Assembly: GCA_903875215.1 (NCBI GenBank)
Contig: CAIQVH010000007.1
Coordinates: 1-64,000, forward strand
DNA length: 64,000 nucleotides
Source: an uncultured Anaerolineae bacterium
GTDB taxonomy: Bacteria > Chloroflexota > Anaerolineae > Anaerolineales > Villigracilaceae
Direction of reading: 5' to 3'
In this document: one piece after another, positions 1-64,000 of the stretch
How the letters are laid out: every line of letters starts with the position of its first letter
Numbering within the stretch: position 1 is the stretch's first letter
Program-made: the position numbers and the translations under genes
Notes under the pieces: model-generated
Seen by the model: the letters and a program-made list of their open reading frames with translations, nothing else
Told to the model about the DNA's origin: nothing
Database searches by the model: none

Positions 1-57
1 ACTGGCTACTTGTTCCAGCATTTCGGCTGGTAGGGTAAAATCATCTCGATAGGTCAT
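1..57 (-). CDS. IS256-family transposase, N-terminal fragment cut by the window edge
   Basis: The minus strand has an ATG at 57-55, preceded by an AAGGAG ribosome binding site at about 63-69, and reads MTYRDDFTLPAEMLEQVAS before running off the window. This opening (MT-RDDFTLP, then E-LEQ-A) matches how I remember the N-terminus of IS256-family (mutator-type, DDE) transposases. Only 19 residues are visible, so the catalytic residues cannot be checked and the family call rests on the N-terminal signature alone. The gene reads leftward out of the window, so the rest of the element lies outside it. Confidence 0.6.
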   Translation of the reverse strand, partial: MTYRDDFTLPAEMLEQVAS

Positions 58-136
58 TGTGCGCTCCTTTTGTCTGGTAAACGATAGGATAACACTTGAC
101 CTATTTTTGGGGAATTTACAGAATAAAGTTTACACT
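1..136 (-). mobile_element. End of an IS256-like insertion sequence (5' side of its transposase gene)
   Basis: Upstream of the transposase start, the minus strand runs through a short non-coding leader that ends in GTGTAAACTTTATTCTG (minus strand, 135 to 119), which looks like a terminal inverted repeat. Immediately beyond it the sequence turns into the interior of an unrelated, truncated gene. The exact boundary near 135-136 is inferred; the opposite inverted repeat and the target duplication are outside the window. Confidence 0.45.
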
Positions 137-547
137 ACTCCAGAAGGATTAATTGCAAACTTAAAAAGCAAAGTTATCCCCTATCCCGCTGCTTTACAGA
201 AGGCCATAATTCAAAATTTTTCATGGGAGATAGATTTCTCGATAGGAATTGCCAAGAAAAGTATTGCAAAAGCTGATGTCACTTACGCAGCAGGATGTTG
301 TTTTAGAAGCGTAATGTGTATGCTTCAGGTTCTCTTTGCCATGAATAAAGAACATTGGTTAAACGAGAAAGGCGCTGTTACGATTGCAAACAATTTCAAA
401 ATAAAACCTGTCAATTTTAAAAGCCAAGTAGATGAAATTTTCACATCGTTGAGTGCCACCCCTGAAAATATAAGTCAATCTGTGGCTTTGTTGAAAGAAC
501 TAAATGCAGATTTGACTGATTTGTTGCAAAATAGCGCCTTGCTATAA
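59..547 (+). pseudogene. C-terminal remnant of a nucleotidyltransferase-family (DUF4037-like) protein, truncated by the IS element
   Basis: An open frame ends at 547, but its first ~26 codons lie in the apparent IS end. Recognisable protein begins near 137. The part with YPAALQKAIIQ, then FSW, then a helix holding AGCCFRSVMCMLQVLFAMN followed by NEKGAV, resembles the C-terminal helical half of nucleotidyltransferase-type (DUF4037-like) proteins. The N-terminal catalytic domain with its GS-(x)n-DxD motif is absent, so catalysis is not expected. Base composition is clearly AT-richer than the neighbouring genes, suggesting acquired DNA. The first residues of the open frame are probably IS-derived, so translation from 59 is doubtful. 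A terminator follows at 591. Confidence 0.5.
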
Positions 548-590
548 GATCTGCCCGCTGATTAACAGCAGTATCAAGGGATCAAGAAAC

Positions 591-638
591 AACCAGGCCT
601 GGCAATCTCTGAAGAGAGAAAAGCGGCCTGGTTTTTTA
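591..638 (+). terminator. Rho-independent terminator after the truncated gene
   Basis: AACCAGGCC at 591-599 pairs with GGCCTGGTT at 625-633 across a 25-nt loop and is followed by a T-rich run (631-640). It closes transcription of the remnant gene and isolates it from the amine oxidase gene. Confidence 0.65.
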
Positions 639-876
639 TTTTAAGGAAGGTTTTGAATTGCCTGCTGTTCAGATTTCCCAGCCAGAGATAGCCCTTCCTT
701 TCCCCCGCCCGCCCGTTTTGCGCCGGGGTTTGCCGCTCAAGCGGAAATTTCTCGGCGGGTTACGCAAGTAGAAATTGCGGATCGGTGGTTCATGCCGGGA
801 AATCAGACAACCCCGGGTATAATTCCCGCCTATTCAGCGCCCCGCAGCGCCAGGAAAGCAAAAAAAGGAGCAGGAT
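639..876. other. Intergenic stretch upstream of the amine oxidase gene
   Basis: No coding sequence or RNA was recognised in 639-876. It contains a possible -10 box (818-823) near its end, and its composition shifts here from AT-rich to the GC-rich background of the rest of the window. Confidence 0.4.
818..823 (+). promoter_or_regulatory. Candidate -10 box for the amine oxidase gene
   Basis: TATAAT lies 53 nt before the ATG at 877. No convincing -35 hexamer is seen 16-18 nt upstream. The call rests on the perfect hexamer and its position. Confidence 0.4.
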
Positions 877-2361
877 ATGAGCCCACTTTCACGACGTGAC
901 ATCCTAAAATTGACCGCAGTCTCTCTGGGAGCGCTGCTGGTCACGCGCTGCGCGCCGGAAACGCCGCTTCCGCCCGCCGCCCGCCCGGCTGCCACGGCTG
1001 CCACAGCCACACAGCCGCCGCCAGCTGCTCCCACTGAAACGCCGCAGCCCGCGCCTGAGCCAAGCTCCACCCCCGACCTGCCGCGCGAGACCGAAGTGCT
1101 GGTGATCGGGGCCGGGATGGCGGGCCTTTCAGCCGCCCGGCGCCTGAAGGAACTGGATTATGACGTCATCCTGCTCGAAGCGCGCCAGCGCAGCGGCGGG
1201 CGCGTCTGGACCGATCGTTCGCTCGGACTGCCGCTCGATCTCGGCGCCTCCTGGATTCATGGCGTCAAAGGCAATCCGCTCACGGCGCTGGCCGACCAGG
1301 TCAATGCGCGGCGCGTGCCAACCGATTACGACAGCCTGACCATCTTCAACACGGATGGCGCAGAACTGTCCGAGGCGGAAGGCGCCGCCCTGGAAGCGGA
1401 TTATGAGAACCTGATGGCGCAAATTGAGGAATGGCAGGATGATTTCGACAACGACGTCTCCCTGCAAGCGGCCATTGACCAGTACCTGGGCGCCCGCAAC
1501 TTCTCGCCGGAGGCCCTGCGCAAGCTGACCTACGCCATCAACACCACCATCGAGCATGAATACGCCGCCGATGTGCGTGATCTCTCGATGTTCTGGTTCG
1601 ATGACGCCGGTGAATTTGACGGCGGCGATGTCATCTTCCCGGATGGCTATGACTCGCTCATCCAGCAGCTGGCCGATGGGCTGGATATCCGCCTGGGAGA
1701 GAGCGTCCAGCGCATCACGTACGGCGCGGATGGCGTGCGCGTCCAGACCCGGAGCGGGGAATATTCCGCCAAGAAAGCCGTCGTGACGCTGCCGGTGGGC
1801 GTGCTGCAAAAGGGCCTCGTCCAATTTGAGCCGTCTTTGCCCGCCAAAAAGCAATCCGCCCTGATGCAGTTCGGCTTTGGCGTGCTGAACAAGCTCTACC
1901 TGCGCTTCTCCGAGGCTTTCTGGCAGAGCGACAGTCATTTGCTCGGATATATCTCGGAAGAAAAGGGCCATTTCTGCGAATGGCTGAACCTGGCGGCGCT
2001 GATCGATCAGCCGGTGCTGCTGGGATTCAACGCCGGGAGCTACGGGCTGCAGATTGAATCGTTGAGCGACGAAGAAATCCTGGGCGCCGCGCGCCAGACC
2101 CTGGGGCGCATGTTTGGCCGGGAAATCCCTGAGCCGGAAGGCTGGCTGATCACGCGCTGGGGGCAGGATCCGTTCACCTACGGCTCCTACAGCTCGCTGA
2201 AAACCGGGGCCACGCCCGATAATTATGACCTGCTGGCCGCGCCCGTGGACGAAACGCTCTTTTTTGCGGGCGAGGCCACGCACCGCGAACATCCCGCCAC
2301 CGTGCACGGCGCCTATCTATCCGGTCAGCGCGCCGCGCAGGAACTGGACGACAGCTGGTAA
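877..2361 (+). CDS. Tat-exported flavin monoamine/polyamine oxidase family protein
   Basis: The 494-residue product is an FAD-dependent amine oxidase. The N-terminus has a twin-arginine signal (SRRDILKL, residues 5-12) with a hydrophobic segment, then a Pro/Ala/Thr-rich spacer to about residue 70, so it is exported folded with its cofactor. The FAD-binding Rossmann motif GAGMAGLSAARRL follows near 77, then an acidic E (LLEARQRSGGRVWT) and a C-terminal FAD motif with FFAGEATHREHPATVHGA. Family members oxidise amines to aldehyde, ammonia and peroxide; the substrate here cannot be told. A Cys at 25 (VTRC) could be a lipidation site, but Arg at -1 is unusual for a lipobox. The AAAGGAG site upstream supports the start. 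Confidence 0.88.
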   Translation: MSPLSRRDILKLTAVSLGALLVTRCAPETPLPPAARPAATAATATQPPPAAPTETPQPAPEPSSTPDLPRETEVLVIGAGMAGLSAARRLKELDYDVILLEARQRSGGRVWTDRSLGLPLDLGASWIHGVKGNPLTALADQVNARRVPTDYDSLTIFNTDGAELSEAEGAALEADYENLMAQIEEWQDDFDNDVSLQAAIDQYLGARNFSPEALRKLTYAINTTIEHEYAADVRDLSMFWFDDAGEFDGGDVIFPDGYDSLIQQLADGLDIRLGESVQRITYGADGVRVQTRSGEYSAKKAVVTLPVGVLQKGLVQFEPSLPAKKQSALMQFGFGVLNKLYLRFSEAFWQSDSHLLGYISEEKGHFCEWLNLAALIDQPVLLGFNAGSYGLQIESLSDEEILGAARQTLGRMFGREIPEPEGWLITRWGQDPFTYGSYSSLKTGATPDNYDLLAAPVDETLFFAGEATHREHPATVHGAYLSGQRAAQELDDSW

Positions 2362-2378
2362 GCGCCGGGAAGGGAAGC

Positions 2379-2867
2379 ATGAACGAATCAGAGCTTCTGA
2401 ATTACCTCGCCGCGCAGCATTTTTCCTACCAGCGCATTGAACACCCGGCCGTCTACACCTGCGCCGAAGCGGAACTGCATCGTCCGCAGCAGGCCACCGT
2501 CAGCACCAAGAACCTGTTCCTGTGCGATAAAAAGGCGCGGCGCTTCTTCCTGGTGGTGACCGCCTGCGAGAAAAGCCTCGATCTGAAGGCGCTGGCGGAG
2601 CAGATCAACGTCCCGCACCTGCGCTTTGGTTCGAAAGAGAACCTGGAGCGTCTGCTGGGAGTGCAACCCGGTTCGGTGACCATGCTGGCGCTGATCCATG
2701 ACACGGCCCACCAGGTGGAGCTGTGGCTGGATGCTGAAATCTGGCAGGGCGAGCTGTTTCAGAGCCACCCGCTGGTCAATACCGCCACGCTGCTGCTGAC
2801 GCGCCCCACGCTGGAGCGTTTTTTCGAACTGACCGGTCACAGCCTGCATTTTTTGAAGGTTGGGTAA
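2379..2867 (+). CDS. YbaK/ProX-type prolyl-tRNA editing (deacylase) domain protein
   Basis: This 162-residue free-standing protein matches the YbaK/aminoacyl-tRNA-synthetase-associated domain, closest in style to ProX/PrdX proteins that hydrolyse mischarged Ala-tRNA(Pro). The family lysine is in the segment STKNLFLCDKK (about residues 44-54). The segments FFLVV, LRFGSKENLERLLGV-PGSVT and the C-terminal VNPL-like HPLVNTATLLL follow in the usual order. It starts 17 nt after the amine oxidase gene on the same strand behind AAGGGAAGC, so the two may be cotranscribed, but no functional link is evident. Which mischarged tRNA is edited cannot be settled from sequence alone. Confidence 0.82.
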   Translation: MNESELLNYLAAQHFSYQRIEHPAVYTCAEAELHRPQQATVSTKNLFLCDKKARRFFLVVTACEKSLDLKALAEQINVPHLRFGSKENLERLLGVQPGSVTMLALIHDTAHQVELWLDAEIWQGELFQSHPLVNTATLLLTRPTLERFFELTGHSLHFLKVG

Positions 2868-2901
2868 CCATTCCTGCAGCCTTGCCCAAAAAACCAAAAC
2901 A

Positions 2902-2976
2902 TTAAACACAAAGGGCACCCAGGTACACGAAGGAAAGCTGATTTCCCTTGTGTTCCTGCGTGACCCTTGTGTTTAA
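2902..2976. repeat. 35-bp imperfect inverted repeat of the ACACAAAGGG/ACACGAAGG type
   Basis: Arms 2902-2936 and 2942-2976 pair with only a few mismatches around a 5-nt loop. The arms are built from short units such as ACACAAAGGGCAC and TACACGAAGG. The repeat sits between convergent genes and could terminate transcription from both sides, but the unit style looks like a dispersed intergenic repeat. No second copy was seen in this window. Confidence 0.6.
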
Positions 2977-3016
2977 AAGAAGGTTGGGACGTGCTTGACT
3001 TTGCTTCCAGCGCGAT

Positions 3017-5179
3017 TTACTGGCACAGGTACAAAGTCGTGGGCTCGTTTTGCGGGCCGTTCCGGTTTTGCCCGGCGGAATTTCCGCTGCCGGTTGAAGT
3101 GCGGCTGAATTCGGGCACAATTGTGCAGGCACTGCGCAGCCAGCTGATGATTTCGTCGTTCCCGTTTTCGCCATAATAGACATAACGCAGCTCGCCCTGT
3201 GCCACCAGCGCGCTCAAATCCTGCGCATTGACCACCTGATCTCCGCCGCTGAATCCGCCCATATACAGGACCGGGCGGCCGGTTTCGATCACAAAGCCGC
3301 TGCCCTGCTGCGAAGAAGGCACCGCCACCAGGTATTTCACGCCCTGGGTGTTCGTCTGCAGATAGGCCAGCAAATCCTGGTTGACGTTTGACCCCGGCTG
3401 ATTCCGCCCGGCGGGTTGGCCTACAGGAGCAAAACGATCCTGCTGTTGGCTGACCCCCGCGTAGGCGGTTGGCAGTTTTTGATTGCCGTTCGTCAGCACC
3501 GTCATCAGCGTCCAATACATGGGGATGATCAGCATCGCCGCCAGCAGGGTAAGGTAGGCCGCGCGCTGCCGGAAGAACATCAGCAAAATTCCCAGCCCAA
3601 ACAGCAGGCCAATTCCAAGCATCCACCAGGCCATTTCGCCATACTGGAACATGGCAAAAATCTGGTAGACAATTGTCAGCGCCGCCGAAATCGCCAGCAG
3701 CAATCCGCTCCACTTTCCGGCGCTGCGCCAATTCCACAACCAGGCAAAGCCAATCCCGACCATCGCGCCGAGCGCGGGGGCCAGCATGATGGCGTAATAG
3801 GCATGGAAAATGCCGGAGACCGCGCTGAAGAACACCACGCACGTCAGCAGCCAGCCGCCCCACAGCAGCAGGGCTTTGTGCGCGCCCGTTTCAAGCGGGA
3901 GTTGGAATCGTCCGCCAGTGGTGGCCGGGAAAAGCGCCAGCAGAACGCTGATCAGCGCGAAAGGCAGCAGCCAGGACATCTGCTTTGAAAGCGGGCTGGT
4001 GAAGAAGCGGAAAATCCCTGGTTCGCCGGTTTCCTGGCTGAACTGCGAGCCGCCGCTCCGCCCGGAACTGCCATTCAGCGTTTGCTGGATAGGCTGCTGC
4101 CCAAGCGGAATCATGCCCTGCGGGGCGCAGGCCAGCGCGCTGGAATTGGGCGGGGTGATGCAGGTTCCCTCGACTGTATGGCCGGGCTGGGTAAACGAAC
4201 AGGCCGCGCCTTGCGTGGAATTGGCGCAGGCCGCCAGCGCTTCAGCCGGTGGGCCCTGTCGATTTCCGGCCTGCGGTTGAAGTCCGGGGTTGGGGCTTGA
4301 TCCAGCCTGCGGGCCTCCACTTTGCGGGCCGCTGCCTGGGCCGCCTACCCTCGCCAGGCGGGAAATTCCGTTATGGCCGATAATCAGTTCCATGACGGAG
4401 TTGTCGTGGGTCGATCCGATGAACGGGCGCTGATCGGCGGGCACCAGGTCGACCGCCACGGCCCAGGCGAGTGAAACTACCAGCAGCAGAACGCTGGCCA
4501 GCCCGAGATTGAAGAGCTTGCGCCCCCAGCCTTGCCTGGAACCGAAGAAATACAGCGCGTAAAAGGCGGGCAGCGGCAAAAAGGCCTGCATCATCTTGAT
4601 GTTGAAGCCCAGCCCGACGATGAACGCACCCAGCAGCAGCCAGCGCAGTTGGCCCTTTTCTGTGGCCCGGATGAAGGCCCAGGCTGCCGCGAGCAGGAAG
4701 AAGACCAGCAGGCCATCCATGGTGTTGTTGCGGTTGGTGGCCACAAACACGGGCGTGATGGCCATGACAAAAGCCGCCACCAGCCCCGCCAGTTCGCCCA
4801 TATATTTTTTGACCATCGCGTAGAGCAGCGGAATCCCAAAAACACCCGCCAGGATGTTTGGCAATGAAACGCTGAAGCCGCTCACGCCCAGTAAGTAGGC
4901 GAAGAGCGCCTCGATCCACAATCCCAGCGGCGGTTTATCGACCGTGACCGAGCCGCCCGGTTCCGCCGCGACAAAGAAGAAGTTGCTCCACGATTGCAGC
5001 ATGGCTTTGACCGCCGCGGTGTAATACTCGTTGGCGTTGCCGATGCTCTGAAGGTTGAGCATGTGCACGCCAAATGCAAACAGCGTGATGGCGGCGATCA
5101 GGACGGTTGCGACCGTCACGCCGCGGAAGAGTTGCTTTTTCAAGAACGATGGTTGGGTTGGCAGGGTGGCTGTTGTCAT
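3017..5179 (-). CDS. ArnT/PMT-like integral membrane glycosyltransferase (YkcB-type) with a Cys-rich loop insert
   Basis: About 720 residues with 10 or more transmembrane segments. The N-terminal third looks like GT39/GT83-type glycosyltransferases (COG1807): an acidic residue in the first external loop (NANEYYTAAVKAM), then SVTVDKPPLGLW and TNRNNTMDGLLVFF. Such enzymes move a sugar from a polyprenyl-phosphate donor onto an envelope acceptor. A Gly/Pro/Gln-rich external loop follows (about residues 280-390) holding four cysteines spaced like a disulfide module, then more membrane helices and an exported C-terminal domain. The ATG at 5179 is chosen because AAGGA lies 6 nt upstream; ATGs at 5194 and 5224 are alternatives. 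It is divergent from the two-component genes. Confidence 0.82.
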   Translation of the reverse strand: MTTATLPTQPSFLKKQLFRGVTVATVLIAAITLFAFGVHMLNLQSIGNANEYYTAAVKAMLQSWSNFFFVAAEPGGSVTVDKPPLGLWIEALFAYLLGVSGFSVSLPNILAGVFGIPLLYAMVKKYMGELAGLVAAFVMAITPVFVATNRNNTMDGLLVFFLLAAAWAFIRATEKGQLRWLLLGAFIVGLGFNIKMMQAFLPLPAFYALYFFGSRQGWGRKLFNLGLASVLLLVVSLAWAVAVDLVPADQRPFIGSTHDNSVMELIIGHNGISRLARVGGPGSGPQSGGPQAGSSPNPGLQPQAGNRQGPPAEALAACANSTQGAACSFTQPGHTVEGTCITPPNSSALACAPQGMIPLGQQPIQQTLNGSSGRSGGSQFSQETGEPGIFRFFTSPLSKQMSWLLPFALISVLLALFPATTGGRFQLPLETGAHKALLLWGGWLLTCVVFFSAVSGIFHAYYAIMLAPALGAMVGIGFAWLWNWRSAGKWSGLLLAISAALTIVYQIFAMFQYGEMAWWMLGIGLLFGLGILLMFFRQRAAYLTLLAAMLIIPMYWTLMTVLTNGNQKLPTAYAGVSQQQDRFAPVGQPAGRNQPGSNVNQDLLAYLQTNTQGVKYLVAVPSSQQGSGFVIETGRPVLYMGGFSGGDQVVNAQDLSALVAQGELRYVYYGENGNDEIISWLRSACTIVPEFSRTSTGSGNSAGQNRNGPQNEPTTLYLCQ

Positions 5180-5436
5180 TTTTTTCCTTGTCATGATTGG
5201 TCTCGAGTTTAGCGAGAAGAACACCCGCCAAACTCGACCGTAGAATTTTCGCTCATTCCTTTTACCTGCCCTATCTTACCTTTCCCCGCCCAAAGACGGG
5301 AGTGAAGCCAGTCATCCTATGCCAAGCAAACCCGTGAAGGCGCGCTCCGATCCCCATGACAGCTGTCATGGGGATTGCGTGGAAAGCATGACAGCGCGCA
5401 TAAGTCCTGTGGGAGGCTTCGTGATAAGATTCAGGC
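5180..5436. promoter_or_regulatory. Divergent control region with a 26-bp perfect palindrome and an extra half-site
   Basis: 5350-5375 is a perfect 26-bp palindrome whose core half is CCCCATGACAGC. A third copy of CATGACAGC lies at 5387-5395, 30 nt upstream of the -10 box of the kinase gene. The arrangement (palindrome centred about 75 nt and half-site about 45 nt upstream of the predicted transcript start) suits an activator such as the NarL/LiaR-type regulator encoded just downstream. On the minus strand a TAAGAT-like box (5278-5273) could serve the glycosyltransferase. Confidence 0.55.
5425..5430 (+). promoter_or_regulatory. -10 box placed for a leaderless histidine kinase mRNA
   Basis: TAAGAT at 5425-5430 is 6 nt before the ATG at 5437, so a transcript starting at the normal distance would begin at the A of the start codon. 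No Shine-Dalgarno sequence precedes the ATG. Confidence 0.5.
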
Positions 5437-6753
5437 ATGCAGACCCCGAACGACTCAACCCGCTTTCTGCGCATCGCCGCCTGGATCTGGATCGGGTTTC
5501 TGCTGGCCATGGCCCTGATGGATTTTGTTCTGTACGCGCAGATGAAACTGCCCATCCTGCAGAATCCACCTGCGCTGCAAGGCGCGCCGGGACAGCCGCC
5601 GTTCAATCAGCAGTTCAACCTGCCTGGCCAGCCGAGAAGCCCGTTCGGCCCTGTTTATCTTTTTTACGCCGCCAATGGCGTGGTCGTGCTGCTCTTTCTG
5701 ATCTTTACCCATTCGGATGAAATCCAAAGGAAGCTGGGCCAGGCTTTTTACCCCACGCTGCTGCTGGCCATTTCCACTGCGCCCATTCTAATCAACGTAT
5801 TTCTCACGCCTCGTTTTCCGAATGGGCCGCTGGCAAACGCCGAAGGCATGGCGCTGCGCCAATTGCCGGTTTTATTTGTGGCGCTGGTGCTGGTGGCCTG
5901 GGAATATGACCTTTTGCAGGTCATCCTGTTCAGCCTGGGCACCACCGCGCTGGAGTTGGGACTGATTTATTTCATTTCGGTCAACTCGCGCAATATTTTC
6001 GTTTTCCTGTTTATCGCCATCATCCGCACGATCAGCTTCATTGCGGTGGGCGTCTTTATCAGTCTGCTGGTAGCGCGGCTGCGCGAACAGCGCGAATCTT
6101 TGCGCGCGGCGAATGCCAACCTGGCGCACTATGCCTCCACGCTGGAGCAGTTGACCGTCAGCCGTGAACGCAACCGTCTCGCGCGCGAACTGCATGACAC
6201 ACTGGCTCATTCGCTGACTGCCATTTCTGTTTCACTGGAAACCGCCAAAGCCTATTTTGATATTGACATTTCCAAGTCCCGTGATCTGGTCGAATCGTCC
6301 CTGCAGGCCACCCACCTCGGCGTGGATGAAACCCGCCGCGCGCTGAAAGCTCTGCGCTCCTCCGCGCTGGAAGATTTGGGCTTGCGACTGGCCATTCAGC
6401 GCGCGGCCGAATCCGCGGCGGCCCGCTTCCATCTCGAGCTGACGCTGGCTCTGCAAGAGCCCCTGCCCTCGCTCAGCCCGGACGTGGAACAGACCATCTA
6501 CCGCATCGCGCAGGAAGCCATCGAAAACATCGTCAATCACTCGCGCGCCAAGAAATTCAGCGTGAGCCTGGCAGGCAGCGAACACATCACCCTCGTCATC
6601 CAGGATGATGGCGTCGGATTTGATCCTAAGTCCAGCGATTCAAGCGGTCATTTTGGGCTGGTCGGCCTGCGCGAACGCGCCGAACTGGCCGGTGGCAAAC
6701 TCAATATCATCAGCGCAAAGGGACAGGGCACACAGGTTGTCCTGACGATTTAG
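5437..6753 (+). CDS. NarL-family sensor histidine kinase (HisKA_3), LiaS-like
   Basis: 438 residues. A first transmembrane helix (about 13-33) is followed by an external Pro/Gln-rich loop (about 40-70) and five further hydrophobic segments to about 212. A short linker then leads to the HisKA_3 dimerisation domain with the phospho-acceptor His253 in ARELHDTLAHS. The HATPase domain follows, with an N-box in QEAIENIVNHSRA and a G-box in IQDDGVGFD and GLVGLRERAELAGG. It autophosphorylates and passes phosphate to the regulator encoded 2 nt downstream. The start is supported by the -10 box 6 nt upstream, which predicts leaderless translation. The signal sensed is unknown; the multi-helix sensor suggests membrane or envelope stress. 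Confidence 0.9.
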   Translation: MQTPNDSTRFLRIAAWIWIGFLLAMALMDFVLYAQMKLPILQNPPALQGAPGQPPFNQQFNLPGQPRSPFGPVYLFYAANGVVVLLFLIFTHSDEIQRKLGQAFYPTLLLAISTAPILINVFLTPRFPNGPLANAEGMALRQLPVLFVALVLVAWEYDLLQVILFSLGTTALELGLIYFISVNSRNIFVFLFIAIIRTISFIAVGVFISLLVARLREQRESLRAANANLAHYASTLEQLTVSRERNRLARELHDTLAHSLTAISVSLETAKAYFDIDISKSRDLVESSLQATHLGVDETRRALKALRSSALEDLGLRLAIQRAAESAAARFHLELTLALQEPLPSLSPDVEQTIYRIAQEAIENIVNHSRAKKFSVSLAGSEHITLVIQDDGVGFDPKSSDSSGHFGLVGLRERAELAGGKLNIISAKGQGTQVVLTI

Positions 6754-6755
6754 CC

Positions 6756-7394
6756 ATGAAAATACTTCTCTGTGACGATCAAGCCGTCATCCGTGACGGA
6801 CTGGAAATGCTGCTCAGCCTGGAAAAAGATTTCCAGGTGGTCGGTCTCGCCCAGGATGGCGCCGAAGCCGTGGAACTGGCCGGGCAAAAACAGCCCGATC
6901 TGATTCTGATGGATTTGAAAATGCCCATGATGAACGGCATTGAAGCCACGCGCGAAATCCGCGCCAAATACCCCCAGATCAAAATCCTGGTGCTGACGAC
7001 CTACGATGACGATGAATGGGTCTTTGACGCCATCCGCGCGGGCGCTTCCGGCTATCTTTTGAAAGACACCTCGCGGCAAAAAATTGTCGAGGCTATTCGC
7101 GGGACGCTGGATGGCAAATCTTTTGTCGATCCGGCCGTGGCGGGGAAACTGCTCAACCAGGTGGCCAGCAAACAAACCCAGCCTGCCTCGCTGCTGACGG
7201 ACAAGCTGACCGAACGTGAGTTGGATGTCCTGCGCCTGATCGCCCGCGGCTTCACCAACGGCGAGATCGCGGCCCAGCTGCACCTATCCGAGGGCACCGT
7301 CCGCAACCACGTCAGCGCCATTTTGGAAAAACTGGGCGTTTCAGACCGCACCCAGGCCGCTGTTATTGCGATTCAGCACGGTTTATCTGGTTGA
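6756..7394 (+). CDS. NarL/FixJ-family response regulator partner of the upstream kinase
   Basis: 212 residues with a receiver domain (acidic pocket Asp7/Asp8, phospho-acceptor Asp53 in ILMDLKMP, Thr81/82 and Lys103) and a C-terminal LuxR-type HTH (about 148-205) with the signature LTERELDVLRLIARG-TNGEIAAQL. It starts 2 nt after the kinase stop, so translation is coupled. Proteins of this class dimerise on inverted repeats, and the 26-bp palindrome at 5350 is the obvious candidate autoregulatory site. The 3' end comes within 17 nt of the convergent gene ending at 7411, with no evident terminator hairpin between. Confidence 0.93.
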   Translation: MKILLCDDQAVIRDGLEMLLSLEKDFQVVGLAQDGAEAVELAGQKQPDLILMDLKMPMMNGIEATREIRAKYPQIKILVLTTYDDDEWVFDAIRAGASGYLLKDTSRQKIVEAIRGTLDGKSFVDPAVAGKLLNQVASKQTQPASLLTDKLTERELDVLRLIARGFTNGEIAAQLHLSEGTVRNHVSAILEKLGVSDRTQAAVIAIQHGLSG

Positions 7395-7410
7395 CGCGAG
7401 CAGAGATGGC

Positions 7411-8562
7411 TCAGGCCCGGCCAAGAGGTTTGTGATACAGCCGGTAGCGCTTGTAGATTTTCGCGCCCATGTGCCGGGCCAGCAGAAAAGTATCGGGGTT
7501 ATCCTCGCCAGTGATCGACAGATCAGCCCATTGGTACCCTTTGGCAATTGCGCGGCGGGTGAGCGTATCGAACATCAATACGCCCACGCCGGTATCCCAA
7601 TAAGCAGGCGGGACAAGAACGCTTTTAACGGCCAGGCAGCGCGGGCGGCGGCGCATGTGCCAGAGCAGGCTGGCGTAATCCCACGGGAAGCGCAGCCCGT
7701 TGGCGTGGATCAGCGCCTCGTTCAGGTTCGGCACGCCGGGCAGGAATCCGACCGGCTGACCGGCAATCTCGGCCAGAATCACCAGCTCCGGGTCAATCAC
7801 ATCCACCATCGGGCGGATGACGCCTGCCACGATCTCGCGCGGCCAGGGGGTGAAGCCAGGCAAGTGCGCCAGAGCGCTGTTGGTCAGGGTATGAATACGG
7901 TCAATTTCGCCTTCGACATCTTTCAAATTCGCCCCGCGCAGGATGATTTCAGGCTTGCGCGCACGCACCTGGTCGGCCAGTCGCGCCAGGCGGCGAATTT
8001 GCGGCGACTGCGGGTCAAGTTCGAAGGCGTAGGCCAACCCGTCATCAATCCACTTTTCCATGCCGTAACGCGTAAAGAAATCTGCGTACCAGGCCGGGGT
8101 ATGCCCGCACAGCACGGCAGGCGGACGGTCATGGCCTTCAATCAACAACCCGCGCGAATCCTCATAATCGAGATGATACGGGCCATAGAGTGCGCCCAGG
8201 CCGTGCGCCTGCGCCCAGGCCTGGGCCTGGTCGAGCAGCGCAGCGGCGACTGTGTAATCTTCCACGCACTCGAAAAAGCCAATCATGCACTCGCGACGGC
8301 CCTTGAACTGGCTGGCGGCGGTATCCTCGGCACAACAGATTGTTCCCACCGGTTGGCCATCCTGCCAGGCGATGAAGAATTCGGCGTAACCATTCTTGAA
8401 GAAGCCGCCGCGCGCCGGGTCAGTGACCTTGCGGCGCTCGGACAAAATCGGCGGCACCCAGAGCGGATCGTTCTGGTACACCTTCCAGGGGAAGGTCAGG
8501 AAAATCTGTTTTTCGTGTGCATCGCGAACCGGGCGGATTTCGAGCATGGCGAGGTTTTCCAT
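7411..8562 (-). CDS. GNAT-fold N-acyltransferase-like protein, large two-lobed type
   Basis: About 383 residues. The N-terminal part (EIRPVRDAHEKQIFLTFPWKVYQNDPLWVPP) and later strands such as VILAEIAGQPVGFLPGVPN followed by LAVKSVLVPPAYWDTGVGVLMF resemble large GNAT-superfamily proteins of unknown substrate that are common in Chloroflexi and other environmental bacteria. The acetyl-CoA loop is not a textbook R/Q-x-x-G-x-G/A, so activity is uncertain. The frame remains open upstream to 8676, but the ATG at 8562 (MENLAML) is chosen because family-like sequence begins there and a TACAAT box lies 22 nt upstream; the ATG at 8547 is another option. It is divergent from hutI. Confidence 0.7.
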   Translation of the reverse strand: MENLAMLEIRPVRDAHEKQIFLTFPWKVYQNDPLWVPPILSERRKVTDPARGGFFKNGYAEFFIAWQDGQPVGTICCAEDTAASQFKGRRECMIGFFECVEDYTVAAALLDQAQAWAQAHGLGALYGPYHLDYEDSRGLLIEGHDRPPAVLCGHTPAWYADFFTRYGMEKWIDDGLAYAFELDPQSPQIRRLARLADQVRARKPEIILRGANLKDVEGEIDRIHTLTNSALAHLPGFTPWPREIVAGVIRPMVDVIDPELVILAEIAGQPVGFLPGVPNLNEALIHANGLRFPWDYASLLWHMRRRPRCLAVKSVLVPPAYWDTGVGVLMFDTLTRRAIAKGYQWADLSITGEDNPDTFLLARHMGAKIYKRYRLYHKPLGRA

Positions 8563-8584
8563 TTCAACGAGGGGAATTTGTCGA

Positions 8585-8590
8585 ATTGTA
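8585..8590 (-). promoter_or_regulatory. -10 box of the GNAT-like gene
   Basis: TACAAT on the minus strand, 22 nt upstream of the ATG at 8562, inside the short divergent region shared with hutI. Confidence 0.45.
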
Positions 8591-8652
8591 CCGTCTCGCG
8601 CCGGGAATGGCGACCTTTTGGCGCAAACCCGCAAAATCTCTCCGCAAACAGG

Positions 8653-8658
8653 TAAAAT
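8653..8658 (+). promoter_or_regulatory. -10 box placed for a leaderless hutI mRNA
   Basis: TAAAAT is exactly 6 nt before the ATG at 8665. There is no Shine-Dalgarno sequence, so the transcript probably begins at the start codon. Confidence 0.5.
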
Positions 8659-8664
8659 AGAACC

Positions 8665-9939
8665 ATGCTGATTCACTCCGCGTCACAACTTCTTACCCTG
8701 GCGGGCGGCCCGCAGCGCGGCCGCGACCTCGGCCACCTCGGCCTGATCGAGGATGGCGCGGTCCTGATTCGGGATGAGAAAATCGTCGCCACCGGCCCCA
8801 CTGCCGAACTGCGCGCCGCCTACCCCGGCGAACCGCTGCTCGATGCCTACGGCTGTGTCGTCATGCCCGGTTTTGTCGACCCGCACACCCATCTCATCTG
8901 GGGCGGCGACCGTGCCGCGGAATTTGAGATGAAAATGAGCGGGAAACCCTACCTGGAGATTTTGGCTGCCGGCGGCGGCATCCTATCCACCGTCCGGCAG
9001 ACGCGCACCGCCAGCATCGAAGCCCTCATCGCCCAGGCCCGCCCGCGCCTGTTCCGCATGTTTGCGCATGGCACCACCACCGTCGAAGCCAAAACCGGCT
9101 ACGGCCTGCAAACCGCCACCGAACTGCGCCTGCTGAAAGCCCTGCTGGCCCTCGAAGACGAAAGCCGCATGGATCTAGCCATCACCTTCCTCGGCGCGCA
9201 CGCCATCGCCCCCGAATTTCGCGACGACCCACAGGGCTACACCGACCTGGTCTGCGAAACGATGCTGCCGATCCTGCGCCAGTGGTGGGAAACCCACGCC
9301 CCCGAGCGCGGCCTGCCGTTTGTAGACGTATTCTGCGAAAACAAAGCCTTCGACCTGGCCCAATCTCGCCAGGTGCTGACCCGCGCCCGCGAACTCGGCT
9401 TCCCGCTCAAAATCCACGCCGACGAATTCGACAACCTGGGCGGCGCCTCCCTGGCCGTGGAATTGGGCGCCGTCTCCGCCGATCACCTCGTCAAAACCTC
9501 CGCGGCAGATATCGCCGCCCTGGGCCGCTCCGAGACAGTCGCCGTTTCGCTGCCCTGCACGCCCTTCGGCCTGGCCGAACACGACTACACCCCCGCCCAG
9601 GCCATCCTCGAAGCCAACGGAATCCTCGCCCTGGCCACCGACTGCAACCCCGGCACCGCCTGGAACGAATCGATGCAATTCGTCATCGCCCTGGCCTGCC
9701 GCGCCATGAAACTCACCCCGGCCCAGGCCATCGCCGCCTCCACCATCAACTCCGCCCACGCCATCCGCATGACCGATAAAGTCGGCTCACTCGACCCCGG
9801 CAAACAAGCCGACCTGCTGATCCTCTCCGTGCCCGATTACCGCCACCTGGGCTACCGCTTCGGCACCAACCTGGTCCGACAGGTCATCAAAAAAGGCCGC
9901 GTCTACTCGGTCGACGTCGGCTACTACCGGACGGCGTAA
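8665..9939 (+). CDS. hutI: Imidazolonepropionase (histidine degradation)
   Basis: 424 residues, the normal length for HutI, an amidohydrolase-superfamily metalloenzyme that hydrolyses 4-imidazolone-5-propionate to N-formimino-L-glutamate. The metal-binding HxH is in GFVDPHTHLIWGGDR (about residue 74). The GTTTVEAKTGYGL segment, the histidine of LKIHADEFDN and the late aspartate of LALATDCNPGTA are all present and in order. It leads a run of tightly packed genes with an arginase-family gene 3 nt downstream. Other hut genes (hutH, hutU, hutG) are not in the window, so the pathway must be completed elsewhere. Confidence 0.95.
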   Translation: MLIHSASQLLTLAGGPQRGRDLGHLGLIEDGAVLIRDEKIVATGPTAELRAAYPGEPLLDAYGCVVMPGFVDPHTHLIWGGDRAAEFEMKMSGKPYLEILAAGGGILSTVRQTRTASIEALIAQARPRLFRMFAHGTTTVEAKTGYGLQTATELRLLKALLALEDESRMDLAITFLGAHAIAPEFRDDPQGYTDLVCETMLPILRQWWETHAPERGLPFVDVFCENKAFDLAQSRQVLTRARELGFPLKIHADEFDNLGGASLAVELGAVSADHLVKTSAADIAALGRSETVAVSLPCTPFGLAEHDYTPAQAILEANGILALATDCNPGTAWNESMQFVIALACRAMKLTPAQAIAASTINSAHAIRMTDKVGSLDPGKQADLLILSVPDYRHLGYRFGTNLVRQVIKKGRVYSVDVGYYRTA

Positions 9940-9942
9940 CCC

Positions 9943-10848
9943 ATGCGCCCCATCGACATCATCGGCGTCCCAATTGACCTCGGCGCAGACCGGCGCGGGG
10001 TGGATATGGGCCCCAGCGCCATCCGCTATGCCCACCTGCAGACCCAGCTCGAAAGCCTGGGCCTCCCGGTCACCGACAAGGGCAACCTGGAAGTGCCCAT
10101 CGCAGAAATGTGCCAGGTCAACGAACCCCGGCTGAAGTACATCGACTGCATCATTCCCATGGCGCGGCGCACCGCCGGAGCCGTGGCCACCTCGCTTCAG
10201 CAGGGACATTTCCCGCTTGTGCTGGGCGGCGATCACAGCCTGGCGCTTGGCTCCATCCGCGGCGCATCCCGCCAAAAGGAAATCGGCGTCCTGTGGGTTG
10301 ACGCGCACGCCGATTTCAACACCCCGACCACCACACCCTCCGGCAATATCCACGGCATGCCGCTGGCAGCCCTGTGCGGCCTGGGCGATCCGCGCCTGAC
10401 GGCACTCTGGGAGGAAACCGGCCCAGTGCTCGACCCGCGCCGCGTGGCCGTCATCGGCGCCCGCGACCTCGACCCCGGTGAAAAACAAAACCTGCGCGAA
10501 GCCGGCGTACTGGTGCTTGGCATGGAACAAATAGACCGGCTGGGCATGATGCGCGCCATGGAAATCGCACTTGCGCACCTCTCCAGCGCCGAGAGCCTTT
10601 ACCTGTCCTTCGACATGGACTCGCTCGACCCGCGCCACGCCCCCGGAGTCGGCACCCCCGTCACCGGCGGGCTGACCTACCGCGAAGCCCATCTGGCCTG
10701 CGAACTGGCCGCCGAAACCGGCCGGTTAATCGGCATGGATCTGGTCGAAGTCAACCCCATCCTGGATGTGCAAAACGCCACCGCCGCCCTGGCCGTGGAA
10801 CTGGCCCTCTCCGGGCTCGGACGGCGCATCTGGAACGATCAGGGTTAA
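9943..10848 (+). CDS. rocF: Arginase (ureohydrolase family)
   Basis: 301 residues. The binuclear Mn site is complete: GGDHSLALGS (His), VDAHADFNT (Asp-x-His-x-Asp) and SFDMDSLDP (Asp-x-Asp). The segment NTPTTTPSGNIHGMPLA is typical of true arginases that hydrolyse arginine to ornithine and urea. Because it follows hutI by 3 nt, a role as formiminoglutamase (HutG, same superfamily) should be considered, since that would continue the same pathway; the arginase-like SGNIHG segment argues for arginase. It is translationally linked to hutI and followed 46 nt later by the inositol-phosphatase gene. Confidence 0.85.
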   Translation: MRPIDIIGVPIDLGADRRGVDMGPSAIRYAHLQTQLESLGLPVTDKGNLEVPIAEMCQVNEPRLKYIDCIIPMARRTAGAVATSLQQGHFPLVLGGDHSLALGSIRGASRQKEIGVLWVDAHADFNTPTTTPSGNIHGMPLAALCGLGDPRLTALWEETGPVLDPRRVAVIGARDLDPGEKQNLREAGVLVLGMEQIDRLGMMRAMEIALAHLSSAESLYLSFDMDSLDPRHAPGVGTPVTGGLTYREAHLACELAAETGRLIGMDLVEVNPILDVQNATAALAVELALSGLGRRIWNDQG

Positions 10849-10894
10849 CCGCCCAGCCCCGCCAAATTCTCCCCAAACATAGGAACCCCACCCC

Positions 10895-11671
10895 ATGACA
10901 CTTCCCACCCGCGCCGACCTGGAGCGTCTCGCCCGCCAGGCCGGTCAAATCCTGGCAGACGGCTACGAAAAAGACCACCAGGTGAATTACAAGGGCGTCA
11001 TCGACCTGGTCACCGAAATTGACCATGCCTCCGAAGACTTTTTACTGGCTGAACTGCGCCGCTCCTTCCCCGGCCACAGCATCCTGACCGAAGAATCTGG
11101 CCAGCTGGACGGCGCATCCGAACACCTCTGGATTATTGATCCGCTCGACGGCACGGTCAACTACGCCCACGGCGTGCCCACGTTCTGCGTCTCAATCGCC
11201 TACGCCCACCAGGGGCAGGTGCTGTTGGGCGCCATATATGACCCCCTGCGCAACGAACTATTCACCGCCGAACGAGGCCAGGGCGCCTGGTTAAACGGCA
11301 GCCGCCGTCTGCACGTTTCGCAAGCGGCAGAATTACAGCGCAGCCTGCTGGTGACAGGCTTTCCCTATGATTCTTGGAACGCCAAACGCGATAACTTCGT
11401 CTACTTTGTCAAGCTCGCCAAGCTGACCCAGGGCGTGCGCCGCCTGGGCTCCGCCGCCCTGGATCTGTGTTACGTGGCCGCCGGACGCTTCGATGGCTAC
11501 TGGGAGCTTTCGCTCAAACCCTGGGATGTAGCCGCCGGAGGCCTGATCGCCGCGGAGGCTGGCGCGCTGGTCAGCAACGTGGAAGGCGGCAGCGACTATT
11601 TACAGCCGCCCCAATCCGTGTTGGCCGCCACCCCGGCCCTGCACCCGCAACTGCTGGAACTGCTCCACTAA
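10895..11671 (+). CDS. Inositol monophosphatase family protein (SuhB-like)
   Basis: 258 residues. The Mg-dependent phosphatase motifs are present: the glutamate in ILTEESG, the core WIIDPLDGTVNYAHGVPTF (about residues 82-100) and the C-terminal segment with KPWDVAAGGLIAAEAGA. Such enzymes dephosphorylate inositol-1-phosphate, or related substrates such as histidinol phosphate or PAP. The substrate here is not resolvable, although the link with hutI and arginase hints at an amino-acid setting. It is the last gene of the run; a hairpin follows at 11691. Confidence 0.88.
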   Translation: MTLPTRADLERLARQAGQILADGYEKDHQVNYKGVIDLVTEIDHASEDFLLAELRRSFPGHSILTEESGQLDGASEHLWIIDPLDGTVNYAHGVPTFCVSIAYAHQGQVLLGAIYDPLRNELFTAERGQGAWLNGSRRLHVSQAAELQRSLLVTGFPYDSWNAKRDNFVYFVKLAKLTQGVRRLGSAALDLCYVAAGRFDGYWELSLKPWDVAAGGLIAAEAGALVSNVEGGSDYLQPPQSVLAATPALHPQLLELLH

Positions 11672-11690
11672 ACCGGGCTGACGGACATCA

Positions 11691-11727
11691 AAAAAGACCT
11701 TCGCGGCAAAAACCGGAAGGTCTTTTT
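11691..11727. terminator. Bidirectional terminator between convergent genes
   Basis: AAAAAGACCTTC (11691-11702) pairs with GAAGGTCTTTTT (11716-11727). The A-run and T-run let it work for both the inositol-phosphatase gene and the convergent kinase gene. Confidence 0.8.
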
Positions 11728-11729
11728 GA

Positions 11730-13796
11730 TTACGGTTGCAGGATGGGCCGCCAGAGCGGGTCAAAATCCTCCACCGGGCTGCCACCAGTCAGGGGCTTCC
11801 GCTCTCCGGTCTGGGTGTTGAAGAGATAAATCGCCTGGTGCGAATCAACCACCGTTTCATACGCCAGCCAGATGCCCTGCGGCGCAAAGCTGACATCCAC
11901 CACGGGCGGGATGGCGGCTTCCAGCCTCACGGCCTGTTTCTGGCCCTGCTCCAGGCGCATCAGCCAGGCCGGCGCCGATAACTCAAAATTGTTTTCGCTG
12001 AACAGCAGGAAGGCTCCGTCCGGCGACCAGGCCGGCAGATAATCCGAAACGGAATTGTTGTTTTGCACCAACCGTTGCTTCTCCGTTCCATCCGGATTCA
12101 TTGACCAGATCTGCAGCATACCGCGCACCCTGGCTGTGTAGACGATTTGCTTTCCATCCGGCGACCAGGCCGGGAAGCGGGAGTTGACATCGTTCTGAGC
12201 CTCTGTTAACCGGGTGGTCTCTGAAGTGGTCAGGTCGTAAATGTAAATCTGCCAGGTGCCGTCGCGGAGCGAGGTGAAGGCGATGTGGGTGCCATCCGGC
12301 GACCAGGCCGGGTCAAATTCGCCTTGCACTTCCTTAAGCAGCGGGCGCGTGAGGCCGGTTTCCAGATCTAGCAGGTACAACCCGGAATCCGGGTAGAGAA
12401 GTGATTTGGCCCGGCAGGGCGACGCATAGATCAGTTCCCGGCCATCCGGCTTCCAGGAAAAACTGCAGGCGCCATTGGGAGCCTGGGTAAGCTGACGCAG
12501 ATTGCTGCCATCGGCGTTGATGAGAAAGATCTGGGCAGCCTTGTTGACAATGGAGGCAAACGCAATTTCACCACTGGCCGGGCTTGCAGCGGCCGGGCTT
12601 GCGGCGGGCTGGGTGGCCGCCACGACGGACGGGGTGACCAGGGTGGCGGTCGGGAGGGGCGTTTTCGTCGAAGCAGGAGTGCGGGTCCGCGTGGAGGTCG
12701 GTGAACTGCTGGGGAGGACCACGGCGGTTGGAGTGGGCGTGGAGCTGGCGGCGCTGGTGGGCGTGGCGGTCTGGGTGAGCGTGGCAGTTGGGTGGGTCGC
12801 CAGGGCCAGGAACGAGGCGACAAACTGACGGTTGGCGGGGCTGAACAGGATGACGGCCAGCACGGTCAGGGTCATCAGTAGAACCAGCAAAAAGAGCCGC
12901 AACAATCCGCCTGCCTGCCTGGGCTTGGGGCGGGTTCGCTGGGCCGCTGTCGGTGTTGAATCGTTGTCCTGCTGCGGGTTGTCGTCGGATTTTTGGCAGT
13001 TGAGCAGGGCTTGTTTGAACTCTTCAGCGGTCTGGTAGCGGTTGCCCGGCGAAGGCGCCATGGCTTTTTCGATCACACCGGCCAGGCGCTCGGAAATGGT
13101 GGAGTTATGCTTGCGCAGCGGGGTCAGCTCAACGCCATCAACGGCGCGCATCAGGCTGTCTTCGGGCACAACTCCGCTGATGGCGGCATACAACGTGGCC
13201 CCCAGCGAATAGATGTCGGAGCGGGCATCGGTGCGGGCGGTGCCATACTGTTCGGGCGGGGAGTAGCCGGGGGTCATGGCGCGCGCGCCGGTCATGGTTT
13301 CTTCGTGTTCCCAGGCCATTTTGGCCAGCCCAAAATCGACCAGGATGACATTGCCATCGCTGGTCAGTTTGATGTTGCCGAGCTTGATGTCGCGGTGCAG
13401 GATGGGGGGTTTGCGGCTGTGCAGGAAGGTGAGTGCGTCACAAACAGCGGCGCCGATGCGAATGGCTTCGGCTTCGTTGAGGGTGCCGGTTTTTTCGATG
13501 CGCTGGCGCAGGTCATCCCCTTCGATATAATCCATCACGAGATACTGGCCCTGGCCATCGAGCACAAAGTGGTCGGTGACGCGGGGCAGGTTGGGATGGC
13601 GCATCCCGGCCAGGATCATGGCTTCCATGCGGAACTGGCGGGCGTAGTCATCGGAGGTGAACAGATTTTCCTTGACGGCTACGTCCACTCCAAGGCTTTC
13701 ATCCACGGCGCGATAGACAGCCCCCATGCCGCCGCGCCCAAGTATTTCTACAATGCGATAACGCTGATTAAGCAGATTACCCTGTCCCAAACTCAT
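11730..13796 (-). CDS. PknB-type Ser/Thr protein kinase with an external PD40 propeller
   Basis: About 688 residues. The N-terminal kinase domain (12-275) is intact: glycine loop GRGGMGAVY, Lys42 in VAVKEN, helix-C Glu in FRMEAM, catalytic HRDIKLGN (Asp136, Asn141) and DFG at 154-156. A single transmembrane helix (LFLLVLLMTLTVLAVILF) and a Thr/Pro/Ser-rich stalk lead to an external C-terminal domain with several PD40/TolB-like repeats containing AWSPDG. This is the layout of a transmembrane receptor kinase with a sensing propeller. The start at 13796 (MSLGQGN) aligns with its paralogue; an upstream in-frame codon at 13811 is possible. The kinase-like gene just upstream is a tandem duplicate. 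Confidence 0.92.
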   Translation of the reverse strand: MSLGQGNLLNQRYRIVEILGRGGMGAVYRAVDESLGVDVAVKENLFTSDDYARQFRMEAMILAGMRHPNLPRVTDHFVLDGQGQYLVMDYIEGDDLRQRIEKTGTLNEAEAIRIGAAVCDALTFLHSRKPPILHRDIKLGNIKLTSDGNVILVDFGLAKMAWEHEETMTGARAMTPGYSPPEQYGTARTDARSDIYSLGATLYAAISGVVPEDSLMRAVDGVELTPLRKHNSTISERLAGVIEKAMAPSPGNRYQTAEEFKQALLNCQKSDDNPQQDNDSTPTAAQRTRPKPRQAGGLLRLFLLVLLMTLTVLAVILFSPANRQFVASFLALATHPTATLTQTATPTSAASSTPTPTAVVLPSSSPTSTRTRTPASTKTPLPTATLVTPSVVAATQPAASPAAASPASGEIAFASIVNKAAQIFLINADGSNLRQLTQAPNGACSFSWKPDGRELIYASPCRAKSLLYPDSGLYLLDLETGLTRPLLKEVQGEFDPAWSPDGTHIAFTSLRDGTWQIYIYDLTTSETTRLTEAQNDVNSRFPAWSPDGKQIVYTARVRGMLQIWSMNPDGTEKQRLVQNNNSVSDYLPAWSPDGAFLLFSENNFELSAPAWLMRLEQGQKQAVRLEAAIPPVVDVSFAPQGIWLAYETVVDSHQAIYLFNTQTGERKPLTGGSPVEDFDPLWRPILQP

Positions 13797-13837
13797 AACC
13801 AAACTTACCAACCTGTGTATATGAAATCAATGGCCGG

Positions 13838-13843
13838 ATTATA
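13838..13843 (-). promoter_or_regulatory. -10 box of the kinase-propeller gene
   Basis: TATAAT on the minus strand, 41 nt upstream of the start at 13796 and downstream of the paralogue's stop codon, giving the kinase gene its own promoter. Confidence 0.5.
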
Positions 13844-13866
13844 AAGCAAATTTCCGCCCCGGGGGA

Positions 13867-14694
13867 TTATCCATGGCCCGACAGGAGGGCGCGTTCGAGC
13901 AATTTCTGGTGGAATTCCATGGCCGACTGGAAGCGTTTGGCGGGATCCGGTTCGAGGGCTTTTTCGATCACTTCGGCCAGCCGGCGCGATACGGCAGGGT
14001 TGTGCTTCCGGATCGGGCTGAGCAACTGGCGGTTCATGGCGCGCGACAGGCTGTCGGCGGGCGGGAGGCCGGCCAGGGCTGTATATAAGATGGCGCCCAG
14101 CGCGTATATATCGGAGCGAGGATCCATGTGTTCGCCGCCTCCATACTGTTCCGGTGGAGCAAAACCAGGTTTCAAGATCCGGGGGGCGGGGGTTGTGTCT
14201 TGTTGATCTTGCAGCAGCCGGGCAAAGCCAAAATCGAGCAGATAGACGGCTCCGGCTGGAGTAATCTTGATTTTATCGAGCTTGAGATTGCGGTGTACCA
14301 CTGGCGGGCGGCGGGAGTGCAGGTAATCGAGCGTGGCGCAGATGGACAGGCCAATCTGCAGGGCTTCGGCTTCGGGAAGCGGACAGGTGCGCTCCAGGCG
14401 CTGGGCCAGGTCTTCGCCGGCGATGAAATCCATGACAAGATACTGGCCCTGCCCGGCAATCACCAGGTGATCGGTGACGCGTGGCAGGCTGGGATGGCTC
14501 AGGCTGGAAAGAATGACGGCTTCCAGGCGGAACTGGCGCGCGGCAGCCGCACCAGTGAACAGGTTTTCGTGGATGGCCACCGGCTGTGCGGAGCGCTCAT
14601 CCTCGGCCTGGTAGATCGCACCCGTCTCTCCCTGGCTCAGCAGAGATTGAATACGATAGTGTCCATTCAGCAAACTTCCTTGCGCGAGGGTCAT
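13867..14694 (-). CDS. Predicted pseudokinase, paralogue of the adjacent Ser/Thr kinase
   Basis: About 275 residues, a kinase fold without the stalk and propeller. It aligns without gaps to the first 160 residues of the neighbouring kinase, but key residues differ: the ATP-binding Lys42 is His42 (VAIHEN), HRD is HRN (Asn136), and the Mg-binding Asn141 is Lys141 (HRNLKLDK). The glycine loop is weakened (SQGETGAIY). Only DFG (154-156) and helix-C Glu remain. Catalysis is therefore unlikely, and a scaffold or regulator of the sister kinase is a reasonable inference. ATG 14694 is preceded by AAAGGCGG and matches the paralogue's start; the frame is open to 14742. It lacks any membrane segment. Confidence 0.88.
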   Translation of the reverse strand: MTLAQGSLLNGHYRIQSLLSQGETGAIYQAEDERSAQPVAIHENLFTGAAAARQFRLEAVILSSLSHPSLPRVTDHLVIAGQGQYLVMDFIAGEDLAQRLERTCPLPEAEALQIGLSICATLDYLHSRRPPVVHRNLKLDKIKITPAGAVYLLDFGFARLLQDQQDTTPAPRILKPGFAPPEQYGGGEHMDPRSDIYALGAILYTALAGLPPADSLSRAMNRQLLSPIRKHNPAVSRRLAEVIEKALEPDPAKRFQSAMEFHQKLLERALLSGHG

Positions 14695-14790
14695 TTGGCC
14701 GCCTTTGGGATCTATCTGATGAAGCTCTGTTGATTGATGCAATCAAACCACAGGCGGCGCGCCTTTTCAAGCCGTCCATTATGCCTATTT

Positions 14791-15774
14791 TCAGGCTGGT
14801 TTTTGGGCCAGGCCGAGGCGCAGGAAGAGCCAGGGGCCGCCGGCGGAAATCCAGCCGCCGACCAGGGCATAACGCAGATAGCGCAGCAGGTAGGGCAGCA
14901 GCGTTTCACCGCGCGGGAAGAGCAGCCCCAGCCCGTACCAGAGCAGCCCGATCCCGATCAACCCGAGCAGGAAGCGGGCCACGCGCTGTCCAAGCGGGCC
15001 GCCAGCGGAGAATCCGCCCTGGGTGCGCAGCCAGGCCAGGCCAGCCAGCAGCCCAAACAAGGTCGCCGCCGAGACGATGACGCCGCCATAGGTGACCGGG
15101 GCAGGGTCTTCGGCGCCGGCGGCGCGGGCATTGGCGATCCACCCGGCGGGAAGCTGCCAGTCTCTCAGCGCGGTGAAAGCTCCCGCCCCGGCTGCCAGGA
15201 TAAGGGCCGAGAGGGAGAAGGCGAGCAGGATCTGCTGACCCAGCGGGCGGGTCTCAGACCAGGCCAAGACTTTATCCCACAGGCTCAGAAAGGCCCACAG
15301 CACCAGAGCGCCAATCACCCAGCCGAGCAGGACATCGTGCAAGAAGTGCACTCCCAGGTACAGGCGCGAAAGGCCTATCATCAGCATCACAAACACGGCA
15401 ACCGCCCAGGCCCAGCCGCGCCGGGTATAGGCCGCCAGCACGCCCCACAGGCCCACCGCCATCTGGGCATGACCGGAAGGTACGCCAAAGGAGGTTTCGG
15501 AGGACAGTGCCTGGACCTGGGTGGAAAACCAGTATGGACGCGGGCCGTGCATGGCCAGCTTGAAGAAATCATTCACGCCGCTGTTGAAGAGCAGCATGGC
15601 GCCCAGACGCAGCCCCAGCCCGGCATCCACGCACCAGTAGATGACCGGCAGGAAGAGCAGGAAAAATTCCTCCGAACCAAGAAAGGTGAAAAACTTCATC
15701 GGAACGGTCAGCCAGCTGCCCAACCCCTGAAACCAGACGGCAAACGCAATCCCCAACTGAAATATCGAATCCAT
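14791..15774 (-). CDS. PAP2-family membrane phosphatase
   Basis: About 327 residues with multiple membrane helices. The three acid-phosphatase motifs are present: KLAMHGPRP (K-x6-RP), PSGH in GVPSGHAQMA, and SRLYLGVHFLHD (SR-x5-H-x3-D). The enzyme acts at the membrane on lipid phosphates such as phosphatidate or undecaprenyl pyrophosphate. The C-terminal third adds several more helices than minimal PAP2 enzymes have. ATG 15774 has AGGAGG 5 nt upstream, so the longer open frame to 15834 is not the start. It is divergent from the transglutaminase gene, sharing a 76-nt control region. Confidence 0.9.
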   Translation of the reverse strand: MDSIFQLGIAFAVWFQGLGSWLTVPMKFFTFLGSEEFFLLFLPVIYWCVDAGLGLRLGAMLLFNSGVNDFFKLAMHGPRPYWFSTQVQALSSETSFGVPSGHAQMAVGLWGVLAAYTRRGWAWAVAVFVMLMIGLSRLYLGVHFLHDVLLGWVIGALVLWAFLSLWDKVLAWSETRPLGQQILLAFSLSALILAAGAGAFTALRDWQLPAGWIANARAAGAEDPAPVTYGGVIVSAATLFGLLAGLAWLRTQGGFSAGGPLGQRVARFLLGLIGIGLLWYGLGLLFPRGETLLPYLLRYLRYALVGGWISAGGPWLFLRLGLAQKPA

Positions 15775-15850
15775 GGCAACCTCCTGAGCGTTGCAGATTT
15801 GTGAATTGACGAGTCGGACAACAATATTGTACACTCAAGCTGGAGCGCTG

Positions 15851-18187
15851 ATGAAACTTTATTCATACCGGTGGGATTGGCCCCTGGCGGGCTTGCTGAT
15901 GCTCCTGGTCTATGCGGCAGCCGCGCGTTTATCGGTCACCGGCTGGACGCCCGACCTGTGGAGTGTGGAAGGGCTGGCCGTGCTGGGCAGCCTGCTTGGG
16001 CTGGCGCTGGGCGTCAGCCACTTTCAGAAAAAAACCGTCCGCTGGCTGGCTACAGGCTACAGCCTGGTCAGCCTGCCCTGGATGCTGACCCGGCTGGTGA
16101 GCGGAGAAAGCACCGCCCTTGGGCAGCTGGCCAGCGTAGCCGGGCGGCTCACCGCCACCCTGGGGGTATTCTGGCGCGGCGAACGCGTCACCGATGCCAT
16201 TTTTTTCATCGCACAGATGTGCACATTGTTCTGGTTCATTGGCCTTTTTTCCGGCTTTCAAATCATGCGCCAGCCGGGTGCACTGGGCGCAATCCTGCCA
16301 TCCACCCTCCCGCTGCTTGTCATCCAATATTACGATGGCTACCAGCCCCAGCGCCTGTGGATGACCGCTTTCTATTTTCTGATCGCCCTGCTCATCATCG
16401 GACGCATCAACCTGCTCAAGAATCGTGAAAACTGGAAAAACCGGCGCGTATTGGCGGGCGGCGAGCCCGAATTTGACATCAGCCGCGGCCTGTTTCTCAC
16501 CGCCCTGCTGATTGTGCTGGCCGCCTTTTCGGCCCCAACCCCCGCAGCAGCTATTCCGGCCGTGGCGCAGGCCTGGCAAACCGTCTCACGGCCCTTCGAA
16601 AAAGTCCACGCCCGGCTGAACGACATGCTCGCCGCCCTGCAAGGCGGAGTCCGCTATGTGCCCGGCGAACTATACGGCAGCATCATGACCCTCGGGCGCA
16701 GCGCCCGCCAGGGCGACGCCGAAATATTCACCGTCAAACCCACCACCAGCAGCACGCAGCGCTCCTACTGGCGCGTGCGCATCTACGATCACTACGAAAA
16801 CGGGCGCTGGTCCATCTCCGAGACCCAAACCACGGCCTACGACCCCGACCCGCCCCGGCTGCTCAACTCACCCACAGGCAGCCTCGCGCCGCTTGAATAC
16901 ATCATCAACTGGAAAACCGCCCCCACCGCGCTGGTTGTAACCCCCGCCAACCCGCTCTGGCTCAGCCGCAGCGGAGCTTTCCAGGCCAACCCGCTGCGCC
17001 AGGAAGGCTACGACCTGCTCAGCTGGCAGGCGGCGCCCGGCCTGCAGGCCGGCGACCAGTACCGCGTCCGCGCCGCCGCGTTCAACCCCAGCCTCAAAGA
17101 ACTGCGCGCCGCCGGCCATGACTATCCCGCCTGGGTCACCGCGCGCTATCTGCAACTGCCCGCCAACCTTTCCGAAGGGATTCGCCGCCTCTCGGCCCAA
17201 CTGACCCGCGACCAGCCGACCAACTACGATCAGGCCGCCGCCATCACCACCTACCTGCGCGAGAACATCACCTACGACCTGACCATTTCCGCGCCACCCC
17301 CCGGCATCGACCCGCTCGACTGGTTCCTGTTCACCTGGAAAAGCGGCTTCTGCAACTACTATGCCAGCGCCGAAGTGCTGCTGCTGCGCGCCGCCGGCCT
17401 GCCCGCCCGCCTGGTCGTCGGTTACGCCCCCGGCACCTACCAGCCCGACGGCTCCTACCGCATCAGCGCCCGCGACGCGCACGCCTGGCCAGAAGTCTAC
17501 TTCTCTGAAATCGGTTGGGTCGAATTTGAACCCACATCCAACCAGGCCGCCATCTTCCGCCCCAGCGGCACCGACCGGCCGCCCGCCATCGACGATGACC
17601 GCCTCTCGGCAGCAGAACGCCTGGCCCGGACCATCGGCTCCGAAGAAGACCTCGCCGCCAAAGAAACAGACCCCGCCGCGCGCTCCGGCGCCTCCGCCAA
17701 CAACGGATTTAACTCCCCCTGGCGCTGGCTGTGGATTATAATTTTCAGCACCCTCATCGCCGCGATGCTCCTGCTGGCCTGGCAGCTCGAACGCCGCAAG
17801 GCCTTCTCGCGCAAACTGCCACGCATGGTCAGGCAGCTCTATCTTCGATATAATCCCAATCCACCCGCCTGGCTCGAACGTTGGGTGCGCTGGAACGACA
17901 TCAGCGCGGTGGAACGCGCCTTTCACGCCATCAACCAGGGCCTTGGCTGGCTGGGTCACCCCCAACCCCCCGATTCAACCGCCCTCGAACGCGCCGCCAG
18001 GCTCAAACAACTGCTGCCCAGCGCCACAGCCGCCATCGACCTTTTGACCGCCGCCCACGAACAAACCCTCTACACCCCCGAACCCGCCGACCCGGCCGCC
18101 GCCCGGCGCGCCGCCCGGAAAATCCGCTCCACCGCCCTGCACACCATCATTCGCCGCCCGCGAAACGGAGAACCGCCCCATGAGTGA
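15851..18187 (+). CDS. TgpA-like membrane protein with transglutaminase core
   Basis: About 778 residues. Six or so N-terminal membrane helices (to about residue 250) are followed by an external transglutaminase-like domain whose catalytic triad is visible: Cys in KSGFCNYYASAEVLLLRAAG (about residue 500), His in SARDAHAWPEVYF (about 543) and an acidic partner in WVEFEPTSN. A late membrane helix (WRWLWIIIFSTLIAAMLLLAW) precedes a cytoplasmic tail. This matches the TgpA/DUF3488 family. Such proteins often sit with MoxR, DUF58 and DUF4129 genes; here that cluster is 15 kb away at 32.8-37.0 kb. ATG 15851 follows CTGGAGCGCTG. The stop overlaps the cyclase start by 8 nt. Confidence 0.88.
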   Translation: MKLYSYRWDWPLAGLLMLLVYAAAARLSVTGWTPDLWSVEGLAVLGSLLGLALGVSHFQKKTVRWLATGYSLVSLPWMLTRLVSGESTALGQLASVAGRLTATLGVFWRGERVTDAIFFIAQMCTLFWFIGLFSGFQIMRQPGALGAILPSTLPLLVIQYYDGYQPQRLWMTAFYFLIALLIIGRINLLKNRENWKNRRVLAGGEPEFDISRGLFLTALLIVLAAFSAPTPAAAIPAVAQAWQTVSRPFEKVHARLNDMLAALQGGVRYVPGELYGSIMTLGRSARQGDAEIFTVKPTTSSTQRSYWRVRIYDHYENGRWSISETQTTAYDPDPPRLLNSPTGSLAPLEYIINWKTAPTALVVTPANPLWLSRSGAFQANPLRQEGYDLLSWQAAPGLQAGDQYRVRAAAFNPSLKELRAAGHDYPAWVTARYLQLPANLSEGIRRLSAQLTRDQPTNYDQAAAITTYLRENITYDLTISAPPPGIDPLDWFLFTWKSGFCNYYASAEVLLLRAAGLPARLVVGYAPGTYQPDGSYRISARDAHAWPEVYFSEIGWVEFEPTSNQAAIFRPSGTDRPPAIDDDRLSAAERLARTIGSEEDLAAKETDPAARSGASANNGFNSPWRWLWIIIFSTLIAAMLLLAWQLERRKAFSRKLPRMVRQLYLRYNPNPPAWLERWVRWNDISAVERAFHAINQGLGWLGHPQPPDSTALERAARLKQLLPSATAAIDLLTAAHEQTLYTPEPADPAAARRAARKIRSTALHTIIRRPRNGEPPHE

Positions 18188-19886
18188 CAGCCGACCGATC
18201 AGCGTGGAATTGCAGCTCAAAGCCCTCAGCCATGCCGCCCAGCAAATCCGCTCCAGCCTGCTCCCGCTGCGCAGCAGCCTGCCCGCCGACACGCTGGAGG
18301 AACTCTCCCGGCTCGAAAACCGCCTGTCCCAGCTGGGGCAGGAAACCGCCATGCTGACCGCTGAGCACAAAAAACTACTCGCCCTGACCGAAATCGGACA
18401 GGTCGTCAACTCCTCGCTGGAACTGGACCATGTGCTGCGCATCGTCATGGACAACCTCATCAAACTGACCGAGGCCGAGCGCGGCTTCCTGATGCTGCGC
18501 GACGAATCCGGGCAAATGGCCACACGCGTGGCGCGCAACTGGGAAAAGGAAACTCTCGATCGCAGCGAAAACGCCGTCAGCACCACCGTCATCCAGCGCG
18601 TCATCCAGACCGGCGAAGCCGTCCTGACCACCAACGCCCTGGAAGACCCCCGTTTCGGCGACCAGCTCAGCATCATCGCCCTCAACCTGCGCTCCATCCT
18701 ATGCGTACCGCTCAAGGTAAAAAATGAATTGATTGGAGTCATCTACACCGACAACCGCATCCGCTCCGGCCTTTTTACCGAATCAACCCGCATCCTGCTC
18801 GGCGCCTTCGCCAACCAGGCCGCCATCGCCATCGACAACGCCCGCCTGTTCGACGCGCAGCGCCGCACCCTGGCCGAAGTGACCGAACTGAAAAACATGA
18901 TGGACAACATCTTCGCCTCCATCGCCAGCGGCGTCATCACCGCCGACGTGGAAGACCAGGTCATGCTATGCAACCGCGCCGCCGAAGATATTCTGGGCCA
19001 GACCCGGTTGGAAATCATCGGGCGCAAAATTGACGAGGTGCTGCCCTCCATCGCCAGCGATATCCTCCCACAGGTGGCGGCCGTCCGCTCCCACAACACC
19101 GCCGTGGCCGATTTCGAAATCAGCCACAGCCTGCCGCTGCGCGGCCCAGTGGACTGGCGCCTCAACCTTTCCCCGCTTAAGGACGCCAATCAGGCTACCC
19201 AGGGCGTCGCCATCGTGCTGGATGACCTGACCGAACGCAAGCATCTCGAAGCCCAGCGCAAACTCTTCGAGCGCATGGTTTCCCCGGCGGTCATCCGCCA
19301 GATCAACCCAAACGGCCTGGCACTCGGCGGCAAACGCGTGGAGGTGACCGTGTTATTCGCCGATATCCGCGGCTTTACCAGTTACAGCGAAACCCAGACG
19401 CCGGAACAACTCGTCTCGGTGCTCAACCGCTACCTGGCCGCCGGAGCCGAAGCTGTCCTGGAAGAAGAAGGCACAGTGGATAAATTCCTGGGAGATGCGG
19501 TCATGGCCTGGTTCAACGCCCCCATCCCCCAACCCGACCACACCCTGCGCGCAGTGCGCACGGCACTGAAGCTGCGCGAGCGCATCGCCCACCTGCACGC
19601 CGCCCTGCCGCCCGAAGCCCAACTGGCTTTTGGCATCGGCATCCACACCGGCGAGGCCGTCCTGGGCCTGATCGGCACCGAAAAACGACTGGAATACACT
19701 GCCATCGGCGATTCGGTCAATATCACCAAGCGCCTGCAAGAAAACGCCGCCCGCAACCAGATTGTCATCAGCCAGGCGGCTTATGAACATGTCCGGCGCG
19801 AAATCATTGCCCAGCCCATGGAGGCGCTGAGTGTGAAGGGCAAACGGGAGAGTTTGCAGGTGTATGAGGTGTTGGGCTTGAAGTGA
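18180..19886 (+). CDS. Class III adenylate/guanylate cyclase with GAF and PAS sensor domains
   Basis: 568 residues. A short helical N-terminus (to 60) is followed by a GAF domain (about 62-215, LTEIGQVVNSSLELDHVLRI), a PAS domain (about 235-350, IFASIASGVITADVEDQVML) and the catalytic cyclase domain (about 385-560). Metal-binding aspartates are in VLFADIRGFTSY and FLGDAVMAWF; the lysine in VDKFLGD and the EYTAIGDSVNITKRL region fit a class III cyclase, probably adenylate-forming. No membrane segment is seen. The start overlaps the transglutaminase gene by 8 nt, implying translational coupling and perhaps a common response. Confidence 0.92.
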   Translation: MSDSRPISVELQLKALSHAAQQIRSSLLPLRSSLPADTLEELSRLENRLSQLGQETAMLTAEHKKLLALTEIGQVVNSSLELDHVLRIVMDNLIKLTEAERGFLMLRDESGQMATRVARNWEKETLDRSENAVSTTVIQRVIQTGEAVLTTNALEDPRFGDQLSIIALNLRSILCVPLKVKNELIGVIYTDNRIRSGLFTESTRILLGAFANQAAIAIDNARLFDAQRRTLAEVTELKNMMDNIFASIASGVITADVEDQVMLCNRAAEDILGQTRLEIIGRKIDEVLPSIASDILPQVAAVRSHNTAVADFEISHSLPLRGPVDWRLNLSPLKDANQATQGVAIVLDDLTERKHLEAQRKLFERMVSPAVIRQINPNGLALGGKRVEVTVLFADIRGFTSYSETQTPEQLVSVLNRYLAAGAEAVLEEEGTVDKFLGDAVMAWFNAPIPQPDHTLRAVRTALKLRERIAHLHAALPPEAQLAFGIGIHTGEAVLGLIGTEKRLEYTAIGDSVNITKRLQENAARNQIVISQAAYEHVRREIIAQPMEALSVKGKRESLQVYEVLGLK

Positions 19887-20201
19887 TCAGCGCAGAGATT
19901 GTAAAATCCAGAAGGCGGCCATGCCAGCCACGATCGTCCAGACTACGTTTTTGGTGAAGTAGGCGACCACGGTGGCAAAAATGCCGGCCAGCAGGCGTGG
20001 ATTTTCCAGCGAGAGAAAAAGCGCGTTGTTCCGCAGCCCCAATTCGGGCGCGATGATGGCGCTCAGGACGGCGATCGGCACCAGTCGCAGGGCGCGTTGA
20101 AAGATGGCCGGGAGATTGATCCGTTCGAGCAGGGCAATAAAAGACAGGCGGGTCAAAAAAGTCAGCAACCCGATCAAAATCATGATGATCCAGAGATTCA
20201 T
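19887..20201 (-). CDS. azlD: AzlD-family branched-chain amino acid exporter subunit
   Basis: 104 residues, almost all hydrophobic, with 3-4 membrane helices and the family pattern ...LLTFLTRLSFIALL...RALRLVPIAVLSAIIAPEL. AzlD is the small partner of AzlC in export of branched-chain amino acids or analogues. The ATG at 20201 overlaps the azlC stop (ATGA), which fixes the start and indicates coupled translation. Its stop abuts the convergent cyclase stop with no hairpin visible between. Confidence 0.9.
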   Translation of the reverse strand: MNLWIIMILIGLLTFLTRLSFIALLERINLPAIFQRALRLVPIAVLSAIIAPELGLRNNALFLSLENPRLLAGIFATVVAYFTKNVVWTIVAGMAAFWILQSLR

Positions 20202-20884
20202 TGGCGCGTCTCCACCCACAACCCGATGGCCACCGCCACCAGGGCGGAGGCGATCAGGCCGAGTTTATATGGAAAGCTGAAAAAGGCCAGCGCGGCCAGG
20301 CTGGCCACTGCCGCCGTGACGATGCCGGCCCGGTCTTTCAGAGCCGGCACGACCAGGGCAATGAAGGTCAGCGGCAGGGTGAAATCGAGACCCCACGATT
20401 CGGGCACCTGCGTGCCCAGGAAAATGCCCACCGCGGTGCTGATCTGCCAGGAGGTCCACAAGGCCAGCCCGGAGCCAAAAAAATACCAGTGACTCTGCGG
20501 AGTGATGCCTTCGCGCTGGTAATTTAACACCGTGACGGCAAACGCTTCATCAGTCAAAAGGTAGGCGAGCAGCGCCTTCCAGCGCAGCGGCAGGTGGCGG
20601 ACATAGGGGGCGAGCGTGGCACTGTAAAGAGCATGCCGCAAGTTGATGGCAAAACCGGTCAGGATGATGACCAGCGCCGGGGTGCCGACCTTGATCAATT
20701 GGGCCGACATGAATTGTGCCGACCCGGCAAAAATGACCGCCGACATGGCCTGCGCGTCGAAAGGATTCAGGCCGGCGCTCAAGGCCAGCACACCGTAGAT
20801 CATCCCGAAGGGAATCACCCCAACCAGGATGGGCAGTTCATCCTTGACACCCAGAAAAAATTGCTGAGAACTTGTTTTTTGCAT
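20198..20884 (-). CDS. azlC: AzlC-family branched-chain amino acid exporter subunit
   Basis: 228 residues, multi-pass membrane protein with the family landmarks ILVGVIPFGMIYGVLA, MSAVIFAGSAQFMSAQLI, GFAINLRHALYSA and LLTDEAFAV. It forms the two-part exporter with AzlD, encoded 4 nt overlapping downstream. Substrates in characterised members include branched-chain amino acids and toxic analogues; the actual substrate here is not known. Its -10 box overlaps that of the divergent kinase-like gene. Confidence 0.93.
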   Translation of the reverse strand: MQKTSSQQFFLGVKDELPILVGVIPFGMIYGVLALSAGLNPFDAQAMSAVIFAGSAQFMSAQLIKVGTPALVIILTGFAINLRHALYSATLAPYVRHLPLRWKALLAYLLTDEAFAVTVLNYQREGITPQSHWYFFGSGLALWTSWQISTAVGIFLGTQVPESWGLDFTLPLTFIALVVPALKDRAGIVTAAVASLAALAFFSFPYKLGLIASALVAVAIGLWVETRQ

Positions 20885-20919
20885 CGAAAAATCCTTGGAA
20901 AACCCGGGAAATTCTGCCG

Positions 20920-20927
20920 ATTATAGT
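20920..20927. promoter_or_regulatory. Overlapping divergent -10 boxes for azlCD and the phytol-kinase-like gene
   Basis: The octamer ATTATAGT reads TATAAT on the minus strand (20925-20920, 35 nt from the azlC ATG) and TATAGT on the plus strand (20922-20927, 45 nt from the ATG at 20973). The two polymerases would compete for the same bases. Confidence 0.5.
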
Positions 20928-20972
20928 GCAATCATGCTATATTTGGGCATTCCGCTGCACCAGGAGCCCCTC

Positions 20973-21674
20973 ATGAATTCCTTTCTCGCCTTGTTTCTCA
21001 CCTTTGTCGCCTCCATTTTATGGCTGCGCATCATGGATTTTGCCGCCCACCATGGCTGGGTGGAAAGCCGGATGAGCCGCAAGATCATTCACATCGGCAC
21101 CGGGCCGATCTTCGTCCTCTGCTGGCTGCTCTTCCCCGGCCAGTGGTATGACCGTTATCTGGCCGCCCTGGTGCCGGGTCTAATCACCCTGCAGTTCGCG
21201 CTGATCGGCCTGGGCCTGGTCAAAGACGAGGCCTCGGTCAAGGCCATGTCGCGCAGCGGCGATCCACGCGAGATTTTGCGCGGGCCGCTGTATTACGGGC
21301 TGATGTTCGTACTGCTGACGCTGGTTTTTTGGCGTGAAACCCCGGTCGGGATGGTGGCGCTGATGATGCTGTGCGGCGGCGACGGCATCGCCGACATCAT
21401 CGGGCGGCGCTTCAACTCTTCCCGGCTGCCGCACAGCCCCGATAAATCAGTAGCCGGATCGCTGGGTGTTTTCTTTGGCGGATGGATCCTTTCCGCGCTA
21501 GTGCTGGCAGTTTATACCGCAGCCGGATATTTTTCCGCGCCATTCAGCACCACCCTGCTGCCGCTGACCCTCATCGCGCTGGTTTCCACACTGATCGAAT
21601 CTCTGCCCCAGCGTGATGTGGACAATGTCACCGTCACCCTGGCGGCGGCCCTGCTCGGCTGGTTCCTCTTCTAA
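20973..21674 (+). CDS. Phytol/dolichol-kinase-like CTP-dependent lipid kinase (VTE5/SEC59 type)
   Basis: About 233 residues with 6-7 membrane helices. The conserved pieces of the phosphatidate cytidylyltransferase/dolichol kinase superfamily are present: SRKIIHIGTGP near the N-terminus, CGGDGIADIIGRRFN (CTP site, about 140-155), PHSPDKSVAGSLGVFFGGW, and the C-terminal LIESLPQRDVDNVTV. Related enzymes phosphorylate isoprenoid alcohols such as phytol, farnesol or dolichol. ATG 20973 is chosen because AGGAG lies 5 nt upstream; the frame is open to 20895. A bidirectional terminator follows. Confidence 0.85.
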   Translation: MNSFLALFLTFVASILWLRIMDFAAHHGWVESRMSRKIIHIGTGPIFVLCWLLFPGQWYDRYLAALVPGLITLQFALIGLGLVKDEASVKAMSRSGDPREILRGPLYYGLMFVLLTLVFWRETPVGMVALMMLCGGDGIADIIGRRFNSSRLPHSPDKSVAGSLGVFFGGWILSALVLAVYTAAGYFSAPFSTTLLPLTLIALVSTLIESLPQRDVDNVTVTLAAALLGWFLF

Positions 21675-21700
21675 GAACCACCGGCAGATTGCACAACAAT

Positions 21701-21736
21701 AAAAAACGGGCGCCACTCGGACGCCCGTTTTTTTTG
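21701..21736. terminator. Bidirectional terminator
   Basis: AAAAAACGGGCG (21701-21712) pairs with CGCCCGTTTTTT (21722-21733) and is followed by more T, serving the lipid-kinase gene and the convergent era gene. Confidence 0.85.
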
Positions 21737-21737
21737 T

Positions 21738-22658
21738 TCATTTACGCTTCTTCTTTTTCGGCTCAAGTTTATACCCAAAACGGCGCAGCTGACTTTCATC
21801 ATCGCGCCAGTCTTTTTCCACTTTCACGCGCAGCTCAAGAAATACCTTGCGCCCGCTCATGGCTTCGATCTCACTGCGGGCGCTGCTGCCGATCTTTTTG
21901 AGCATGCTGCCGCCCTCGCCAATCACAATCCCCTTGTGCGATTCGCGCTCCACGAAGACGGTCGCGGCGATGTAAGCGCCCCGCTCGCCGCGCTCGGTAA
22001 ATTCATCAATGCGGATGTCAATGCCGTGCGGGATCTCCTCGCGCAGGTTCAGCAGGCAGGCCTCGCGGATCAGGTCAGCGGCGATTTCGCGCTCGTAAAA
22101 ATCGGTAATCTGGTCTTCATCAAATTCGGCTTCGCGCTGGGGCATTTGCGCGGCCAGGCTCTTAAGCAGTTCAGCGATCCCGTTGCCGCGCGTGGCGCTG
22201 ATTGGGAAGAATTCGGCCCCGGTAACGAGTTCGGCACAGGCGGCGAGTTTGACGGGCACCTGCTCAGGGCGGATCAGGTCAATTTTATTGAGGGCCACAA
22301 ACAGCGTGGGCCGGCGGCGCATTTGTACCAGTTGCGCGGCGATGCGCCGGTCCTCTTCGCCAGGGCCGTCTTGCGCATCCACGATCCAGAGAATGACATC
22401 CACTCCCTGCATGGCTTCTTCGGCTTCCTGGTTGAGAAATTCGCCCAGCTTGCGGCGCGGCTCGTGCAGGCCGGGCGTATCCACAAACACGATCTGGCTT
22501 TCGGGCGTGGTCAGAATTCCCATCTGGCGGCGGCGCGTGGTTTGCGGGCGGGGCGAGACGGCGGCCACCTTCTGGCCGAGAAATGCGTTCACGAGCGTGG
22601 ATTTGCCCGCGTTGGGACGTCCTATGACGGCCACAAATCCGGAATGAAATTCAGTCAT
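21738..22658 (-). CDS. era: GTPase Era
   Basis: About 306 residues, normal for Era, the GTPase that binds the 3' end of 16S rRNA during 30S maturation. G1 is GRPNAGKS, switch TTRRRQMGI, G3 VDTPG, G4 NKID, and a C-terminal KH domain (KGIVIGEGGSMLKKIGSSAR) binds RNA. The tail is lysine-rich (EPKKKKRK). The ATG at 22658 overlaps the upstream transporter stop (ATGA), which fixes the start; the open frame to 22727 lies inside the transporter. The gene ends at the shared terminator at 21701. Confidence 0.95.
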   Translation of the reverse strand: MTEFHSGFVAVIGRPNAGKSTLVNAFLGQKVAAVSPRPQTTRRRQMGILTTPESQIVFVDTPGLHEPRRKLGEFLNQEAEEAMQGVDVILWIVDAQDGPGEEDRRIAAQLVQMRRRPTLFVALNKIDLIRPEQVPVKLAACAELVTGAEFFPISATRGNGIAELLKSLAAQMPQREAEFDEDQITDFYEREIAADLIREACLLNLREEIPHGIDIRIDEFTERGERGAYIAATVFVERESHKGIVIGEGGSMLKKIGSSARSEIEAMSGRKVFLELRVKVEKDWRDDESQLRRFGYKLEPKKKKRK

Positions 22659-23530
22659 TTTTTGGGTTTCCAGTTCACAACAGCAATCGAGGAGATGATC
22701 AGAACCGCCCCCGTGACCAGCTGCCACGAGAGGTGTTCGCCAAGAAAAATCACGCCGAGCAGTACGCCGCCCAGCGGAAAGATGTACGTCACCAGCGTGG
22801 CGCGTGTTGGACCGATTTCATGCACCAGGTAATACTGCATGATCAGCGCCAGCCCTGAACCGAGCACGCCCAGCCAGAGCAGGGCGATCCAGGTGATGGG
22901 CAGGCTGGGGATTTTGAACGGCGCCTCGCTCAGGGGCGCGAGCGTCCCCATCACCAGCGTGCCGCTGACGAGAGGCAGTGCCCCGCGGATTTCACCGCGC
23001 ACGTCTTGTGTGTTGCGCCGGGCATAAACATAGCTGATGGAATAAGAGAGCGAGGCGACGATCACCGCCGCCTGCCCCCAAAGCGAAGCCCCCGACCCGG
23101 CGCCCAGATCCTCGCTGAACAGGATGGCCACACCCGCAAAACCGACCAGCACCCCGAGCACTTTCGGGGTGGTCATGCGGTCATCGGCCAGGAAAAAATG
23201 CGCTATGATGACGGTGAAAACAGGCACGGTGGCGTTCAGGATGGAGGCCACCGCCGAATCGATGCTTTGCTCACCCCAGGTGATCAGAAAAAACGGGAGG
23301 GCGATGTTCGTCAACCCGAGCAGACCAAAAACCTTCCAGGTGGCGGCGCTGCGCGGCAGCGGCACCCGCCAGATCAGCGCCACGGCCAGCCCGGTCAGCA
23401 AGCCGAAGAAGACGCGGTAGGCCACCAGCGTCACCGGCCCAACTTCGGCCAGCGCGATTTTGATCCATAGAAACGAGGCGCTCCAGATGGCGCCCAGCGT
23501 AATGAACACGAACCAGTGTTTGGGTTTCAT
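22655..23530 (-). CDS. EamA/DMT-superfamily transporter
   Basis: About 291 residues with ten membrane helices arranged as two EamA repeats: FVFITLGAIWSASFLWIKIALAEVGPVTLVAYRV opens the first, and PITWIALLWLGVLGSGLALIMQYYLVHEIGPTRA lies in the second. Such transporters export metabolites; the substrate is unknown. An ATG at 23530 or an in-frame TTG at 23533 (9 nt after AGGAG) could be the start. It overlaps era by 4 nt. A gene-poor 760-nt stretch lies upstream. Confidence 0.9.
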   Translation of the reverse strand: MKPKHWFVFITLGAIWSASFLWIKIALAEVGPVTLVAYRVFFGLLTGLAVALIWRVPLPRSAATWKVFGLLGLTNIALPFFLITWGEQSIDSAVASILNATVPVFTVIIAHFFLADDRMTTPKVLGVLVGFAGVAILFSEDLGAGSGASLWGQAAVIVASLSYSISYVYARRNTQDVRGEIRGALPLVSGTLVMGTLAPLSEAPFKIPSLPITWIALLWLGVLGSGLALIMQYYLVHEIGPTRATLVTYIFPLGGVLLGVIFLGEHLSWQLVTGAVLIISSIAVVNWKPKK

Positions 23531-23881
23531 CAATCTTGAAGGCTCCTGCCGCCCGCCGGGAATGGGAGAACGCGGAAGCGGCGGTTCGTTGCATTATCCC
23601 ACATTCCGCGCCTGCCTCCCAAAAGCCGCCTATGCCTGGATGCGATACCCGTACCCCACATTCCGCATCGCCTGGCTGCCGAAATCCCCTTTTGCGGCGC
23701 GCCCACCAGCCAGGCAGCTGCGCGACACAGACACCGTTTCCGCTTGACCGCGTGAAGGCCCTGCGCACTTTTTCATGGCACAGGGACTTTTTCATTCGCT
23801 TTTCGCTCTTCCGCGGAGCAAACGCCCAACAAAATAAGGATTGACGTGGCGGGAATAACGAAAGCCAAAAAAGAGGCAACT

Positions 23882-24025
23882 ATGCGCCGCCGCATCAGTC
23901 CGGATGAAAACAGTTCCATCTCACCGCCCCCGGCGGGGGCTATTGTGGATGGCCAGGCAAAAAACGCTCGAAATTGGGATATGACTAAAATTCAGGGGCA
24001 AAACTGCACAGCGCCATACCAATAA
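23882..24025 (+). CDS. Possible 47-residue small protein, low confidence
   Basis: ATG at 23882 is preceded by AAAGAGGCAACT, a usable ribosome binding site, and the frame runs 47 codons to TAA at 24023. The peptide starts MRRRISPDENSSISPPPAG and shows no signal peptide, membrane helix or domain. There is no clear promoter. The only support is the ribosome binding site and an otherwise empty region, so it may be chance. Confidence 0.15.
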   Translation: MRRRISPDENSSISPPPAGAIVDGQAKNARNWDMTKIQGQNCTAPYQ

Positions 24026-24094
24026 AATTCCCGCGCTGTGGGCAGACTGTGGGGGCAGGCCGCCGGAGTTGAACAATAAATATTGTAGAGTTTT

Positions 24095-24110
24095 TTGCAT
24101 TGCAATGCAA
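24095..24110. promoter_or_regulatory. Perfect 16-bp palindrome, candidate operator
   Basis: TTGCATTGCAATGCAA reads the same on both strands. It is 153 nt upstream of the -10 box of the membrane-protein gene at 24296, rather far for a simple operator, so its role is open. Confidence 0.3.
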
Positions 24111-24262
24111 TTCCTTTGTAAAACCAACTTCAGGGCCTTCCAAAAGAACCCGCCGGGAAACCCGGAAAACGGGGCAATGCGCGGGCAGGCGGCGGGAAAC
24201 GGCCGGATGGCTGCATTTGCTTTTGCTCCCAAAATCTCTGACCCTTAAAAAAGTAAATGATC

Positions 24263-24268
24263 TATAAT
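24263..24268 (+). promoter_or_regulatory. -10 box of the membrane-protein gene at 24296
   Basis: TATAAT 27 nt upstream of the ATG; a GGGAGGG ribosome binding site lies between them. Confidence 0.5.
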
Positions 24269-24295
24269 TAAGCCAGTTTATGCGGGAGGGACCCT

Positions 24296-24715
24296 ATGGC
24301 ACTGGCGGGCTCGATATTTTTGATTTGCGCAATTCCCTATCTAATGTTGGCCTACACCTTTTTTCTGATTCCCTATCTTTCTTATCTTTTTGGGAAACAC
24401 ACAGCCCAACAAAAAGCCATCCAAACCCTGGCCCTGGTGATTGTTCCCTGGCTGATTCCAGCCGCGGCGCTGGTGCTGATCGCCGCAAGGATCATCTGGG
24501 TCCTGGGCGGGATCACGGTGATCATCCTGTTTTCAATCGTTTCGTGGCTGGCCTGGCTGAATTCACTCTTCCCCTTTGGGCGAGTCTTTCGCGCCTGGTT
24601 CCGGGCCGCATTCTGGGTTTTGGCCAGGATACGGCGCTTCCTGCGTCAAATTGGCCTGGCGCAATTTTTGTTTGGAGGTCCCTTAATGCGGCTTCCACGC
24701 ATATCACAAACCTGA
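24296..24715 (+). CDS. Small integral membrane protein, function unknown
   Basis: 139 residues. Three strong hydrophobic segments cover most of the first 90 residues (ALAGSIFLICAIPYLMLAY, ALVIVPWLIPAAALVLIAA, WVLGGITVIILFSIVSWLA), followed by a basic, amphipathic tail rich in Arg and Phe (FRAWFRAAFWVLARIRRFLR). No family was recognised. GGGAGGG is well placed before the ATG and a -10 box lies further upstream, so it is a real, singly transcribed gene. A bidirectional terminator at 24742 separates it from the convergent genes. Confidence 0.7.
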   Translation: MALAGSIFLICAIPYLMLAYTFFLIPYLSYLFGKHTAQQKAIQTLALVIVPWLIPAAALVLIAARIIWVLGGITVIILFSIVSWLAWLNSLFPFGRVFRAWFRAAFWVLARIRRFLRQIGLAQFLFGGPLMRLPRISQT

Positions 24716-24741
24716 ACAGCGCTGCCCAACCGGAACATGCG

Positions 24742-24780
24742 CAAAAAAAAAACTCATCGCTCAGGCCGATGAGTTTTTTT
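24742..24780. terminator. Bidirectional terminator
   Basis: AACTCATCG (24751-24759) pairs with CGATGAGTT (24767-24775), flanked by an A-run and a T-run, so it stops both convergent transcripts. Confidence 0.85.
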
Positions 24781-24801
24781 ATACAAACTGTGAACTTTGC
24801 C

Positions 24802-25272
24802 CTATGACCTTTTCCCCGGTTTTCGGAAGGGAACGATCAGAATCATGCCAAGCGCAATAATCCCCATCCCAATCTGCACCCCAACTGCCTGCCAGGGCCC
24901 AAAAAACGGGACGCGCGGGGTGTTGATGACGCTCATTCCAAAGATATCTGCCATGCCGGTAAAGACCGCAATGACATACCCGGTGCTGATCAGCCGCAGG
25001 CCAATATCAGCCGCGATGCTTTTTTCCTGACCGCCCCACAGGGCCGCCAGCCCGATATACCCGCCCAGGCAGACAATCGCCAGCCCGATCAGGAAGACGG
25101 TAATTTGCACAAAACCGACCACCGGGCTGCGGTCAAGGCCAAACCACTCCGGTTTGGCGCCCAGGATAAAGATGATAAACCCGATCGTAGCCACGAACAG
25201 ACCGAAATAGACTCGGTCGCGCGAAATAATGCCATTGATCTCGGGCAGGTTTCCGAGGGGTGGATTGCTCAT
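24802..25272 (-). CDS. Four-helix membrane protein, function unknown
   Basis: 156 residues with about four membrane helices (FGLFVATIGFIIFILGA, VQITVFLIGLAIVCLGGYI, a central LRLISTGYVIAVFTGMADIFG, and GVQIGMGIIALGMILIVPF) and a basic C-terminus. No family was recognised. The start ATG overlaps the stop of the M19 dipeptidase gene (ATGA), so it is cotranslated with that enzyme and may anchor or assist it, but this is only inferred from the linkage. Confidence 0.7.
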   Translation of the reverse strand: MSNPPLGNLPEINGIISRDRVYFGLFVATIGFIIFILGAKPEWFGLDRSPVVGFVQITVFLIGLAIVCLGGYIGLAALWGGQEKSIAADIGLRLISTGYVIAVFTGMADIFGMSVINTPRVPFFGPWQAVGVQIGMGIIALGMILIVPFRKPGKRS

Positions 25273-26369
25273 GCCGGCAGGTTCCTTTGCAGGTGGTTGA
25301 TCCAGTTGCCACCCAGTATGGCCACAATATCACTCTCCTGGTAGCCGCGGGCGGCCAGCAAGGGGACCAATTTTTGCAGGTCAGCGATCGTATCCAGCTC
25401 GGCGGGGATGTGCTGCAGCCCGAATCCGCCATCAAAATCGGTACCCAGGCCGGCGTGGCGGGCAGATCCGGCGCGCTGGCAGATGTAATCAATCAGCGCG
25501 GCAACCATGTCAAGCGGGCAGTCGCTGCGCGGGTCGGAATTCTTCCAGCCCTGAATGATGAACCGGTTGAAAGGCACCACGCCGATCACGCCGTCGTGTT
25601 CGATGATGCCGTCAATAATTTCATCGGTCAAAAAGCGATTGCTGGTTCCATTTTTGACCATTTTGAGCGGGTTGGCATGGCTGGCAATCAGCGGGCCGGT
25701 GTACCGGTCGAGCGCCTCGCGGGCGGCTTCCCAGGCCATGTGGCTCAGGTCAAGCGTCAGGCCATGGTCGGCCATGGCGTCCAGCAGCTGGCGGCCTTCC
25801 TGGGTCAGCGGGCCGGGTTCGCGTGTGCCGCCGCAGAAGCGGGTGGCCATCCAGGCCGGGCCGATGATGCGCACGCCGCGCTCCCACCATTCTTCGATTT
25901 CATCGATCCTGCGAATGCCTTCGGCGCCTTCCATCAGGGTGACAACTCCGGTTGGGCGTCCCTGCGGGTACAGGCTGTCGGGCTGGTTCCAGGTTGCGAG
26001 GACCGCATCCAGTTGGCGGCGGGTGCGGAGCGGGGTGAATTTATCGGGGTGCTGGTCGAAGATGCGCTCGTAAGCATCCAGCTGCCGTGAGTAGATGGTG
26101 TAGGCCTGGTTGGGGTTGTCGTAAACCTGGGTATCCCATTCTGCCACTTTGGCGCGGGCCGGGGCGGCAAACAGGGTTGCAAAAAGGATGGCCACGCGGC
26201 CGCGCTGGTATTCCTGCCAGCTGAGGGTGGTGTCGCCGTTGCTTTCGATGATGTGGGGGGCGTTTTTTTCGCGGCGGCGGGTTTCTTCCACCGGCTGGGT
26301 GTAATCGCGCCCGTAGGTCAGCATGTTGTAGGCGAGATCTTGATGTGCATCTACGAGGAGTGGTTGCAT
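25269..26369 (-). CDS. Membrane dipeptidase (peptidase family M19, renal dipeptidase type)
   Basis: 366 residues. M19 amidohydrolase-fold signatures are clear: metal-binding DAHQDLAYN at the N-terminus, a bridging glutamate in LMEGAEGI (about 140), histidines in TLDLSHMAWEA and PLIASHANP, and GTDFDGGFG near the C-terminus. The family cleaves dipeptides, including D-amino-acid dipeptides and beta-lactam-like bonds. No signal peptide is seen, so the enzyme is likely cytoplasmic. It is followed, with a 4-nt overlap, by a small membrane protein gene. Confidence 0.9.
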   Translation of the reverse strand: MQPLLVDAHQDLAYNMLTYGRDYTQPVEETRRREKNAPHIIESNGDTTLSWQEYQRGRVAILFATLFAAPARAKVAEWDTQVYDNPNQAYTIYSRQLDAYERIFDQHPDKFTPLRTRRQLDAVLATWNQPDSLYPQGRPTGVVTLMEGAEGIRRIDEIEEWWERGVRIIGPAWMATRFCGGTREPGPLTQEGRQLLDAMADHGLTLDLSHMAWEAAREALDRYTGPLIASHANPLKMVKNGTSNRFLTDEIIDGIIEHDGVIGVVPFNRFIIQGWKNSDPRSDCPLDMVAALIDYICQRAGSARHAGLGTDFDGGFGLQHIPAELDTIADLQKLVPLLAARGYQESDIVAILGGNWINHLQRNLPA

Positions 26370-26380
26370 AATTGGAAAAA

Positions 26381-26411
26381 TAAAAAGAGCGCACCGAGGA
26401 AGGTGCGCTCT
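26381..26411 (-). terminator. Terminator of rpsA
   Basis: On the minus strand AGAGCGCACC pairs with GGTGCGCTCT (26411-26402 with 26395-26386) and is followed by TTTTTATTT. It sits 12 nt after the rpsA stop. Confidence 0.85.
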
Positions 26412-26423
26412 CGTCTGTCTGGA

Positions 26424-27638
26424 TTATTCTTCGTCGTCTTTGTTGAGTTCGGCCGCGAGAGCTTTCATGTCCATGTCTGCGTAGGCGCCCGAGTCCACTT
26501 TGCGCAGGCTCAAACCAATCCGGCGCTGGTCGGCGTCAATGCGGATGACGCGCAAGGTGAGCATGTCGCCTTCTTTGACGGATTCCTTGGGATGGTTGAT
26601 GCGGTTTTCGCTCAGCTCGGAGATGTGGATCAGGCCTTCGATATCGCCTTCGAGGCGGGCAAACGCGCCGAATTTGGTCAGGCGGGTGATGGTGCCTTCA
26701 ACCAGCTGGCCGACCTTGAATTTCTCAACCTTGGTGTGCCAGGGGTCTCCTTGCAGGGCGCGGATGGAAAGACCAATGCGCTTCTTGTCTTTATCAACGC
26801 TGATGACTTTGACCTTGACTTCCTGGCCTACTTCGAGGATTTCGCTGGGGCGCTGGATGCGTTCCCAGGAAAGTTCGGAGAGATGAACCAGGCCATCGGC
26901 GCCGTTAACGTTGACAAAGGCCCCAAAATCAGCCACGGAAGTGACGCGGCCGGTATAAACCTGGCCTTCTTCCAGGCCTTCGATGACGCGTTCTTTCATC
27001 GACTGGCGGGTTTCGGGGTTGGCGGCACGCTCAGAAAGAATCAGGCGTCGGCGGGCGCGGTCAACTTCGATGATGCGGACACTGATGGTTTCGCCGATCA
27101 TCTTGGCCCAGCGATCGGGCATGTCGCCTTGAACCAGGTTGCGGCGTCCCATGCTGATCTGCGAGGCCGGGATGAACCCGCGCAAACCATGCACCAGCAC
27201 GATCAGGCCACCCTTGTTGTAGCCTTCGATCTTGCCGTCGAACGACTCGCCGCTTTCCTGCATCTTTTCGACAATCTCCCAGCCCATCGACTCGCGGGCG
27301 CGGAGGTAAGAAAGAACGACATTGCCATTTTGATCTTCGGGGTTGACAACATAGACGGGGATTTCCTGTCCCACGGCTAATTGTTCGCGCTCGGAGGTGG
27401 GGATTTGCTCCAACTCGCGGCCCATAATCACGCCTTCGGATTTGGATCCGACGCTGACGAGAATTTGAGACTGCGAGATGCTGGCAATCACACCCTTGCG
27501 GATTTCGCCTTGGCTCGGGAACTCCAAACCGGCGTTTTCAGACCGCATGAGGCTTTCCATAGTTTCGTTATTATTTTCAGCCTGGAACTGGTCCTCGCGG
27601 CCCCCTTGCCCATTCAGGGCGTCTTGTTCATCCATCAT
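26424..27638 (-). CDS. rpsA: 30S ribosomal protein S1 (four S1 domains)
   Basis: About 404 residues with four consecutive S1/OB RNA-binding repeats, recognisable by phrases such as GEIRKGVIASISQSQILVSVG, GKIEGYNKGGLIVLVHGLRGFIP, YTGRVTSVADFGAFVNVNGADGLVHLSELSW and EGTITRLTKFGAFARLEGDIEGLIHISEL. This is shorter than the six-repeat E. coli protein and similar to the four-repeat forms of Gram-positive and related bacteria. It helps mRNA bind the small subunit. The acidic N- and C-termini are typical. ATG 27638 (or 27635) is preceded by GGAG 10 nt upstream; a consensus-like promoter lies at 27674-27702. Confidence 0.94.
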   Translation of the reverse strand: MMDEQDALNGQGGREDQFQAENNNETMESLMRSENAGLEFPSQGEIRKGVIASISQSQILVSVGSKSEGVIMGRELEQIPTSEREQLAVGQEIPVYVVNPEDQNGNVVLSYLRARESMGWEIVEKMQESGESFDGKIEGYNKGGLIVLVHGLRGFIPASQISMGRRNLVQGDMPDRWAKMIGETISVRIIEVDRARRRLILSERAANPETRQSMKERVIEGLEEGQVYTGRVTSVADFGAFVNVNGADGLVHLSELSWERIQRPSEILEVGQEVKVKVISVDKDKKRIGLSIRALQGDPWHTKVEKFKVGQLVEGTITRLTKFGAFARLEGDIEGLIHISELSENRINHPKESVKEGDMLTLRVIRIDADQRRIGLSLRKVDSGAYADMDMKALAAELNKDDEE

Positions 27639-27673
27639 ACTTAAATTGCTCCAATGCAAAGAGATTAGGTTGG

Positions 27674-27702
27674 ATTATAAATGCGATTGTTCTAGTTGAC
27701 AA
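27674..27702 (-). promoter_or_regulatory. Strong sigma-70-type promoter of rpsA
   Basis: On the minus strand TTGTCA (27702-27697), a 17-nt spacer and TATAAT (27679-27674) give near-consensus -35 and -10 hexamers 35 nt upstream of the rpsA start, one of the best promoters in the window. Confidence 0.8.
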
Positions 27703-27741
27703 TACTCAAAAAATAGTCATTAAGCAAGTCTTTTGCCATAG

Positions 27742-27747
27742 TATAAT
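27742..27747 (+). promoter_or_regulatory. -10 box of the chelatase gene
   Basis: TATAAT 19 nt before the ATG at 27767; GACGAGGAA provides a ribosome binding site between them. Confidence 0.5.
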
Positions 27748-27766
27748 CGCGGACGAGGAACCCTTT

Positions 27767-28867
27767 ATGCCCACCATTTATCCATTTACTGCCATTGTTG
27801 GTCAGGAGCGCATGAAACGTGCGCTGATCTTGAACGCTGTAGATACGCGCGTTGGCGGAGTGTTGATCCGCGGAGAACGTGGCACAGCCAAATCCACGGC
27901 GGCGCGCGCGCTGGCCGCGCTGCTGCCCAAAGTTCGCGCGGTGAAAGAATGCCGCTTTGGCTGCGACCCGGATAACTTTACCACCTGGTGCACGGAATGC
28001 AAGGAACGCGCCGCCATTACCAAGGATCTGCCGTTTCATGTGCGCCCGATTCCCTTTGTCAACCTGCCTGTTTCGGCCACCGAAGACCGGGTGGTGGGCA
28101 CCCTGGATATTGAACAGGCCATCCAGAAGGGCGAGCGGCATTTTGAGCCGGGGGTGCTGGCCTCGGCCAACCGTGGTTTGCTGTACATTGACGAAGTCAA
28201 CCTGCTCGACGATCATGTCGTTGATCTGCTGCTCGATTCGGCGGCGATGGGTATGAACATTGTCGAGCGCGAAGGCATTTCCTTCTCCCATCCGGCGCGC
28301 TTCATCCTGGTCGGCACAATGAACCCGGAAGAAGGCGACCTGCGCCCGCAGCTGCTCGACCGTTTTGCCTTCTCGGTGGATATTACCGGCATCCGCGACG
28401 CCCGCGAGCGGGTGCAAATCATGGAGTACAACATCGCCTTCGAGGCCGCCCCGGACGAATTCCGCAAGCAGTTCATGGAAAGGGAAGAAGAGCTCTCGCA
28501 CAAGATCGAGATGGCACGCAAGCTGGTCGAACAGGTGAAATATTCCCGCCGCGACCTGCTCTCTATTGCGGCGCTGACATCTTCGCTGAACGTGGATGGC
28601 CATCGCGCCGATCTGGTCATCCTGAAAGCGGCCCGCGCGCAAGCAGCGTTTGAGGGGCGCACCTCCATCACCGACCATGATATTGCCCTGGCCGCCGAGC
28701 TGGCCCTACCGCATCGCATCAAACGCGGGCCGTTCTACCAGAGCGAAATTTCTGCCCAACAATTGCAAGAGCGGATTGAAAACCTGGGCGGGCAGCCGGA
28801 TGATTCTCAGGCTGGCGAGGAATCTCCCGAAAAATCTGACGCGCAGGAAAAAAAAAGTCGGTACTAG
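27767..28867 (+). CDS. chlI: Mg/Co-chelatase AAA+ subunit I (ChlI-like)
   Basis: 366 residues. AAA+ motor of the chelatase family: Walker A in GERGTAKSTAARA, an insertion with four cysteines (ECRFGCDPDN then WCTEC, about 62-85) that is usual in chlorophyll- and cobalamin-type small subunits, Walker B in GLLYIDEVNLLDD, sensor 1 in LVGTMNPEEGDLRPQLLDRF. The C-terminal helical lid ends in a low-complexity acidic tail. ATP hydrolysis powers metal insertion by a large BchH/CobN-type subunit, which is not in this window. The frame ends at TAG 28865 ten nt after an A9 run; a -1 slip there would continue into the downstream VWA protein. Confidence 0.92.
   Translation: MPTIYPFTAIVGQERMKRALILNAVDTRVGGVLIRGERGTAKSTAARALAALLPKVRAVKECRFGCDPDNFTTWCTECKERAAITKDLPFHVRPIPFVNLPVSATEDRVVGTLDIEQAIQKGERHFEPGVLASANRGLLYIDEVNLLDDHVVDLLLDSAAMGMNIVEREGISFSHPARFILVGTMNPEEGDLRPQLLDRFAFSVDITGIRDARERVQIMEYNIAFEAAPDEFRKQFMEREEELSHKIEMARKLVEQVKYSRRDLLSIAALTSSLNVDGHRADLVILKAARAQAAFEGRTSITDHDIALAAELALPHRIKRGPFYQSEISAQQLQERIENLGGQPDDSQAGEESPEKSDAQEKKSRY
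28847..28867 (+). other. Candidate programmed -1 frameshift site joining chlI to chlD
   Basis: Nine consecutive A (28848-28856) fall on the chlI codons GAA AAA AAA AGT, with the stop TAG at 28865-28867. A -1 slip on A-AAA-AAA gives AAG TCG GTA CTA GAA and enters the downstream VWA frame, which is open from 28840 on. That frame is closed upstream by TGA at 28837-28839, and its first start codon is only GTG 28927 with a poor ribosome binding site. The join would make a ~681-residue AAA+-VWA protein, the layout of a ChlD/BchD subunit. Confidence 0.6.
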
Positions 28868-28926
28868 AAGAAAACCGGACTGAAGACGAAACCCAGCCCG
28901 GCAGGACAGAACCCGCCCAGCAGGAC

Positions 28927-29811
28927 GTGTTTGCCTCCCAGAATGCCAACTGGTGGGATGGCGGGCAAAAAGTCCAGCCGGGCGAAACGTTTGCCCCACG
29001 CAAGCTGGATACGCCGCTCGACAAGTTAACGCGAAAACGCTCCGGCCGCCGCTCAGAAACGGTGACGGAACGCCGCCGCGGGCGCTACATCAAGGCGCGC
29101 CCGGCCAATGGCTCCACCGATATCGCCTTTGATGCCACCATCCGCGCCGCGGCGCCTTACCAGATGCGCCGTGAGGAGAAACGCAAACGGCTGGCATTTG
29201 CGATCGAAAAAAGCGACTTGCAGAAGAAAATCCGCGTTAAACGCATGGCAAACCTGGTCATCTTCCTGGTGGATGCCTCGTGGTCCATGGCGGTGGCCGA
29301 GCGGATGAATGCCACCAAGGGCGCGATCCTTTCGCTGCTGACGGATGCCTACCAGCGCCGCGACCGGGTGGGGTTGATCGTGTTCCAAAAAGATCGCGCA
29401 ACGCTGATCCTGCCGCCGACGAATAGTGTGCAGCTGGCCCAGCGCGCGCTGGTGGATATTCCGGTGGGCGGGAAGACGCCGCTTTCTGCCGGGTTGTTGA
29501 TGGCGGCGGATATTTTGAAGCGTGAACAACTCATCCACCCGGATGTGGAACCGCTCTTGATTGTGCTGACAGACGGGGCGGGGAATGTCTCCATCGGGTC
29601 TTTGCCGCCGCAAGAGGAGTCGTATCATTTTGCTGAACTGATCGCCGGGGAAAAAGTGAAGAGCGTGGTCATCAATATGGAGCACGCGGCTTTTGATCAG
29701 GGCCTGGCGCAGCAGCTGGCGGATCATTTGAAAGCGCCCTGTTATTCGCTGGCAGATATGAAGGCTGAGAATTTGGTTCATACCGTTCACCAGGAAATGG
29801 CGAGGAAGTAG
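28927..29811 (+). CDS. chlD: Chelatase VWA subunit (ChlD C-terminal part), likely made by frameshifting from chlI
   Basis: 294 residues if begun at GTG 28927. A basic region (KLTRKRSGRRSETVTERRRGRYIKA) precedes a von Willebrand A domain (about 115-290) with an intact MIDAS: DASWSMA, threonine in GGKTPLSAG, aspartate in LTDGAGN. In ChlD/BchD proteins this domain follows an AAA+ domain and an acidic, Pro-rich linker; the linker here is encoded upstream of 28927 in the same frame (EENRTEDETQPGRTEPAQQD), reachable from chlI by a -1 slip at the A9 run. The full product would then be the D subunit while normal termination gives the I subunit. A terminator follows at 29826. Confidence 0.85.
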   Translation: MFASQNANWWDGGQKVQPGETFAPRKLDTPLDKLTRKRSGRRSETVTERRRGRYIKARPANGSTDIAFDATIRAAAPYQMRREEKRKRLAFAIEKSDLQKKIRVKRMANLVIFLVDASWSMAVAERMNATKGAILSLLTDAYQRRDRVGLIVFQKDRATLILPPTNSVQLAQRALVDIPVGGKTPLSAGLLMAADILKREQLIHPDVEPLLIVLTDGAGNVSIGSLPPQEESYHFAELIAGEKVKSVVINMEHAAFDQGLAQQLADHLKAPCYSLADMKAENLVHTVHQEMARK

Positions 29812-29825
29812 GCTGGTCTGCTGGG

Positions 29826-29857
29826 TGGCGCGTCCAATCGGGCGCGCCATTTTTTAT
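29826..29857 (+). terminator. Terminator of the chelatase operon
   Basis: TGGCGCG (29826-29832) pairs with CGCGCCA (29843-29849), then TTTTTTATTT. Confidence 0.8.
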
Positions 29858-29920
29858 TTAACGGAAGCAAGGCGGCGGGGGGATTCGGTTTTTCTGGCGG
29901 TGAACTGGTCGCGGCGGTTG

Positions 29921-29926
29921 TATAAT
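29921..29926 (+). promoter_or_regulatory. -10 box of the CDF transporter gene
   Basis: TATAAT 28 nt upstream of the ATG at 29955, with GTGGAGTGG as ribosome binding site. Confidence 0.45.
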
Positions 29927-29954
29927 CCAATGATCTTGTTCGTGGAGTGGAAGC

Positions 29955-30878
29955 ATGTCACAAAATGAGGCGCAAATTTCAAAAAACTCGGCAGCCCTGA
30001 CTTCGGTGGTAGCCGCGGTAGGGCTGACGACCTTCAAAATCATCGTGGGCGTGTTGACGGGCAGCCTGGGCATCCTGGCCGAGGCGGCCCATTCCGGGCT
30101 GGACCTGGTGGCGGCGGTGATGACGTGGTTGGCGGTGCGGGTGGCCGATAAACCCGCCGACCCCAACCATCCGTTCGGGCATGGCAAGGCTGAGAATATC
30201 TCGGCGCTTTTTGAGACGCTGCTGCTGCTGGCCACTTCGGCCTGGATCATTTACGAGGCGGCGCACCGCCTGGCAGCGCCGGAAATGCACGTGGAGGTGA
30301 CGGTTTGGAGTTTCGTGGTCATGATTACCTCCATCGTAATCGACGTCAACCGGTCGCGCATGTTGATGAAGGCCGCCAAGGAGCATAATTCGCAGGCGCT
30401 GGAGGCCGATGCGCTGCATTTCAGCACCGATATCTGGTCTTCGGCGGTGGTGATTGTCGGGCTGTTGGGCGTGCTGGCGGCGGGGTTCTTCCCGGGGCTG
30501 GCCTGGCTGGAGAAAGCGGATGCGGTTTCGGCGCTGGTCGTGGCGGTGATCGTGATCTTCGTCAGCGGAGAACTGGGTTTTCGTTCCATCCAGGCGCTGA
30601 TCGATGCGGCGCCAAAAAATGGCGAAAGTCAGCAGATTCTGGCAGCGGCGCGGGCAGTGCCGGGCGTGCTGGATGTGCACGCCATCCGCATCCGGCCTTC
30701 GGGCGCAACCTGGTTTGTGGATCTGCACATCGAAGTGGAGGGCAGGAAATCGGTCAGAACGACCCATGCCATGACGGAAAAGATTGAACAGGCTGTGCGG
30801 GCGATTTTACCGAATTCGGATGTGACCGTGCATGTGGAACCGTTCACCAGGCCGGAATCTGCCCCGCAGGACTCTTAA
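29955..30878 (+). CDS. Cation diffusion facilitator (divalent metal exporter)
   Basis: 307 residues with six membrane helices and a C-terminal cytoplasmic metallochaperone-like domain (ZT_dimer). Metal-site residues fit the CDF pattern: HSGLDLVAAV (H-x3-D) in TM2, HPFGHGKAEN after it, and DALHFSTDIWSS (H-x3-D) in TM5. Such transporters export Zn, Fe, Co or Ni in exchange for protons. The next gene starts 20 nt downstream, so the two may be cotranscribed. Metal specificity cannot be read from sequence; the upstream neighbour is a metal chelatase, but a terminator separates them. Confidence 0.93.
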   Translation: MSQNEAQISKNSAALTSVVAAVGLTTFKIIVGVLTGSLGILAEAAHSGLDLVAAVMTWLAVRVADKPADPNHPFGHGKAENISALFETLLLLATSAWIIYEAAHRLAAPEMHVEVTVWSFVVMITSIVIDVNRSRMLMKAAKEHNSQALEADALHFSTDIWSSAVVIVGLLGVLAAGFFPGLAWLEKADAVSALVVAVIVIFVSGELGFRSIQALIDAAPKNGESQQILAAARAVPGVLDVHAIRIRPSGATWFVDLHIEVEGRKSVRTTHAMTEKIEQAVRAILPNSDVTVHVEPFTRPESAPQDS

Positions 30879-30898
30879 CCCGCTGACTGGAGGCTGCC

Positions 30899-31531
30899 AT
30901 GACGATTTACGATATCACGCTGACGATTTCTCCGGCCCTGCCGGTCTGGCCGGGCGACCCGGCGGTGAAGCTGGAACAGGTCGCATCCATGGCGCGGGGC
31001 GATACGGCCAATGTCACGCGGCTGGAGCTGGGAGCCCATACCGGCACGCATGTGGATGCCCCCCATCATTTTCTCAACGATGGACGTACGGTGGAGGCGC
31101 TCCCGCTTGAGGTGCTGACAGGCCCGTGTTATGTGGTGCAACTGCCAGATGCCGTAGAGGCAATCACGGCGGAGGTGTTGGTGCGTACGCCCATCCCGAA
31201 CGGTGTGGAACGCATCCTGTTTGGGACCCGCAATTCGCACGGCTGGGCGCAAAATGAGCAGGAATTCCAGCCAGACTTTGTCGCCATCACGGAGGATGGG
31301 GCCGAATGGCTGACCGGGCACGGGGTGAAGCTGGTCGGCGTGGATTATCTTTCGGTGGCGCCGTTCCACCAATCCACAGCGACGCATCGGGTGCTGTTGT
31401 TGGCGGGTGTGGTGATTCTGGAGGGGGTAAATCTGGCGCAGATTCCGCGTGGCTTTTACCAGTTATACTGCCTGCCGCTGAAACTGCTCGGCAGCGATGG
31501 GGCTCCGGCGCGGGTGATCCTGGTCCGCTAG
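30899..31531 (+). CDS. Cyclase-family metal-dependent hydrolase (kynurenine formamidase-like)
   Basis: 210 residues. The family motif HTGTHVDAPHHF (about 44-55) and a preceding DITLTISPALPVWPGDP opening identify the cyclase/formamidase fold (KynB-like). A late H in VAPFHQSTATHRVLL completes the metal-binding set. Family members act as arylformamidase, isatin hydrolase or unrelated cyclases; with no tryptophan genes nearby, a KynB function is not assured. GGAGG is well placed upstream. A strong 18-bp hairpin follows at 31544. Confidence 0.85.
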   Translation: MTIYDITLTISPALPVWPGDPAVKLEQVASMARGDTANVTRLELGAHTGTHVDAPHHFLNDGRTVEALPLEVLTGPCYVVQLPDAVEAITAEVLVRTPIPNGVERILFGTRNSHGWAQNEQEFQPDFVAITEDGAEWLTGHGVKLVGVDYLSVAPFHQSTATHRVLLLAGVVILEGVNLAQIPRGFYQLYCLPLKLLGSDGAPARVILVR

Positions 31532-31543
31532 GCACTTAACGCC

Positions 31544-31587
31544 GCAACGCGCCGCGAGGAAGGCGTTTCCTCGCGGCGCGTTGCTTT
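31544..31587. terminator. Long hairpin terminator between convergent genes
   Basis: An 18-bp perfect stem (31544-31561 with 31567-31584, loop 5 nt) with a core GCAACGCGCCGCGAGG. It is followed on the plus strand by a short T-run. Confidence 0.7.
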
Positions 31588-31597
31588 AACGCACATT

Positions 31598-32392
31598 TCA
31601 GCGCGGCATGGGGAGCGAGAAGCCGCCATCAACGACAATCGTCTGCCCGACGATGCTGCGCGCGGCGGGTGAACAGAGAAACGCGGCCAGCTCGGCCACT
31701 TCCTCGGGGTCCACCAGCCGGCGGGCGGGAACGAGTTCGATGAATTTATTCAGGATATTTTCTTTGCTTTCCATGGCTGCGAAATGGGTGAGCGCATCCG
31801 TGGCAACCACGCCAGGCGAAATAGCATTGACGAGGATATTTTTCGAGATGAGTTCCACGGCCAGGTAACGGGTGAGCGCTTCCAGGGCGGCTTTGCTGGC
31901 TCCCACCACCACGTAATCAGGCAGGACGCGCGTCGAGCCGGCGGAGGTGATGCTGACAATGGCGCCGCCGCCGCGCTTTTCCATCAGCGGAACGGCTTTT
32001 TGGGCGCCGAAGAGCAGCGGGCGGGCGTTGATGTTCATCGTCCACTCCCAGCCTTTGGGTTTTTGTTCCATGGCCGGACGGTTGTAGCCGGAGGCGGCAT
32101 TGTGGATGTAGAAATCCAGCCCGCCGAAGGTTTGTTCTGTGAGGCTGAAGAGCTGGTCAAGCTGGTTGAGGTCGCCGATATCGGCTTTGACGAGCAGGGC
32201 GCGGCGGCCCAGGGCTTCGACGGCGCGGGCGGTTTCTTCGGCGGGGGCGCGGTTGCGGAAGAAGTTGATCACAACGTCGACGCCCAGGCGGGCGAAGTGC
32301 AGGGCAATGGCTTTTCCAATGCCACGCCCGGAGCCGGTAATGAGGGCGATTTTATCGGTGAAAAAGGAGCGGGAGGAAAAATCGTCAGGCAT
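31598..32392 (-). CDS. fabL: NADPH-dependent enoyl-ACP reductase, FabL type (SDR)
   Basis: About 264 residues. SDR Rossmann motif TGSGRGIGKAIA, NAG variant HNAASGYNRP, catalytic region VVGASKAALEAL with Tyr in PDYVVVGASK, and GQTIIVDGG-like ending. The stretch WEWTMNINARPLLFGAQKA, the LVPARRLVDPEEVAELAAFL end and the phrase ALEALTRYLAVEL match B. subtilis FabL much more than FabG, so it probably performs the last reduction of fatty-acid elongation. The ATG at 32392 overlaps the upstream DUF309 stop by 8 nt, indicating an operon. A FabG-like alternative cannot be fully excluded. Confidence 0.8.
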   Translation of the reverse strand: MPDDFSSRSFFTDKIALITGSGRGIGKAIALHFARLGVDVVINFFRNRAPAEETARAVEALGRRALLVKADIGDLNQLDQLFSLTEQTFGGLDFYIHNAASGYNRPAMEQKPKGWEWTMNINARPLLFGAQKAVPLMEKRGGGAIVSITSAGSTRVLPDYVVVGASKAALEALTRYLAVELISKNILVNAISPGVVATDALTHFAAMESKENILNKFIELVPARRLVDPEEVAELAAFLCSPAARSIVGQTIVVDGGFSLPMPR

Positions 32393-32771
32393 GGTCGATA
32401 GGTTTGAACAGGGAGGTATCAAAATGGAGCAACTGATCGGGGCCCAGGCGGGCGACTGCTTCCATCACGCCAGCCAGGCTCAGTCGAAGTGCGCCAACGT
32501 CGAGGCCGCAACAGGTCGCGGGCCAGGGGGCGAGGTGGCGCTGGCAGCGTTCGTACAGCCGCGTCGCGCCGTCATAATTGTTCAGGGTGATATACAGGTA
32601 AATGAGCGCGGTTTGCAGCAGGCCCTGGTATAGAGCGCGGATTTCGCCGCGCTCGGCGCGCCAGGCTTGCTCGAAGGCTTCGTGGGCAGAATAGTATTCC
32701 CGCTGGTTGAACAGTTCCAACCCGCGTTGGGCGGCCGGATGCAGGGGTGCGGAGCCGTCAGAACCGATCAT
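32385..32771 (-). CDS. DUF309 family protein
   Basis: 128 residues. The DUF309 pattern is clear: a helix with GLELFNQREYYSAHEAFEQAW, then RALYQGLLQTALIYLYITLNNYDGATRLYERC, ending with a helical tail. Family members are small all-helical proteins of unknown function. It heads a two-gene operon with fabL (8-nt overlap). The start is the first ATG in the open frame; it is divergent from the DUF4129 operon, with 41 nt between start codons. Confidence 0.8.
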   Translation of the reverse strand: MIGSDGSAPLHPAAQRGLELFNQREYYSAHEAFEQAWRAERGEIRALYQGLLQTALIYLYITLNNYDGATRLYERCQRHLAPWPATCCGLDVGALRLSLAGVMEAVARLGPDQLLHFDTSLFKPIDHA

Positions 32772-32799
32772 GCGCGGAGTATATCACAGGGACTTCGGG

Positions 32800-32805
32800 T
32801 ACAAT
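32800..32805 (+). promoter_or_regulatory. -10 box placed for a leaderless DUF4129 mRNA
   Basis: TACAAT lies 7 nt before the ATG at 32813, so the transcript would begin at or one base before the start codon. There is no ribosome binding site. Confidence 0.5.
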
Positions 32806-32812
32806 ACGAGGG

Positions 32813-33691
32813 ATGCGCAGGTTATTGATGCACAAAGGGCTTGTTTTGGCGTTTTCGCTGGCCGGGCTGGCGGCTCTGGGGCTGCTGGCGGCCGCGCTGC
32901 ACGAGGTGGAGTTTCAGCCAGCTGGCCCCCTGCCGTTTTCATTTTCACGCCCGGCCGGGCTGGTGAATGGGCCGGGGATGTTGAATCTGCCCTTTCTGCA
33001 ATGGTTCATTGTAATCGTTCTTGTGATCCTGGTGCTGGGATTTGCCCTGGCGCTGATCAATCGACAAACGCGCAAACGGGTTTTGCTGGCCCTGCTGCGT
33101 TTTGTGCTGACTTTGCTGGGGCTGTGGTGGCTGTTTGAGTATTCCGGCCTGCGGCTGGGCCGCGAGATGCCCCTGATCAGCGGAGAGCCAGCCGGGCCGG
33201 CGGCGCTTTCCGCGTTACAACAATCACCCGCGCCCGAATTTGCCCCACCGCAGGTAAATTCATGGCTGGGATTCTGGGTCAGTTTTGGGCTGGCGCTCGG
33301 GCTGGTGGCGTTGCTGTGGTGGTTTTTGCGCCGCACCCAAACGCGCCAGGGCCGCCCCTACGCAGACCTGGCCGGAATTGCCCGTCAGGCCCTGGACGGG
33401 CTGCAGGAGGGCCATAACTGGGATGATGCCATCGTGGCGGCCTACATCCGCATGAACGAGGCAGTCAGCGCCGAACGCGGATTAATCCGCCAGCCAGCAA
33501 CCACCCCGGCCGAATTCGCCACGCGGATGGAACAGGCCGGGCTGCCCGGCGAGGCGGCCCGCTCCCTGACGCGCCTGTTTGAACAAGTGCGCTACGGCGC
33601 GCAGCCCTCCACCCGCCAGGAACGCGACCAGGCCGCCGCGGCGCTGGGAGCCATTTTGCAGGCCTGCGGCGCAGGAGAATTGCGACGATGA
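32813..33691 (+). CDS. DUF4129 membrane protein of the MoxR/DUF58 operon
   Basis: About 292 residues with an N-terminal signal/anchor helix, two further membrane helices (about 60-80 and 90-110), a Pro/Ala-rich external loop, another helix (WLGFWVSFGLALGLVALLWWF) and a cytoplasmic DUF4129 domain (DAIVAAYIRMNEAVSAERGL...PATTPAEFATRM). Such proteins are partners of TgpA-like transglutaminases and MoxR/DUF58 genes. It is the first gene of a five-gene operon; its TACAAT box ends 7 nt before the ATG. A second ATG at 32828 is possible. It overlaps the next gene by 4 nt. Confidence 0.8.
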   Translation: MRRLLMHKGLVLAFSLAGLAALGLLAAALHEVEFQPAGPLPFSFSRPAGLVNGPGMLNLPFLQWFIVIVLVILVLGFALALINRQTRKRVLLALLRFVLTLLGLWWLFEYSGLRLGREMPLISGEPAGPAALSALQQSPAPEFAPPQVNSWLGFWVSFGLALGLVALLWWFLRRTQTRQGRPYADLAGIARQALDGLQEGHNWDDAIVAAYIRMNEAVSAERGLIRQPATTPAEFATRMEQAGLPGEAARSLTRLFEQVRYGAQPSTRQERDQAAAALGAILQACGAGELRR

Positions 33692-34284
33692 ACCGGCGTC
33701 AGCTTCTACTCCTGCCCTTCTGGGTGCTGGCGGCGCTGCTATTGGCCTATCCCCTGCGCGAGGCAGTTGTGCAGGGGATCATCCTGCCGATCCTCTACCT
33801 GCTGTGGATGCTCCGCCTGCTGTATCGCGCCCTGCCACAACCCCTGTTGTGGATCCTGCTCATAACGGGAGTGCTGTTCTGGGCGCTGACATTCGTGTTA
33901 AAAAACCTGCCGCCCGCTGAAACGCGCACCCAGCCGGCCGCGCCCACGGTTGGCCCGGTGCGGGCGCTCGCCGGCATGCTCCAGCACGAATCACGCGGAG
34001 TGTATTTCAAATGGCAGGTGGCGCGCATGCTGGCCGAAATTGCCCTCGATCTGCAGGAACTGCGCACCCACACCGCCTCGCGCACCCTGCGCCTGGACGA
34101 TACGCGCCTCGCCCCACAGGGACGCCAATATCTGATAGCCGGGCTGGGCACCAGCTTTGCCGATTACCCCATGCCGGGCCCCTTCCAACCCACCCCTCAA
34201 ACCCCTTTCGACGCGGACCTTGACCCCGTGCTGACCTACCTCGAACACCAGATGGAGATGAGCGATGATCGCAGAAATTCGTGA
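33688..34284 (+). CDS. Membrane protein of the MoxR/DUF58 operon, function unknown
   Basis: 198 residues. Two or three hydrophobic segments occupy the first 75 residues (LLLLPFWVLAALLLAY, GIILPILYLLWMLRLLY, LLWILLITGVLFWALTF), followed by a soluble C-terminal part without a recognised domain. The start overlaps the DUF4129 stop (ATGA) and its own stop lies 20 nt inside the MoxR gene, so it is cotranslated with both and probably belongs to the same membrane complex. No homologue was recognised by eye. Confidence 0.7.
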   Translation: MNRRQLLLLPFWVLAALLLAYPLREAVVQGIILPILYLLWMLRLLYRALPQPLLWILLITGVLFWALTFVLKNLPPAETRTQPAAPTVGPVRALAGMLQHESRGVYFKWQVARMLAEIALDLQELRTHTASRTLRLDDTRLAPQGRQYLIAGLGTSFADYPMPGPFQPTPQTPFDADLDPVLTYLEHQMEMSDDRRNS

Positions 34285-35224
34285 CGTGGCTGCCCTCGGG
34301 CAAAAAGTGATTTCAGAAGTCGAGCGGGCCATTGTCGGCAAGCCGGAAGTGCTGGCCGACGTGATGTGTGCCGTACTGGCCGGGGGCCATGTTTTATTTG
34401 AAGATTTTCCCGGCCTCGGGAAAACCCTCATCGCCCGCAGCTTTGCCACCGCACTCGGGCTGGATTTCAAACGCATCCAGTTCACCCCTGACCTGCTGCC
34501 CGGAGACATCACCGGCGGATACATCTTCAACCGCGCCGAAAATCGCTTCGAACTACGCCGCGGCCCGCTCTTCGCCAACCTGATCCTGGCCGACGAAATC
34601 AACCGCGCCTCACCCAAAACCCAGAGCGCCCTGCTCGAAGCCATGCAAGAAAGCCGCGTCACCCTGGAAGGCGAAACCCTGCAACTTCCCGATCCATTTC
34701 TCGTGCTCGCCACGCAAAACCCCATCGAATACGAAGGCACCTTCCCCCTGCCCGAAGCCCAACTCGACCGTTTCATGCTCAAACTATCCATCGGCTACCC
34801 CACCCTAAACGAAGAACAGGAAATCATCCAACGCCGCCACCAGCGCCGGCAGGATGAAGTCACGCTCTCGCCCGTCACCAGCCCGGAGCAGGTGCTCACC
34901 ATGCGCCGCCTGGTCGAAACAGTATACGTCGAAACCGATTTACAACGCTACATCGCCCAGATCGTCAGTGAAACACGCGCCGACCGGCGTGTCGCAGTCG
35001 GGGCCTCGCCGCGCGCCTCGCTGGCCTTCCTGAAAATGGCCCGCGCCCGCGCCACCCTGCTGGGGCGAGCCTACGTGATTCCAGATGATATCAAGCATTT
35101 TGGCATCACCGTCCTCAGCCACCGTCTCATCATGCAACCCGAATACTGGCTGGGCCGCCGCGTCGCCGAGGAAGTCATCACCGCCGTCTTCGCCAAGGTG
35201 CCGGTGCCGGTACTCCAGGGTTGA
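34265..35224 (+). CDS. MoxR-family AAA+ ATPase
   Basis: 319 residues. MoxR hallmarks: opening QKVISEVERAIVGKPEV, Walker A in FEDFPGLGKTLIARS, Walker B in ILADEINRASPKTQSALLEAM, the AAA_3 stretch QNPIEYEGTFPLPEAQLDRF, and arginine finger region in ASPRASLAFLKMARA. MoxR ATPases act as chaperones that insert cofactors or activate partner proteins, often VWA-domain ones. The next gene encodes its usual DUF58 partner. The start overlaps the preceding gene by 20 nt. Confidence 0.93.
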   Translation: MIAEIRDVAALGQKVISEVERAIVGKPEVLADVMCAVLAGGHVLFEDFPGLGKTLIARSFATALGLDFKRIQFTPDLLPGDITGGYIFNRAENRFELRRGPLFANLILADEINRASPKTQSALLEAMQESRVTLEGETLQLPDPFLVLATQNPIEYEGTFPLPEAQLDRFMLKLSIGYPTLNEEQEIIQRRHQRRQDEVTLSPVTSPEQVLTMRRLVETVYVETDLQRYIAQIVSETRADRRVAVGASPRASLAFLKMARARATLLGRAYVIPDDIKHFGITVLSHRLIMQPEYWLGRRVAEEVITAVFAKVPVPVLQG

Positions 35225-35246
35225 CCGCCCCCACACCGGAATTCTG

Positions 35247-36536
35247 ATGTCACGTCCCTTCCTGCTCGGTTTACTTCTGCTCTTTCTCCTGGTCGGCGGC
35301 CTTGCCACTCTCAACGCCCTCTGGCTGACATTGGCCATGCCCCTCGCCATCTACCTGCTGACCGGATTTACCCTGGCCCCCGAAAAACTTGATCTGGCCA
35401 TCGAACGGGAACTCAGCCCCGAACGCGCCCTGCCCGGCCAGCCTGTCACCGTCACCCTGCGCCTGACCAACCACGGCGCCAGCCTGCCACACCTGCGCCT
35501 GCAAGACCCGCTCCCCACCTTCGCCAGCCTGACAGAAGGCTCGGCCACCCGCCTGCTCAACCTGCCGCGCGGCGCCACCTGCGAATGGCGCTACACCTTC
35601 ACTGGCAAACGCGGCTTCCACCGCTTCGCCGGCCTCGAAGCCATCAGCGGCGATCCCTTCGGGCTTGTCTCCCTCCACCAGCTCCTCCCCACCAGCGGAC
35701 AGGTGCTCATCCTGCCGAACGTCCCACGCGTCCGGCGCATCGCCATCCGTCCACGAGTCACCCGCGTCTATGCCGGCAGCATTCCGGCCAGCCAGGGAGG
35801 CACCGGCACCGACTTCTTTGGCGTGCGCGAATACCAACCCGGCCAGCCCCTGCAGGCCATCAACTGGCGCGTCTCAGCCCGCCACCCGGAAGCACTCTTC
35901 GCCAACGAATACGAACAGGAACGTGTCGCCGACATCGGCCTTATCCTGGATGCCCGCCTGCGCCCCAACGACCTCGGCCCCGGCCTGCCCATCTTCGAAC
36001 ACTCCATCATCGCCGCCGCGTCACTCTCCGAAGCCTTTTTGGCCGCTGGCAACCGCGTCGGCCTGCTCATTTACGGCCTGTATATCAACTGGACCAACCC
36101 CGGCTATGGCAAGCGCCAGCATGAAAACATCCTCGTCGCCCTGGCGCACGCCATCCCTGCCGAAAGCCAGGTCTTCTCCGGCATCACCATCCCGCGCCGG
36201 CTCTTCCCATCCAAATCACAAATCGTCTTCATCAGCCCTCTCCTCCCCGACGATGTCGAACCGCTCATCGCCCTGCGCGCCGCCGATTGCCCCATCATGG
36301 TCATCAGCCCCAACCCCATCCGCTACGAAGCCGCCTCCCTGCCTGCCACAGCCCCCTACCGCCAGGCCGCCCGCATCCTCACCTTGCAGCGTCACACCAC
36401 CTTGCAGCGCCTTCGACATGCCGGCCTGCAAGTCATCGATTGGGATGTCACGCGCCCCTTTGACCAGGCCGTGGAAAGCCTGCTCTCACGCCCGCCTGCC
36501 TACATTCGCGCCATCGGCGCTGGAAGCAAAACTTGA
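35247..36536 (+). CDS. DUF58 (VWA-like) membrane protein, MoxR partner
   Basis: About 429 residues. Two N-terminal membrane helices are followed by a beta-rich region and the DUF58 core GTGTDFFGVREYQPGQPLQAINWRVSARHPEALFANEYEQERVADIGLILDAR, whose GxDFxxVREYxPGD-like motif is diagnostic. It likely works with the MoxR ATPase 22 nt upstream. ATG 35247 is chosen because the helices start there; the frame is open to 35085 inside moxR. The stop TGA overlaps the next start (TTGA). The gene is very GC-rich at third codon positions. Confidence 0.88.
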   Translation: MSRPFLLGLLLLFLLVGGLATLNALWLTLAMPLAIYLLTGFTLAPEKLDLAIERELSPERALPGQPVTVTLRLTNHGASLPHLRLQDPLPTFASLTEGSATRLLNLPRGATCEWRYTFTGKRGFHRFAGLEAISGDPFGLVSLHQLLPTSGQVLILPNVPRVRRIAIRPRVTRVYAGSIPASQGGTGTDFFGVREYQPGQPLQAINWRVSARHPEALFANEYEQERVADIGLILDARLRPNDLGPGLPIFEHSIIAAASLSEAFLAAGNRVGLLIYGLYINWTNPGYGKRQHENILVALAHAIPAESQVFSGITIPRRLFPSKSQIVFISPLLPDDVEPLIALRAADCPIMVISPNPIRYEAASLPATAPYRQAARILTLQRHTTLQRLRHAGLQVIDWDVTRPFDQAVESLLSRPPAYIRAIGAGSKT

Positions 36537-37030
36537 GCCGGCTGTTGGTGCATGGATTCCTGACCGCCGGATGCCTCGCCCTGGCATTTGGCTGGGCAAC
36601 GACCAGTTATTGGCCCGCAAGCCTGGCTCTGCTCATCCTGACGCCCCTCGGCCTGTACCTCGTGAAACGGAAATTTACGCCCACCCTGGGCATATTCCTC
36701 GCACTGGCAGTTATCTCTGCCGCCCTGGGCATTTCTCTGCACATGCCATTGCCATACGCTCTGACCGGCCTGCTGTGCCTGCTCGCCGCCTGGGACCTGG
36801 ACGAATTCACCCGCCGGCTGGCTTTTGCCGCCCCCGAAGACACACCCGCCTCGCTCCAGAAACAGCACCTGCAGCAGCTCAGCCTGCTCCTGCTGAGCGG
36901 TTTGGGCGCCAGCCTGCTCACCACCAACCTGCACCTGAAATTCAACTTCGAATTGGCCATCGGCCTTGTCCTGCTGATTTTTGCCAGCCTGCTGGCGCTG
37001 CTCAACTGGCTGCGCAACCTCGAGCGTTAA
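36533..37030 (+). CDS. Membrane protein at the end of the MoxR/DUF58 operon, TTG start
   Basis: 165 residues with four or five membrane helices (GFLTAGCLALAFGWA, WPASLALLILTPLGLYL, LGIFLALAVISAALGI, LPYALTGLLCLLAAW, and a C-terminal pair). No family was recognised. It begins at TTG 36533, overlapping the DUF58 stop (TTGA), which argues for coupled translation and fixes the unusual start. A hairpin at 37033-37064 follows the stop. Confidence 0.65.
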   Translation: MSRLLVHGFLTAGCLALAFGWATTSYWPASLALLILTPLGLYLVKRKFTPTLGIFLALAVISAALGISLHMPLPYALTGLLCLLAAWDLDEFTRRLAFAAPEDTPASLQKQHLQQLSLLLLSGLGASLLTTNLHLKFNFELAIGLVLLIFASLLALLNWLRNLER

Positions 37031-37032
37031 GT

Positions 37033-37066
37033 CAACCTCCCCGCCGGGTCTGGCAGGGAGGTTGTT
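37033..37066 (+). terminator. Weak hairpin after the MoxR/DUF58 operon
   Basis: CAACCTCCC (37033-37041) pairs with GGGAGGTTG (37056-37064). Only a short T stretch follows, so termination may be weak. Confidence 0.5.
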
Positions 37067-37087
37067 CAGGAGGATGAATAAAAAAGG

Positions 37088-37723
37088 CTAGCGGGCCTGG
37101 GCGGCGGCCCCATCATCAGAATAGTCGGGCAACGGCTCAGCGATGATGAACAGACGGCCCCATGAAAGTTCCCCACCCTGCGCGATACAGGTCTGAAAAG
37201 TCAGATGGCGCCCGCCGGTATAGACCCGCGTGAACACCTGGTTGACGGTCAACGTCTCGCCGCTTTCCAGGTCTACAAAGCTGGTGTAGGGACTGGTTGG
37301 AGAGATCGCCTGGTAGCGCAGAATGCGGGTCACCAAGAAATTCTCAACCTGGCCATCTCCGTAAATCAACTGGATTTGGCTGCCCAACCCCAGGCTGGAA
37401 AAATACTTCCCGGCCAGGTGATTGTGCGCCAGCAGGCCGATGCTCCCATAACGGGAGGCCAGCGCGAACTCGGTCACCACATCTTCGGCCCCAGAAACAT
37501 ACCCGGGATTTTCTCGTGGCTGCTGAAGCACCGGCAGGGCAAATCCATCCCGCGCATACACACCGCGGATGACACTGGCGCGCCCATTTTCCACCTGATG
37601 GACAAAGCTGGGCAGGTCGGGCGTGGCCATGGCCTCGGCGCTGGCTGGCAGCAGGCCAAACGACAGGGCATAGATCAGAACGATAAGGAAACTGGTCAGA
37701 CGAAAGACGGGTTTGGGTGCCAT
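37088..37723 (-). CDS. Sortase-like exported protein under c-di-GMP riboswitch control
   Basis: About 211 residues. A signal peptide (about 1-32, cut after a SASAEA-like site) precedes a sortase-fold domain: His in IGLLAHNHLAGKYF, Cys in LTFQTCI and Arg in SWGRLF, the three catalytic residues in the right order. A membrane anchor is not evident, so it may be secreted or loosely attached. No LPxTG substrate is seen in the window. ATG 37723 follows AGGAAATCCATTA. Two tandem c-di-GMP-I riboswitches and a hairpin precede it on the same strand, so its expression is likely tied to the sessile-motile switch. A non-catalytic sortase-like role remains possible. Confidence 0.72.
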   Translation of the reverse strand: MAPKPVFRLTSFLIVLIYALSFGLLPASAEAMATPDLPSFVHQVENGRASVIRGVYARDGFALPVLQQPRENPGYVSGAEDVVTEFALASRYGSIGLLAHNHLAGKYFSSLGLGSQIQLIYGDGQVENFLVTRILRYQAISPTSPYTSFVDLESGETLTVNQVFTRVYTGGRHLTFQTCIAQGGELSWGRLFIIAEPLPDYSDDGAAAQAR

Positions 37724-37764
37724 TAATGGATTTCCTGATAAAGGCACCCGCTGAAGGGATGAGG

Positions 37765-37861
37765 CTTGTTTCGGCGGCCCGGCGGTCGTGGCTTCCGAAG
37801 GAAGTTTTAGACCCGTGGCTTTGCGTCACCGGTTTTCACCGGGTTTGCCTTTATCGAATAT
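37765..37861 (-). promoter_or_regulatory. c-di-GMP-I (GEMM-I) riboswitch, copy proximal to the gene
   Basis: Minus-strand features of the GEMM-I aptamer: GATAAAGGCAAACC, a GAAA-type loop in CCGGTGAAAACCGG, then the signature GACGCAAAGCC and GGGTCTAAA, followed by the second helix with a TTCG loop (CTTCCTTCGGAAG). It reads toward the sortase-like gene, ending ~40 nt before its ATG. Confidence 0.85.
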
Positions 37862-37882
37862 ATGGTTTGATATTAAACAATT

Positions 37883-37908
37883 CGGCCTGGGTTGCCAAAC
37901 CCAGGCCG
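37883..37908 (-). terminator. Hairpin between the two riboswitches
   Basis: CGGCCTGGGTT and AACCCAGGCCG form a perfect 11-bp stem with a 4-nt loop, followed on the minus strand by AATTGTTTAA. It may be the expression platform or terminator of the distal riboswitch. Confidence 0.5.
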
Positions 37909-37921
37909 TTGCATCGCGCAG

Positions 37922-38016
37922 TTGGCGATTTTCGGCGGCCTGGCGGTCTTGACCGGAATGGTTTTAGACCCATGGCTTTGCGTCGCTGGCTTTCACCAGC
38001 TTTGCCTTTGTCGAAT
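37922..38016 (-). promoter_or_regulatory. c-di-GMP-I (GEMM-I) riboswitch, copy distal to the gene
   Basis: Minus strand: GACAAAGGCAAAGCTGG, GTGAAAGC loop closed by GCTGG/CCAGC, then GACGCAAAGCC and GGGTCTAAA as in the second copy. Both aptamers share the core but differ in their helices, so they are not a recent exact duplication. Confidence 0.85.
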
Positions 38017-38030
38017 CGTAATGTAGGGAT

Positions 38031-38036
38031 ATTGTA
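38031..38036 (-). promoter_or_regulatory. -10 box for the riboswitch-sortase transcript
   Basis: TACAAT on the minus strand, about 14 nt upstream of the first riboswitch helix. Confidence 0.45.
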
Positions 38037-38064
38037 CTCAGTTTGGCAGATTTGTGCCTTTCAA

Positions 38065-38099
38065 GCGCTTTGCGGTTCCCCGACAGGGACGCAAAGCGC
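38065..38099 (-). terminator. Hairpin after the P-loop kinase gene
   Basis: GCGCTTTGCG (38065-38074) and CGCAAAGCGC (38090-38099) form a perfect 10-bp stem 13 nt after the stop at 38113. The following T-run is weak. Confidence 0.5.
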
Positions 38100-38112
38100 C
38101 AGGTGCAGAGAT

Positions 38113-38652
38113 TTACAGGCCTGCAAACCAGGCCTCAGTTTCGGCGGGGGTTTTGAAGTGAAAAATGACCAGGTGGCTGAACTGTGAGCTGGCCAGCAGT
38201 TGCGGGATCTCGCGTTTGCGCCGCCAGTAAGTTTTGAACAGCCAGTGCCAGAGCGATTCATCCGACCAGAGCTTGAAATGATGAGACAGCAATTCGTAGT
38301 TGGTGCCCCAGAGCAGTTCCTGGCTCCACCAGCGGCGGAAGATGCGAAATGTCAGCCGCCAGAAAATCGTCCAGAGCGGGTAATCGAGCCAGAGGACAGC
38401 CTGGGCGCGCGGCCAGACGAGTCGGCGGGCGGCTGAATAATTGCCCGCCACAACCCAGCGAGGCGTGCGGGTGGCGTCATCGACCAGAGCCAGGAATTCT
38501 GCCTCGTCAATGGGAGTCCAGTTGGGACGCCAGTAAAGGGCGTCCAGTTCCACAAAATCAAGACCCAGCTTTTCGGCAAGCTGCCAGGCCAGCGTCGATT
38601 TGCCCGTGCTGGTGGTGCCAATCACGACCAGGCGGGTGTAGGGAAAGGCCAT
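38113..38652 (-). CDS. P-loop NTPase of the adenylate-kinase-like (topology modulation/FlaR) type
   Basis: 179 residues. A Walker A motif GTTSTGKSTLAW (about 12-23) is followed by FVELDALYWRPNWTP, typical of FlaR/topology modulation proteins, a family of small nucleotide-kinase-fold proteins of unsettled function. A WxxAGNYS segment and the Trp-rich lid region (RRWWSQELLWG) also fit. AAGGAG lies upstream of the ATG at 38652 and a TATAAT box at 38696-38691. No partner genes are adjacent. Confidence 0.75.
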   Translation of the reverse strand: MAFPYTRLVVIGTTSTGKSTLAWQLAEKLGLDFVELDALYWRPNWTPIDEAEFLALVDDATRTPRWVVAGNYSAARRLVWPRAQAVLWLDYPLWTIFWRLTFRIFRRWWSQELLWGTNYELLSHHFKLWSDESLWHWLFKTYWRRKREIPQLLASSQFSHLVIFHFKTPAETEAWFAGL

Positions 38653-38690
38653 GGGAGGTTTCTCCTTATGAATTGGTGGAAAAGGGAATT

Positions 38691-38696
38691 TATTAT
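38691..38696 (-). promoter_or_regulatory. -10 box of the P-loop kinase gene
   Basis: TATAAT on the minus strand 38 nt before the ATG at 38652. Confidence 0.45.
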
Positions 38697-38788
38697 ATCA
38701 AAAGGGAGCCCGGCCGCGGGTAACGCATGGCACGGTTTTTTGTGATAGCATTATTTTGTCTGCCATTCATTTCAACCCACGAGGAACC

Positions 38789-40138
38789 ATGTTTGATTTA
38801 CCTGATGATGAAATTCTCCCCCTTTCGCGTGCGCATGTCTTTTGGACCTGGTCGGCGCAGGCCAGGGTCAACCCGCTGGCGGTAAAGCGGGCGCAGGGCG
38901 TATATTTTTGGGATGTGGACGACCGGCGCTATCTCGATTTCAACTCGATGACCATGTGCGTGAATATCGGGCACGGCAACCCGCGCGTCATCCGCGCCAT
39001 TCAGGAGCAGGCGGCAGAGCTGGCCTATGCCGCGCCCGGAATGGCCACCCGCATCCGCGCGCTGGCTGCGCGCGAGGTGGCCGGAGTGACACCAGGCGGG
39101 CGGCTTTCGAAGGTCCTGTTCACCCTGGGCGGAGCGGATGCCAACGAAAACGCCATCAAGCTGGCGCGTGGCTATACCGGCCGCCACAAGATCCTGGCTC
39201 GCTATCGCTCGTATCACGGCGCTTCGGCGGGAGCCATGGCCGCCACCGGAGATCCTCGCCGCCAGATGTGGGAACCCAACCTGATGACGGGCGTGGTCCA
39301 TTTCCTTGACCCGTACCGTTACCGCTCCACCTTCCACCGCACCACGCCACAGATTTCGGAAGCAGATTTCACGCTGGATTATTTGAATCATCTCGAGGAG
39401 ATCATCCGCTATGAAGGCCCAGAGACGATTGCCGCCATCCTGCTGGAGAGTGTGACCGGAACGAATGGCATCATCATTCCGCCGGAAGGGTATCTGCAAG
39501 GCGTGCGGGCACTGTGTGACCGTTATGGAATCGTGCTGATTGCCGACGAAGTGATGGCCGGGTTTGGCCGTACCGGCAAATGGTTTGCCATTGAGCATTG
39601 GAACGTCATCCCGGATATTATGACGATGGCCAAGGGCCTGACTTCGGCGTACGCGCCACTGGGAGCAGTGGCCATGAAGCCGGAGATTGCGGCGGCATTC
39701 GATGAGCGGGTCTTTGAATCAGGGTTGACGTATACCTCGCACCCGGTTTCGCTGGCGGCGGCGGTAGCCAACATTCAGGTGCTCAGGGAGGATCGAATTG
39801 TGGAAAATGCGGCGGCGCTGGGATCGGTGCTCCACAAGCTGTTGACCGACCTGGGAGAATCGCACCCATCCGTGGGCGAGGTGCGCTCGATCGGTCTGTT
39901 TGGCATTCTGGAGCTGGTCAAAAACCGGGAGACACGCGAGCCGCTGACTCCGTGGAATGGCTCCAGCCCGGAGATGGCCGCTTTGCGCAAATATTGCCTG
40001 GAACATGGCTTGTTTGTGTATACTCACTGGCATACGGTGCTGATCATCCCGCCGCTCATCATCAACGAGGCGCAGCTGCGCGAGGGTTTCGCAGTGCTCG
40101 ACCAGGCGCTGGAACTGACCGACCAGGCAGTAAAGTAA
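38789..40138 (+). CDS. Class III (PLP) aminotransferase
   Basis: About 449 residues. PLP-dependent class III fold: the N-terminal strand WDVDDRRYLDFNSMTMCVNIGHGNPRV, the PLP phosphate site GGADANENAIKLAR, Asp in LIADEVMAGFGRTGKW and the Schiff-base Lys in TMAKGLTSAYAPLGA. It resembles taurine/omega-amino-acid pyruvate transaminases but the substrate cannot be named. ATG 38789 has GAGGAACC 4 nt upstream; an in-frame TTG at 38756 is less likely. A strong 16-bp hairpin terminates it. Confidence 0.88.
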   Translation: MFDLPDDEILPLSRAHVFWTWSAQARVNPLAVKRAQGVYFWDVDDRRYLDFNSMTMCVNIGHGNPRVIRAIQEQAAELAYAAPGMATRIRALAAREVAGVTPGGRLSKVLFTLGGADANENAIKLARGYTGRHKILARYRSYHGASAGAMAATGDPRRQMWEPNLMTGVVHFLDPYRYRSTFHRTTPQISEADFTLDYLNHLEEIIRYEGPETIAAILLESVTGTNGIIIPPEGYLQGVRALCDRYGIVLIADEVMAGFGRTGKWFAIEHWNVIPDIMTMAKGLTSAYAPLGAVAMKPEIAAAFDERVFESGLTYTSHPVSLAAAVANIQVLREDRIVENAAALGSVLHKLLTDLGESHPSVGEVRSIGLFGILELVKNRETREPLTPWNGSSPEMAALRKYCLEHGLFVYTHWHTVLIIPPLIINEAQLREGFAVLDQALELTDQAVK

Positions 40139-40148
40139 CCATTTAAGC

Positions 40149-40184
40149 AAACAGGAGGCGCGGGGATTCCCGCGCCTCCTGTTT
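40149..40184 (+). terminator. Strong terminator after the aminotransferase gene
   Basis: A 16-bp perfect stem (40149-40164 with 40169-40184; core CAGGAGGCGCGGG) with a 4-nt loop, ending in a short T-run. Its symmetry lets it also block transcription from the convergent mgsA. Confidence 0.75.
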
Positions 40185-40211
40185 GTGTGCCCTATTGCCG
40201 CGCCGGGCGGC

Positions 40212-40673
40212 TTATTTTGCGGCACGGTTTTGGAGGTAACGCACCAGATCGGGCGTGGGGTTTTCATATTCTTCGCCCATCAACGGGGAGGAGATAATAA
40301 AGTCGGCAGTGGCACGGTTCGAGGCGGTGGGAATGTTGTAAAGCACCGCCAGGCGCAGCAGGGCTTTGATATCGGGGTCGTGCGGCTGAGGTTCGAGCGG
40401 ATCCCAGAAAAAGATGAGAAAATCGATTGCGCCTTCGCAGATCTTGGCGCCAATCTGTTGGTCGCCGCCGATTGGGCCGCTTTTGAATTGGGTGATGGGC
40501 AAATCGAGCTCTCTTTCGAGCAGGCTGCCGGTGGTGCCAGTACCATACAGGTGATGACGTGAGAGGGTGATGCGGTTGAAACGCGCCCAATCGAGCAGGT
40601 CTTTTTTCTTGTTGTCATGCGCCACCAGCGCGATTCGTTTTTTTATGCCAATCACAGGGTTGAGTGGATTCAT
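40212..40673 (-). CDS. mgsA: Methylglyoxal synthase
   Basis: 153 residues, the usual length. The phosphate-binding and catalytic parts are visible: ALVAHDNKKKDLL near the N-terminus, GTGTTGSLL, SGPIGGDQQIGA and IFFWDPLEPQPHDPDI with the catalytic Asp, then NIPTASNRATADFIISS. The enzyme converts dihydroxyacetone phosphate to methylglyoxal, a bypass of lower glycolysis under phosphate limitation or sugar stress. AAGGAG precedes the ATG and TATAAT lies 20 nt further up. Confidence 0.95.
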   Translation of the reverse strand: MNPLNPVIGIKKRIALVAHDNKKKDLLDWARFNRITLSRHHLYGTGTTGSLLERELDLPITQFKSGPIGGDQQIGAKICEGAIDFLIFFWDPLEPQPHDPDIKALLRLAVLYNIPTASNRATADFIISSPLMGEEYENPTPDLVRYLQNRAAK

Positions 40674-40693
40674 ACTTGCTCCTTGTCAGCCTG

Positions 40694-40699
40694 ATTATA
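40694..40699 (-). promoter_or_regulatory. -10 box of mgsA
   Basis: TATAAT on the minus strand, 20 nt before the ATG at 40673. Confidence 0.5.
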
Positions 40700-40710
40700 G
40701 TGCGTGAGTG

Positions 40711-40741
40711 AAAAACTCCCCGCAACAGGCGGGGAGTTTTT
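40711..40741 (-). terminator. Terminator of the LysM-protein gene
   Basis: AAAAACTCCCCGC (40711-40723) pairs with GCGGGGAGTTTTT (40729-40741). Seen from the minus strand the stem is followed by TTTTT, seven nt after the LysM gene stop. Confidence 0.85.
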
Positions 40742-40747
40742 GAAAGG

Positions 40748-41905
40748 TCATGGTTTGGCAGTCGCTTCGGGGGCCACACCCTGCCAGGAAAAGACGCGCT
40801 GCAGGGATATTGCTCCGGCGCTGTCCCAGATGGCTTGGCCTTGTTCGTCGGTGCCGCTCTGACGCACGGTACCAATCCACCAGCGGAAGACGTGCGGCAG
40901 CGAATCTTTCGGGCGGAAGGTGACCGGTACGATATACTTGGTGTCCTTGACATACTCAGCCAGTCGCCGGCCTTCACCTTCCGTTACGTCTTCGATGGTG
41001 ACCAGGTAGGCTTCATTCTCGCGCAGGGTACCGATCGAGGCCCATTGCAGGGTGATGTTGTCATTGGCCAGGGTAAACGAGGCGCCATCGGGAGGCAGAA
41101 GCAGGTTGACAGCCGGGTAGGGCGGCGGGATGGTGGCGGTAGGGGTGGGGCCAGGAGTGGGAGCGCGCTCGCACAACGGCACGATCAGGTTCATCCCCAG
41201 GAAGACGGTATCCGTGCTCAGGCTGTTATACGACTTGATCGCCGCGGGCGGAACGTTATAGTTGGCCGCAATGCTCGAGAGCGTATCGTTCTCCTGCACA
41301 GTGATGACAACTTTTTCGCAGGCCTGAAGGGTCGCCTGAGCTGGTTCCAGCGTGGAGGTGGCCTCGGGCAACGGGGTAGGCGTGGGATATGGCACCTTGA
41401 TGATCTGCCCAACCGACAGAATGCACGAGGTGGACAGGTTGTTCGTGATCAGCAGGCTGTTCACCGAAACGCCAAACTGCGCGGCAATCCCCAGGCAGGT
41501 GTCTCCAGAGCCGACGGTGTACTCAAACGGCGGCTGAATCGTGGCAGTGGGAACAGGCGTGTTCGTCGCCGCCACAGTTGGGGTAAAGGTGACGGTCGGC
41601 GTGAGCGTGGTGGTGGCTGTCGGGCCGCTGCTTTGCGCCGCCGGCAGGCTGCCGCCGGTCAGCTTTAAGGCCACCAGCACAAGCACCGCGCCGATGATCA
41701 ACAACAGCGCCAGCAAGCCCAGGGCCGCGGGCAGGCTCAGGGTGACCTCAGGCATGCGAGCCGCCTGGGTGGCAGCCGGCTTTCTCGATTCCACCGCCGG
41801 CCCCAATTCGGTTCCGCAGACCAGGCAGCGCGTTGCATTTTCAGCCAGCCGCGTGCCACAAGTTGGGCATATTTTGGTCGAAGATGTTGGGGTTTCTGGA
41901 CTCAT
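40748..41905 (-). CDS. Membrane-anchored LysM protein with N-terminal zinc ribbon
   Basis: About 385 residues. An N-terminal zinc ribbon (CPTCGTRLAENATRCLVCG) lies on the cytoplasmic side, then a membrane helix (LGLLALLLIIGAVLVLVAL), a Thr/Pro-rich stalk, and two external LysM domains (EYTVGSGDTCLGIAAQFGVS and VITVQENDTLSSIAANYNV) that bind cell-wall glycan. A final globular domain (about 275-370, WASIGTLRENEAYLVTIEDV) has Ig-like strands. It is a cell-wall-binding membrane protein. ATG 41905 is 10 nt after a TATAAT box, giving a very short leader. Confidence 0.85.
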   Translation of the reverse strand: MSPETPTSSTKICPTCGTRLAENATRCLVCGTELGPAVESRKPAATQAARMPEVTLSLPAALGLLALLLIIGAVLVLVALKLTGGSLPAAQSSGPTATTTLTPTVTFTPTVAATNTPVPTATIQPPFEYTVGSGDTCLGIAAQFGVSVNSLLITNNLSTSCILSVGQIIKVPYPTPTPLPEATSTLEPAQATLQACEKVVITVQENDTLSSIAANYNVPPAAIKSYNSLSTDTVFLGMNLIVPLCERAPTPGPTPTATIPPPYPAVNLLLPPDGASFTLANDNITLQWASIGTLRENEAYLVTIEDVTEGEGRRLAEYVKDTKYIVPVTFRPKDSLPHVFRWWIGTVRQSGTDEQGQAIWDSAGAISLQRVFSWQGVAPEATAKP

Positions 41906-41915
41906 ACGGATCAGG

Positions 41916-41951
41916 ATTATACCATGACGGAAAATCACACTTTGATATAAT
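41916..41951. promoter_or_regulatory. Two divergent -10 boxes in a 53-nt intergenic region
   Basis: TATAAT on the minus strand (41921-41916) serves the LysM gene, and TATAAT on the plus strand (41946-41951) lies 7 nt before the dehydrogenase ATG at 41959. The plus transcript is predicted leaderless, and the minus one has a leader of a few nt. Confidence 0.55.
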
Positions 41952-41958
41952 CCCTTTA

Positions 41959-43911
41959 ATGTCTGAAAACTTGACCCTCTACAAAACCATGCTCACCATC
42001 CGCCGCTTTGAAGAACGCGCGCTGGCCGAGTTCTCCACCGGAAAATTATTCGGCACCACACACGCCTACATCGGCCAGGAAGCAAATGCCGCCGGGATCT
42101 TCGCCGCTGCCCATCCCCTCGACCTGGTCTGGAGCAATCATCGCTGCCACGGGCACTTCCTGGCCTATGGCGGCGACCCCTACCGGCTGGCCGCCGAATT
42201 AATGGGCAAAGCCACCGGCCTGGTCGGCGGGCGCGGCGGCAGCCAGCACATCCAATGGCGCAACTTCTACTCCAACGGCATCCAGGGCGGCTTCACACCC
42301 ATCGGCGCAGGCATGGCCCTGGCCGAAAAAATACAAAAAACCGGCCAAATCGCCCTCGTCTTCATCGGCGATGGCACCCTGGGCGAAGGCCTGCTCTACG
42401 AAAGCCTGAACCTCGCCGCCCTCTGGCAGCTGCCCGTGCTCTACATCGTCGAAAACAACCGCTTCGCCCAGACCACGCCCATAGAAAAAGCCGTCGCCGG
42501 CTCCATCCCGGCGCGTTTTCAGGCGTTTGGAATCAAAACCTGGGAAGCCGACAGCAGCGATGTCCTGACCATTCACAACCTCGCCGCCCAGGCAATATCC
42601 CACACCCGCAGCAAACTCCCCGGCGCCTTGATCCTGCACACTCACCGTTTCTCTGCCCACAGCAAAGGTGACGACACCCGCGACCACGCCATGATCGCCA
42701 AAATCCGCGCCGAATTTGACCCGCTCAGCCTGCAAGCCGCGCGCCTCTCCCCCGCCGAACTGGCCCAGGCCGAATCAGAAATCGCCTTCCTGATCGACAG
42801 CGCCTTCACCCGCGCCACACAAGACAGTTTCCCGGTTCTCCAGTTTCCTGGTTCTCCTATTGCGGAATACCCGCCAACCGGCCAATTAGCCAACCACAGC
42901 ACCAGTAAACCCGGCAACCGCACAACGGTTCTTGACCATCTCAACCACGCCTTGCATACCGTTATGGAAACCGACGAACGGGTTTATATCCTCGGGGAAG
43001 ACATCCTCGACCCGTATGGCGGCGCATTCAAAGTCACCCGCGGCCTTTCGACCAAATTCCCGGCGCGGGTGCTGAGCACGCCCATCTCCGAAGCCGCCAT
43101 TCTCGGCATGGCCAACGGCCTGGCCCTGCGCGGCCTGCGCCCCGTAGCAGAAGTCATGTTCGGTGATTTTGTCACCCTCACCGCCGACCAGCTCATCAAC
43201 CACGCCGCCAAATTTCGCTGGATGTACGATGACAACGTCCGCGTACCGCTCGTCCTGCGCGCAGCCATGGGCGGCCGGCGCGGCTACGGCCCCACCCATT
43301 CGCAATCGCTCGAAAAGCTATTCCTCGGCATTCCCGGCCTGAAAGTCGTAGCCCCCAACTGCCTCGGCAGCCCCGCAGAACTTCTGCTGGCCGCCATCGC
43401 CGACGAGGATCCTGTGATGTTTGTCGAGCATAAAATCCTCTATACGCGCCCCCTGCTCGAAAAACAAGCCCTGCCCGACTGGAAGATTGGCCGCCTGGGA
43501 CATCCGTATCCCACCTTTGTGCTTCGTCACGCCGGAGACGAACAGCCGCAGATCACCTTTGCCACCTATGGCTATAATTTTGAACTGGTGTTGGCGGCTG
43601 CCCAGGAACTGCTCTACGAGCATGAGCTATTTTCGGAGATCGTACTCTTCAGCCAACTCAGCCCCTTTGACCTGGCCCCGCTCTACGACTCGCTGCAACG
43701 CACCCGCCGCCTGATCACCGTGGAAGAAGGCACTCTCACCCTCGGCTGGGGCGCAGAAATTGCCGCTCGCGCGGCGGAACAGCTCCCAGCCGTGAAAATT
43801 CAGCGGGTGGCCGCGCTCGATCTGCCCGTCGCCAACTCCAAAGCGCTGGAAGATGCCATCCTGCCCTCTCAAACCTCCATCCTGAACGCCGCGCTGCAGC
43901 TGATCGCATAA
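41959..43911 (+). CDS. Fused E1 alpha-beta subunit of a 2-oxoacid dehydrogenase
   Basis: 650 residues. The alpha half (1-290) has the thiamine diphosphate motif GDGTLGEGLLYESLNLAALWQLPVLYIVENN and the HAYIGQEANAAGIFAA opening. A short Pro/Ser-rich joint leads to the beta half (about 320-650, VLDHLNHALHTVMETDERVYILGEDI...PISEAAILGMANGLALRGLRPVAEVMFGDF). Such enzymes decarboxylate a 2-oxoacid and acylate a lipoyl domain of an E2 partner. A lipoyl-bearing protein is encoded 0.8 kb downstream, but with a hexapeptide acyltransferase domain instead of the usual E2 catalytic core. The substrate could be pyruvate or a branched-chain oxoacid. The -10 box 7 nt upstream suggests leaderless translation. 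Confidence 0.92.
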   Translation: MSENLTLYKTMLTIRRFEERALAEFSTGKLFGTTHAYIGQEANAAGIFAAAHPLDLVWSNHRCHGHFLAYGGDPYRLAAELMGKATGLVGGRGGSQHIQWRNFYSNGIQGGFTPIGAGMALAEKIQKTGQIALVFIGDGTLGEGLLYESLNLAALWQLPVLYIVENNRFAQTTPIEKAVAGSIPARFQAFGIKTWEADSSDVLTIHNLAAQAISHTRSKLPGALILHTHRFSAHSKGDDTRDHAMIAKIRAEFDPLSLQAARLSPAELAQAESEIAFLIDSAFTRATQDSFPVLQFPGSPIAEYPPTGQLANHSTSKPGNRTTVLDHLNHALHTVMETDERVYILGEDILDPYGGAFKVTRGLSTKFPARVLSTPISEAAILGMANGLALRGLRPVAEVMFGDFVTLTADQLINHAAKFRWMYDDNVRVPLVLRAAMGGRRGYGPTHSQSLEKLFLGIPGLKVVAPNCLGSPAELLLAAIADEDPVMFVEHKILYTRPLLEKQALPDWKIGRLGHPYPTFVLRHAGDEQPQITFATYGYNFELVLAAAQELLYEHELFSEIVLFSQLSPFDLAPLYDSLQRTRRLITVEEGTLTLGWGAEIAARAAEQLPAVKIQRVAALDLPVANSKALEDAILPSQTSILNAALQLIA

Positions 43912-43945
43912 AAAAAAGACCCCGGAGCAGCACGCTCCAGGGTCT
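43911..43945. terminator. Bidirectional terminator
   Basis: AGACCCCGGAGC (43917-43928) pairs with GCTCCAGGGTCT (43934-43945) with one mismatch; A-run on the left and the minus-strand T-run serve the dehydrogenase and the convergent DUF4013 gene. Confidence 0.75.
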
Positions 43946-43968
43946 GGACGAATGACTACAGAACAGAA

Positions 43969-44649
43969 TCAGGCTGCAGAAGAACTATCCTGCAATCCTT
44001 TAGCCGCCTGATAGGCCTGGCCCCAGAGATGGGCGTTAATACTCATCGCCAGCGCCTGGGTAAACACAATCCCGATCAGGCAGGCGATCAGGCCCAGGCC
44101 GGCAATAAAGCTGGAAACAAGCCCGCCGAGCAAGACCAGGGCGTAGGGGCCGGGAGCCGCGCGGAGCAGCCCAAAAATTTCGTTAAAACGAAAGCCAGCC
44201 GAAAGATTCCCGCCGCTGGCAGCCAGGTTGCCCAGGGCCGCCGGCACCACCAGACAAATCATGATGCTAAGAATAAAATTGAAACACCCAAAGCAGATGC
44301 TGACCACCGTGACCACGGTCGAAATGACAGCCCCGCCGTTATCGCCGGCAGCACTTGTCAGCAACGGCAAAACCGTATTCAAACAGCCCGAAATCAGGAT
44401 GATGGGCAGGGCATAAACGAACCCCACCAGGAAGGCCTTAAACCCGTTGCTAACAAAATCGCCAAAATTGTCCCAGGCGGGCAGCAGCTCCGCCTCGCGG
44501 TGGATGACCCGGCGGGTGATTTCCAGCGCCCAGCCCAGGAGTGTAATCAGCCCGATCAGCGGGATCAGGCTGACTAGCGCGGCGATCCCGATCTTTTTGA
44601 GCCAGTCTGAATCTTCAAATGCATACGTAAAAGCGCGACCGAATTCCAT
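43969..44649 (-). CDS. DUF4013 multi-pass membrane protein
   Basis: About 226 residues with five or six membrane segments; the phrases IALVSLIPLIGLI, GWALEITRRVIH and LPAWDNFGDFVSNGFKAFLVGFVYALP fit the DUF4013 family. No catalytic motif is seen. ATG 44649 has GGAGGAAACG upstream; a -10 box lies at 44685-44680. The gene sits between the E1 dehydrogenase and lipoyl-acyltransferase genes on the opposite strand, so those two are not one operon. Confidence 0.75.
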   Translation of the reverse strand: MEFGRAFTYAFEDSDWLKKIGIAALVSLIPLIGLITLLGWALEITRRVIHREAELLPAWDNFGDFVSNGFKAFLVGFVYALPIILISGCLNTVLPLLTSAAGDNGGAVISTVVTVVSICFGCFNFILSIMICLVVPAALGNLAASGGNLSAGFRFNEIFGLLRAAPGPYALVLLGGLVSSFIAGLGLIACLIGIVFTQALAMSINAHLWGQAYQAAKGLQDSSSAA

Positions 44650-44679
44650 CGTTTCCTCCAAGAATATGTGATGATATCC

Positions 44680-44685
44680 ATTATA
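44680..44685 (-). promoter_or_regulatory. -10 box of the DUF4013 gene
   Basis: TATAAT on the minus strand, 30 nt upstream of the ATG at 44649. Confidence 0.45.
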
Positions 44686-44735
44686 GAGTAAAGCTCTCCA
44701 AATTTGCAAGACCAAAGTCTCGAAATAGGAAGAAC

Positions 44736-45830
44736 ATGCCACAAACCCTTGTCCTGCTCCCGTTATTGAATGCCAACGAACCCGAAGCCCGCCTGGTGCA
44801 ATTCCACGTAGCCGACGGCCAGCCGGTACAAAAAGGCGATCTGCTCCTGACGATTGAGACCACCAAGGCCGCCAGTGATGTCGAGGCCCCGCAAGCCGGT
44901 TTTGTGCGGCTGGCGGCGCGCGAAGGCGAGACGCTGGCCGTTGGAGCGGTGCTGGCCTACATCACCGCCACGGCAGATGAAACGCTGGAAAGCGCCGCCC
45001 GCCCTCAAGAGTTGGAGCCCGCCTCCCCAGCCCCGACAGATTTGCGCATCACCAAACCGGCGCGAATCCTGGCCGAACAGCTGGGGCTCGACCTGGCCAC
45101 CCTGCCGGTTGACCGGCTGATCACCGAAGCGGTGCTGCGCGAACTGGCCACGGCGCCGCGCCGCATCGACCTCCCCGCCTACGCGGAAACCAGCCTGATC
45201 CTCTACGGCGCGGGCGGGCACGCCAAAGCTGTCCTGGAAATGGCGCGGGCCACTGGCGCCTTTCAGCTGGCCGGCATCGTGGATGACAACCCGACGCTGA
45301 CCGGCGCCTCGGTGCTTGGCGTTCCCGTCTTGGGCACGCGTGAAATCCTGCCCCAGCTAATGGAACATGGCGTCAGGCTGGCGGCCAACGGCGTCGGCGG
45401 TATTATCAATATTGAGATACGCGTGAAATTGTTTGAACTTCTGGCCAGTGTTGGCTTGGCTTTGCCCGTTTTGTGCCACCCGCGCGCCACGGTCGAGCCT
45501 TCGGCGCAGATCGAAGCCGGGGTGCAGGTCTTTGCCAACGCCTACGTCGGCTCAGCGGCAGTTCTGCACGAAAACTGTATGATCAACACCGGCGCCATCG
45601 TCTCACATGACTGTGAAATTGGCCGCTACACCCACATTGCGCCCGGCTGCCTGCTGGCCGGGCACGTCCACGTCGGAGAACGCGCGCTGGTCGGTATGGG
45701 CGTGACGACGATGATCGGCCTGCAAATTGGAAGCGGCGCGCGCATCGGCAACGGCGCTGTGCTGCTGGCGGATGTGCCGGAACGACAAATTGTCCCGGCG
45801 GGCAAGATCTGGCTGGGGCCGGAAAAATAA
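44736..45830 (+). CDS. Lipoyl domain fused to a NeuD/PglD-type hexapeptide acyltransferase
   Basis: 364 residues in three parts. First, a biotinyl/lipoyl domain (about 1-82) with the lipoylation-type lysine Lys44 in LLTIETTKAASDVEAP. Second, a short helical segment (about 100-140, ITKPARILAEQLGLDLATL) that resembles the peripheral subunit-binding domain of E2 proteins. Third, a NeuD/PglD-type sugar acyltransferase (from about 153): Rossmann-like GAGGHAKAVLEMARATG, then a left-handed beta helix (VEPSAQIEAGVQVFANAYV through GAVLLADVPERQIVPAG). The first two parts are E2-like, and the third replaces the usual CoA-acyltransferase core. It may move an acyl group from lipoate to an amino sugar; this is an inference. 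AGGAAG precedes the ATG. Confidence 0.85.
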   Translation: MPQTLVLLPLLNANEPEARLVQFHVADGQPVQKGDLLLTIETTKAASDVEAPQAGFVRLAAREGETLAVGAVLAYITATADETLESAARPQELEPASPAPTDLRITKPARILAEQLGLDLATLPVDRLITEAVLRELATAPRRIDLPAYAETSLILYGAGGHAKAVLEMARATGAFQLAGIVDDNPTLTGASVLGVPVLGTREILPQLMEHGVRLAANGVGGIINIEIRVKLFELLASVGLALPVLCHPRATVEPSAQIEAGVQVFANAYVGSAAVLHENCMINTGAIVSHDCEIGRYTHIAPGCLLAGHVHVGERALVGMGVTTMIGLQIGSGARIGNGAVLLADVPERQIVPAGKIWLGPEK

Positions 45831-45885
45831 CCGCCTCGATCCGGACTCCGCTGCCAGCGCGTCCCGTCACAGCGGAACCCAAGCG

Positions 45886-46179
45886 TCAGCCGGATACGCC
45901 TTCGATCACAACCATCTGGCTTTTGGCATATTGCTGGCGCAAGGCGCGCGCCGGGGCATATTCGGGAGAGTTAAGCCAGGCTTTGGCCTGTTCAACGGAA
46001 GGAAATTGCAGGATGACCAGGCGATTGGGCTGCCAGCTGCCTTCCAGGGTTTCGGTTTTTCCGCCGCGGGCAATATAGTGGCCGCCATATTGTGCGACTG
46101 CCGCCGGGGCGAGATTTTTATAGTCTTCGTACGCGCGCGGGTCGGTGACTTCAATATCCACGATGATATAGGCGGTCAT
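45886..46179 (-). CDS. DUF1330 family protein
   Basis: 97 residues. The DUF1330 ferredoxin-like fold is clear in AYIIVDIEVTDPRAYEDYKNLAPAAVAQYGGHYIARGG, followed by TLEGSWQPNRLVILQFPSVEQAKAWLNSPEY. Function is unknown; such proteins resemble small dimeric alpha-beta barrels. ATG 46179 has AAGGAA upstream. Its start lies 14 nt after the stop of prs on the same strand, so it is probably in the same transcript. Confidence 0.8.
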   Translation of the reverse strand: MTAYIIVDIEVTDPRAYEDYKNLAPAAVAQYGGHYIARGGKTETLEGSWQPNRLVILQFPSVEQAKAWLNSPEYAPARALRQQYAKSQMVVIEGVSG

Positions 46180-46192
46180 TCGTATTTCCTTT

Positions 46193-47182
46193 TCAGATGG
46201 TTTCAGGATCCTGCCAGTAAGAGAACAGGCCGCCGATCGATTGGCGGGTGTAATTGCGCCAGATGGCCTCACCAAAAATCGGCGCGACCGGCAGAATGGT
46301 CAGATTGGCCGAATGGTTGGGGGGCGGCGGGACGGTGTCGGTGGTGACGATTTCAACGATTTGTGACAATTGTCGCAGGCGGTCGAGGGCCTGGTTCGAG
46401 AAAATCCCATGGGTACAGATCGGAATGACGCGTTCCACGCCGTTTTTGACCAGTTCCTTGCAGACTTCGAATACCGAGCCGCCCGTGGCAATTTCGTCGT
46501 CATAGACCAGGGCTTGCTTATATTTGCGCACCTGTTTGCCAAACAGGCCGCTGATCTGAACTTCGCTATCGGAGATGCGCTCTTTGTTGGCGGCCACGAT
46601 GGGCAGGTTGAGCATGTGCGCAAAACGCGCCGCAGATTTGGCATGCCCGACATCGGGTGAGACGACGATGGTTTTTTCCAGGCGGTGATCGTGCAGGAAG
46701 TAGCGCGCGATTTCGGTGCGGGCGGTCAGTACGTCGGTGGGGACGCTGAAGAAACCATGGACCTGCGGGGAATGCAGGGTCATCGTCATGACGTGAGTGG
46801 CCCCGGCGGTAGCGAGCAAATCCGCTACCAGCCGGGCAGTGATGGAGATGCGGGGAGCGTCTTTTTTGTCGGAGCGGGCGTAGGCGTAGTAGGGCAATAT
46901 CGCGTGGACGCTGATGGCTCCGGCGCTGCGGGCGATGTCGAGCATGATCAGCAATTCGGTCAGGTGGTCGCTGACTGGTTTGACCAGGGATTGGACGATA
47001 AAGACCGTCCGCGAACGCACACTGGCGCCCAATTGGACTTCCATGCAGTCATTGCTGAAGCGCCGGAAATTGGATTTTTCCAGCGGTACGCCCAGGTCCT
47101 GGGCAATGCCCTGGGCCAGGGCGGGATGTGATTGGCCGCAGAAAATCCGCACGTCCTGTGCATCAATTTGATGCTCACTCAT
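46193..47182 (-). CDS. prs: Ribose-phosphate pyrophosphokinase
   Basis: 329 residues. PRPP synthetase features: opening RIFCGQSHPALAQGIAQDLG, LLIMLDIARSAGA then ILPYYAYARSDKKD, VVSPDVGHAKSAARFA, and the PRPP-binding loop VYDDEIATGGSV (the usual form is DDxIDTGGT). It makes PRPP from ribose-5-phosphate and ATP for nucleotides, His and Trp. The PRPP loop variant EIATGGS and the tail are somewhat divergent, so it may belong to a distant subgroup. It lies 26 nt after the pepA stop. Confidence 0.9.
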   Translation of the reverse strand: MSEHQIDAQDVRIFCGQSHPALAQGIAQDLGVPLEKSNFRRFSNDCMEVQLGASVRSRTVFIVQSLVKPVSDHLTELLIMLDIARSAGAISVHAILPYYAYARSDKKDAPRISITARLVADLLATAGATHVMTMTLHSPQVHGFFSVPTDVLTARTEIARYFLHDHRLEKTIVVSPDVGHAKSAARFAHMLNLPIVAANKERISDSEVQISGLFGKQVRKYKQALVYDDEIATGGSVFEVCKELVKNGVERVIPICTHGIFSNQALDRLRQLSQIVEIVTTDTVPPPPNHSANLTILPVAPIFGEAIWRNYTRQSIGGLFSYWQDPETI

Positions 47183-47208
47183 GGCAGATTGCCTCCAATC
47201 GGCTGGAT

Positions 47209-48624
47209 TTATTGCTCCAGCGCGGATAGGTATTCCAGGAAGAGCCGCACGCCAAAGCCCATGCCGCTCTTGGGGGCGTAGGAGAGCAGGTCCTTGTCGG
47301 TTTCCATCATCCCGGCAATATCGAGATGCGCCCAGGGTGTGGCATCACTGACGAATTGCTTCAGGAACATGCCGCCGATGATGGTGCCGGCCTTGCGCCC
47401 GCCCGAGTTTTTGATATCGCTGTCTTCGCCTTTGATTTGTTCGAAATATTCCTCGTCAAGCGGGAGGCGCCAGACGCGTTCATGCGAGCGCTGGCCGGCA
47501 CCGTAGAGCGCTTCGGCCAGTTCGTCGCTGCTGCTTAATAACCCGGCGCGGATGGAACCCAGCGCGATGACGACTGCGCCGGTCAGTGTGGCGATATCGA
47601 TCATGGCGCGGGGCTGGTAATGTTGCTCCGTGTAGGTCAACGCGTCGGCCAGCACCAGGCGGCCTTCGGCGTCCGTGCTGATGATTTCGATCGTTTTTCC
47701 GTTCAGCGCTTTCAGGATGTCGTCCGGGCGGTAGGCTGCGCTGGAGACCATGTTTTCGGCGGCGGCGATGACACCCACAACCGGGGTTTTCAACCCCAGC
47801 CGGGCGGCGGCAGACAGCGTGGCGATGACGGCCATGCCGCCCGATTTGTCATATTTCATGCCCACGATGCCTTCGGTGGTTTTCAACGAGTAGCCGCCGG
47901 TGTCCATCGTCAGCGCCTTGCCAACCAGCGCGACTGGTTTTTCGCCGGTCGTGCCGGCATGCTCAAGCAGGATCAGCCGCGCAGGGGTGTTGGAGCCTTT
48001 GCCCACGGCGACGATCGCCCCGGCGCCGAGTGCCTCGAGTTGCTGGTCATCGAGTACGGTGCATTTCAGACCCACTTCGGAAGCCAGCTTTTGAACCCGT
48101 TCCACCAGGGTGACCGGGTTGATGACGTTGGGCGGTTCGTGCGACCACTCGCGAGCCAGGTTGACCGCCTCGGCGACAATGACGGCCTTGCGCAGGGCGG
48201 CTTCCAATTCGGCCTGGCCTGCCTGGCTGGTGAGCAAATTCAGGGCGCAGGTTTTGGCTTCATCTTCCGCTTTGTAGCGGGAAAATGTGAAGGCGCCGAG
48301 CAGCAAACCTTCGGCCAGGGCATTTAGCGCGGCCACGGGCGGCAGACCGAGACCAAACAGCCCATCCAGCTCCAACCCGGCGGCGACGACGTTATTTTTT
48401 GCCAGCCAGCGGGCAAGCGCCCCGCCTGCCCGGCGGATCGATTCGGTGGAGATTTTTTTCAGCGGGCCAAGCGCGAGCAGGGTTTTTCCGCCGGCGCTGC
48501 GAATGTCGCCGGTTTCTTTGCCAGCCGTTTCAGGGGTGACGGTCTCCGGGGCAAGCGCGGGAGTGATGAGCAGGCCGGAAAAATCAGCCGGCTTGGATAC
48601 AGTCAGGGTCAGAGTCAGGGTCAT
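47209..48624 (-). CDS. pepA: Leucyl aminopeptidase (M17, PepA)
   Basis: 471 residues. The M17 bi-metal peptidase signatures are complete: VGKALTMDTGGYSLKTTEGIVGMKYDKSGG with Lys and Asp ligands, and STDAEGRLVLADALTYTE with the catalytic Asp/Glu and bicarbonate-binding Arg. The N-terminal domain is divergent, as is usual in the family. The enzyme removes N-terminal residues from peptides in the cytoplasm. It is on the same strand as prs, 26 nt upstream, so these housekeeping genes may share a transcript. Confidence 0.92.
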   Translation of the reverse strand: MTLTLTLTVSKPADFSGLLITPALAPETVTPETAGKETGDIRSAGGKTLLALGPLKKISTESIRRAGGALARWLAKNNVVAAGLELDGLFGLGLPPVAALNALAEGLLLGAFTFSRYKAEDEAKTCALNLLTSQAGQAELEAALRKAVIVAEAVNLAREWSHEPPNVINPVTLVERVQKLASEVGLKCTVLDDQQLEALGAGAIVAVGKGSNTPARLILLEHAGTTGEKPVALVGKALTMDTGGYSLKTTEGIVGMKYDKSGGMAVIATLSAAARLGLKTPVVGVIAAAENMVSSAAYRPDDILKALNGKTIEIISTDAEGRLVLADALTYTEQHYQPRAMIDIATLTGAVVIALGSIRAGLLSSSDELAEALYGAGQRSHERVWRLPLDEEYFEQIKGEDSDIKNSGGRKAGTIIGGMFLKQFVSDATPWAHLDIAGMMETDKDLLSYAPKSGMGFGVRLFLEYLSALEQ

Positions 48625-48651
48625 AGGTCTCCAGGAAAATAGGCGATGAAT

Positions 48652-49272
48652 TTAGAAAATGAAGGGGATGAAAAGCTTGCTGCGGCGCTGATAGGCTTCA
48701 AAACCAGGCAGCTGCGCCAGCATTTTTTCCTTGCGCGCCATGTTCGGCGCCCAAAAAAAGACGATAAAAAGCGCCAGCGGGACAAAAGCCAGCCAATCCA
48801 TGGCCAGCAGGGCAAAGGCAGAATAGATCAGCAGTTCGCCAAAGTAATTGCCATTGCGCACCCGTGCCATCATGCCATCACTGATCAACTGCCCCGGCTG
48901 GAGCTTAAGCTGGACGTATTTTTGCATATCGGTGGCAAAATGCAGGAACACTCCCAACGTGTTCAGGCTGACGGCCAACCCCAGCACCCAGGCCGGGGCC
49001 TGCACCCCGCGCCAGTTCAGCAAAAAGGGCGGAATCCAATATAAAGTCAGCGCACCCCAAATGACCAACCCATACCAAAGCGGGGTTTTTTGCTCCCACT
49101 GCGCGTCTGGAAAGATGCGGCTTTTCAGCATCCATAGAATCCCGTATGTGCCATGCAAAGCCAGATACACCCAGGCAGTCGGGTTTTGCCACTGGCTGAA
49201 CCAGGCCATCATCACCAGGACAGCCACAAACGTCACCCCTTTGTGCGAGTCGATAAAATGTTTCTGCTTCAT
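48652..49272 (-). CDS. DUF1295/ICMT-type membrane methyltransferase-like protein
   Basis: About 206 residues with five or six membrane helices. The C-terminal portion (ISDGMMARVRNGNYFGELLIYSAFALL, then a KEKMLAQLPGFEAYQRRSKLFIPF end) matches the steroid-reductase/isoprenylcysteine-methyltransferase-like DUF1295 family. Reactions are methylation or reduction of lipid-like substrates; the activity here is unknown. ATG 49272 has AGGAG 5 nt upstream. A TACAAT box (49296-49291) serves it and is divergent from lgt. Confidence 0.8.
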   Translation of the reverse strand: MKQKHFIDSHKGVTFVAVLVMMAWFSQWQNPTAWVYLALHGTYGILWMLKSRIFPDAQWEQKTPLWYGLVIWGALTLYWIPPFLLNWRGVQAPAWVLGLAVSLNTLGVFLHFATDMQKYVQLKLQPGQLISDGMMARVRNGNYFGELLIYSAFALLAMDWLAFVPLALFIVFFWAPNMARKEKMLAQLPGFEAYQRRSKLFIPFIF

Positions 49273-49290
49273 GGGTTCTCCTTTGCCGTG

Positions 49291-49296
49291 ATTGTA
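49291..49296 (-). promoter_or_regulatory. -10 box of the DUF1295 gene
   Basis: TACAAT on the minus strand, 18 nt before the ATG at 49272, within a short region shared with lgt. Confidence 0.45.
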
Positions 49297-49320
49297 GCAA
49301 ATAATCTGCACTTTGCGCGT

Positions 49321-49326
49321 TATAAT
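49321..49326 (+). promoter_or_regulatory. -10 box of lgt
   Basis: TATAAT 29 nt before the TTG start at 49356, followed by a GGAGGTG ribosome binding site. Confidence 0.5.
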
Positions 49327-49355
49327 TCGGCCAGTTTCCCCCCGGAGGTGACCTT

Positions 49356-50237
49356 TTGGATCCTGTAATCTTCTCAATTCAACTTGGCAATTTCACGCTT
49401 ACCCTGCGCTGGTATGGCGTGCTGGTGATGCTTGGCGTGGCAGTGGCCGCCTGGATCGCTGAGAAAGAAATTCAACGCCGTGGCGAGAACGGCGAACACG
49501 TCTGGAATGCGCTGCTCTATTTACTGCCAGCGGGCATCGTCGGCGCGCGCCTGTGGTACGTGGTCAATGCCACGCTGGGCGGCAATCCTTACTACCTGCA
49601 AAACCCGGCCAAAATCCCGGCGGTTTGGGAGGGCGGCCTGCACTTCTTCGGCGGATTGCTGTTCGGCGCCATTGCACTTTACTTCTACGCCCGCCACTAC
49701 AAGCTGGATCTGTGGCTCTTTTTAGATGCCGTTGCGCCCGTCACCATGATCGGCCAGGCCCTGGCCCGCCCGGCCAATTTTATCAACCAGGAACTGTACG
49801 GCCAGCCGACCACCCTGCCCTGGGGGATCAAGATTGACGCGCTCCACCGCATCTCAGCCTACCAGGATTTAACCCAATTCCCGGTCGAGACGACGCGTTT
49901 TCACCCAACCTTTGCCTACGAAATGCTGATCAACTTTCTCAGCGCTGGATTATTACTTTTGGCCGAACGCCGCTGGCCAGAACGCTTCAAACCGGGCGCC
50001 GCTTTTGCCTGGTGGCTGATCCTGGCTGGATCTGCGCGCACCTTCATTGAGCTTTTCCGCCCCGACCAACCCAAAATCGCTGGAACTCCGATCAGTTATT
50101 CAATGGCCATCTCTCTGCTGATGGGTCTGACCGGTCTCGTGTTGCTCATGGCGCGCCAGGGCACGCTCAAACTCCCCTGGCCCAAATTGCCCGTTGCCTA
50201 CACCATCTCCCCGACAGTCGGGGAAAAACTTCTCTAA
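49356..50237 (+). CDS. lgt: Prolipoprotein diacylglyceryl transferase, TTG start
   Basis: 293 residues with seven membrane helices. The Lgt signature with the conserved R in GARLWYVV, the H in GGLHFFGGLLFG and the ARPANFINQELYGQP motif are all present; family length is normal. It moves diacylglycerol from phosphatidylglycerol to the lipobox cysteine of the many lipoproteins encoded here. Translation starts at TTG 49356, fixed by GGAGGTG 5 nt upstream. A bidirectional terminator follows the gene. Confidence 0.94.
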   Translation: MDPVIFSIQLGNFTLTLRWYGVLVMLGVAVAAWIAEKEIQRRGENGEHVWNALLYLLPAGIVGARLWYVVNATLGGNPYYLQNPAKIPAVWEGGLHFFGGLLFGAIALYFYARHYKLDLWLFLDAVAPVTMIGQALARPANFINQELYGQPTTLPWGIKIDALHRISAYQDLTQFPVETTRFHPTFAYEMLINFLSAGLLLLAERRWPERFKPGAAFAWWLILAGSARTFIELFRPDQPKIAGTPISYSMAISLLMGLTGLVLLMARQGTLKLPWPKLPVAYTISPTVGEKLL

Positions 50238-50279
50238 AAAAGACAGCGCGCGAGCTTCACACTCGCGCGCTGTCTTTTT
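50236..50279. terminator. Strong bidirectional terminator
   Basis: AGACAGCGCGCGAG (50241-50254) pairs with CTCGCGCGCTGTCT (50262-50275); A-run upstream and T-run downstream. It serves lgt and the convergent sulfotransferase. Confidence 0.9.
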
Positions 50280-51483
50280 AATCTCCCATTACCGGCAGGG
50301 GCGGTTCAAGCGCCAGGGCTGGTGTCTTGAGCGAAATACCGGTATCAAAGCCAAAGCGGTCGAAAATATCCTGGTAGGCGTGGATAATTTCATCGTGGCT
50401 GAAGCCCATCCTGGCGTAAGAATAGTGGTGATCGCTGCGGTACGATTGGGTCTCGGCCACCGCCTGGGCGACGATCCGGGCCAGGCTGGGATATTCCGGG
50501 TAGCCGAATTGGCGGTAGAAAGCGCTGATCATCTCTTTGGGGCGTTCGATCAGGTCGTCGTACGAGAGAATCTCAAAGTTGGGCGAGGGGTGCGTATCAA
50601 TATATTGAAGCGGGTGACGGTACCAGTATTGGGTGAGGGCCAGCGTCTCGGCGGTGTAGATGTATTTTTCCTGCGGGGTGCTGAAGACGCTCCAGCAATA
50701 GCTCAGCCAGGAAACGGTGGATGGCAGCATATCCAGCGGGTTGCGAACCAGGTACAAAACGCGCGCCTCGGGAAAGAGTTCGATCAACGTCTCGATTTTG
50801 GCGCTGAAAGCCGGATTTTTTGAAACGAAATGACGTTTTCCGCCATCGGCGTAGAGATGACGCTGAATCAGGGCGCGGTAAAAGCCCATGATGCGGCGAC
50901 GGTCTGCGGCGGGGATGGCTTCGTCGAAGAACTGGTAGGGCGGCATTTCATCCAGGAACGGGAACAGGATGCTGGCAAAGAACGTGCTCCAGGAGTGCAG
51001 CAGGATGTTTTCGTCTTCTTCGGGCTCAAACAGGCTGATCGGGTGGATTTTGACCTGTCCGAGCGAGCGGCGGTCGAAGTTGACCAGGAAGCGTTTGAGT
51101 GGAGAGCCGAATACCCGGTCGAGTGCGGCAAATGCGCCCGAGATTTTGCGCTGTGTGATGGAGGGGGTGATGAAAATATCCCAAGTGCGCAGGCTGGTGA
51201 AGGTTTCGGTTTCGCGCGAAAGCAGGCGGTGCAGGAACGTCGAGCCGGAACGGAAATTGCCGATGATGAAGAGGGGTTTGTCAATTTCCTGTTGTTTATA
51301 GGCCGGGAAAAGCAGGTCGTCGAGCAGCAGGCAGGCCCAGGTGAAAACCGTCCAGGCGGGCCAGACGGTGTAGAACAGCAGCAGGAACAGGACGCGCTTG
51401 CGGGTCAGCCGGCCATGTGTCCCCCGGGTTCCAAAAAAAGAGCGCACTGCCATGCGCCAGAATAATTTGAAGTTGTAGGTCAT
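50278..51483 (-). CDS. PAPS-dependent sulfotransferase
   Basis: About 401 residues. The PAPS-binding 5' motif FIIGNFRSGSTFLHRLL (about residues 72-88) and the 3' motif VLYLVRNPLDMLPSTVSW are in the right order. An N-terminal hydrophobic stretch (VLFLLLFYTVWPAWTVFTWACLLLD) may anchor it to the membrane. Sulfotransferases move sulfate to a hydroxyl or amine; the acceptor is unknown. ATG 51483 is favoured, although the frame is open to a TTG at 51540. The TACAAT box at 51532-51527 sits between the two candidate starts, which argues for the inner one. Confidence 0.85.
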   Translation of the reverse strand: MTYNFKLFWRMAVRSFFGTRGTHGRLTRKRVLFLLLFYTVWPAWTVFTWACLLLDDLLFPAYKQQEIDKPLFIIGNFRSGSTFLHRLLSRETETFTSLRTWDIFITPSITQRKISGAFAALDRVFGSPLKRFLVNFDRRSLGQVKIHPISLFEPEEDENILLHSWSTFFASILFPFLDEMPPYQFFDEAIPAADRRRIMGFYRALIQRHLYADGGKRHFVSKNPAFSAKIETLIELFPEARVLYLVRNPLDMLPSTVSWLSYCWSVFSTPQEKYIYTAETLALTQYWYRHPLQYIDTHPSPNFEILSYDDLIERPKEMISAFYRQFGYPEYPSLARIVAQAVAETQSYRSDHHYSYARMGFSHDEIIHAYQDIFDRFGFDTGISLKTPALALEPPLPVMGD

Positions 51484-51526
51484 CGTCTTTTTGATACTTT
51501 CTGAAAGATGCGGAAAATCCGCGTTG

Positions 51527-51532
51527 ATTGTA
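51527..51532 (-). promoter_or_regulatory. -10 box of the sulfotransferase gene
   Basis: TACAAT on the minus strand, 43 nt upstream of the ATG at 51483. Confidence 0.4.
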
Positions 51533-51549
51533 TCACTCAATCCAGAGGG

Positions 51550-52131
51550 TTATTGGACGACGATCATGATGTAGACGGGCTCACCAAACGGTTCGCCCTC
51601 CGGGCTGTAGGCCTGCCATGCCGATTGGAACAAGCCCGGACTGAAAGGCGCAATAAATAGAATGCTGAGGGTGCCCTGCGCCCCGCTGCGGGCCGGATAA
51701 AGCGCGACTTCTTCGGGGGCGCCCAGCGCCGAATAACCAGTCATCAACTTCATCCGGTAGCGGCTGTCCCAATTGCAGGTGCCGTTGTTTTCCACGCGCC
51801 ATTGTTTCTCAATGGTTTGCCCCGCAGTGACCAGGGTTCCGTCTGGAAAGGTCAGGTCAGTCACATATTTTAGCGAATTGGTGCAATCTCCCGCCGGGGT
51901 GGGCGGGGCAAGAGTAACGGTTGGTGCTTCAGCCACGGGGGTCGGCAGGGGGATGATGCGCGGCGTGGAAGTGGCAGCCGCAATCAGCGGGGCGGGCTCG
52001 GCTGGCTGAGCGGCGCTGATCGGGGTCGGCGGGATGAAAGGCGTGGCAGTGGCAGGCGGTGCGCAGCCAGCCAGAAAAAATAAAAATACGCAGCACGAAA
52101 GTAGAAATTCGGTTCGCGTGCTGCGTATCAT
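51550..52131 (-). CDS. Lipoprotein with a C-terminal NBR1-Ig-like domain
   Basis: 193 residues. A lipoprotein signal with lipobox LAGC (Cys23) precedes a Pro/Thr/Ala-rich stalk (about 24-80) and an NBR1-like Ig domain: DLTFPDGTLVTAGQTIEKQWRVENNGTCNWDSRYRMKLM, with the usual W-N-G-C-W pattern. It is anchored outside the cell by Lgt-type lipidation. AAAGGAG lies upstream of the ATG. It starts 22 nt after the recA stop on the same strand and may be cotranscribed. The ligand is unknown. Confidence 0.85.
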   Translation of the reverse strand: MIRSTRTEFLLSCCVFLFFLAGCAPPATATPFIPPTPISAAQPAEPAPLIAAATSTPRIIPLPTPVAEAPTVTLAPPTPAGDCTNSLKYVTDLTFPDGTLVTAGQTIEKQWRVENNGTCNWDSRYRMKLMTGYSALGAPEEVALYPARSGAQGTLSILFIAPFSPGLFQSAWQAYSPEGEPFGEPVYIMIVVQ

Positions 52132-52153
52132 CGGTATTCTCCTTTGGCGCGGG

Positions 52154-53245
52154 CTAATCGCTCACGTCGCCATCCCCGCCCATATCGATCGGCAGGACCA
52201 GTTCACCCCCCAGCGCTTTCTGGCGGATGACCGTCTCAATTTCATTGGCCAGATCAGGATTCTGCCGCAGAAATTCCTTGGAATTTTCACGTCCCTGGCC
52301 GATGCGCACGTCGCCGTACGAGAAGAAGGCCCCGCGTTTCTGAATAATCTCGAGCTTGGTCGCCAGGTCGAGCATATCTCCAACCTTCGAGATGCCCTCG
52401 TTAAACATGATGTCAAACTCGGAAGTGCGGAAAGGCGGCGCGACCTTGTTCTTGACCACCCGTACGCGCGTCCGGTTGCCGATCACTTCCTCGCCAACCT
52501 TGATGGCCTGGATGCGGCGAACATCCAACCGCACAGAAGCGTAAAACTTGAGCGCCTGCCCGCCGGTGGTCGTTTCTGGGTTGCCAAACATCACGCCGAT
52601 CTTCTGGCGCAACTGGTTGGTAAAAATGACCGTGGTTTTGGTCTGATTGATGGCCCCCGAGAGCTTGCGCAGCGCCTGACTCATCAAGCGCGCCTGCACG
52701 CCCATCGTCGCATCGCCCATGTCCCCTTCCAGTTCCGAGCGCGGCACCAGCGCGGCCACCGAATCGACCACCACCACATCCACCGCACCCGAGCGCACCA
52801 GCGTCTCGGTGATTTCAAGCGCCTGCTCGCCAGTATCCGGCTGCGATACCAGCAAATTATCAATATCCACGCCGCATTTGGCCGCATAAGCCGGGTCCAG
52901 CGCATGCTCCATATCAATATAGGCCGCCGTCCCGCCCATTTTCTGCGCTTCAGCCACGATGTGCTGGCAAAGCGTCGTCTTGCCCGAAGACTCCGGGCCA
53001 TAAATTTCAGTAATACGCCCGCGCGGAATTCCACCTACACCGAGCGAAATATCCAACGAAAGCGACCCGGTCGGAATGGCATCCACCACCATGCTGTGCG
53101 CCTCGCCCAGGCGCATAATCGAGCCATCGCCATAACGCTTCAAAATATCACCAACGGCCTTATCTAAAACGGCCTTCTTGGCATCCTCGGCCCCACTGCG
53201 GCCGGCGGGAAGGACTTCCTGCTGAGCTTGTGATTTGCGTGCCAT
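52154..53245 (-). CDS. recA: Recombinase RecA
   Basis: 363 residues, normal length. The P-loop GPESSGKTT, the L1/L2 region ([49 protein letters not shown]) and the MAW-equivalent [11 protein letters not shown] are intact; the acidic tail GGDGDVSD is short. It performs homologous recombination and SOS induction. ATG 53245 is supported by GGAGAG upstream. The promoter at 53298-53325 has a LexA-like box in its spacer, so the gene is probably SOS regulated. It is followed by the NBR1-Ig lipoprotein gene. Confidence 0.97.
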
Positions 53246-53297
53246 ATTTACTCTCCAAAAACAAAAGTTCAGGTAACGAAGTAGACTGATTGGATAC

Positions 53298-53325
53298 AGT
53301 ATAGCACATCTGTTCGATGCGTCAA
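53298..53325 (-). promoter_or_regulatory. recA promoter with a LexA-like box in the spacer
   Basis: On the minus strand TTGACG (53325-53320) is 16 nt from TATACT (53303-53298). The spacer carries CGAACAGATGTGCT (53316-53303), a partial match to the Gram-positive SOS box CGAAC-N4-GTTCG: the left half matches fully, the right half 2 of 5. The -35 hexamer includes the stop codon of the upstream ligase gene. Confidence 0.6.
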
Positions 53326-55004
53326 GACATCGAATCCCATTCCAATAAAAACTTCTCGCGGTTGGCCGCGCGCGCCGTCTTGCCGCTCGAAGTCTTCACA
53401 ATCCATTTTGAATCCACCAGGTGGACATGCCGCAACGCCACCGCAGAATTCTTGGTGATGTGCTGCCGCACCGCATTTGCCAGGCCCTGCAGTTCTTCCG
53501 CGCCACAGACATCCACCTCCGCCACGAGCACGACCGATTCCGTCCCGGAGCCGGCCTCCTCGATCCCAAACGCCACCGCCCTCCCGGCATGAATGCCAGG
53601 CACCTCGTAAGCCAGCGCCTCCAGATCCTGCGGGTACACATTCTTCCCGCCGACGATGATCAGGTCTTTTTTACGCCCAGCCACGAACAATTCGCCATTC
53701 AGGGTGTATCCATAGTCGCCGGTCAGGTACCATTCGCCACGGAACGCTTTTTCGGTTGCGTCGGGGCGGTTATAGTAACCGGACAACATGCAATCGCTGT
53801 GCAAGGCAATCTCGCCAATGGTGCGGTCGGGCAGGTCATGCCCATGCTCGTCGAGAATGCGCAGGCGCGTGTTTTCCAGCGCCCGCCCCGAAGAAAGCAT
53901 CCGCAAAACCGGTTTTTCCTCCACCGCAGCCTGCGCTACATGCTGAAAAAGGTACGCATCCCGGTCAATTTCATCGCTGACAGGCAGGGTTCCGGCAGGT
54001 GTTTGGGTGACGCCAAAGACGTTTTCGGCCATGGCGTAACTGCATTGCAGGGCGCTTTCGCGCAGCCCGTAGGCCTTGAAGCGCTCATAAAAAGCCTGCT
54101 GACTGTCCCATTTAACCGGCTCGGAGCAGTTGGTGATCACCCGCCAGCTGGAAAGGTCCACCCCGGCCAGGTCGCGTTCGCGGATTTTTTGGGTGCAGAA
54201 GTTGTAGGCGAAGTTTGGCAGCCAGGAGAGTGTGCCATGATACTTGGTGACAGCCTGGAAAAGCCGGTAAGGCGCGCGCACCCAGTCAAAGGGCGAGGCC
54301 AGCACCAGCGTGTTGCCGTTCAAGACCGGCATCAAGAATCCGGCAATCAGGCCCATATCATGGTAAAGGGGCAGCCACGAGACAAAGACATCCTCGCCGG
54401 TCAGCTGAATGGCCTGACGATAGGCATTTAACTGGTTGAAAACAGCCCGGTGCGAGAGCGCGACGCCCTTTTGCAGCCCGGTCGTGCCGGAGGAGTGTTG
54501 CAGCAGGACGATCTCTTCAGCCGGGCGCTGTAAACCGGCAAATTGAGAGAAATCCGGGCTGGCGGGTGGTTCCAGGTCGCTGGTCAGTAAGACACAGCGG
54601 ACGGAACTTTCGGGCAGCAGCGCGCTGCGGATTTCGGATTCAAATTCCGGGTAGGTGAGGATGGCGGCGGGTTGCGTGACCGAGACCAGGGCAGCCAGGT
54701 CGGCACGGTAGCGCTCGGGGGCGAGTTTTTCCGTCAAAAAAGGCATGATGGCGGGAATTGCGCCGTGCAATATTGCGCCCCAGAAGGAGGCAACCAGTTC
54801 GGGGCCGTGCTGAAGTATGAGAATGATGACTTCGCCGGGTTGCAGCCCGGCGCGGGCGTAGGTGCGGGTGTAGCGGACCGCGCTTTCGACGAGTTCCCGG
54901 GTGGTAAGGGGCAGGTCATCCTGCCCGGCCTGCTGGAGGATCAGGGCGGTTTTTTGGGGCTGGGTCTGGTAATTGTGCTGGATTAACTGGGCGAGAGTGG
55001 TCAT
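53322..55004 (-). CDS. Acyl-AMP ligase of the dlt-like operon (FAAL/DltA-like)
   Basis: 560 residues. ANL adenylating enzyme: P-loop [18 protein letters not shown]-like [11 protein letters not shown], core ...[30 protein letters not shown], hinge [33 protein letters not shown], and a C-terminal catalytic lysine in [10 protein letters not shown]. It activates a carboxylic acid as acyl-AMP and loads the carrier protein encoded 17 nt upstream. The form resembles fatty-acyl-AMP ligases more than D-alanine DltA, so the cargo may not be D-alanine. In a dlt-like context it would play DltA's part. The stop overlaps the recA -35 box. Confidence 0.85.
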
Positions 55005-55021
55005 GGAGGCGGCGCGTATCC

Positions 55022-55267
55022 CTACTGGCGGGATTGGATCAGCCGGGCCAGCTGTTCGAGCGTATCGAAGGTTTCGGCGTTCAATTCGGTGTCTTCAATG
55101 CGGACGCCGAAGGTTTCTTCGACAAACAGGCCAAGATCAACCAGGCTGAAAGAATCGATCAGGCCGCTTGAGATGAGAGCTTCAGCGGGCTGGATCGAAC
55201 GCTTGGGTTGTTTGAGGATTTCGGCGGCGATGAAGGTTGCGATGGGTTGGATGATTTCTTGAGTCAT
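55022..55267 (-). CDS. Acyl carrier protein (DltC-like)
   Basis: 81 residues, all-helical ACP. The phosphopantetheine-attachment motif is SSGLIDSFSLVDLG with Ser39; the surrounding helix matches carrier proteins of the DltC/ACP kind. It is loaded by the adjacent ligase and hands its acyl group to the MBOAT protein of the operon. It lies 17 nt upstream of the ligase and 32 nt downstream of the SGNH lipoprotein gene. Confidence 0.92.
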   Translation of the reverse strand: MTQEIIQPIATFIAAEILKQPKRSIQPAEALISSGLIDSFSLVDLGLFVEETFGVRIEDTELNAETFDTLEQLARLIQSRQ

Positions 55268-55299
55268 GGGATATCCTTGGGAAAGGGGGTAGCGAAACG

Positions 55300-56280
55300 T
55301 TACTGCGTCAGTCCTTTGCGGACGGCGTCCAGAACTTGCAGGGCGGTCAGGTTGCGCCAGGGCCAGGCGCTTTTCATCCGTTGCGGGTCGGTGAAGATGT
55401 TGCGGGCGTAGGTGAGATGAAAGCCATCGGAGATCAGGCCGTGGTTTTCGAGCGGCTGAATGGCAAGCCAGAAGTTCCAGAGTGGCAGGTCATATTCGTA
55501 AGCCAGGCTGGCGATTTCGGCGTTGAGGGCCAGGGAGTGTTCGTCGTTTCCAGCGCGGGTGGCCAGGATGGGGACAACGCCGCGATTGATGAGCAGGTTG
55601 ACAGCTTTGCGAAGGTAGGCGCCATATTCATCAATGGGCCGGTCGGCCCACCATTCTTCCAGGCTGACAATGGCAACGGTCGGCTGCCAGGCGCGCAGTT
55701 CGCAATCCAACGGAGATTCGGTTTTCTGGCAGGCTTTGGGGTCGGCGCGCAGCGGGGTCAGGATGGCGGCCACGTTGTAACCGCCCTTGACGGCCAGAGA
55801 ATCGCGCGAGAAGGAGCCGTTGTAGTAGTCAATCGTCTCGCTCAAGGAGGCGTAATCGGGGCCGAGGTCGTATTCCCCGGGTTTTTCGAAAACCGCCAGG
55901 AAGTAGGATTCGACATTCTGGCAGTCGCCAATCTTGGAAAAGCGTTTGGGATCATTGCCCAGTTGCAGTCCGCGCTGGAAGATGCTGCGCGCTGAAGCAC
56001 TGACGGTTGGAATGACCGGCAGGGTCTGCCAAGCATCCGGGCTGAGCGTGGGGCGGGGAGCTGCAGGCGCGCTGCTGGCCGCCGGTTCAAGCGAGGCCGC
56101 AGGAACCTGGGTAACGGCGGGCGTTGAGGCCTGTTCCACGGCGGGCGCGAGGCTCGGCAGAATTTCCAGAGTGGCAGAAGGTTCGGGCTGGGCCGGGCTG
56201 GGAGTAGCCGGGGCGGCGCTGCAGGCCGACAGGCCAACGAGGAGAGGAATTAGAATCAGGGCAAACAGGGTGGGTTTCAT
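55300..56280 (-). CDS. SGNH-like lipoprotein with GDC in place of GDS
   Basis: About 326 residues. A lipoprotein signal (lipobox LSAC, Cys20) and a long Ser/Pro/Ala-rich stalk (to about 95) lead to an SGNH-hydrolase-like domain. Block I reads FSKIGDCQNVESYF, so the usual GDS nucleophile position is Cys120; block V is SDGFHLTYA near the C-terminus with Asp and His. I recall similar GDC proteins in Chloroflexota, so this is probably not an error. Whether Cys acts as a nucleophile or the fold is inactive is open. It directly follows the other SGNH gene (4 nt gap). ATG 56280 has GGAATG upstream; the frame is open to 56331. Confidence 0.78.
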   Translation of the reverse strand: MKPTLFALILIPLLVGLSACSAAPATPSPAQPEPSATLEILPSLAPAVEQASTPAVTQVPAASLEPAASSAPAAPRPTLSPDAWQTLPVIPTVSASARSIFQRGLQLGNDPKRFSKIGDCQNVESYFLAVFEKPGEYDLGPDYASLSETIDYYNGSFSRDSLAVKGGYNVAAILTPLRADPKACQKTESPLDCELRAWQPTVAIVSLEEWWADRPIDEYGAYLRKAVNLLINRGVVPILATRAGNDEHSLALNAEIASLAYEYDLPLWNFWLAIQPLENHGLISDGFHLTYARNIFTDPQRMKSAWPWRNLTALQVLDAVRKGLTQ

Positions 56281-56284
56281 GGTT

Positions 56285-57385
56285 TCATTCCGAGCACTGG
56301 GGCTGAATTTGTTGAAGTATCTGCCTGGCAAGAAGGGTTTCTGCGGCTGGAGTCAGGTGAACTCCGCTATTGGTGAATTCGCTGGCGGGAAACAGGTTCC
56401 ATACATCAAGATAATTCCAGCCGGAGCGTTTGGCAAGGGCGCTGAGTTGGACGCGGTAAGCATCATAGGCCCAGCGAGGGTAGAAGAAATTATACCGGAT
56501 GTCGCTGTTTTGACCGGTGCTGACAAGAATGGGTTCGTTGACGAGCAACACAGGCGCCGGACTGCGAGCGATTCCGTTGGATAAAACTTCGTAGGCCAGG
56601 TCTGATTCAGCCAGTGGGGCCGGCAGATGGTGGAACTGGTCGTCTCCGGCTTCAAAATCGGTTTGGGGGGCGGGATAACTGGCCGGGTAGACCTGGTCTA
56701 TGCCAGTGGCGGCCCACAGCAAGCCGTATAGCTGCAATCGGAATTGGTCAGCCAGGGCGCGGCGCTGGCCAAAGAGTGTCTGGCTCCAGGGTGTGACCGG
56801 CACCAGCGCCGGGTCGTGCGGGTCGAAGGGCAGGTCGTAGCGCTGGATCAGATCGTGGACGAGCGGGCTGTTGTTGGCCACCAGGGGAACAGATAGTTGT
56901 TTTTCGAGCGGGTACGATTCGAGGGTGGTGAGCCAGATGATGTAGTCGGGCTGATAACGGGTGGCACGATCAAAAATCAGCAGGTCTTTGAGAATGGAAA
57001 TGGTGGGATAGCCCAGGTTGTAAAAACGGGCCGATTTGCCACAAAAACTGCTATCCTGGAGGTTGAGCTGGGCGCTGAGGGTTTCTTCGGGTTTCAGCAG
57101 CAAGCCCCAGACCGAGGAATCGCCGATCAGCAGGACGCGATATTCATCCGCTGGTTTGGACTGTGAAACTTCATGAGCGGCAAACATGGCGTCGAGGCTG
57201 AACAGGCTCAGGTTGTAGGCCTGAGCGGGGCTTTCGCCGTAAGGCAGACGTGATCGGCCTGGAATGAGTGGAGTGTTATACAGGGAGAGAGTCAACGGCG
57301 GCGCAAAAGGCAGCAGCAGGGCAATCAGCAGGTAAAGCGCCAGACCTTTCAGCAGGGCGCGCAGGGGGTGGAAGGGTTTTTCCAT
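56285..57385 (-). CDS. Membrane-anchored SGNH protein of the dlt-like operon (DltD-like role)
   Basis: 366 residues. One N-terminal membrane helix (ALYLLIALLLPFAPPL) is followed by an external SGNH domain with GDS in VLLIGDSSVWG (Ser90) and NSGVHLTPAA near the end (His343). Proteins like this act with MBOAT membrane acyltransferases as DltD, AlgJ/X or PatB partners. Here it lies 6 nt after the MBOAT gene, so it is the likely last acyl-transfer or acyl-editing step at the cell surface. It is not a close DltD homologue by eye; the link is by position and fold. Confidence 0.82.
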   Translation of the reverse strand: MEKPFHPLRALLKGLALYLLIALLLPFAPPLTLSLYNTPLIPGRSRLPYGESPAQAYNLSLFSLDAMFAAHEVSQSKPADEYRVLLIGDSSVWGLLLKPEETLSAQLNLQDSSFCGKSARFYNLGYPTISILKDLLIFDRATRYQPDYIIWLTTLESYPLEKQLSVPLVANNSPLVHDLIQRYDLPFDPHDPALVPVTPWSQTLFGQRRALADQFRLQLYGLLWAATGIDQVYPASYPAPQTDFEAGDDQFHHLPAPLAESDLAYEVLSNGIARSPAPVLLVNEPILVSTGQNSDIRYNFFYPRWAYDAYRVQLSALAKRSGWNYLDVWNLFPASEFTNSGVHLTPAAETLLARQILQQIQPQCSE

Positions 57386-57391
57386 GGCAGA

Positions 57392-58810
57392 TCAGGCGGC
57401 TCCAAACAAGCGGAACAGGAAAGCCAGGGCGGTTTGCGGCGTGGGCAAAACAAACCAGATCCAGCCGAGCGCGACATATTGGAAGGTGAACACCGCCCCG
57501 CTGACAGCGAGCAGGGCCTGGCGAGCGGGCGTGCCAGCCCAGGCTGTGACACGAACTCGAAAAGCATCCTGCCAGCGATTATGGAGAAACAACCCCAGGC
57601 CGTGCCACAAGCCCCAGATCAGAAAGTTGAGCGTGACCCCGTGCCACAGACCGATCAGCGTCATGCTGACCAGCTGGGTGAGCAGAATAATGCTCCAAAC
57701 TGGCAGGGAAGTTCCGCGCAGCGCCCGGGTCAACGGATTAAAGACGTAAGCGCGCAACCACTGGGTCAGGCTCATGTGCCAGCTATTCCAAAATTGCGTC
57801 AGGTTGGGCTTGAGGTAGGGCTGGTTGAAGTTTTCCGGCAGTTGAATCCCGGCCAGGCGCGCCACCCCCAGGGCCAGGTCAGTGTAGCCGCTGAAATCAA
57901 AGTAGATTTGCAAAGCATAAGCATAGAGCAGAATCCACGCCCAGGGAGCCCGGGTAACCTGGGCAGCATTGGCCGGGCTGAGTGCAATCAACGCCAGGCT
58001 GTCAGCCAGGATGAATTTTTTGAACAGCCCCAACGTCATCCGCCGGGTGATGAAAACCCAATCGATTTCGGCCAGGTGGAACGGGGCGCGCAGGTCTTTG
58101 ACAAAGCGTTCCACCCGATCAATTGGGCCGGCGCTCAGCGCAGGGTAGAAAAAGAGATAGGTGATGTATTCCTGCAAAGAAACGGAGGGCAGACGTCCCT
58201 TAATATGATCCTGCAGGGTATGGATCAGGCGAAAGGCGATGTAGGAAAACCCCAGCCAGCGTAAATCAAAACTGGAAGCGGTTTCGGCAGATTGCCCATT
58301 CAACACGCGGAGCAGTTGCGCGCTCCACAGGCTGAGTTGCGGCGATTTAAGCACAATCAACAACAGAACCAGTGCCAGGGTACCGGCCTGTGCCATCTGA
58401 CGCGGCGCGCGCACCCGGCTCGAAAGAAAAATGCCCAGGGCCAAAATGACCAGGGCCAGAAAAATGTACTGCATGCGCGGCGCAAGGCTGGCGGTCAGGA
58501 ATGGATTGGGAAAAATGATACGGGTCAGGCCCAACAACAACAGGAGAGTGGCCGCCCAGGCCGCGCTGAGCAGGTTTTCTTTCGACAAAACCGTTTCGAG
58601 CGGCGTAATTCCGGCCCATAGCCCCATCACCAGCCCCAGCGCCAGCGTCGGCAGCCAGAAATCAAAATAACGGATCGGCAGCGCCGGTTGCAGGGCAAAC
58701 AACGCCAGCAGGCTAAAGGTAAACAACAAAAAGCCACGTCTCTTTCCCGAAAAAAGAAAAGTGGCCAGCAAAGCCAGGAAAGCCCCAAGAGCAATCTGCG
58801 GCAGGGTCAT
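57392..58810 (-). CDS. dltB: MBOAT membrane O-acyltransferase (DltB/AlgI-like)
   Basis: 472 residues with about 11 membrane helices. The MBOAT histidine is in TLIGLWHGVTLNFLIWGLWHGLG, and the preceding phrases QEYITYLFFYPALSAGPIDR, YALQIYFDFSGYTDLALGVARLAG and LTQFWNSWHMSLTQWLRAYVFNPL are characteristic. DltB moves an acyl group across the membrane from a carrier protein; DltX assists. The start follows directly on the stop of a 42-residue DltX-like gene (TAG then ATG). It is the second gene of the operon 58939 to 53322. The acyl group and acceptor (teichoic-acid-like polymer or another glycan) are not known. Confidence 0.9.
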   Translation of the reverse strand: MTLPQIALGAFLALLATFLFSGKRRGFLLFTFSLLALFALQPALPIRYFDFWLPTLALGLVMGLWAGITPLETVLSKENLLSAAWAATLLLLLGLTRIIFPNPFLTASLAPRMQYIFLALVILALGIFLSSRVRAPRQMAQAGTLALVLLLIVLKSPQLSLWSAQLLRVLNGQSAETASSFDLRWLGFSYIAFRLIHTLQDHIKGRLPSVSLQEYITYLFFYPALSAGPIDRVERFVKDLRAPFHLAEIDWVFITRRMTLGLFKKFILADSLALIALSPANAAQVTRAPWAWILLYAYALQIYFDFSGYTDLALGVARLAGIQLPENFNQPYLKPNLTQFWNSWHMSLTQWLRAYVFNPLTRALRGTSLPVWSIILLTQLVSMTLIGLWHGVTLNFLIWGLWHGLGLFLHNRWQDAFRVRVTAWAGTPARQALLAVSGAVFTFQYVALGWIWFVLPTPQTALAFLFRLFGAA

Positions 58811-58939
58811 CTAAAATCCCTGGTAAATCCACAAAGGAGCGGTCGTCGCCGAAAGGATCGTCAGCAACACCAACAGCAGGGCGATCAACAGCGCCCAGCG
58901 ATTTTCCGCCGAACCCAGCCGGCTTATTTTATGCCACAT
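58811..58939 (-). CDS. dltX: DltX-like 42-residue membrane micropeptide
   Basis: A previously unlisted short gene reads leftwards from ATG 58939 (MWHKISRLGSAENRW at the start) to TAG 58811, immediately before the dltB start. It has one hydrophobic helix (ALLIALLLVLLTILSATT) and ends LWIYQGF, which fits the DltX C-terminal pattern [F/W]-x-Y-x-x-F. Its size, position next to the MBOAT gene and motif match DltX. The ATG overlaps the last 16 nt of the upstream lipoprotein gene, in another frame. In D-alanylation systems this tail is implicated in acyl transfer across the membrane. Confidence 0.75.
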   Translation of the reverse strand: MWHKISRLGSAENRWALLIALLLVLLTILSATTAPLWIYQGF

Positions 58940-59307
58940 ACCAGCCATTCCCCGCTGGAATTTTCCACAAGATATTGCTGAACCGAGAGATCAAATTCCT
59001 GCAACTCGCCGTTATAGCTGGCCACGATCTTGCCCTGGCAGGCGACAATGGCATTGCCCTGCTCGTCGCTGCCCGCCTGGCGGCAAGACAACCCTTCCAA
59101 CTGGGTGGTGACCGCCTGAAAAGAGTCCATCATCATCAGCGCGTCAAGTTCCCACTCTTTGCAGGAGACGCTTTGCAAACGGGTGGCATCTTTGGCGTTG
59201 ATGGCCTGCAAATACGTTTCGACACTTTTCTCCGGGCCGGCCGCAGAAGCGCCACAAGCCGTCAAAAACAAAGCAGTCAGAAGAATAAAAAGCAGGATGC
59301 GTTTCAT
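58924..59307 (-). CDS. Small lipoprotein, NTF2-like or unknown fold
   Basis: 127 residues. A lipoprotein signal with lipobox LTAC (Cys18) precedes a mixed alpha-beta domain (PEKSVETYLQAINAKDATRLQSVSCKEWE, later IVASYNGELQEFDLSVQQYLVEN). The pattern resembles NTF2/DUF4878-like domains with a VETYLxAxxxKD opening, but this is only a resemblance. AGGGAAAA is upstream of the ATG, and a long 5' leader (about 76 nt from the TATAAT at 59395) carries a hairpin at 59348. Its 3' end overlaps the DltX-like start by 16 nt, so it may be part of the same transcript. Confidence 0.75.
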   Translation of the reverse strand: MKRILLFILLTALFLTACGASAAGPEKSVETYLQAINAKDATRLQSVSCKEWELDALMMMDSFQAVTTQLEGLSCRQAGSDEQGNAIVACQGKIVASYNGELQEFDLSVQQYLVENSSGEWLVCGIK

Positions 59308-59347
59308 ATTTTTTCCCTGGAAAGAACTGGCAGCCCTTCAAAATATA

Positions 59348-59368
59348 CACCGCCACGGATTGGCGGTG
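59348..59368 (-). other. Hairpin in the leader of the small lipoprotein gene
   Basis: CACCGCCA (59348-59355) pairs with TGGCGGTG (59361-59368). It lies between the TATAAT box and the ATG at 59307. It could be a leader structure, or a terminator for the upstream M23 gene, with TATATTTT following on the minus strand. Confidence 0.45.
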
Positions 59369-59389
59369 CAGTCAGGCTTGACGCGCTGA

Positions 59390-59395
59390 TTATAC
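59390..59395 (-). promoter_or_regulatory. -10 box of the small lipoprotein gene
   Basis: TATAAT on the minus strand, 82 nt upstream of the ATG at 59307. Confidence 0.4.
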
Positions 59396-59473
59396 TTGAT
59401 TTTGACATTCCCCCCGCGCAGAGCCGCCGCGCCTTTGCCTGCCACGCGGCGCAGAGCATTTTCCCCGGCTGAA

Positions 59474-60610
59474 TCACGGTTTGGCTGGCGTGGATGAGGG
59501 CAGCGGAGTGGGCAGCGGCGGCGGCGCGGGCAGGTCGCTGCTATACCCAAAACTGCCTCGGAAGCTGAAATAGGTAATATGCCCCGGCAGAATCTCCACC
59601 TGGAGCTTTTCAGAATTCCCATCATACAGGATGCTGACCGTATATTCCCCGGCTGGCAGGTCGCTGATGACCATATTTTCGTTGTAATACGGGTCAGAAT
59701 TGACAGCTTCGGGGCCGTAGGTATTCACTTCCCATTCGCGGCCAGTCTCCACTGAGCTGATTTTAACCGGGAAACTATGCAGGTTTTCCCGGTCGGTTTG
59801 CATGACATGCCCGGCCAGCACACCCCAACCCTGCGGCGGAGCCACCCACAGTTCGGGGTTCAAGGTGTTGTAAAACGAATTTTCGCCCAGACGCACCTCC
59901 AGGTGCAGGTGCGGGCCGGTGGTCACACCGGTATCGCCCACTTCGCCCAGCGCCGTGCCAGTCTCCACCCACTGGCCAATGGTGACATAAACCTCCCGCA
60001 TGTGGGCGTAGATGGTGTAAAGCGGCTGGGATTGGTAGCCAAAGTCATGCCGGATGGCAACGGCGCGCCCATAAGGATCGGAATAATTATCGGGAGCGCC
60101 GCTGAACAATCCCCAATCGGCCCAGACGACCGTGCCGGAGCCGACCGCCAGGACAAGCGTGCCCGGTTTGGCAGGAATATCGACGCCGGTGTGCGTGACG
60201 TTCTTGAAGAACACCCCGCCATAGCGATAGTTGGCGAGAGGCCAGTTGATTTCGTCGGCGGCGATAGGGCGGGCGAAGTAGAAATGATCGTAGGGGCCCA
60301 GCGCAAACGGCACAGGAAATTGCGGCGGCCGCCAGATGGTCTGCGGTTCGGCGCCGGGGGTGGGAATGGAGAACCGCAGCGGTTCAGCCTGCACGGCCGC
60401 CGGGGTGATGTAGACACAATCGGGGTTGGGACAGCCAGGGGTGGGGACAGATTCGGCTGGCTGGGTGGCGGTCGGCGCGGGCGGGTTGGTCGCAAAGGCG
60501 ATGACCGGGGTGGGCGTGGCCGCCGGCGCGGGTGGAGCGTCACAGCCGGCCAGCAGGCTGAGCGCGATTCCGCATGAGCAAAGGGTGAGGAGTTTGCCGG
60601 GCTGATTCAT
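59474..60610 (-). CDS. M23-type peptidase lipoprotein
   Basis: 378 residues. A lipoprotein signal with lipobox LAGC (Cys23) and a Pro/Thr-rich stalk precede a LytM/M23 domain: FFKNVTHTGVDIPAKPG (His and Asp ligands) and TTGPHLHLEVRLG (His-x-His). A C-terminal region (about 260-345) with strands such as LPAGEYTVSILYDG may be a second Ig-like module, and a Pro-rich tail follows. It probably cleaves or remodels peptidoglycan outside the cell, or acts as a regulator. It lies 6 nt after the PD40 lipoprotein gene on the same strand. Confidence 0.88.
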   Translation of the reverse strand: MNQPGKLLTLCSCGIALSLLAGCDAPPAPAATPTPVIAFATNPPAPTATQPAESVPTPGCPNPDCVYITPAAVQAEPLRFSIPTPGAEPQTIWRPPQFPVPFALGPYDHFYFARPIAADEINWPLANYRYGGVFFKNVTHTGVDIPAKPGTLVLAVGSGTVVWADWGLFSGAPDNYSDPYGRAVAIRHDFGYQSQPLYTIYAHMREVYVTIGQWVETGTALGEVGDTGVTTGPHLHLEVRLGENSFYNTLNPELWVAPPQGWGVLAGHVMQTDRENLHSFPVKISSVETGREWEVNTYGPEAVNSDPYYNENMVISDLPAGEYTVSILYDGNSEKLQVEILPGHITYFSFRGSFGYSSDLPAPPPLPTPLPSSTPAKP

Positions 60611-60616
60611 GTCTGG

Positions 60617-62500
60617 TCAGGGGGCGGGGGTGAAGGTGGGCCGCGGCGTGGGGGTATAGGTGATGGTCGGCGTGGCGGTTTTGTAACGGTAGCCGGTGGG
60701 AGTGATGGTGGGGGTTTTGGTGGGCGGGATGACGATGGTGGGTGTGATGAAGATATCGGACGGATAGAGTTGCAGCATGGCGGAACGCCAGTTCAGGCCG
60801 CCGGTGAGAACAAATTCATTAAAGAGGGTCCCGGCGAAATAACTGCGCCAGTTACTGAGGGCGGGGAAGCGTGTCCAGCCGAATTCGCGAGCCAGGGCGG
60901 TGAAGTCGATCCAGTAGCCGGTGGGGATTGCGCTGGCATAAGTGCCGCCCTGGTCGTAGGCGCGCGGGTTGAGGCTGTACCGGGCGTTCAGATCCCAGGG
61001 CAGACTGCGCAAAGGTTCGCCAACCGAGCCATCCTGGGCGAGGGCGCGCAGGTAGATGCGCCAGTACACCTGGCCGTCATATTCTTCGCGCATGGTCAGG
61101 ATCCAACCGGCTTTGGCGGTGAGAGGGTTGAGGGCGAAGGCGCGCCCGGTGTAGAGCCAGTCTTCGCCTTTGCCGGGGTCGAGGCTGGAGGTGAGCGGGG
61201 TGTAGGCGCTTTCGAGGTTGCCGAGCACATCCCAGCCGGCGTCGGCCATGATGCGTTTGCGCAGGGCGTTGAATGATTCGTCCACAGCGTCATGCAAAAA
61301 GGGGTGCGGAGCCTGGATTTCAGGCAGGGAGACGAGCGCGGCGCGCTGGTTGGGAATGTCGGTGGACAGTTCGAGATGGAATTGCCAGAGCGAGGTGGGC
61401 GTGAGAAAGGCTTGTTTTTGGAAGATGACGGGCAGGATGGTGACCCGTTTAATGCGCCAATCCAGGCCGTGCAGGCTGCCGAGCGGGACGGGCGGCATGA
61501 TCAGGATGCCATCGAGGCTGTAGGCGAGCAGGTAGTCCTGGTTGGGACTGGTGAGGCGGGTGGCAATTTCGTTGCCCGAGGCGCTCCAGGCGGGCCAATC
61601 TCCCAGGCCGATGCGGCGGGGAGGCTGGGCAGGGTTGGTGCTGTCCCACAACTGGAGGCTATCGGGTTCGCCGGGAATATGGATGGCCCAGGCCAGGCTG
61701 TTGCCGTCGGGAGCCCAGGCAGGACGGGTTTCTGCGCTGGCACTGGTGGCGGTGAGATTGATGAAGCGCCCGGCGTCAGGCTGGTCGAGATTGGCGAGCC
61801 AAATGTCGTCGCTGCCGCTGCGATTGGAGACGAAGGCAATCTGGCGGCCCTGGGGCGACCAGGCCGGCTGCTGGTCGAGCGCCGGATCATTGGTCAGGCG
61901 GATTAGCTGGCCAGGGTTCTGGACGGAGAGCAGGAAAATTTCCAGCTGGTCTTCGACGAGGGATTCGAACAAGATCCACTGGCCATCGGGTGACCAGGAT
62001 GGGTTGCCGTCAAATTCGGGGGTGTCGGTCAGGCGCGTGACCTGGGCGGTGTCGAGGTCGAGCAGGTAGAGATCCCAGTATTCGTTACGGTCAGATGCAA
62101 AAACGATTCGGGCGCCATCGGGGCTGAAAGCAGGGGCAACGTCGTTCCAGGGACCGCTGGTGATGCGGGTGAGGGGCAATTTGGCCGGGGCGTAGATGAA
62201 GAGGTGGCTGTAGCCATTATCGCCGCGGGAGAGGACGTAGGTCTGGGTGGCGTCGCCGGGCAGCGGGGTTGCGGTGGCAGTTGGGCGGGGTGTGACGGTG
62301 GCCGTGACCGTAGCGCTGGGGGTGGCGGTGCGGGTGGAGGTGGGAGCCAGAGTAGGGGTGGTGGGCCGGGAGATGGTTATCACGCAGCTGGAAAGCGTCA
62401 GCGCGAGAATCAAGGTCAGGCTGAGAAGGGTGGCATTGAGACGTGGCGAGCAAGGCACAGGGGACATAGGCGGGGTGGACATTCCAGCAGGTGGTTTCAT
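60617..62500 (-). CDS. PD40 (TolB-like) propeller lipoprotein
   Basis: 627 residues. A lipoprotein signal (lipobox LSSC near residue 39) and a Thr/Pro stalk (40-80) precede six or more PD40 repeats with APAFSPDGARIVFAS, PSWSPDGQWILFES, PAWSPQGRQIAFVS and PAWAPDGNSLAWAI. A larger C-terminal domain (about 360-560) has no recognised fold, and the protein ends in a Thr/Pro-rich segment. It is most like the external propeller of the kinase at 11.7 kb, without a kinase. Possibly a surface binding protein. An ATG at 62467 is an alternative start. Confidence 0.8.
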   Translation of the reverse strand: MKPPAGMSTPPMSPVPCSPRLNATLLSLTLILALTLSSCVITISRPTTPTLAPTSTRTATPSATVTATVTPRPTATATPLPGDATQTYVLSRGDNGYSHLFIYAPAKLPLTRITSGPWNDVAPAFSPDGARIVFASDRNEYWDLYLLDLDTAQVTRLTDTPEFDGNPSWSPDGQWILFESLVEDQLEIFLLSVQNPGQLIRLTNDPALDQQPAWSPQGRQIAFVSNRSGSDDIWLANLDQPDAGRFINLTATSASAETRPAWAPDGNSLAWAIHIPGEPDSLQLWDSTNPAQPPRRIGLGDWPAWSASGNEIATRLTSPNQDYLLAYSLDGILIMPPVPLGSLHGLDWRIKRVTILPVIFQKQAFLTPTSLWQFHLELSTDIPNQRAALVSLPEIQAPHPFLHDAVDESFNALRKRIMADAGWDVLGNLESAYTPLTSSLDPGKGEDWLYTGRAFALNPLTAKAGWILTMREEYDGQVYWRIYLRALAQDGSVGEPLRSLPWDLNARYSLNPRAYDQGGTYASAIPTGYWIDFTALAREFGWTRFPALSNWRSYFAGTLFNEFVLTGGLNWRSAMLQLYPSDIFITPTIVIPPTKTPTITPTGYRYKTATPTITYTPTPRPTFTPAP

Positions 62501-62588
62501 TTTACCCGGTTAAAATAACCGGCCAGCCGAAAAAGGGATGGTTCTTAAGTCTCCCTGGGCTGGCGGGCATGGAGGGCAGGCTGGATGG

Positions 62589-62963
62589 TCAAATCTCAAA
62601 CTGAATGGTGCGGGAATCGGCTGCGGGGCCATCGGGGTAGTAGAGGCGGGCATGCAGGCTGAATTGTCCGCTTTTTTGCGCGCCGCGAAGATGCAGGGTG
62701 AAGACATTTTTACGCTGCAGCGGTTCGATGATGCTGGCAGAGGCAATTTCGCTGCCATCGGCGCCCGCCAGGACGACTTCGATATAGGGTCGCTGCTGAA
62801 AAGGGGTCACTTCGACGTAGACGCGCGTGCGCAGCGGGCCTTCGTCGAGGACAGGTTCGGCGCGCAGTTCGAGAAAGCGCATTTCGGCGGGCGGAACGGG
62901 AAGATTCTGGCCGTCGGCAGAAAGTTCGGGGAAGAAGAAATCCATGTTCAAATCGTCAGACAT
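62589..62963 (-). CDS. Small beta-rich protein of unknown function, leaderless
   Basis: 124 residues. A short acidic N-terminus (MSDDLNMDFFFPELSADGQ) is followed by a series of beta strands (MRFLELRAEPVLDEGPLRTRVYVEVTPF, YIEVVLAGADGSEIASASIIE, FTLHLRG, FSLHARLYYP) suggesting an Ig-like sandwich; no family was recognised. TATAAT ends 6 nt upstream of the ATG at 62963, and there is no ribosome binding site, so a leaderless mRNA is predicted. The frame is open further upstream to 63134 but without promoter support. Confidence 0.7.
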   Translation of the reverse strand: MSDDLNMDFFFPELSADGQNLPVPPAEMRFLELRAEPVLDEGPLRTRVYVEVTPFQQRPYIEVVLAGADGSEIASASIIEPLQRKNVFTLHLRGAQKSGQFSLHARLYYPDGPAADSRTIQFEI

Positions 62964-62969
62964 GGGGCT

Positions 62970-62975
62970 ATTATA
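62970..62975 (-). promoter_or_regulatory. -10 box placed for a leaderless transcript at 62963
   Basis: TATAAT on the minus strand, 6 nt upstream of the ATG. Confidence 0.5.
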
Positions 62976-63173
62976 CAGCCTTCGAGGATGTTGTTGGTGC
63001 CTACATGGCTTGACGGCCTGCTCGACCACAGCCAACCCCTCGGGTAGAACCATGCCCGGCGCGTGGTGCTTTTTGGGAATGACGCCGGAATGATCTGCCT
63101 GATAATGAAGCACGCCAGGCAGACCAGCCCACATCCAAAATTAAAACGAAACTTTTAACCCCCTTTCGCCGTT

Positions 63174-63179
63174 TATAAT
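63174..63179 (+). promoter_or_regulatory. -10 box of the MaoC hydratase gene
   Basis: TATAAT 23 nt before the ATG at 63203, with GTGAGGAAACC as ribosome binding site. Confidence 0.5.
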
Positions 63180-63202
63180 AAGAAAACGAATGTGAGGAAA
63201 CC

Positions 63203-63670
63203 ATGAGCACCTTAGCCTTGAACAATGGATTGTTTTTCGAAGATTTCCACCCCGGCCAGAAAATCTCATCCGCCGGGCGCACCATCACCGAGCACGACGT
63301 CGTCAACTTTGCTGGCCTCTCGGGAGATTTCAACCAGATCCACACCGATGCCGAATTCGCCAGGGCAACGCCCTTCGGCCAGCGCATTGCGCACGGCATT
63401 CTGGGCCTGTCCATCGCCTCCGGCCTGGCCGTCCAAACCGGTATCCTGGGACAGAACGTCATCGCCTTCCGCGAAATCAACGAATGGAAATTCGTCAAAC
63501 CCGTCTTCTTTGGTGATACCGTGCACGTCGAAATGGAAGTCACCGAAACCAAGGCCTTTCCCCGCCTGGGTGGCGGGAGCGTCACCCTCAACATCCACCT
63601 GAACAATCAGGCCAACGAAACCACCATGCGCGGCAGCTGGACAGTACTGGTCAAATTCAGGCCCGCCTGA
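63203..63670 (+). CDS. MaoC-like hotdog dehydratase ((R)-hydratase type)
   Basis: 155 residues. The hotdog-fold hydratase motif is present: ITEHDVVNFAGLSGDFNQIHTDAEFARATPFGQRIAHGILGLS, with the Asp and His pair of (R)-specific enoyl-CoA hydratases. The enzyme adds water to trans-2-enoyl-CoA, serving polyester or other acyl metabolism. GTGAGGAAACC precedes the ATG at 63203. It is followed 38 nt later by the next plus-strand gene, which is cut by the window end. Confidence 0.9.
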   Translation: MSTLALNNGLFFEDFHPGQKISSAGRTITEHDVVNFAGLSGDFNQIHTDAEFARATPFGQRIAHGILGLSIASGLAVQTGILGQNVIAFREINEWKFVKPVFFGDTVHVEMEVTETKAFPRLGGGSVTLNIHLNNQANETTMRGSWTVLVKFRPA

Positions 63671-63708
63671 GGCCGCCGCCAGAAGTACCCCGCTCATCAT
63701 CTATACCA

Positions 63709-64000
63709 ATGCCCGACTACAAAAAACCACCCGCCCAGGATTTCACCCAACGCCAACCGACCGAAAACCCGGCGGAAAATCCCCCCCGCCCCGGCGCAAC
63801 CCGCGCATCCACACCCGCCCATTCCCAAACCATCCTGCCCGGCGGGCAACATTCCAACCGGCCCAGCCCGCCGCCACTCTACCCAGGCACCAGCCTGCCC
63901 GAGCGGGTAGATGAAGTGGATGTCAGCGCCACGCGCGTCTCGCCCGTGGCCATGCAAGGCACCACGCGCCAGCGTCTGCCCAACAAAAGACCGCCATCCA
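63709..64000 (+). CDS. Pro-rich protein, incomplete at the window edge
   Basis: ATG 63709 opens a frame of at least 97 codons running off the window. It has MPDYKKPPAQDFTQRQPTEN, then many Pro, Gln and Ser, a CTYPG-free acidic stretch (SLPERVDEVDVSATRVSP), and Arg-rich closing sequence. It looks like the disordered N-terminus of a larger, perhaps membrane, protein. No ribosome binding site is obvious, and a TATACC sequence lies just upstream. Function is unknown. Confidence 0.45.
   Translation, partial: MPDYKKPPAQDFTQRQPTENPAENPPRPGATRASTPAHSQTILPGGQHSNRPSPPPLYPGTSLPERVDEVDVSATRVSPVAMQGTTRQRLPNKRPPS

Follow-up and report, generated by a model that had tools for sequence, protein, structure and literature searches.

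Our analysis suggests that a group of uncultured Chloroflexota possesses a lipoate-armed acyltransferase for cell-surface amino sugars with its own dedicated E1 enzyme, wherein an acyl group derived from an oxoacid would be passed straight to the sugar without the involvement of CoA. The two proteins concerned, an E1 enzyme (P0001) and a fusion protein (P0002), are encoded in the window, by which we mean the entire 64,000-nucleotide stretch of DNA that was analyzed. Their features are collected in Table 1.

Table 1. Positions in the window of the E1 gene, the fusion gene, their parts and the gene that lies between them
Feature	Position	Strand	Basis or size
P0001, fused E1 alpha-beta 2-oxoacid dehydrogenase	41959-43911	+	E1_dh, Transket_pyr, Transketolase_C in one 650-aa frame
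P0001, E1alpha part	about 41959-42858	+	
P0001, E1beta part	about 42919-43908	+	
DUF4013 gene between E1 and fusion, outside the system	43969-44742	-	DUF4013, 2.2e-26
P0002, lipoyl, subunit-binding-like and PglD/PerB-type N-acyltransferase fusion	44736-45830	+	364 aa
P0002, lipoyl domain (residues 1-80)	44736-44975	+	Biotin_lipoyl, 3.5e-10; fold match; alignment
P0002, Lys44 codon, predicted lipoylation site in ETTK	44865-44867	+	Invariance in fusions; model
P0002, subunit-binding-like helix pair (residues 103-140), R.T.PA..LA...........T	45042-45155	+	Conserved residues; model
P0002, PglD_N nucleotide-binding domain	45192-45455	+	PglD_N, 1.9e-11
P0002, Asp183-Asp184, aligned to PglD Asp35/Asp36	45282-45287	+	Alignment
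P0002, left-handed beta-helix acyltransferase domain	45456-45797	+	Hexapep, 3.8e-15
P0002, His291, aligned to catalytic His125 (PglD) and His141 (PerB)	45606-45608	+	Alignments
P0002, C-terminal tail AGKIW (AGxxW), in place of GxPA(K/R) of CoA-using homologues	45798-45812	+	Alignment counts

A lipoyl arm is fused to a sugar N-acyltransferase

The original prediction described P0002 as a lipoyl domain and a subunit-binding-like helix joined to a NeuD/PglD-type acyltransferase that lacks the CoA-acyltransferase core of an E2, and profile searches (Pfam and NCBIfam) together with structural modeling uphold this description. The Biotin_lipoyl match exceeds the cut-off and spans residues 18 to 76, and the domain superimposes on the lipoyl domain of pyruvate dehydrogenase (PDH; 3crk_C) with an rmsd of 1.3 over 77 columns. 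In the fusions, the domain starts with P(L/M/I)(L/V/I)N(A/P)NE.E instead of the usual N-terminal motif. All 39 fusions sequenced in this region (34 + 3 + 2) have Lys44 within an ETTK or ETDK motif, and the AlphaFold model of P0002, a confident three-domain structure (mean pLDDT 92.5), places this residue in the turn that joins strand 36-41 to strand 46-50. Its lipoylation is inferred. A biotinyl domain was ruled out, as biotin carriers have the motif AMKM rather than ETTK or ETDK and E2 lipoyl models give the best matches.

Between the lipoyl and PglD domains, the model contains two helices (residues 107-116 and 131-139), and residues R104, P108, A109, A113 and T130 of this region are conserved among fusions. 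"Subunit-binding-like" is a reasonable term for the pair, with the reservation that the Pfam E3_binding model (PF02817) matches only 3 of 38 fusion proteins, weakly (best E 0.0034), and does not match P0002.

By fold and active site, the remainder of P0002 is predicted to be a complete PglD/PerB-type sugar N-acyltransferase. In addition to the PglD_N and Hexapep matches, its NeuD_NnaD score of 184.2 bits surpasses the curated cut-off of 160.8, and the fold closest to the modeled acyltransferase is that of PerB. The Asp pair, whose PglD counterparts bind uridine (PMC8040287), is kept in 42 of 42 fusions and the catalytic His in 41, the single exception being the G065 protein, where Gln replaces His291. 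This part of P0002 has in common with the PglD/PerB/NeuD family (Campylobacter jejuni PglD, Caulobacter crescentus PerB (4ea7), the acetyltransferase domain of Neisseria gonorrhoeae PglB (4m98) and Pcryo_0637) the N-terminal nucleotide-binding domain, the left-handed beta-helix, the catalytic His and the Asp-Asp pair, and relatives of the fusion also have PglC/PglE-type neighbors. What the fusion adds is the lipoyl arm, the subunit-binding-like helices and the linkage to E1.

The E2 subunits of PDH, BCKDH and acetoin dehydrogenase likewise combine a lipoyl domain with a C-terminal acyltransferase and are linked to E1alpha and E1beta, and the helix pair is a tentative counterpart of their subunit-binding domain. 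However, their catalytic core is the 2-oxoacid_dh domain (PF00198), in place of which the fusion has an unrelated beta-helix sugar acyltransferase. PF00198 matched neither P0002 nor any other fusion examined, and because this core is absent, the protein may work like an E2 arm but is not an E2. Nor is it a truncated ordinary E2 beside an acyltransferase, as a single open frame is found in more than 30 genomes without a trace of PF00198.

The tail motif and the question of CoA

In PglD-type enzymes, the proline of the C-terminal tail turns cis upon CoA binding (PMC8040287). The GxPA motif that contains it is present in 19 of 19 ordinary homologues and in both clade C fusions, and is absent from clade A (0/37), to which P0002 belongs, and from clade B (0/3). 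Because the motif is missing from its clade, P0002 represents a family member that is not shown to use CoA. We rejected the tail change as proof that CoA use was lost, because GxPA persists in clade C and is also missing from four relatives that became unfused secondarily and have no lipoyl arm. As an inference from alignments, the loss fits a bypass of CoA in clades A and B and does not fit one in clade C.

These data bear on a route wherein the acyl-lipoyl group is first handed to a CoA molecule bound in the beta-helix cleft, as an obligatory intermediate, and only then to the amino sugar. PglD, PerB and Pcryo_0637, which belong to the same fold family, use acetyl-CoA (PMC8040287), and the retained clade C tail would suit such channeling. 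We nevertheless consider this route unlikely, given that every fusion is without a CoA-acyltransferase core and that clades A and B have dispensed with the conserved proline.

The E1 enzyme and its possible substrate

As originally predicted, a fused E1 alpha-beta enzyme is encoded 0.8 kb upstream of P0002 on the same strand, with matches to E1_dh (7.7e-50), Transket_pyr (5.5e-32) and Transketolase_C (5.5e-16). The ThDP motif of P0001 (GDG137-139...N167) is intact, as are E378 and H447, by motif the equivalents of Glu59 and His128 of PDH E1beta. Across the 36-37 fusion-linked E1 sequences, each catalytic motif is invariant or has a single exception. Activity of the enzyme is inferred.

The substrate of the fusion-linked E1 is unknown, which leaves room for a sub-variant of direct transfer in which the enzyme acts on a ketose phosphate, like a transketolase, and supplies a C2 unit that yields a glycolyl-type group, as in QncN/QncL. 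There, a PDH-like E1 and lipoyl proteins load a C2 glycolicacyl unit onto an acyl carrier protein (ACP) (PMC6335953). Against this, the NCBIfam model that best fits the alpha part of P0001 is of the pyruvate dehydrogenase type, although the score of 232.1 bits falls short of that model's cut-off of 393.85, and we consider this sub-variant unlikely.

The fusion is linked to its E1, and the lipoyl arm decays where that E1 is lost

The original prediction also held that the two genes do not form one operon. This is true of the window, where a DUF4013 gene intervenes, but the arrangement is derived. In most of the relatives that lack DUF4013, E1a, E1b and the fusion form a tight co-directional run; the three genes are neighbors on one strand across many families of the order, and E1 lies directly upstream of the fusion almost wherever contigs allow. 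Homologues consistently far from any E1 gene would have refuted the proposal, and this is not what is found. DUF4013 occurs at this spot only in part of one family (f1) and is absent from the others, and these neighborhoods show the minus-strand gene to have been inserted later.

In several other families the operon comprises, in this order, a PglC-like transferase, E1a, E1b, the fusion and a PglE-like aminotransferase. Both flanking genes, members of the Bac_transf and DegT families, are linked in G064, G098 and G077, and one of them in others. Their best PDB matches are PglC (8e37, 4.5e-62) and perosamine synthetase (3bn1, 1.8e-74), respectively. Given such neighbors, a nucleotide 4-amino sugar is very probably what the enzyme acylates; which sugar exactly is an inference.

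The coupling is seen again in two other, divergent fusion clades, namely B (G770 and G797) and C, where G248 has PglC-like, fusion, E1a, E1b and aminotransferase genes in a row and the E1 falls outside the lineage shared by clades A and B. The linked E1 gene is of a private lineage and not of the ordinary one. Four genomes (G030, G072, G097 and G303) have no cognate E1, and their acyltransferases nest inside clade A in the tree. The first three proteins have no lipoyl domain, and that of G303 has a degenerate one without the lysine (ISGT) and without the helix pair. Thus, the lipoyl arm is degenerate or absent where the cognate E1 has been lost.

This pattern is difficult to reconcile with a mere tether, wherein the enzyme would use ordinary acetyl-CoA and be held near a 2-oxoacid dehydrogenase complex by its lipoyl and helix domains, with Lys44 serving as no carrier in sugar acylation. 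The genome does encode a separate, ordinary E1-E2 complex, the E2 of which has PF00198 (contig C31), and there are unfused relatives that persist with no lipoyl arm. Yet the linked gene is of the private E1 lineage, and the otherwise invariant Lys44 is lost only where that E1 is lost, which makes a tether very unlikely.

Among 101 genomes, 37 carry both the fusion and its cognate E1, 60 carry neither and four carry one of the two (37/2/2/60); in both E1-only genomes a contig edge falls where the fusion would sit. These counts, which provide the co-occurrence check proposed at the outset, are not corrected for shared ancestry. An association beyond chance is strongly supported, and the notion of two unrelated genes that merely happen to be adjacent, which could appeal to their separation by DUF4013 in the window, is refuted by linkage kept in tens of genomes, many families and three fusion clades. 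Among plasmids, a search for fusions beyond the phylum gave 93 matching records, none of which covers 80% of the query.

Other steps are encoded elsewhere in the genome

No E3 gene is seen in the flanking DNA, as had been noted, but an E3 is encoded elsewhere in the genome, on contig C18 (570.7 bits vs a cut-off of 408.8). Genes for lipA and a PglF-type dehydratase are also present elsewhere, as are orthologues of PglC and PglE (70% and 66%) on other contigs.

Discussion

We think it likely, while stressing that it is not proven and that biochemical evidence is lacking, that the fusion and its E1 form a machine dedicated to acylating a nucleotide 4-amino sugar, with direct transfer from E1 to lipoyl-Lys44 to the sugar. 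E1 would decarboxylate a 2-oxo substrate using ThDP and reductively acylate the lipoyl group, whereupon the swinging arm would bring the S-acyl group to a beta-helix active site within its own trimer. Direct attack on the thioester by the 4-amino group of the UDP- (or GDP-) linked sugar, with His291 acting as the base, would give the N-acyl sugar and dihydrolipoate. The latter could be reoxidized by the cell's E3, possibly docked on the helix pair. The sugar itself would be made by the PglF-type dehydratase and the PglE-like aminotransferase, and would pass to the PglC-like transferase for loading onto a lipid carrier. The sequences themselves establish the domain architecture, the invariant residues, the gene linkage and its recurrence, the disappearance of the lipoyl lysine along with E1, and the existence of the remaining steps in the genome. 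The lipoate route to an amino sugar, as first proposed, is supported by the E1 linkage and the PglC- and PglE-like neighbors; its avoidance of CoA is only an inference, as is the nature of the acyl group.

Besides the tail data from clade C and the unfused relatives, other observations speak against this direct-transfer scheme: the G065 fusion occurs without a cognate E1, PglC and PglE are unlinked in the window's own genome, and DUF4013 lies between the two genes.

Keyword searches of the literature found no lipoyl-PglD system; the "lipoylation" of PMC4875605 is fatty-acid decoration and is unrelated to the fusion. Two kinds of precedent are partial. QncN/QncL/QncM and SclQ1-4 also feed an acyl unit from a PDH-type E1 and a lipoyl protein to a non-CoA acceptor (PMC6335953), but that acceptor is an ACP, an E2-type catalytic domain is kept, and neither a sugar nor a beta-helix acyltransferase is involved. 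WfpG of Flavobacterium psychrophilum is a PglD homologue for which a protein carrier, the ACP WfpD, is the predicted acyl source (PMC6519341), although this carrier is separate and is fed by fatty-acid-type enzymes, whereas the fusion has its own lipoyl domain fed by E1.

A more far-reaching version, which we entertain only tentatively and regard as doubtful in its entirety, is that this is a new 2-oxoacid dehydrogenase complex whose core was swapped more than once for a sugar N-acyltransferase, with a dedicated E1 that acylates a UDP-4-amino sugar via lipoate, no CoA at any step and a non-acetyl acyl group (e.g. glycolyl, propionyl or isobutyryl). The envelope glycans of Chloroflexota would in that case contain an N-acyl amino sugar that has not been described.

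The fusion offers a testable system for PglD-type donors beyond acetyl-CoA, with natural controls in the unfused relatives and the one dead lipoyl domain. Lipoate is a known acyl carrier toward CoA, in E2 enzymes, and toward ACP in a few antibiotic pathways. If direct transfer is confirmed, amino sugars would be a new class of acceptor for lipoate-borne acyl groups, and the E2 core would be replaceable by an unrelated fold. The oxidation of oxoacids, with its formation of NADH, would then be coupled to glycan acylation, and new N-acyl sugars would be predicted in this mostly uncultured group.

Conservation of the E1-fusion operon

We searched the fusion and the E1 of the window against 100 relatives, with an E1 counted as cognate at ≥ ~50% identity and co-occurrence classes set by hand from the two search tables. 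Both proteins occur in 37 genomes, the fusion alone in 2, the E1 alone in 2, and neither in 60 (Fisher p ~1e-22, shared ancestry not corrected for). In both E1-only genomes (G053, G078) the contig breaks off at the expected site of the fusion, and in fusion-only G066 the edge lies inside the fusion, so the locus starts within it. The true exception is G065, in which no cognate E1 was found and whose fusion (L071 17007-18191), with catalytic His291 changed to Gln, is probably decaying or altered in function.

In mapped loci, E1alpha and E1beta genes are co-directional and immediately upstream of the fusion, and the association suspected from the window alone thus recurs. The original prediction had also excluded a single operon because a minus-strand DUF4013 gene intervenes, which is correct for the window but not for most relatives that lack this gene. 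Because the DUF4013 gene intervenes only in part of one family (f1), and intergenic gaps elsewhere mostly measure tens of bases, the window arrangement looks derived from an ancestral operon. Given its overlap with the fusion, the real DUF4013 start is probably internal. The methylglyoxal synthase and zinc-ribbon/LysM protein are kept beside E1 in most f1 genomes, and the class-III aminotransferase is not conserved alongside the system.

Features of the window locus and of related loci
Feature	Location	Strand	Details
Class-III aminotransferase	38756-40138	+	NCBIfam PRK06062 subfamily, above cut-off
Methylglyoxal synthase and zinc-ribbon/LysM protein	40212-41938	-	Just upstream of E1
Fused E1alpha and E1beta	41959-43911	+	One 650-aa frame; E1_dh, Transket_pyr, Transketolase_C
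DUF4013 gene	43969-44742	-	Between E1 and fusion; called GTG start overlaps fusion start by 7 bases
Fusion, 364 aa	44736-45830	+	Pfam lipoyl domain 3.5e-10, PglD_N 1.9e-11, hexapeptide repeats 3.8e-15
Bactofilin, tRNA-editing/anticodon-domain protein, aminotransferase	G000:C30 ~163690-166550 (L147 11689-14547)		Window's genome
Polysaccharide-type cluster with E1alpha, E1beta and lipoyl-PglD fusion	L197 (G248:C2) 2273-12149	-	Classic ETDK, GxPA tail
Fusion descendant	L201 (G303:C5) 9007-10113		Decayed lipoyl domain

The catalytic motifs of E1 are intact, but its substrate cannot be read from sequence. The ThDP motif GDG...N is conserved across 36-37 fusion-linked E1 sequences, as are a Glu and a His that we take to be equivalent to PDH E1beta Glu59 and His128.

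The fusion and the CoA-linked tail motif

The NeuD/PglB/VioB sugar acetyltransferase model matches the fusion with a score that clears its curated cut-off. Its AlphaFold model (mean pLDDT 92.5) comprises a lipoyl barrel, helices 107-116 and 131-139, and a PglD-like body; the top Foldseek match is GDP-perosamine N-acetyltransferase PerB (rmsd 1.3 over 200 columns), and the front part matches PDH lipoyl domain 3crk (rmsd 1.3). These matches agree with the predicted union of a lipoyl domain and a NeuD/PglD-type hexapeptide acyltransferase. The protein would work like an E2 arm, but the lack of the PF00198 core, as had been predicted, means that it is no E2.

By fold and active site the fusion belongs to the PglD/NeuD family, but it fails the CoA-tail feature. 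The GxPA proline turns cis upon CoA binding in Pcryo_0637 and PglD (PMC8040287). GxPA ends 19/19 ordinary NeuD/PglD homologues from the same genome set and is absent from 37/37 fusions of the window's type (clade A), which have an AGxxW tail instead, and from 3/3 of the more divergent clade B. Because clade C fusions retain GxPA and four unfused relatives lack it, the tail change is only suggestive of CoA independence.

Those relatives (G030, G072, G097, G303) cluster together (support 92) inside clade A (98) in the acyltransferase-domain tree, and so most likely descend from the fusion. Searches with E1 found no cognate in their genomes. The lipoyl domain is gone in three, and G303 retains a remnant with ISGT in place of ETTK and no helix pair. 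The lipoyl lysine is therefore missing where the private E1 has been lost, which is what an arm serving that E1 would predict. A role in sugar modification seems to persist, since their acyltransferases still have PglC-like, PglE-like or bactofilin genes as neighbours. Across these loci (L201, L079, L080, L081), where the lipoyl domain decays and then is absent, an invariant Thr at position 285 is replaced by Val/Ala, a hint that the acyl donor may have changed.

Recurrence in divergent lineages

A wider sample (400 genomes from the phylum, 396 from the class) yielded divergent full-length fusions; beyond the phylum, where the search covered plasmids only, no match spanned 80% of the query. 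In clade B (28-34% identity), E1alpha, E1beta and fusion are adjacent in G770, E1beta adjoins the fusion in G797, and G668 carries a same-type E1 on a different contig. Clade C (G248, G385), from another class, has the ordinary motif ETDK. The gene order in G248 is transferase, fusion, E1alpha, E1beta and aminotransferase, followed by chain-length-, polymerase- and glycosyltransferase-like genes (these three judged by eye); with its genome in 2 contigs, this is a clean model locus. The E1beta tree groups the E1s of A and B (support 100), and that of C falls outside; the acyltransferase domains of A, B and C stand apart on long branches with weak deep nodes. At least two separate origins, or re-assemblies, of the combination are therefore probable.

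Sugar-pathway neighbours and proposed route

Other families of the order show the operon order phosphoglycosyltransferase, E1alpha, E1beta, fusion, DegT aminotransferase. Both flanking genes are present in G064, G098 and G077, the phosphoglycosyltransferase alone in G068, G081, G086, G093, G079 and G078, and G073 has the aminotransferase ~2 kb downstream. The transferase (Bac_transf, PF02397; best solved relative Campylobacter PglC, 8e37, 4.5e-62) and the aminotransferase (DegT_DnrJ_EryC1; best relatives include perosamine synthetase, ArnB and WbpE) represent the steps that PglC and PglE carry out around PglD in pathways of the bacillosamine type. The window is contig C7 of an Anaerolineae-type genome in the Chloroflexota, placed there by its named relatives (3.77 Mb, completeness 98.6%). 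This genome carries orthologues of both genes elsewhere (70% and 66% identity), together with a member of the PglF-type dehydratase family (376 bits), lipoyl synthase and E3; the reported absence of an E3 gene thus does not extend beyond the window. In PglD, an Asp pair binds uridine and a His is catalytic (PMC8040287); the pair is retained in 42/42 fusions and the His in 41/42.

A bactofilin gene repeatedly lies beside the acyltransferase or PglE-like aminotransferase (G000, G085, G287, G425, G072, G097, G303), which ties the route to functions of the envelope or cytoskeleton.

Precedents exist for parts of such a system. In QncN/L/M and SclQ, PDH-like E1 and lipoyl proteins load a C2 unit (PMC6335953), but onto ACP, and the PglD homologue WfpG is predicted to use an acyl group bound to a protein (PMC6519341), again ACP. 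The literature searched, which left out most subscription papers, held no description of a sugar acyltransferase supplied by lipoate. Within the proposed route, lipoylation, direct transfer and the identity of the acyl group rest on inference. The lipoate-to-sugar route originally predicted remains the best reading and is now better supported: E1 would acylate the lipoyl arm, which would swing its acyl load into the active site of the beta-helix for transfer to a nucleotide 4-amino sugar, and the cell's E3, encoded elsewhere in the genome, would reoxidise the arm.
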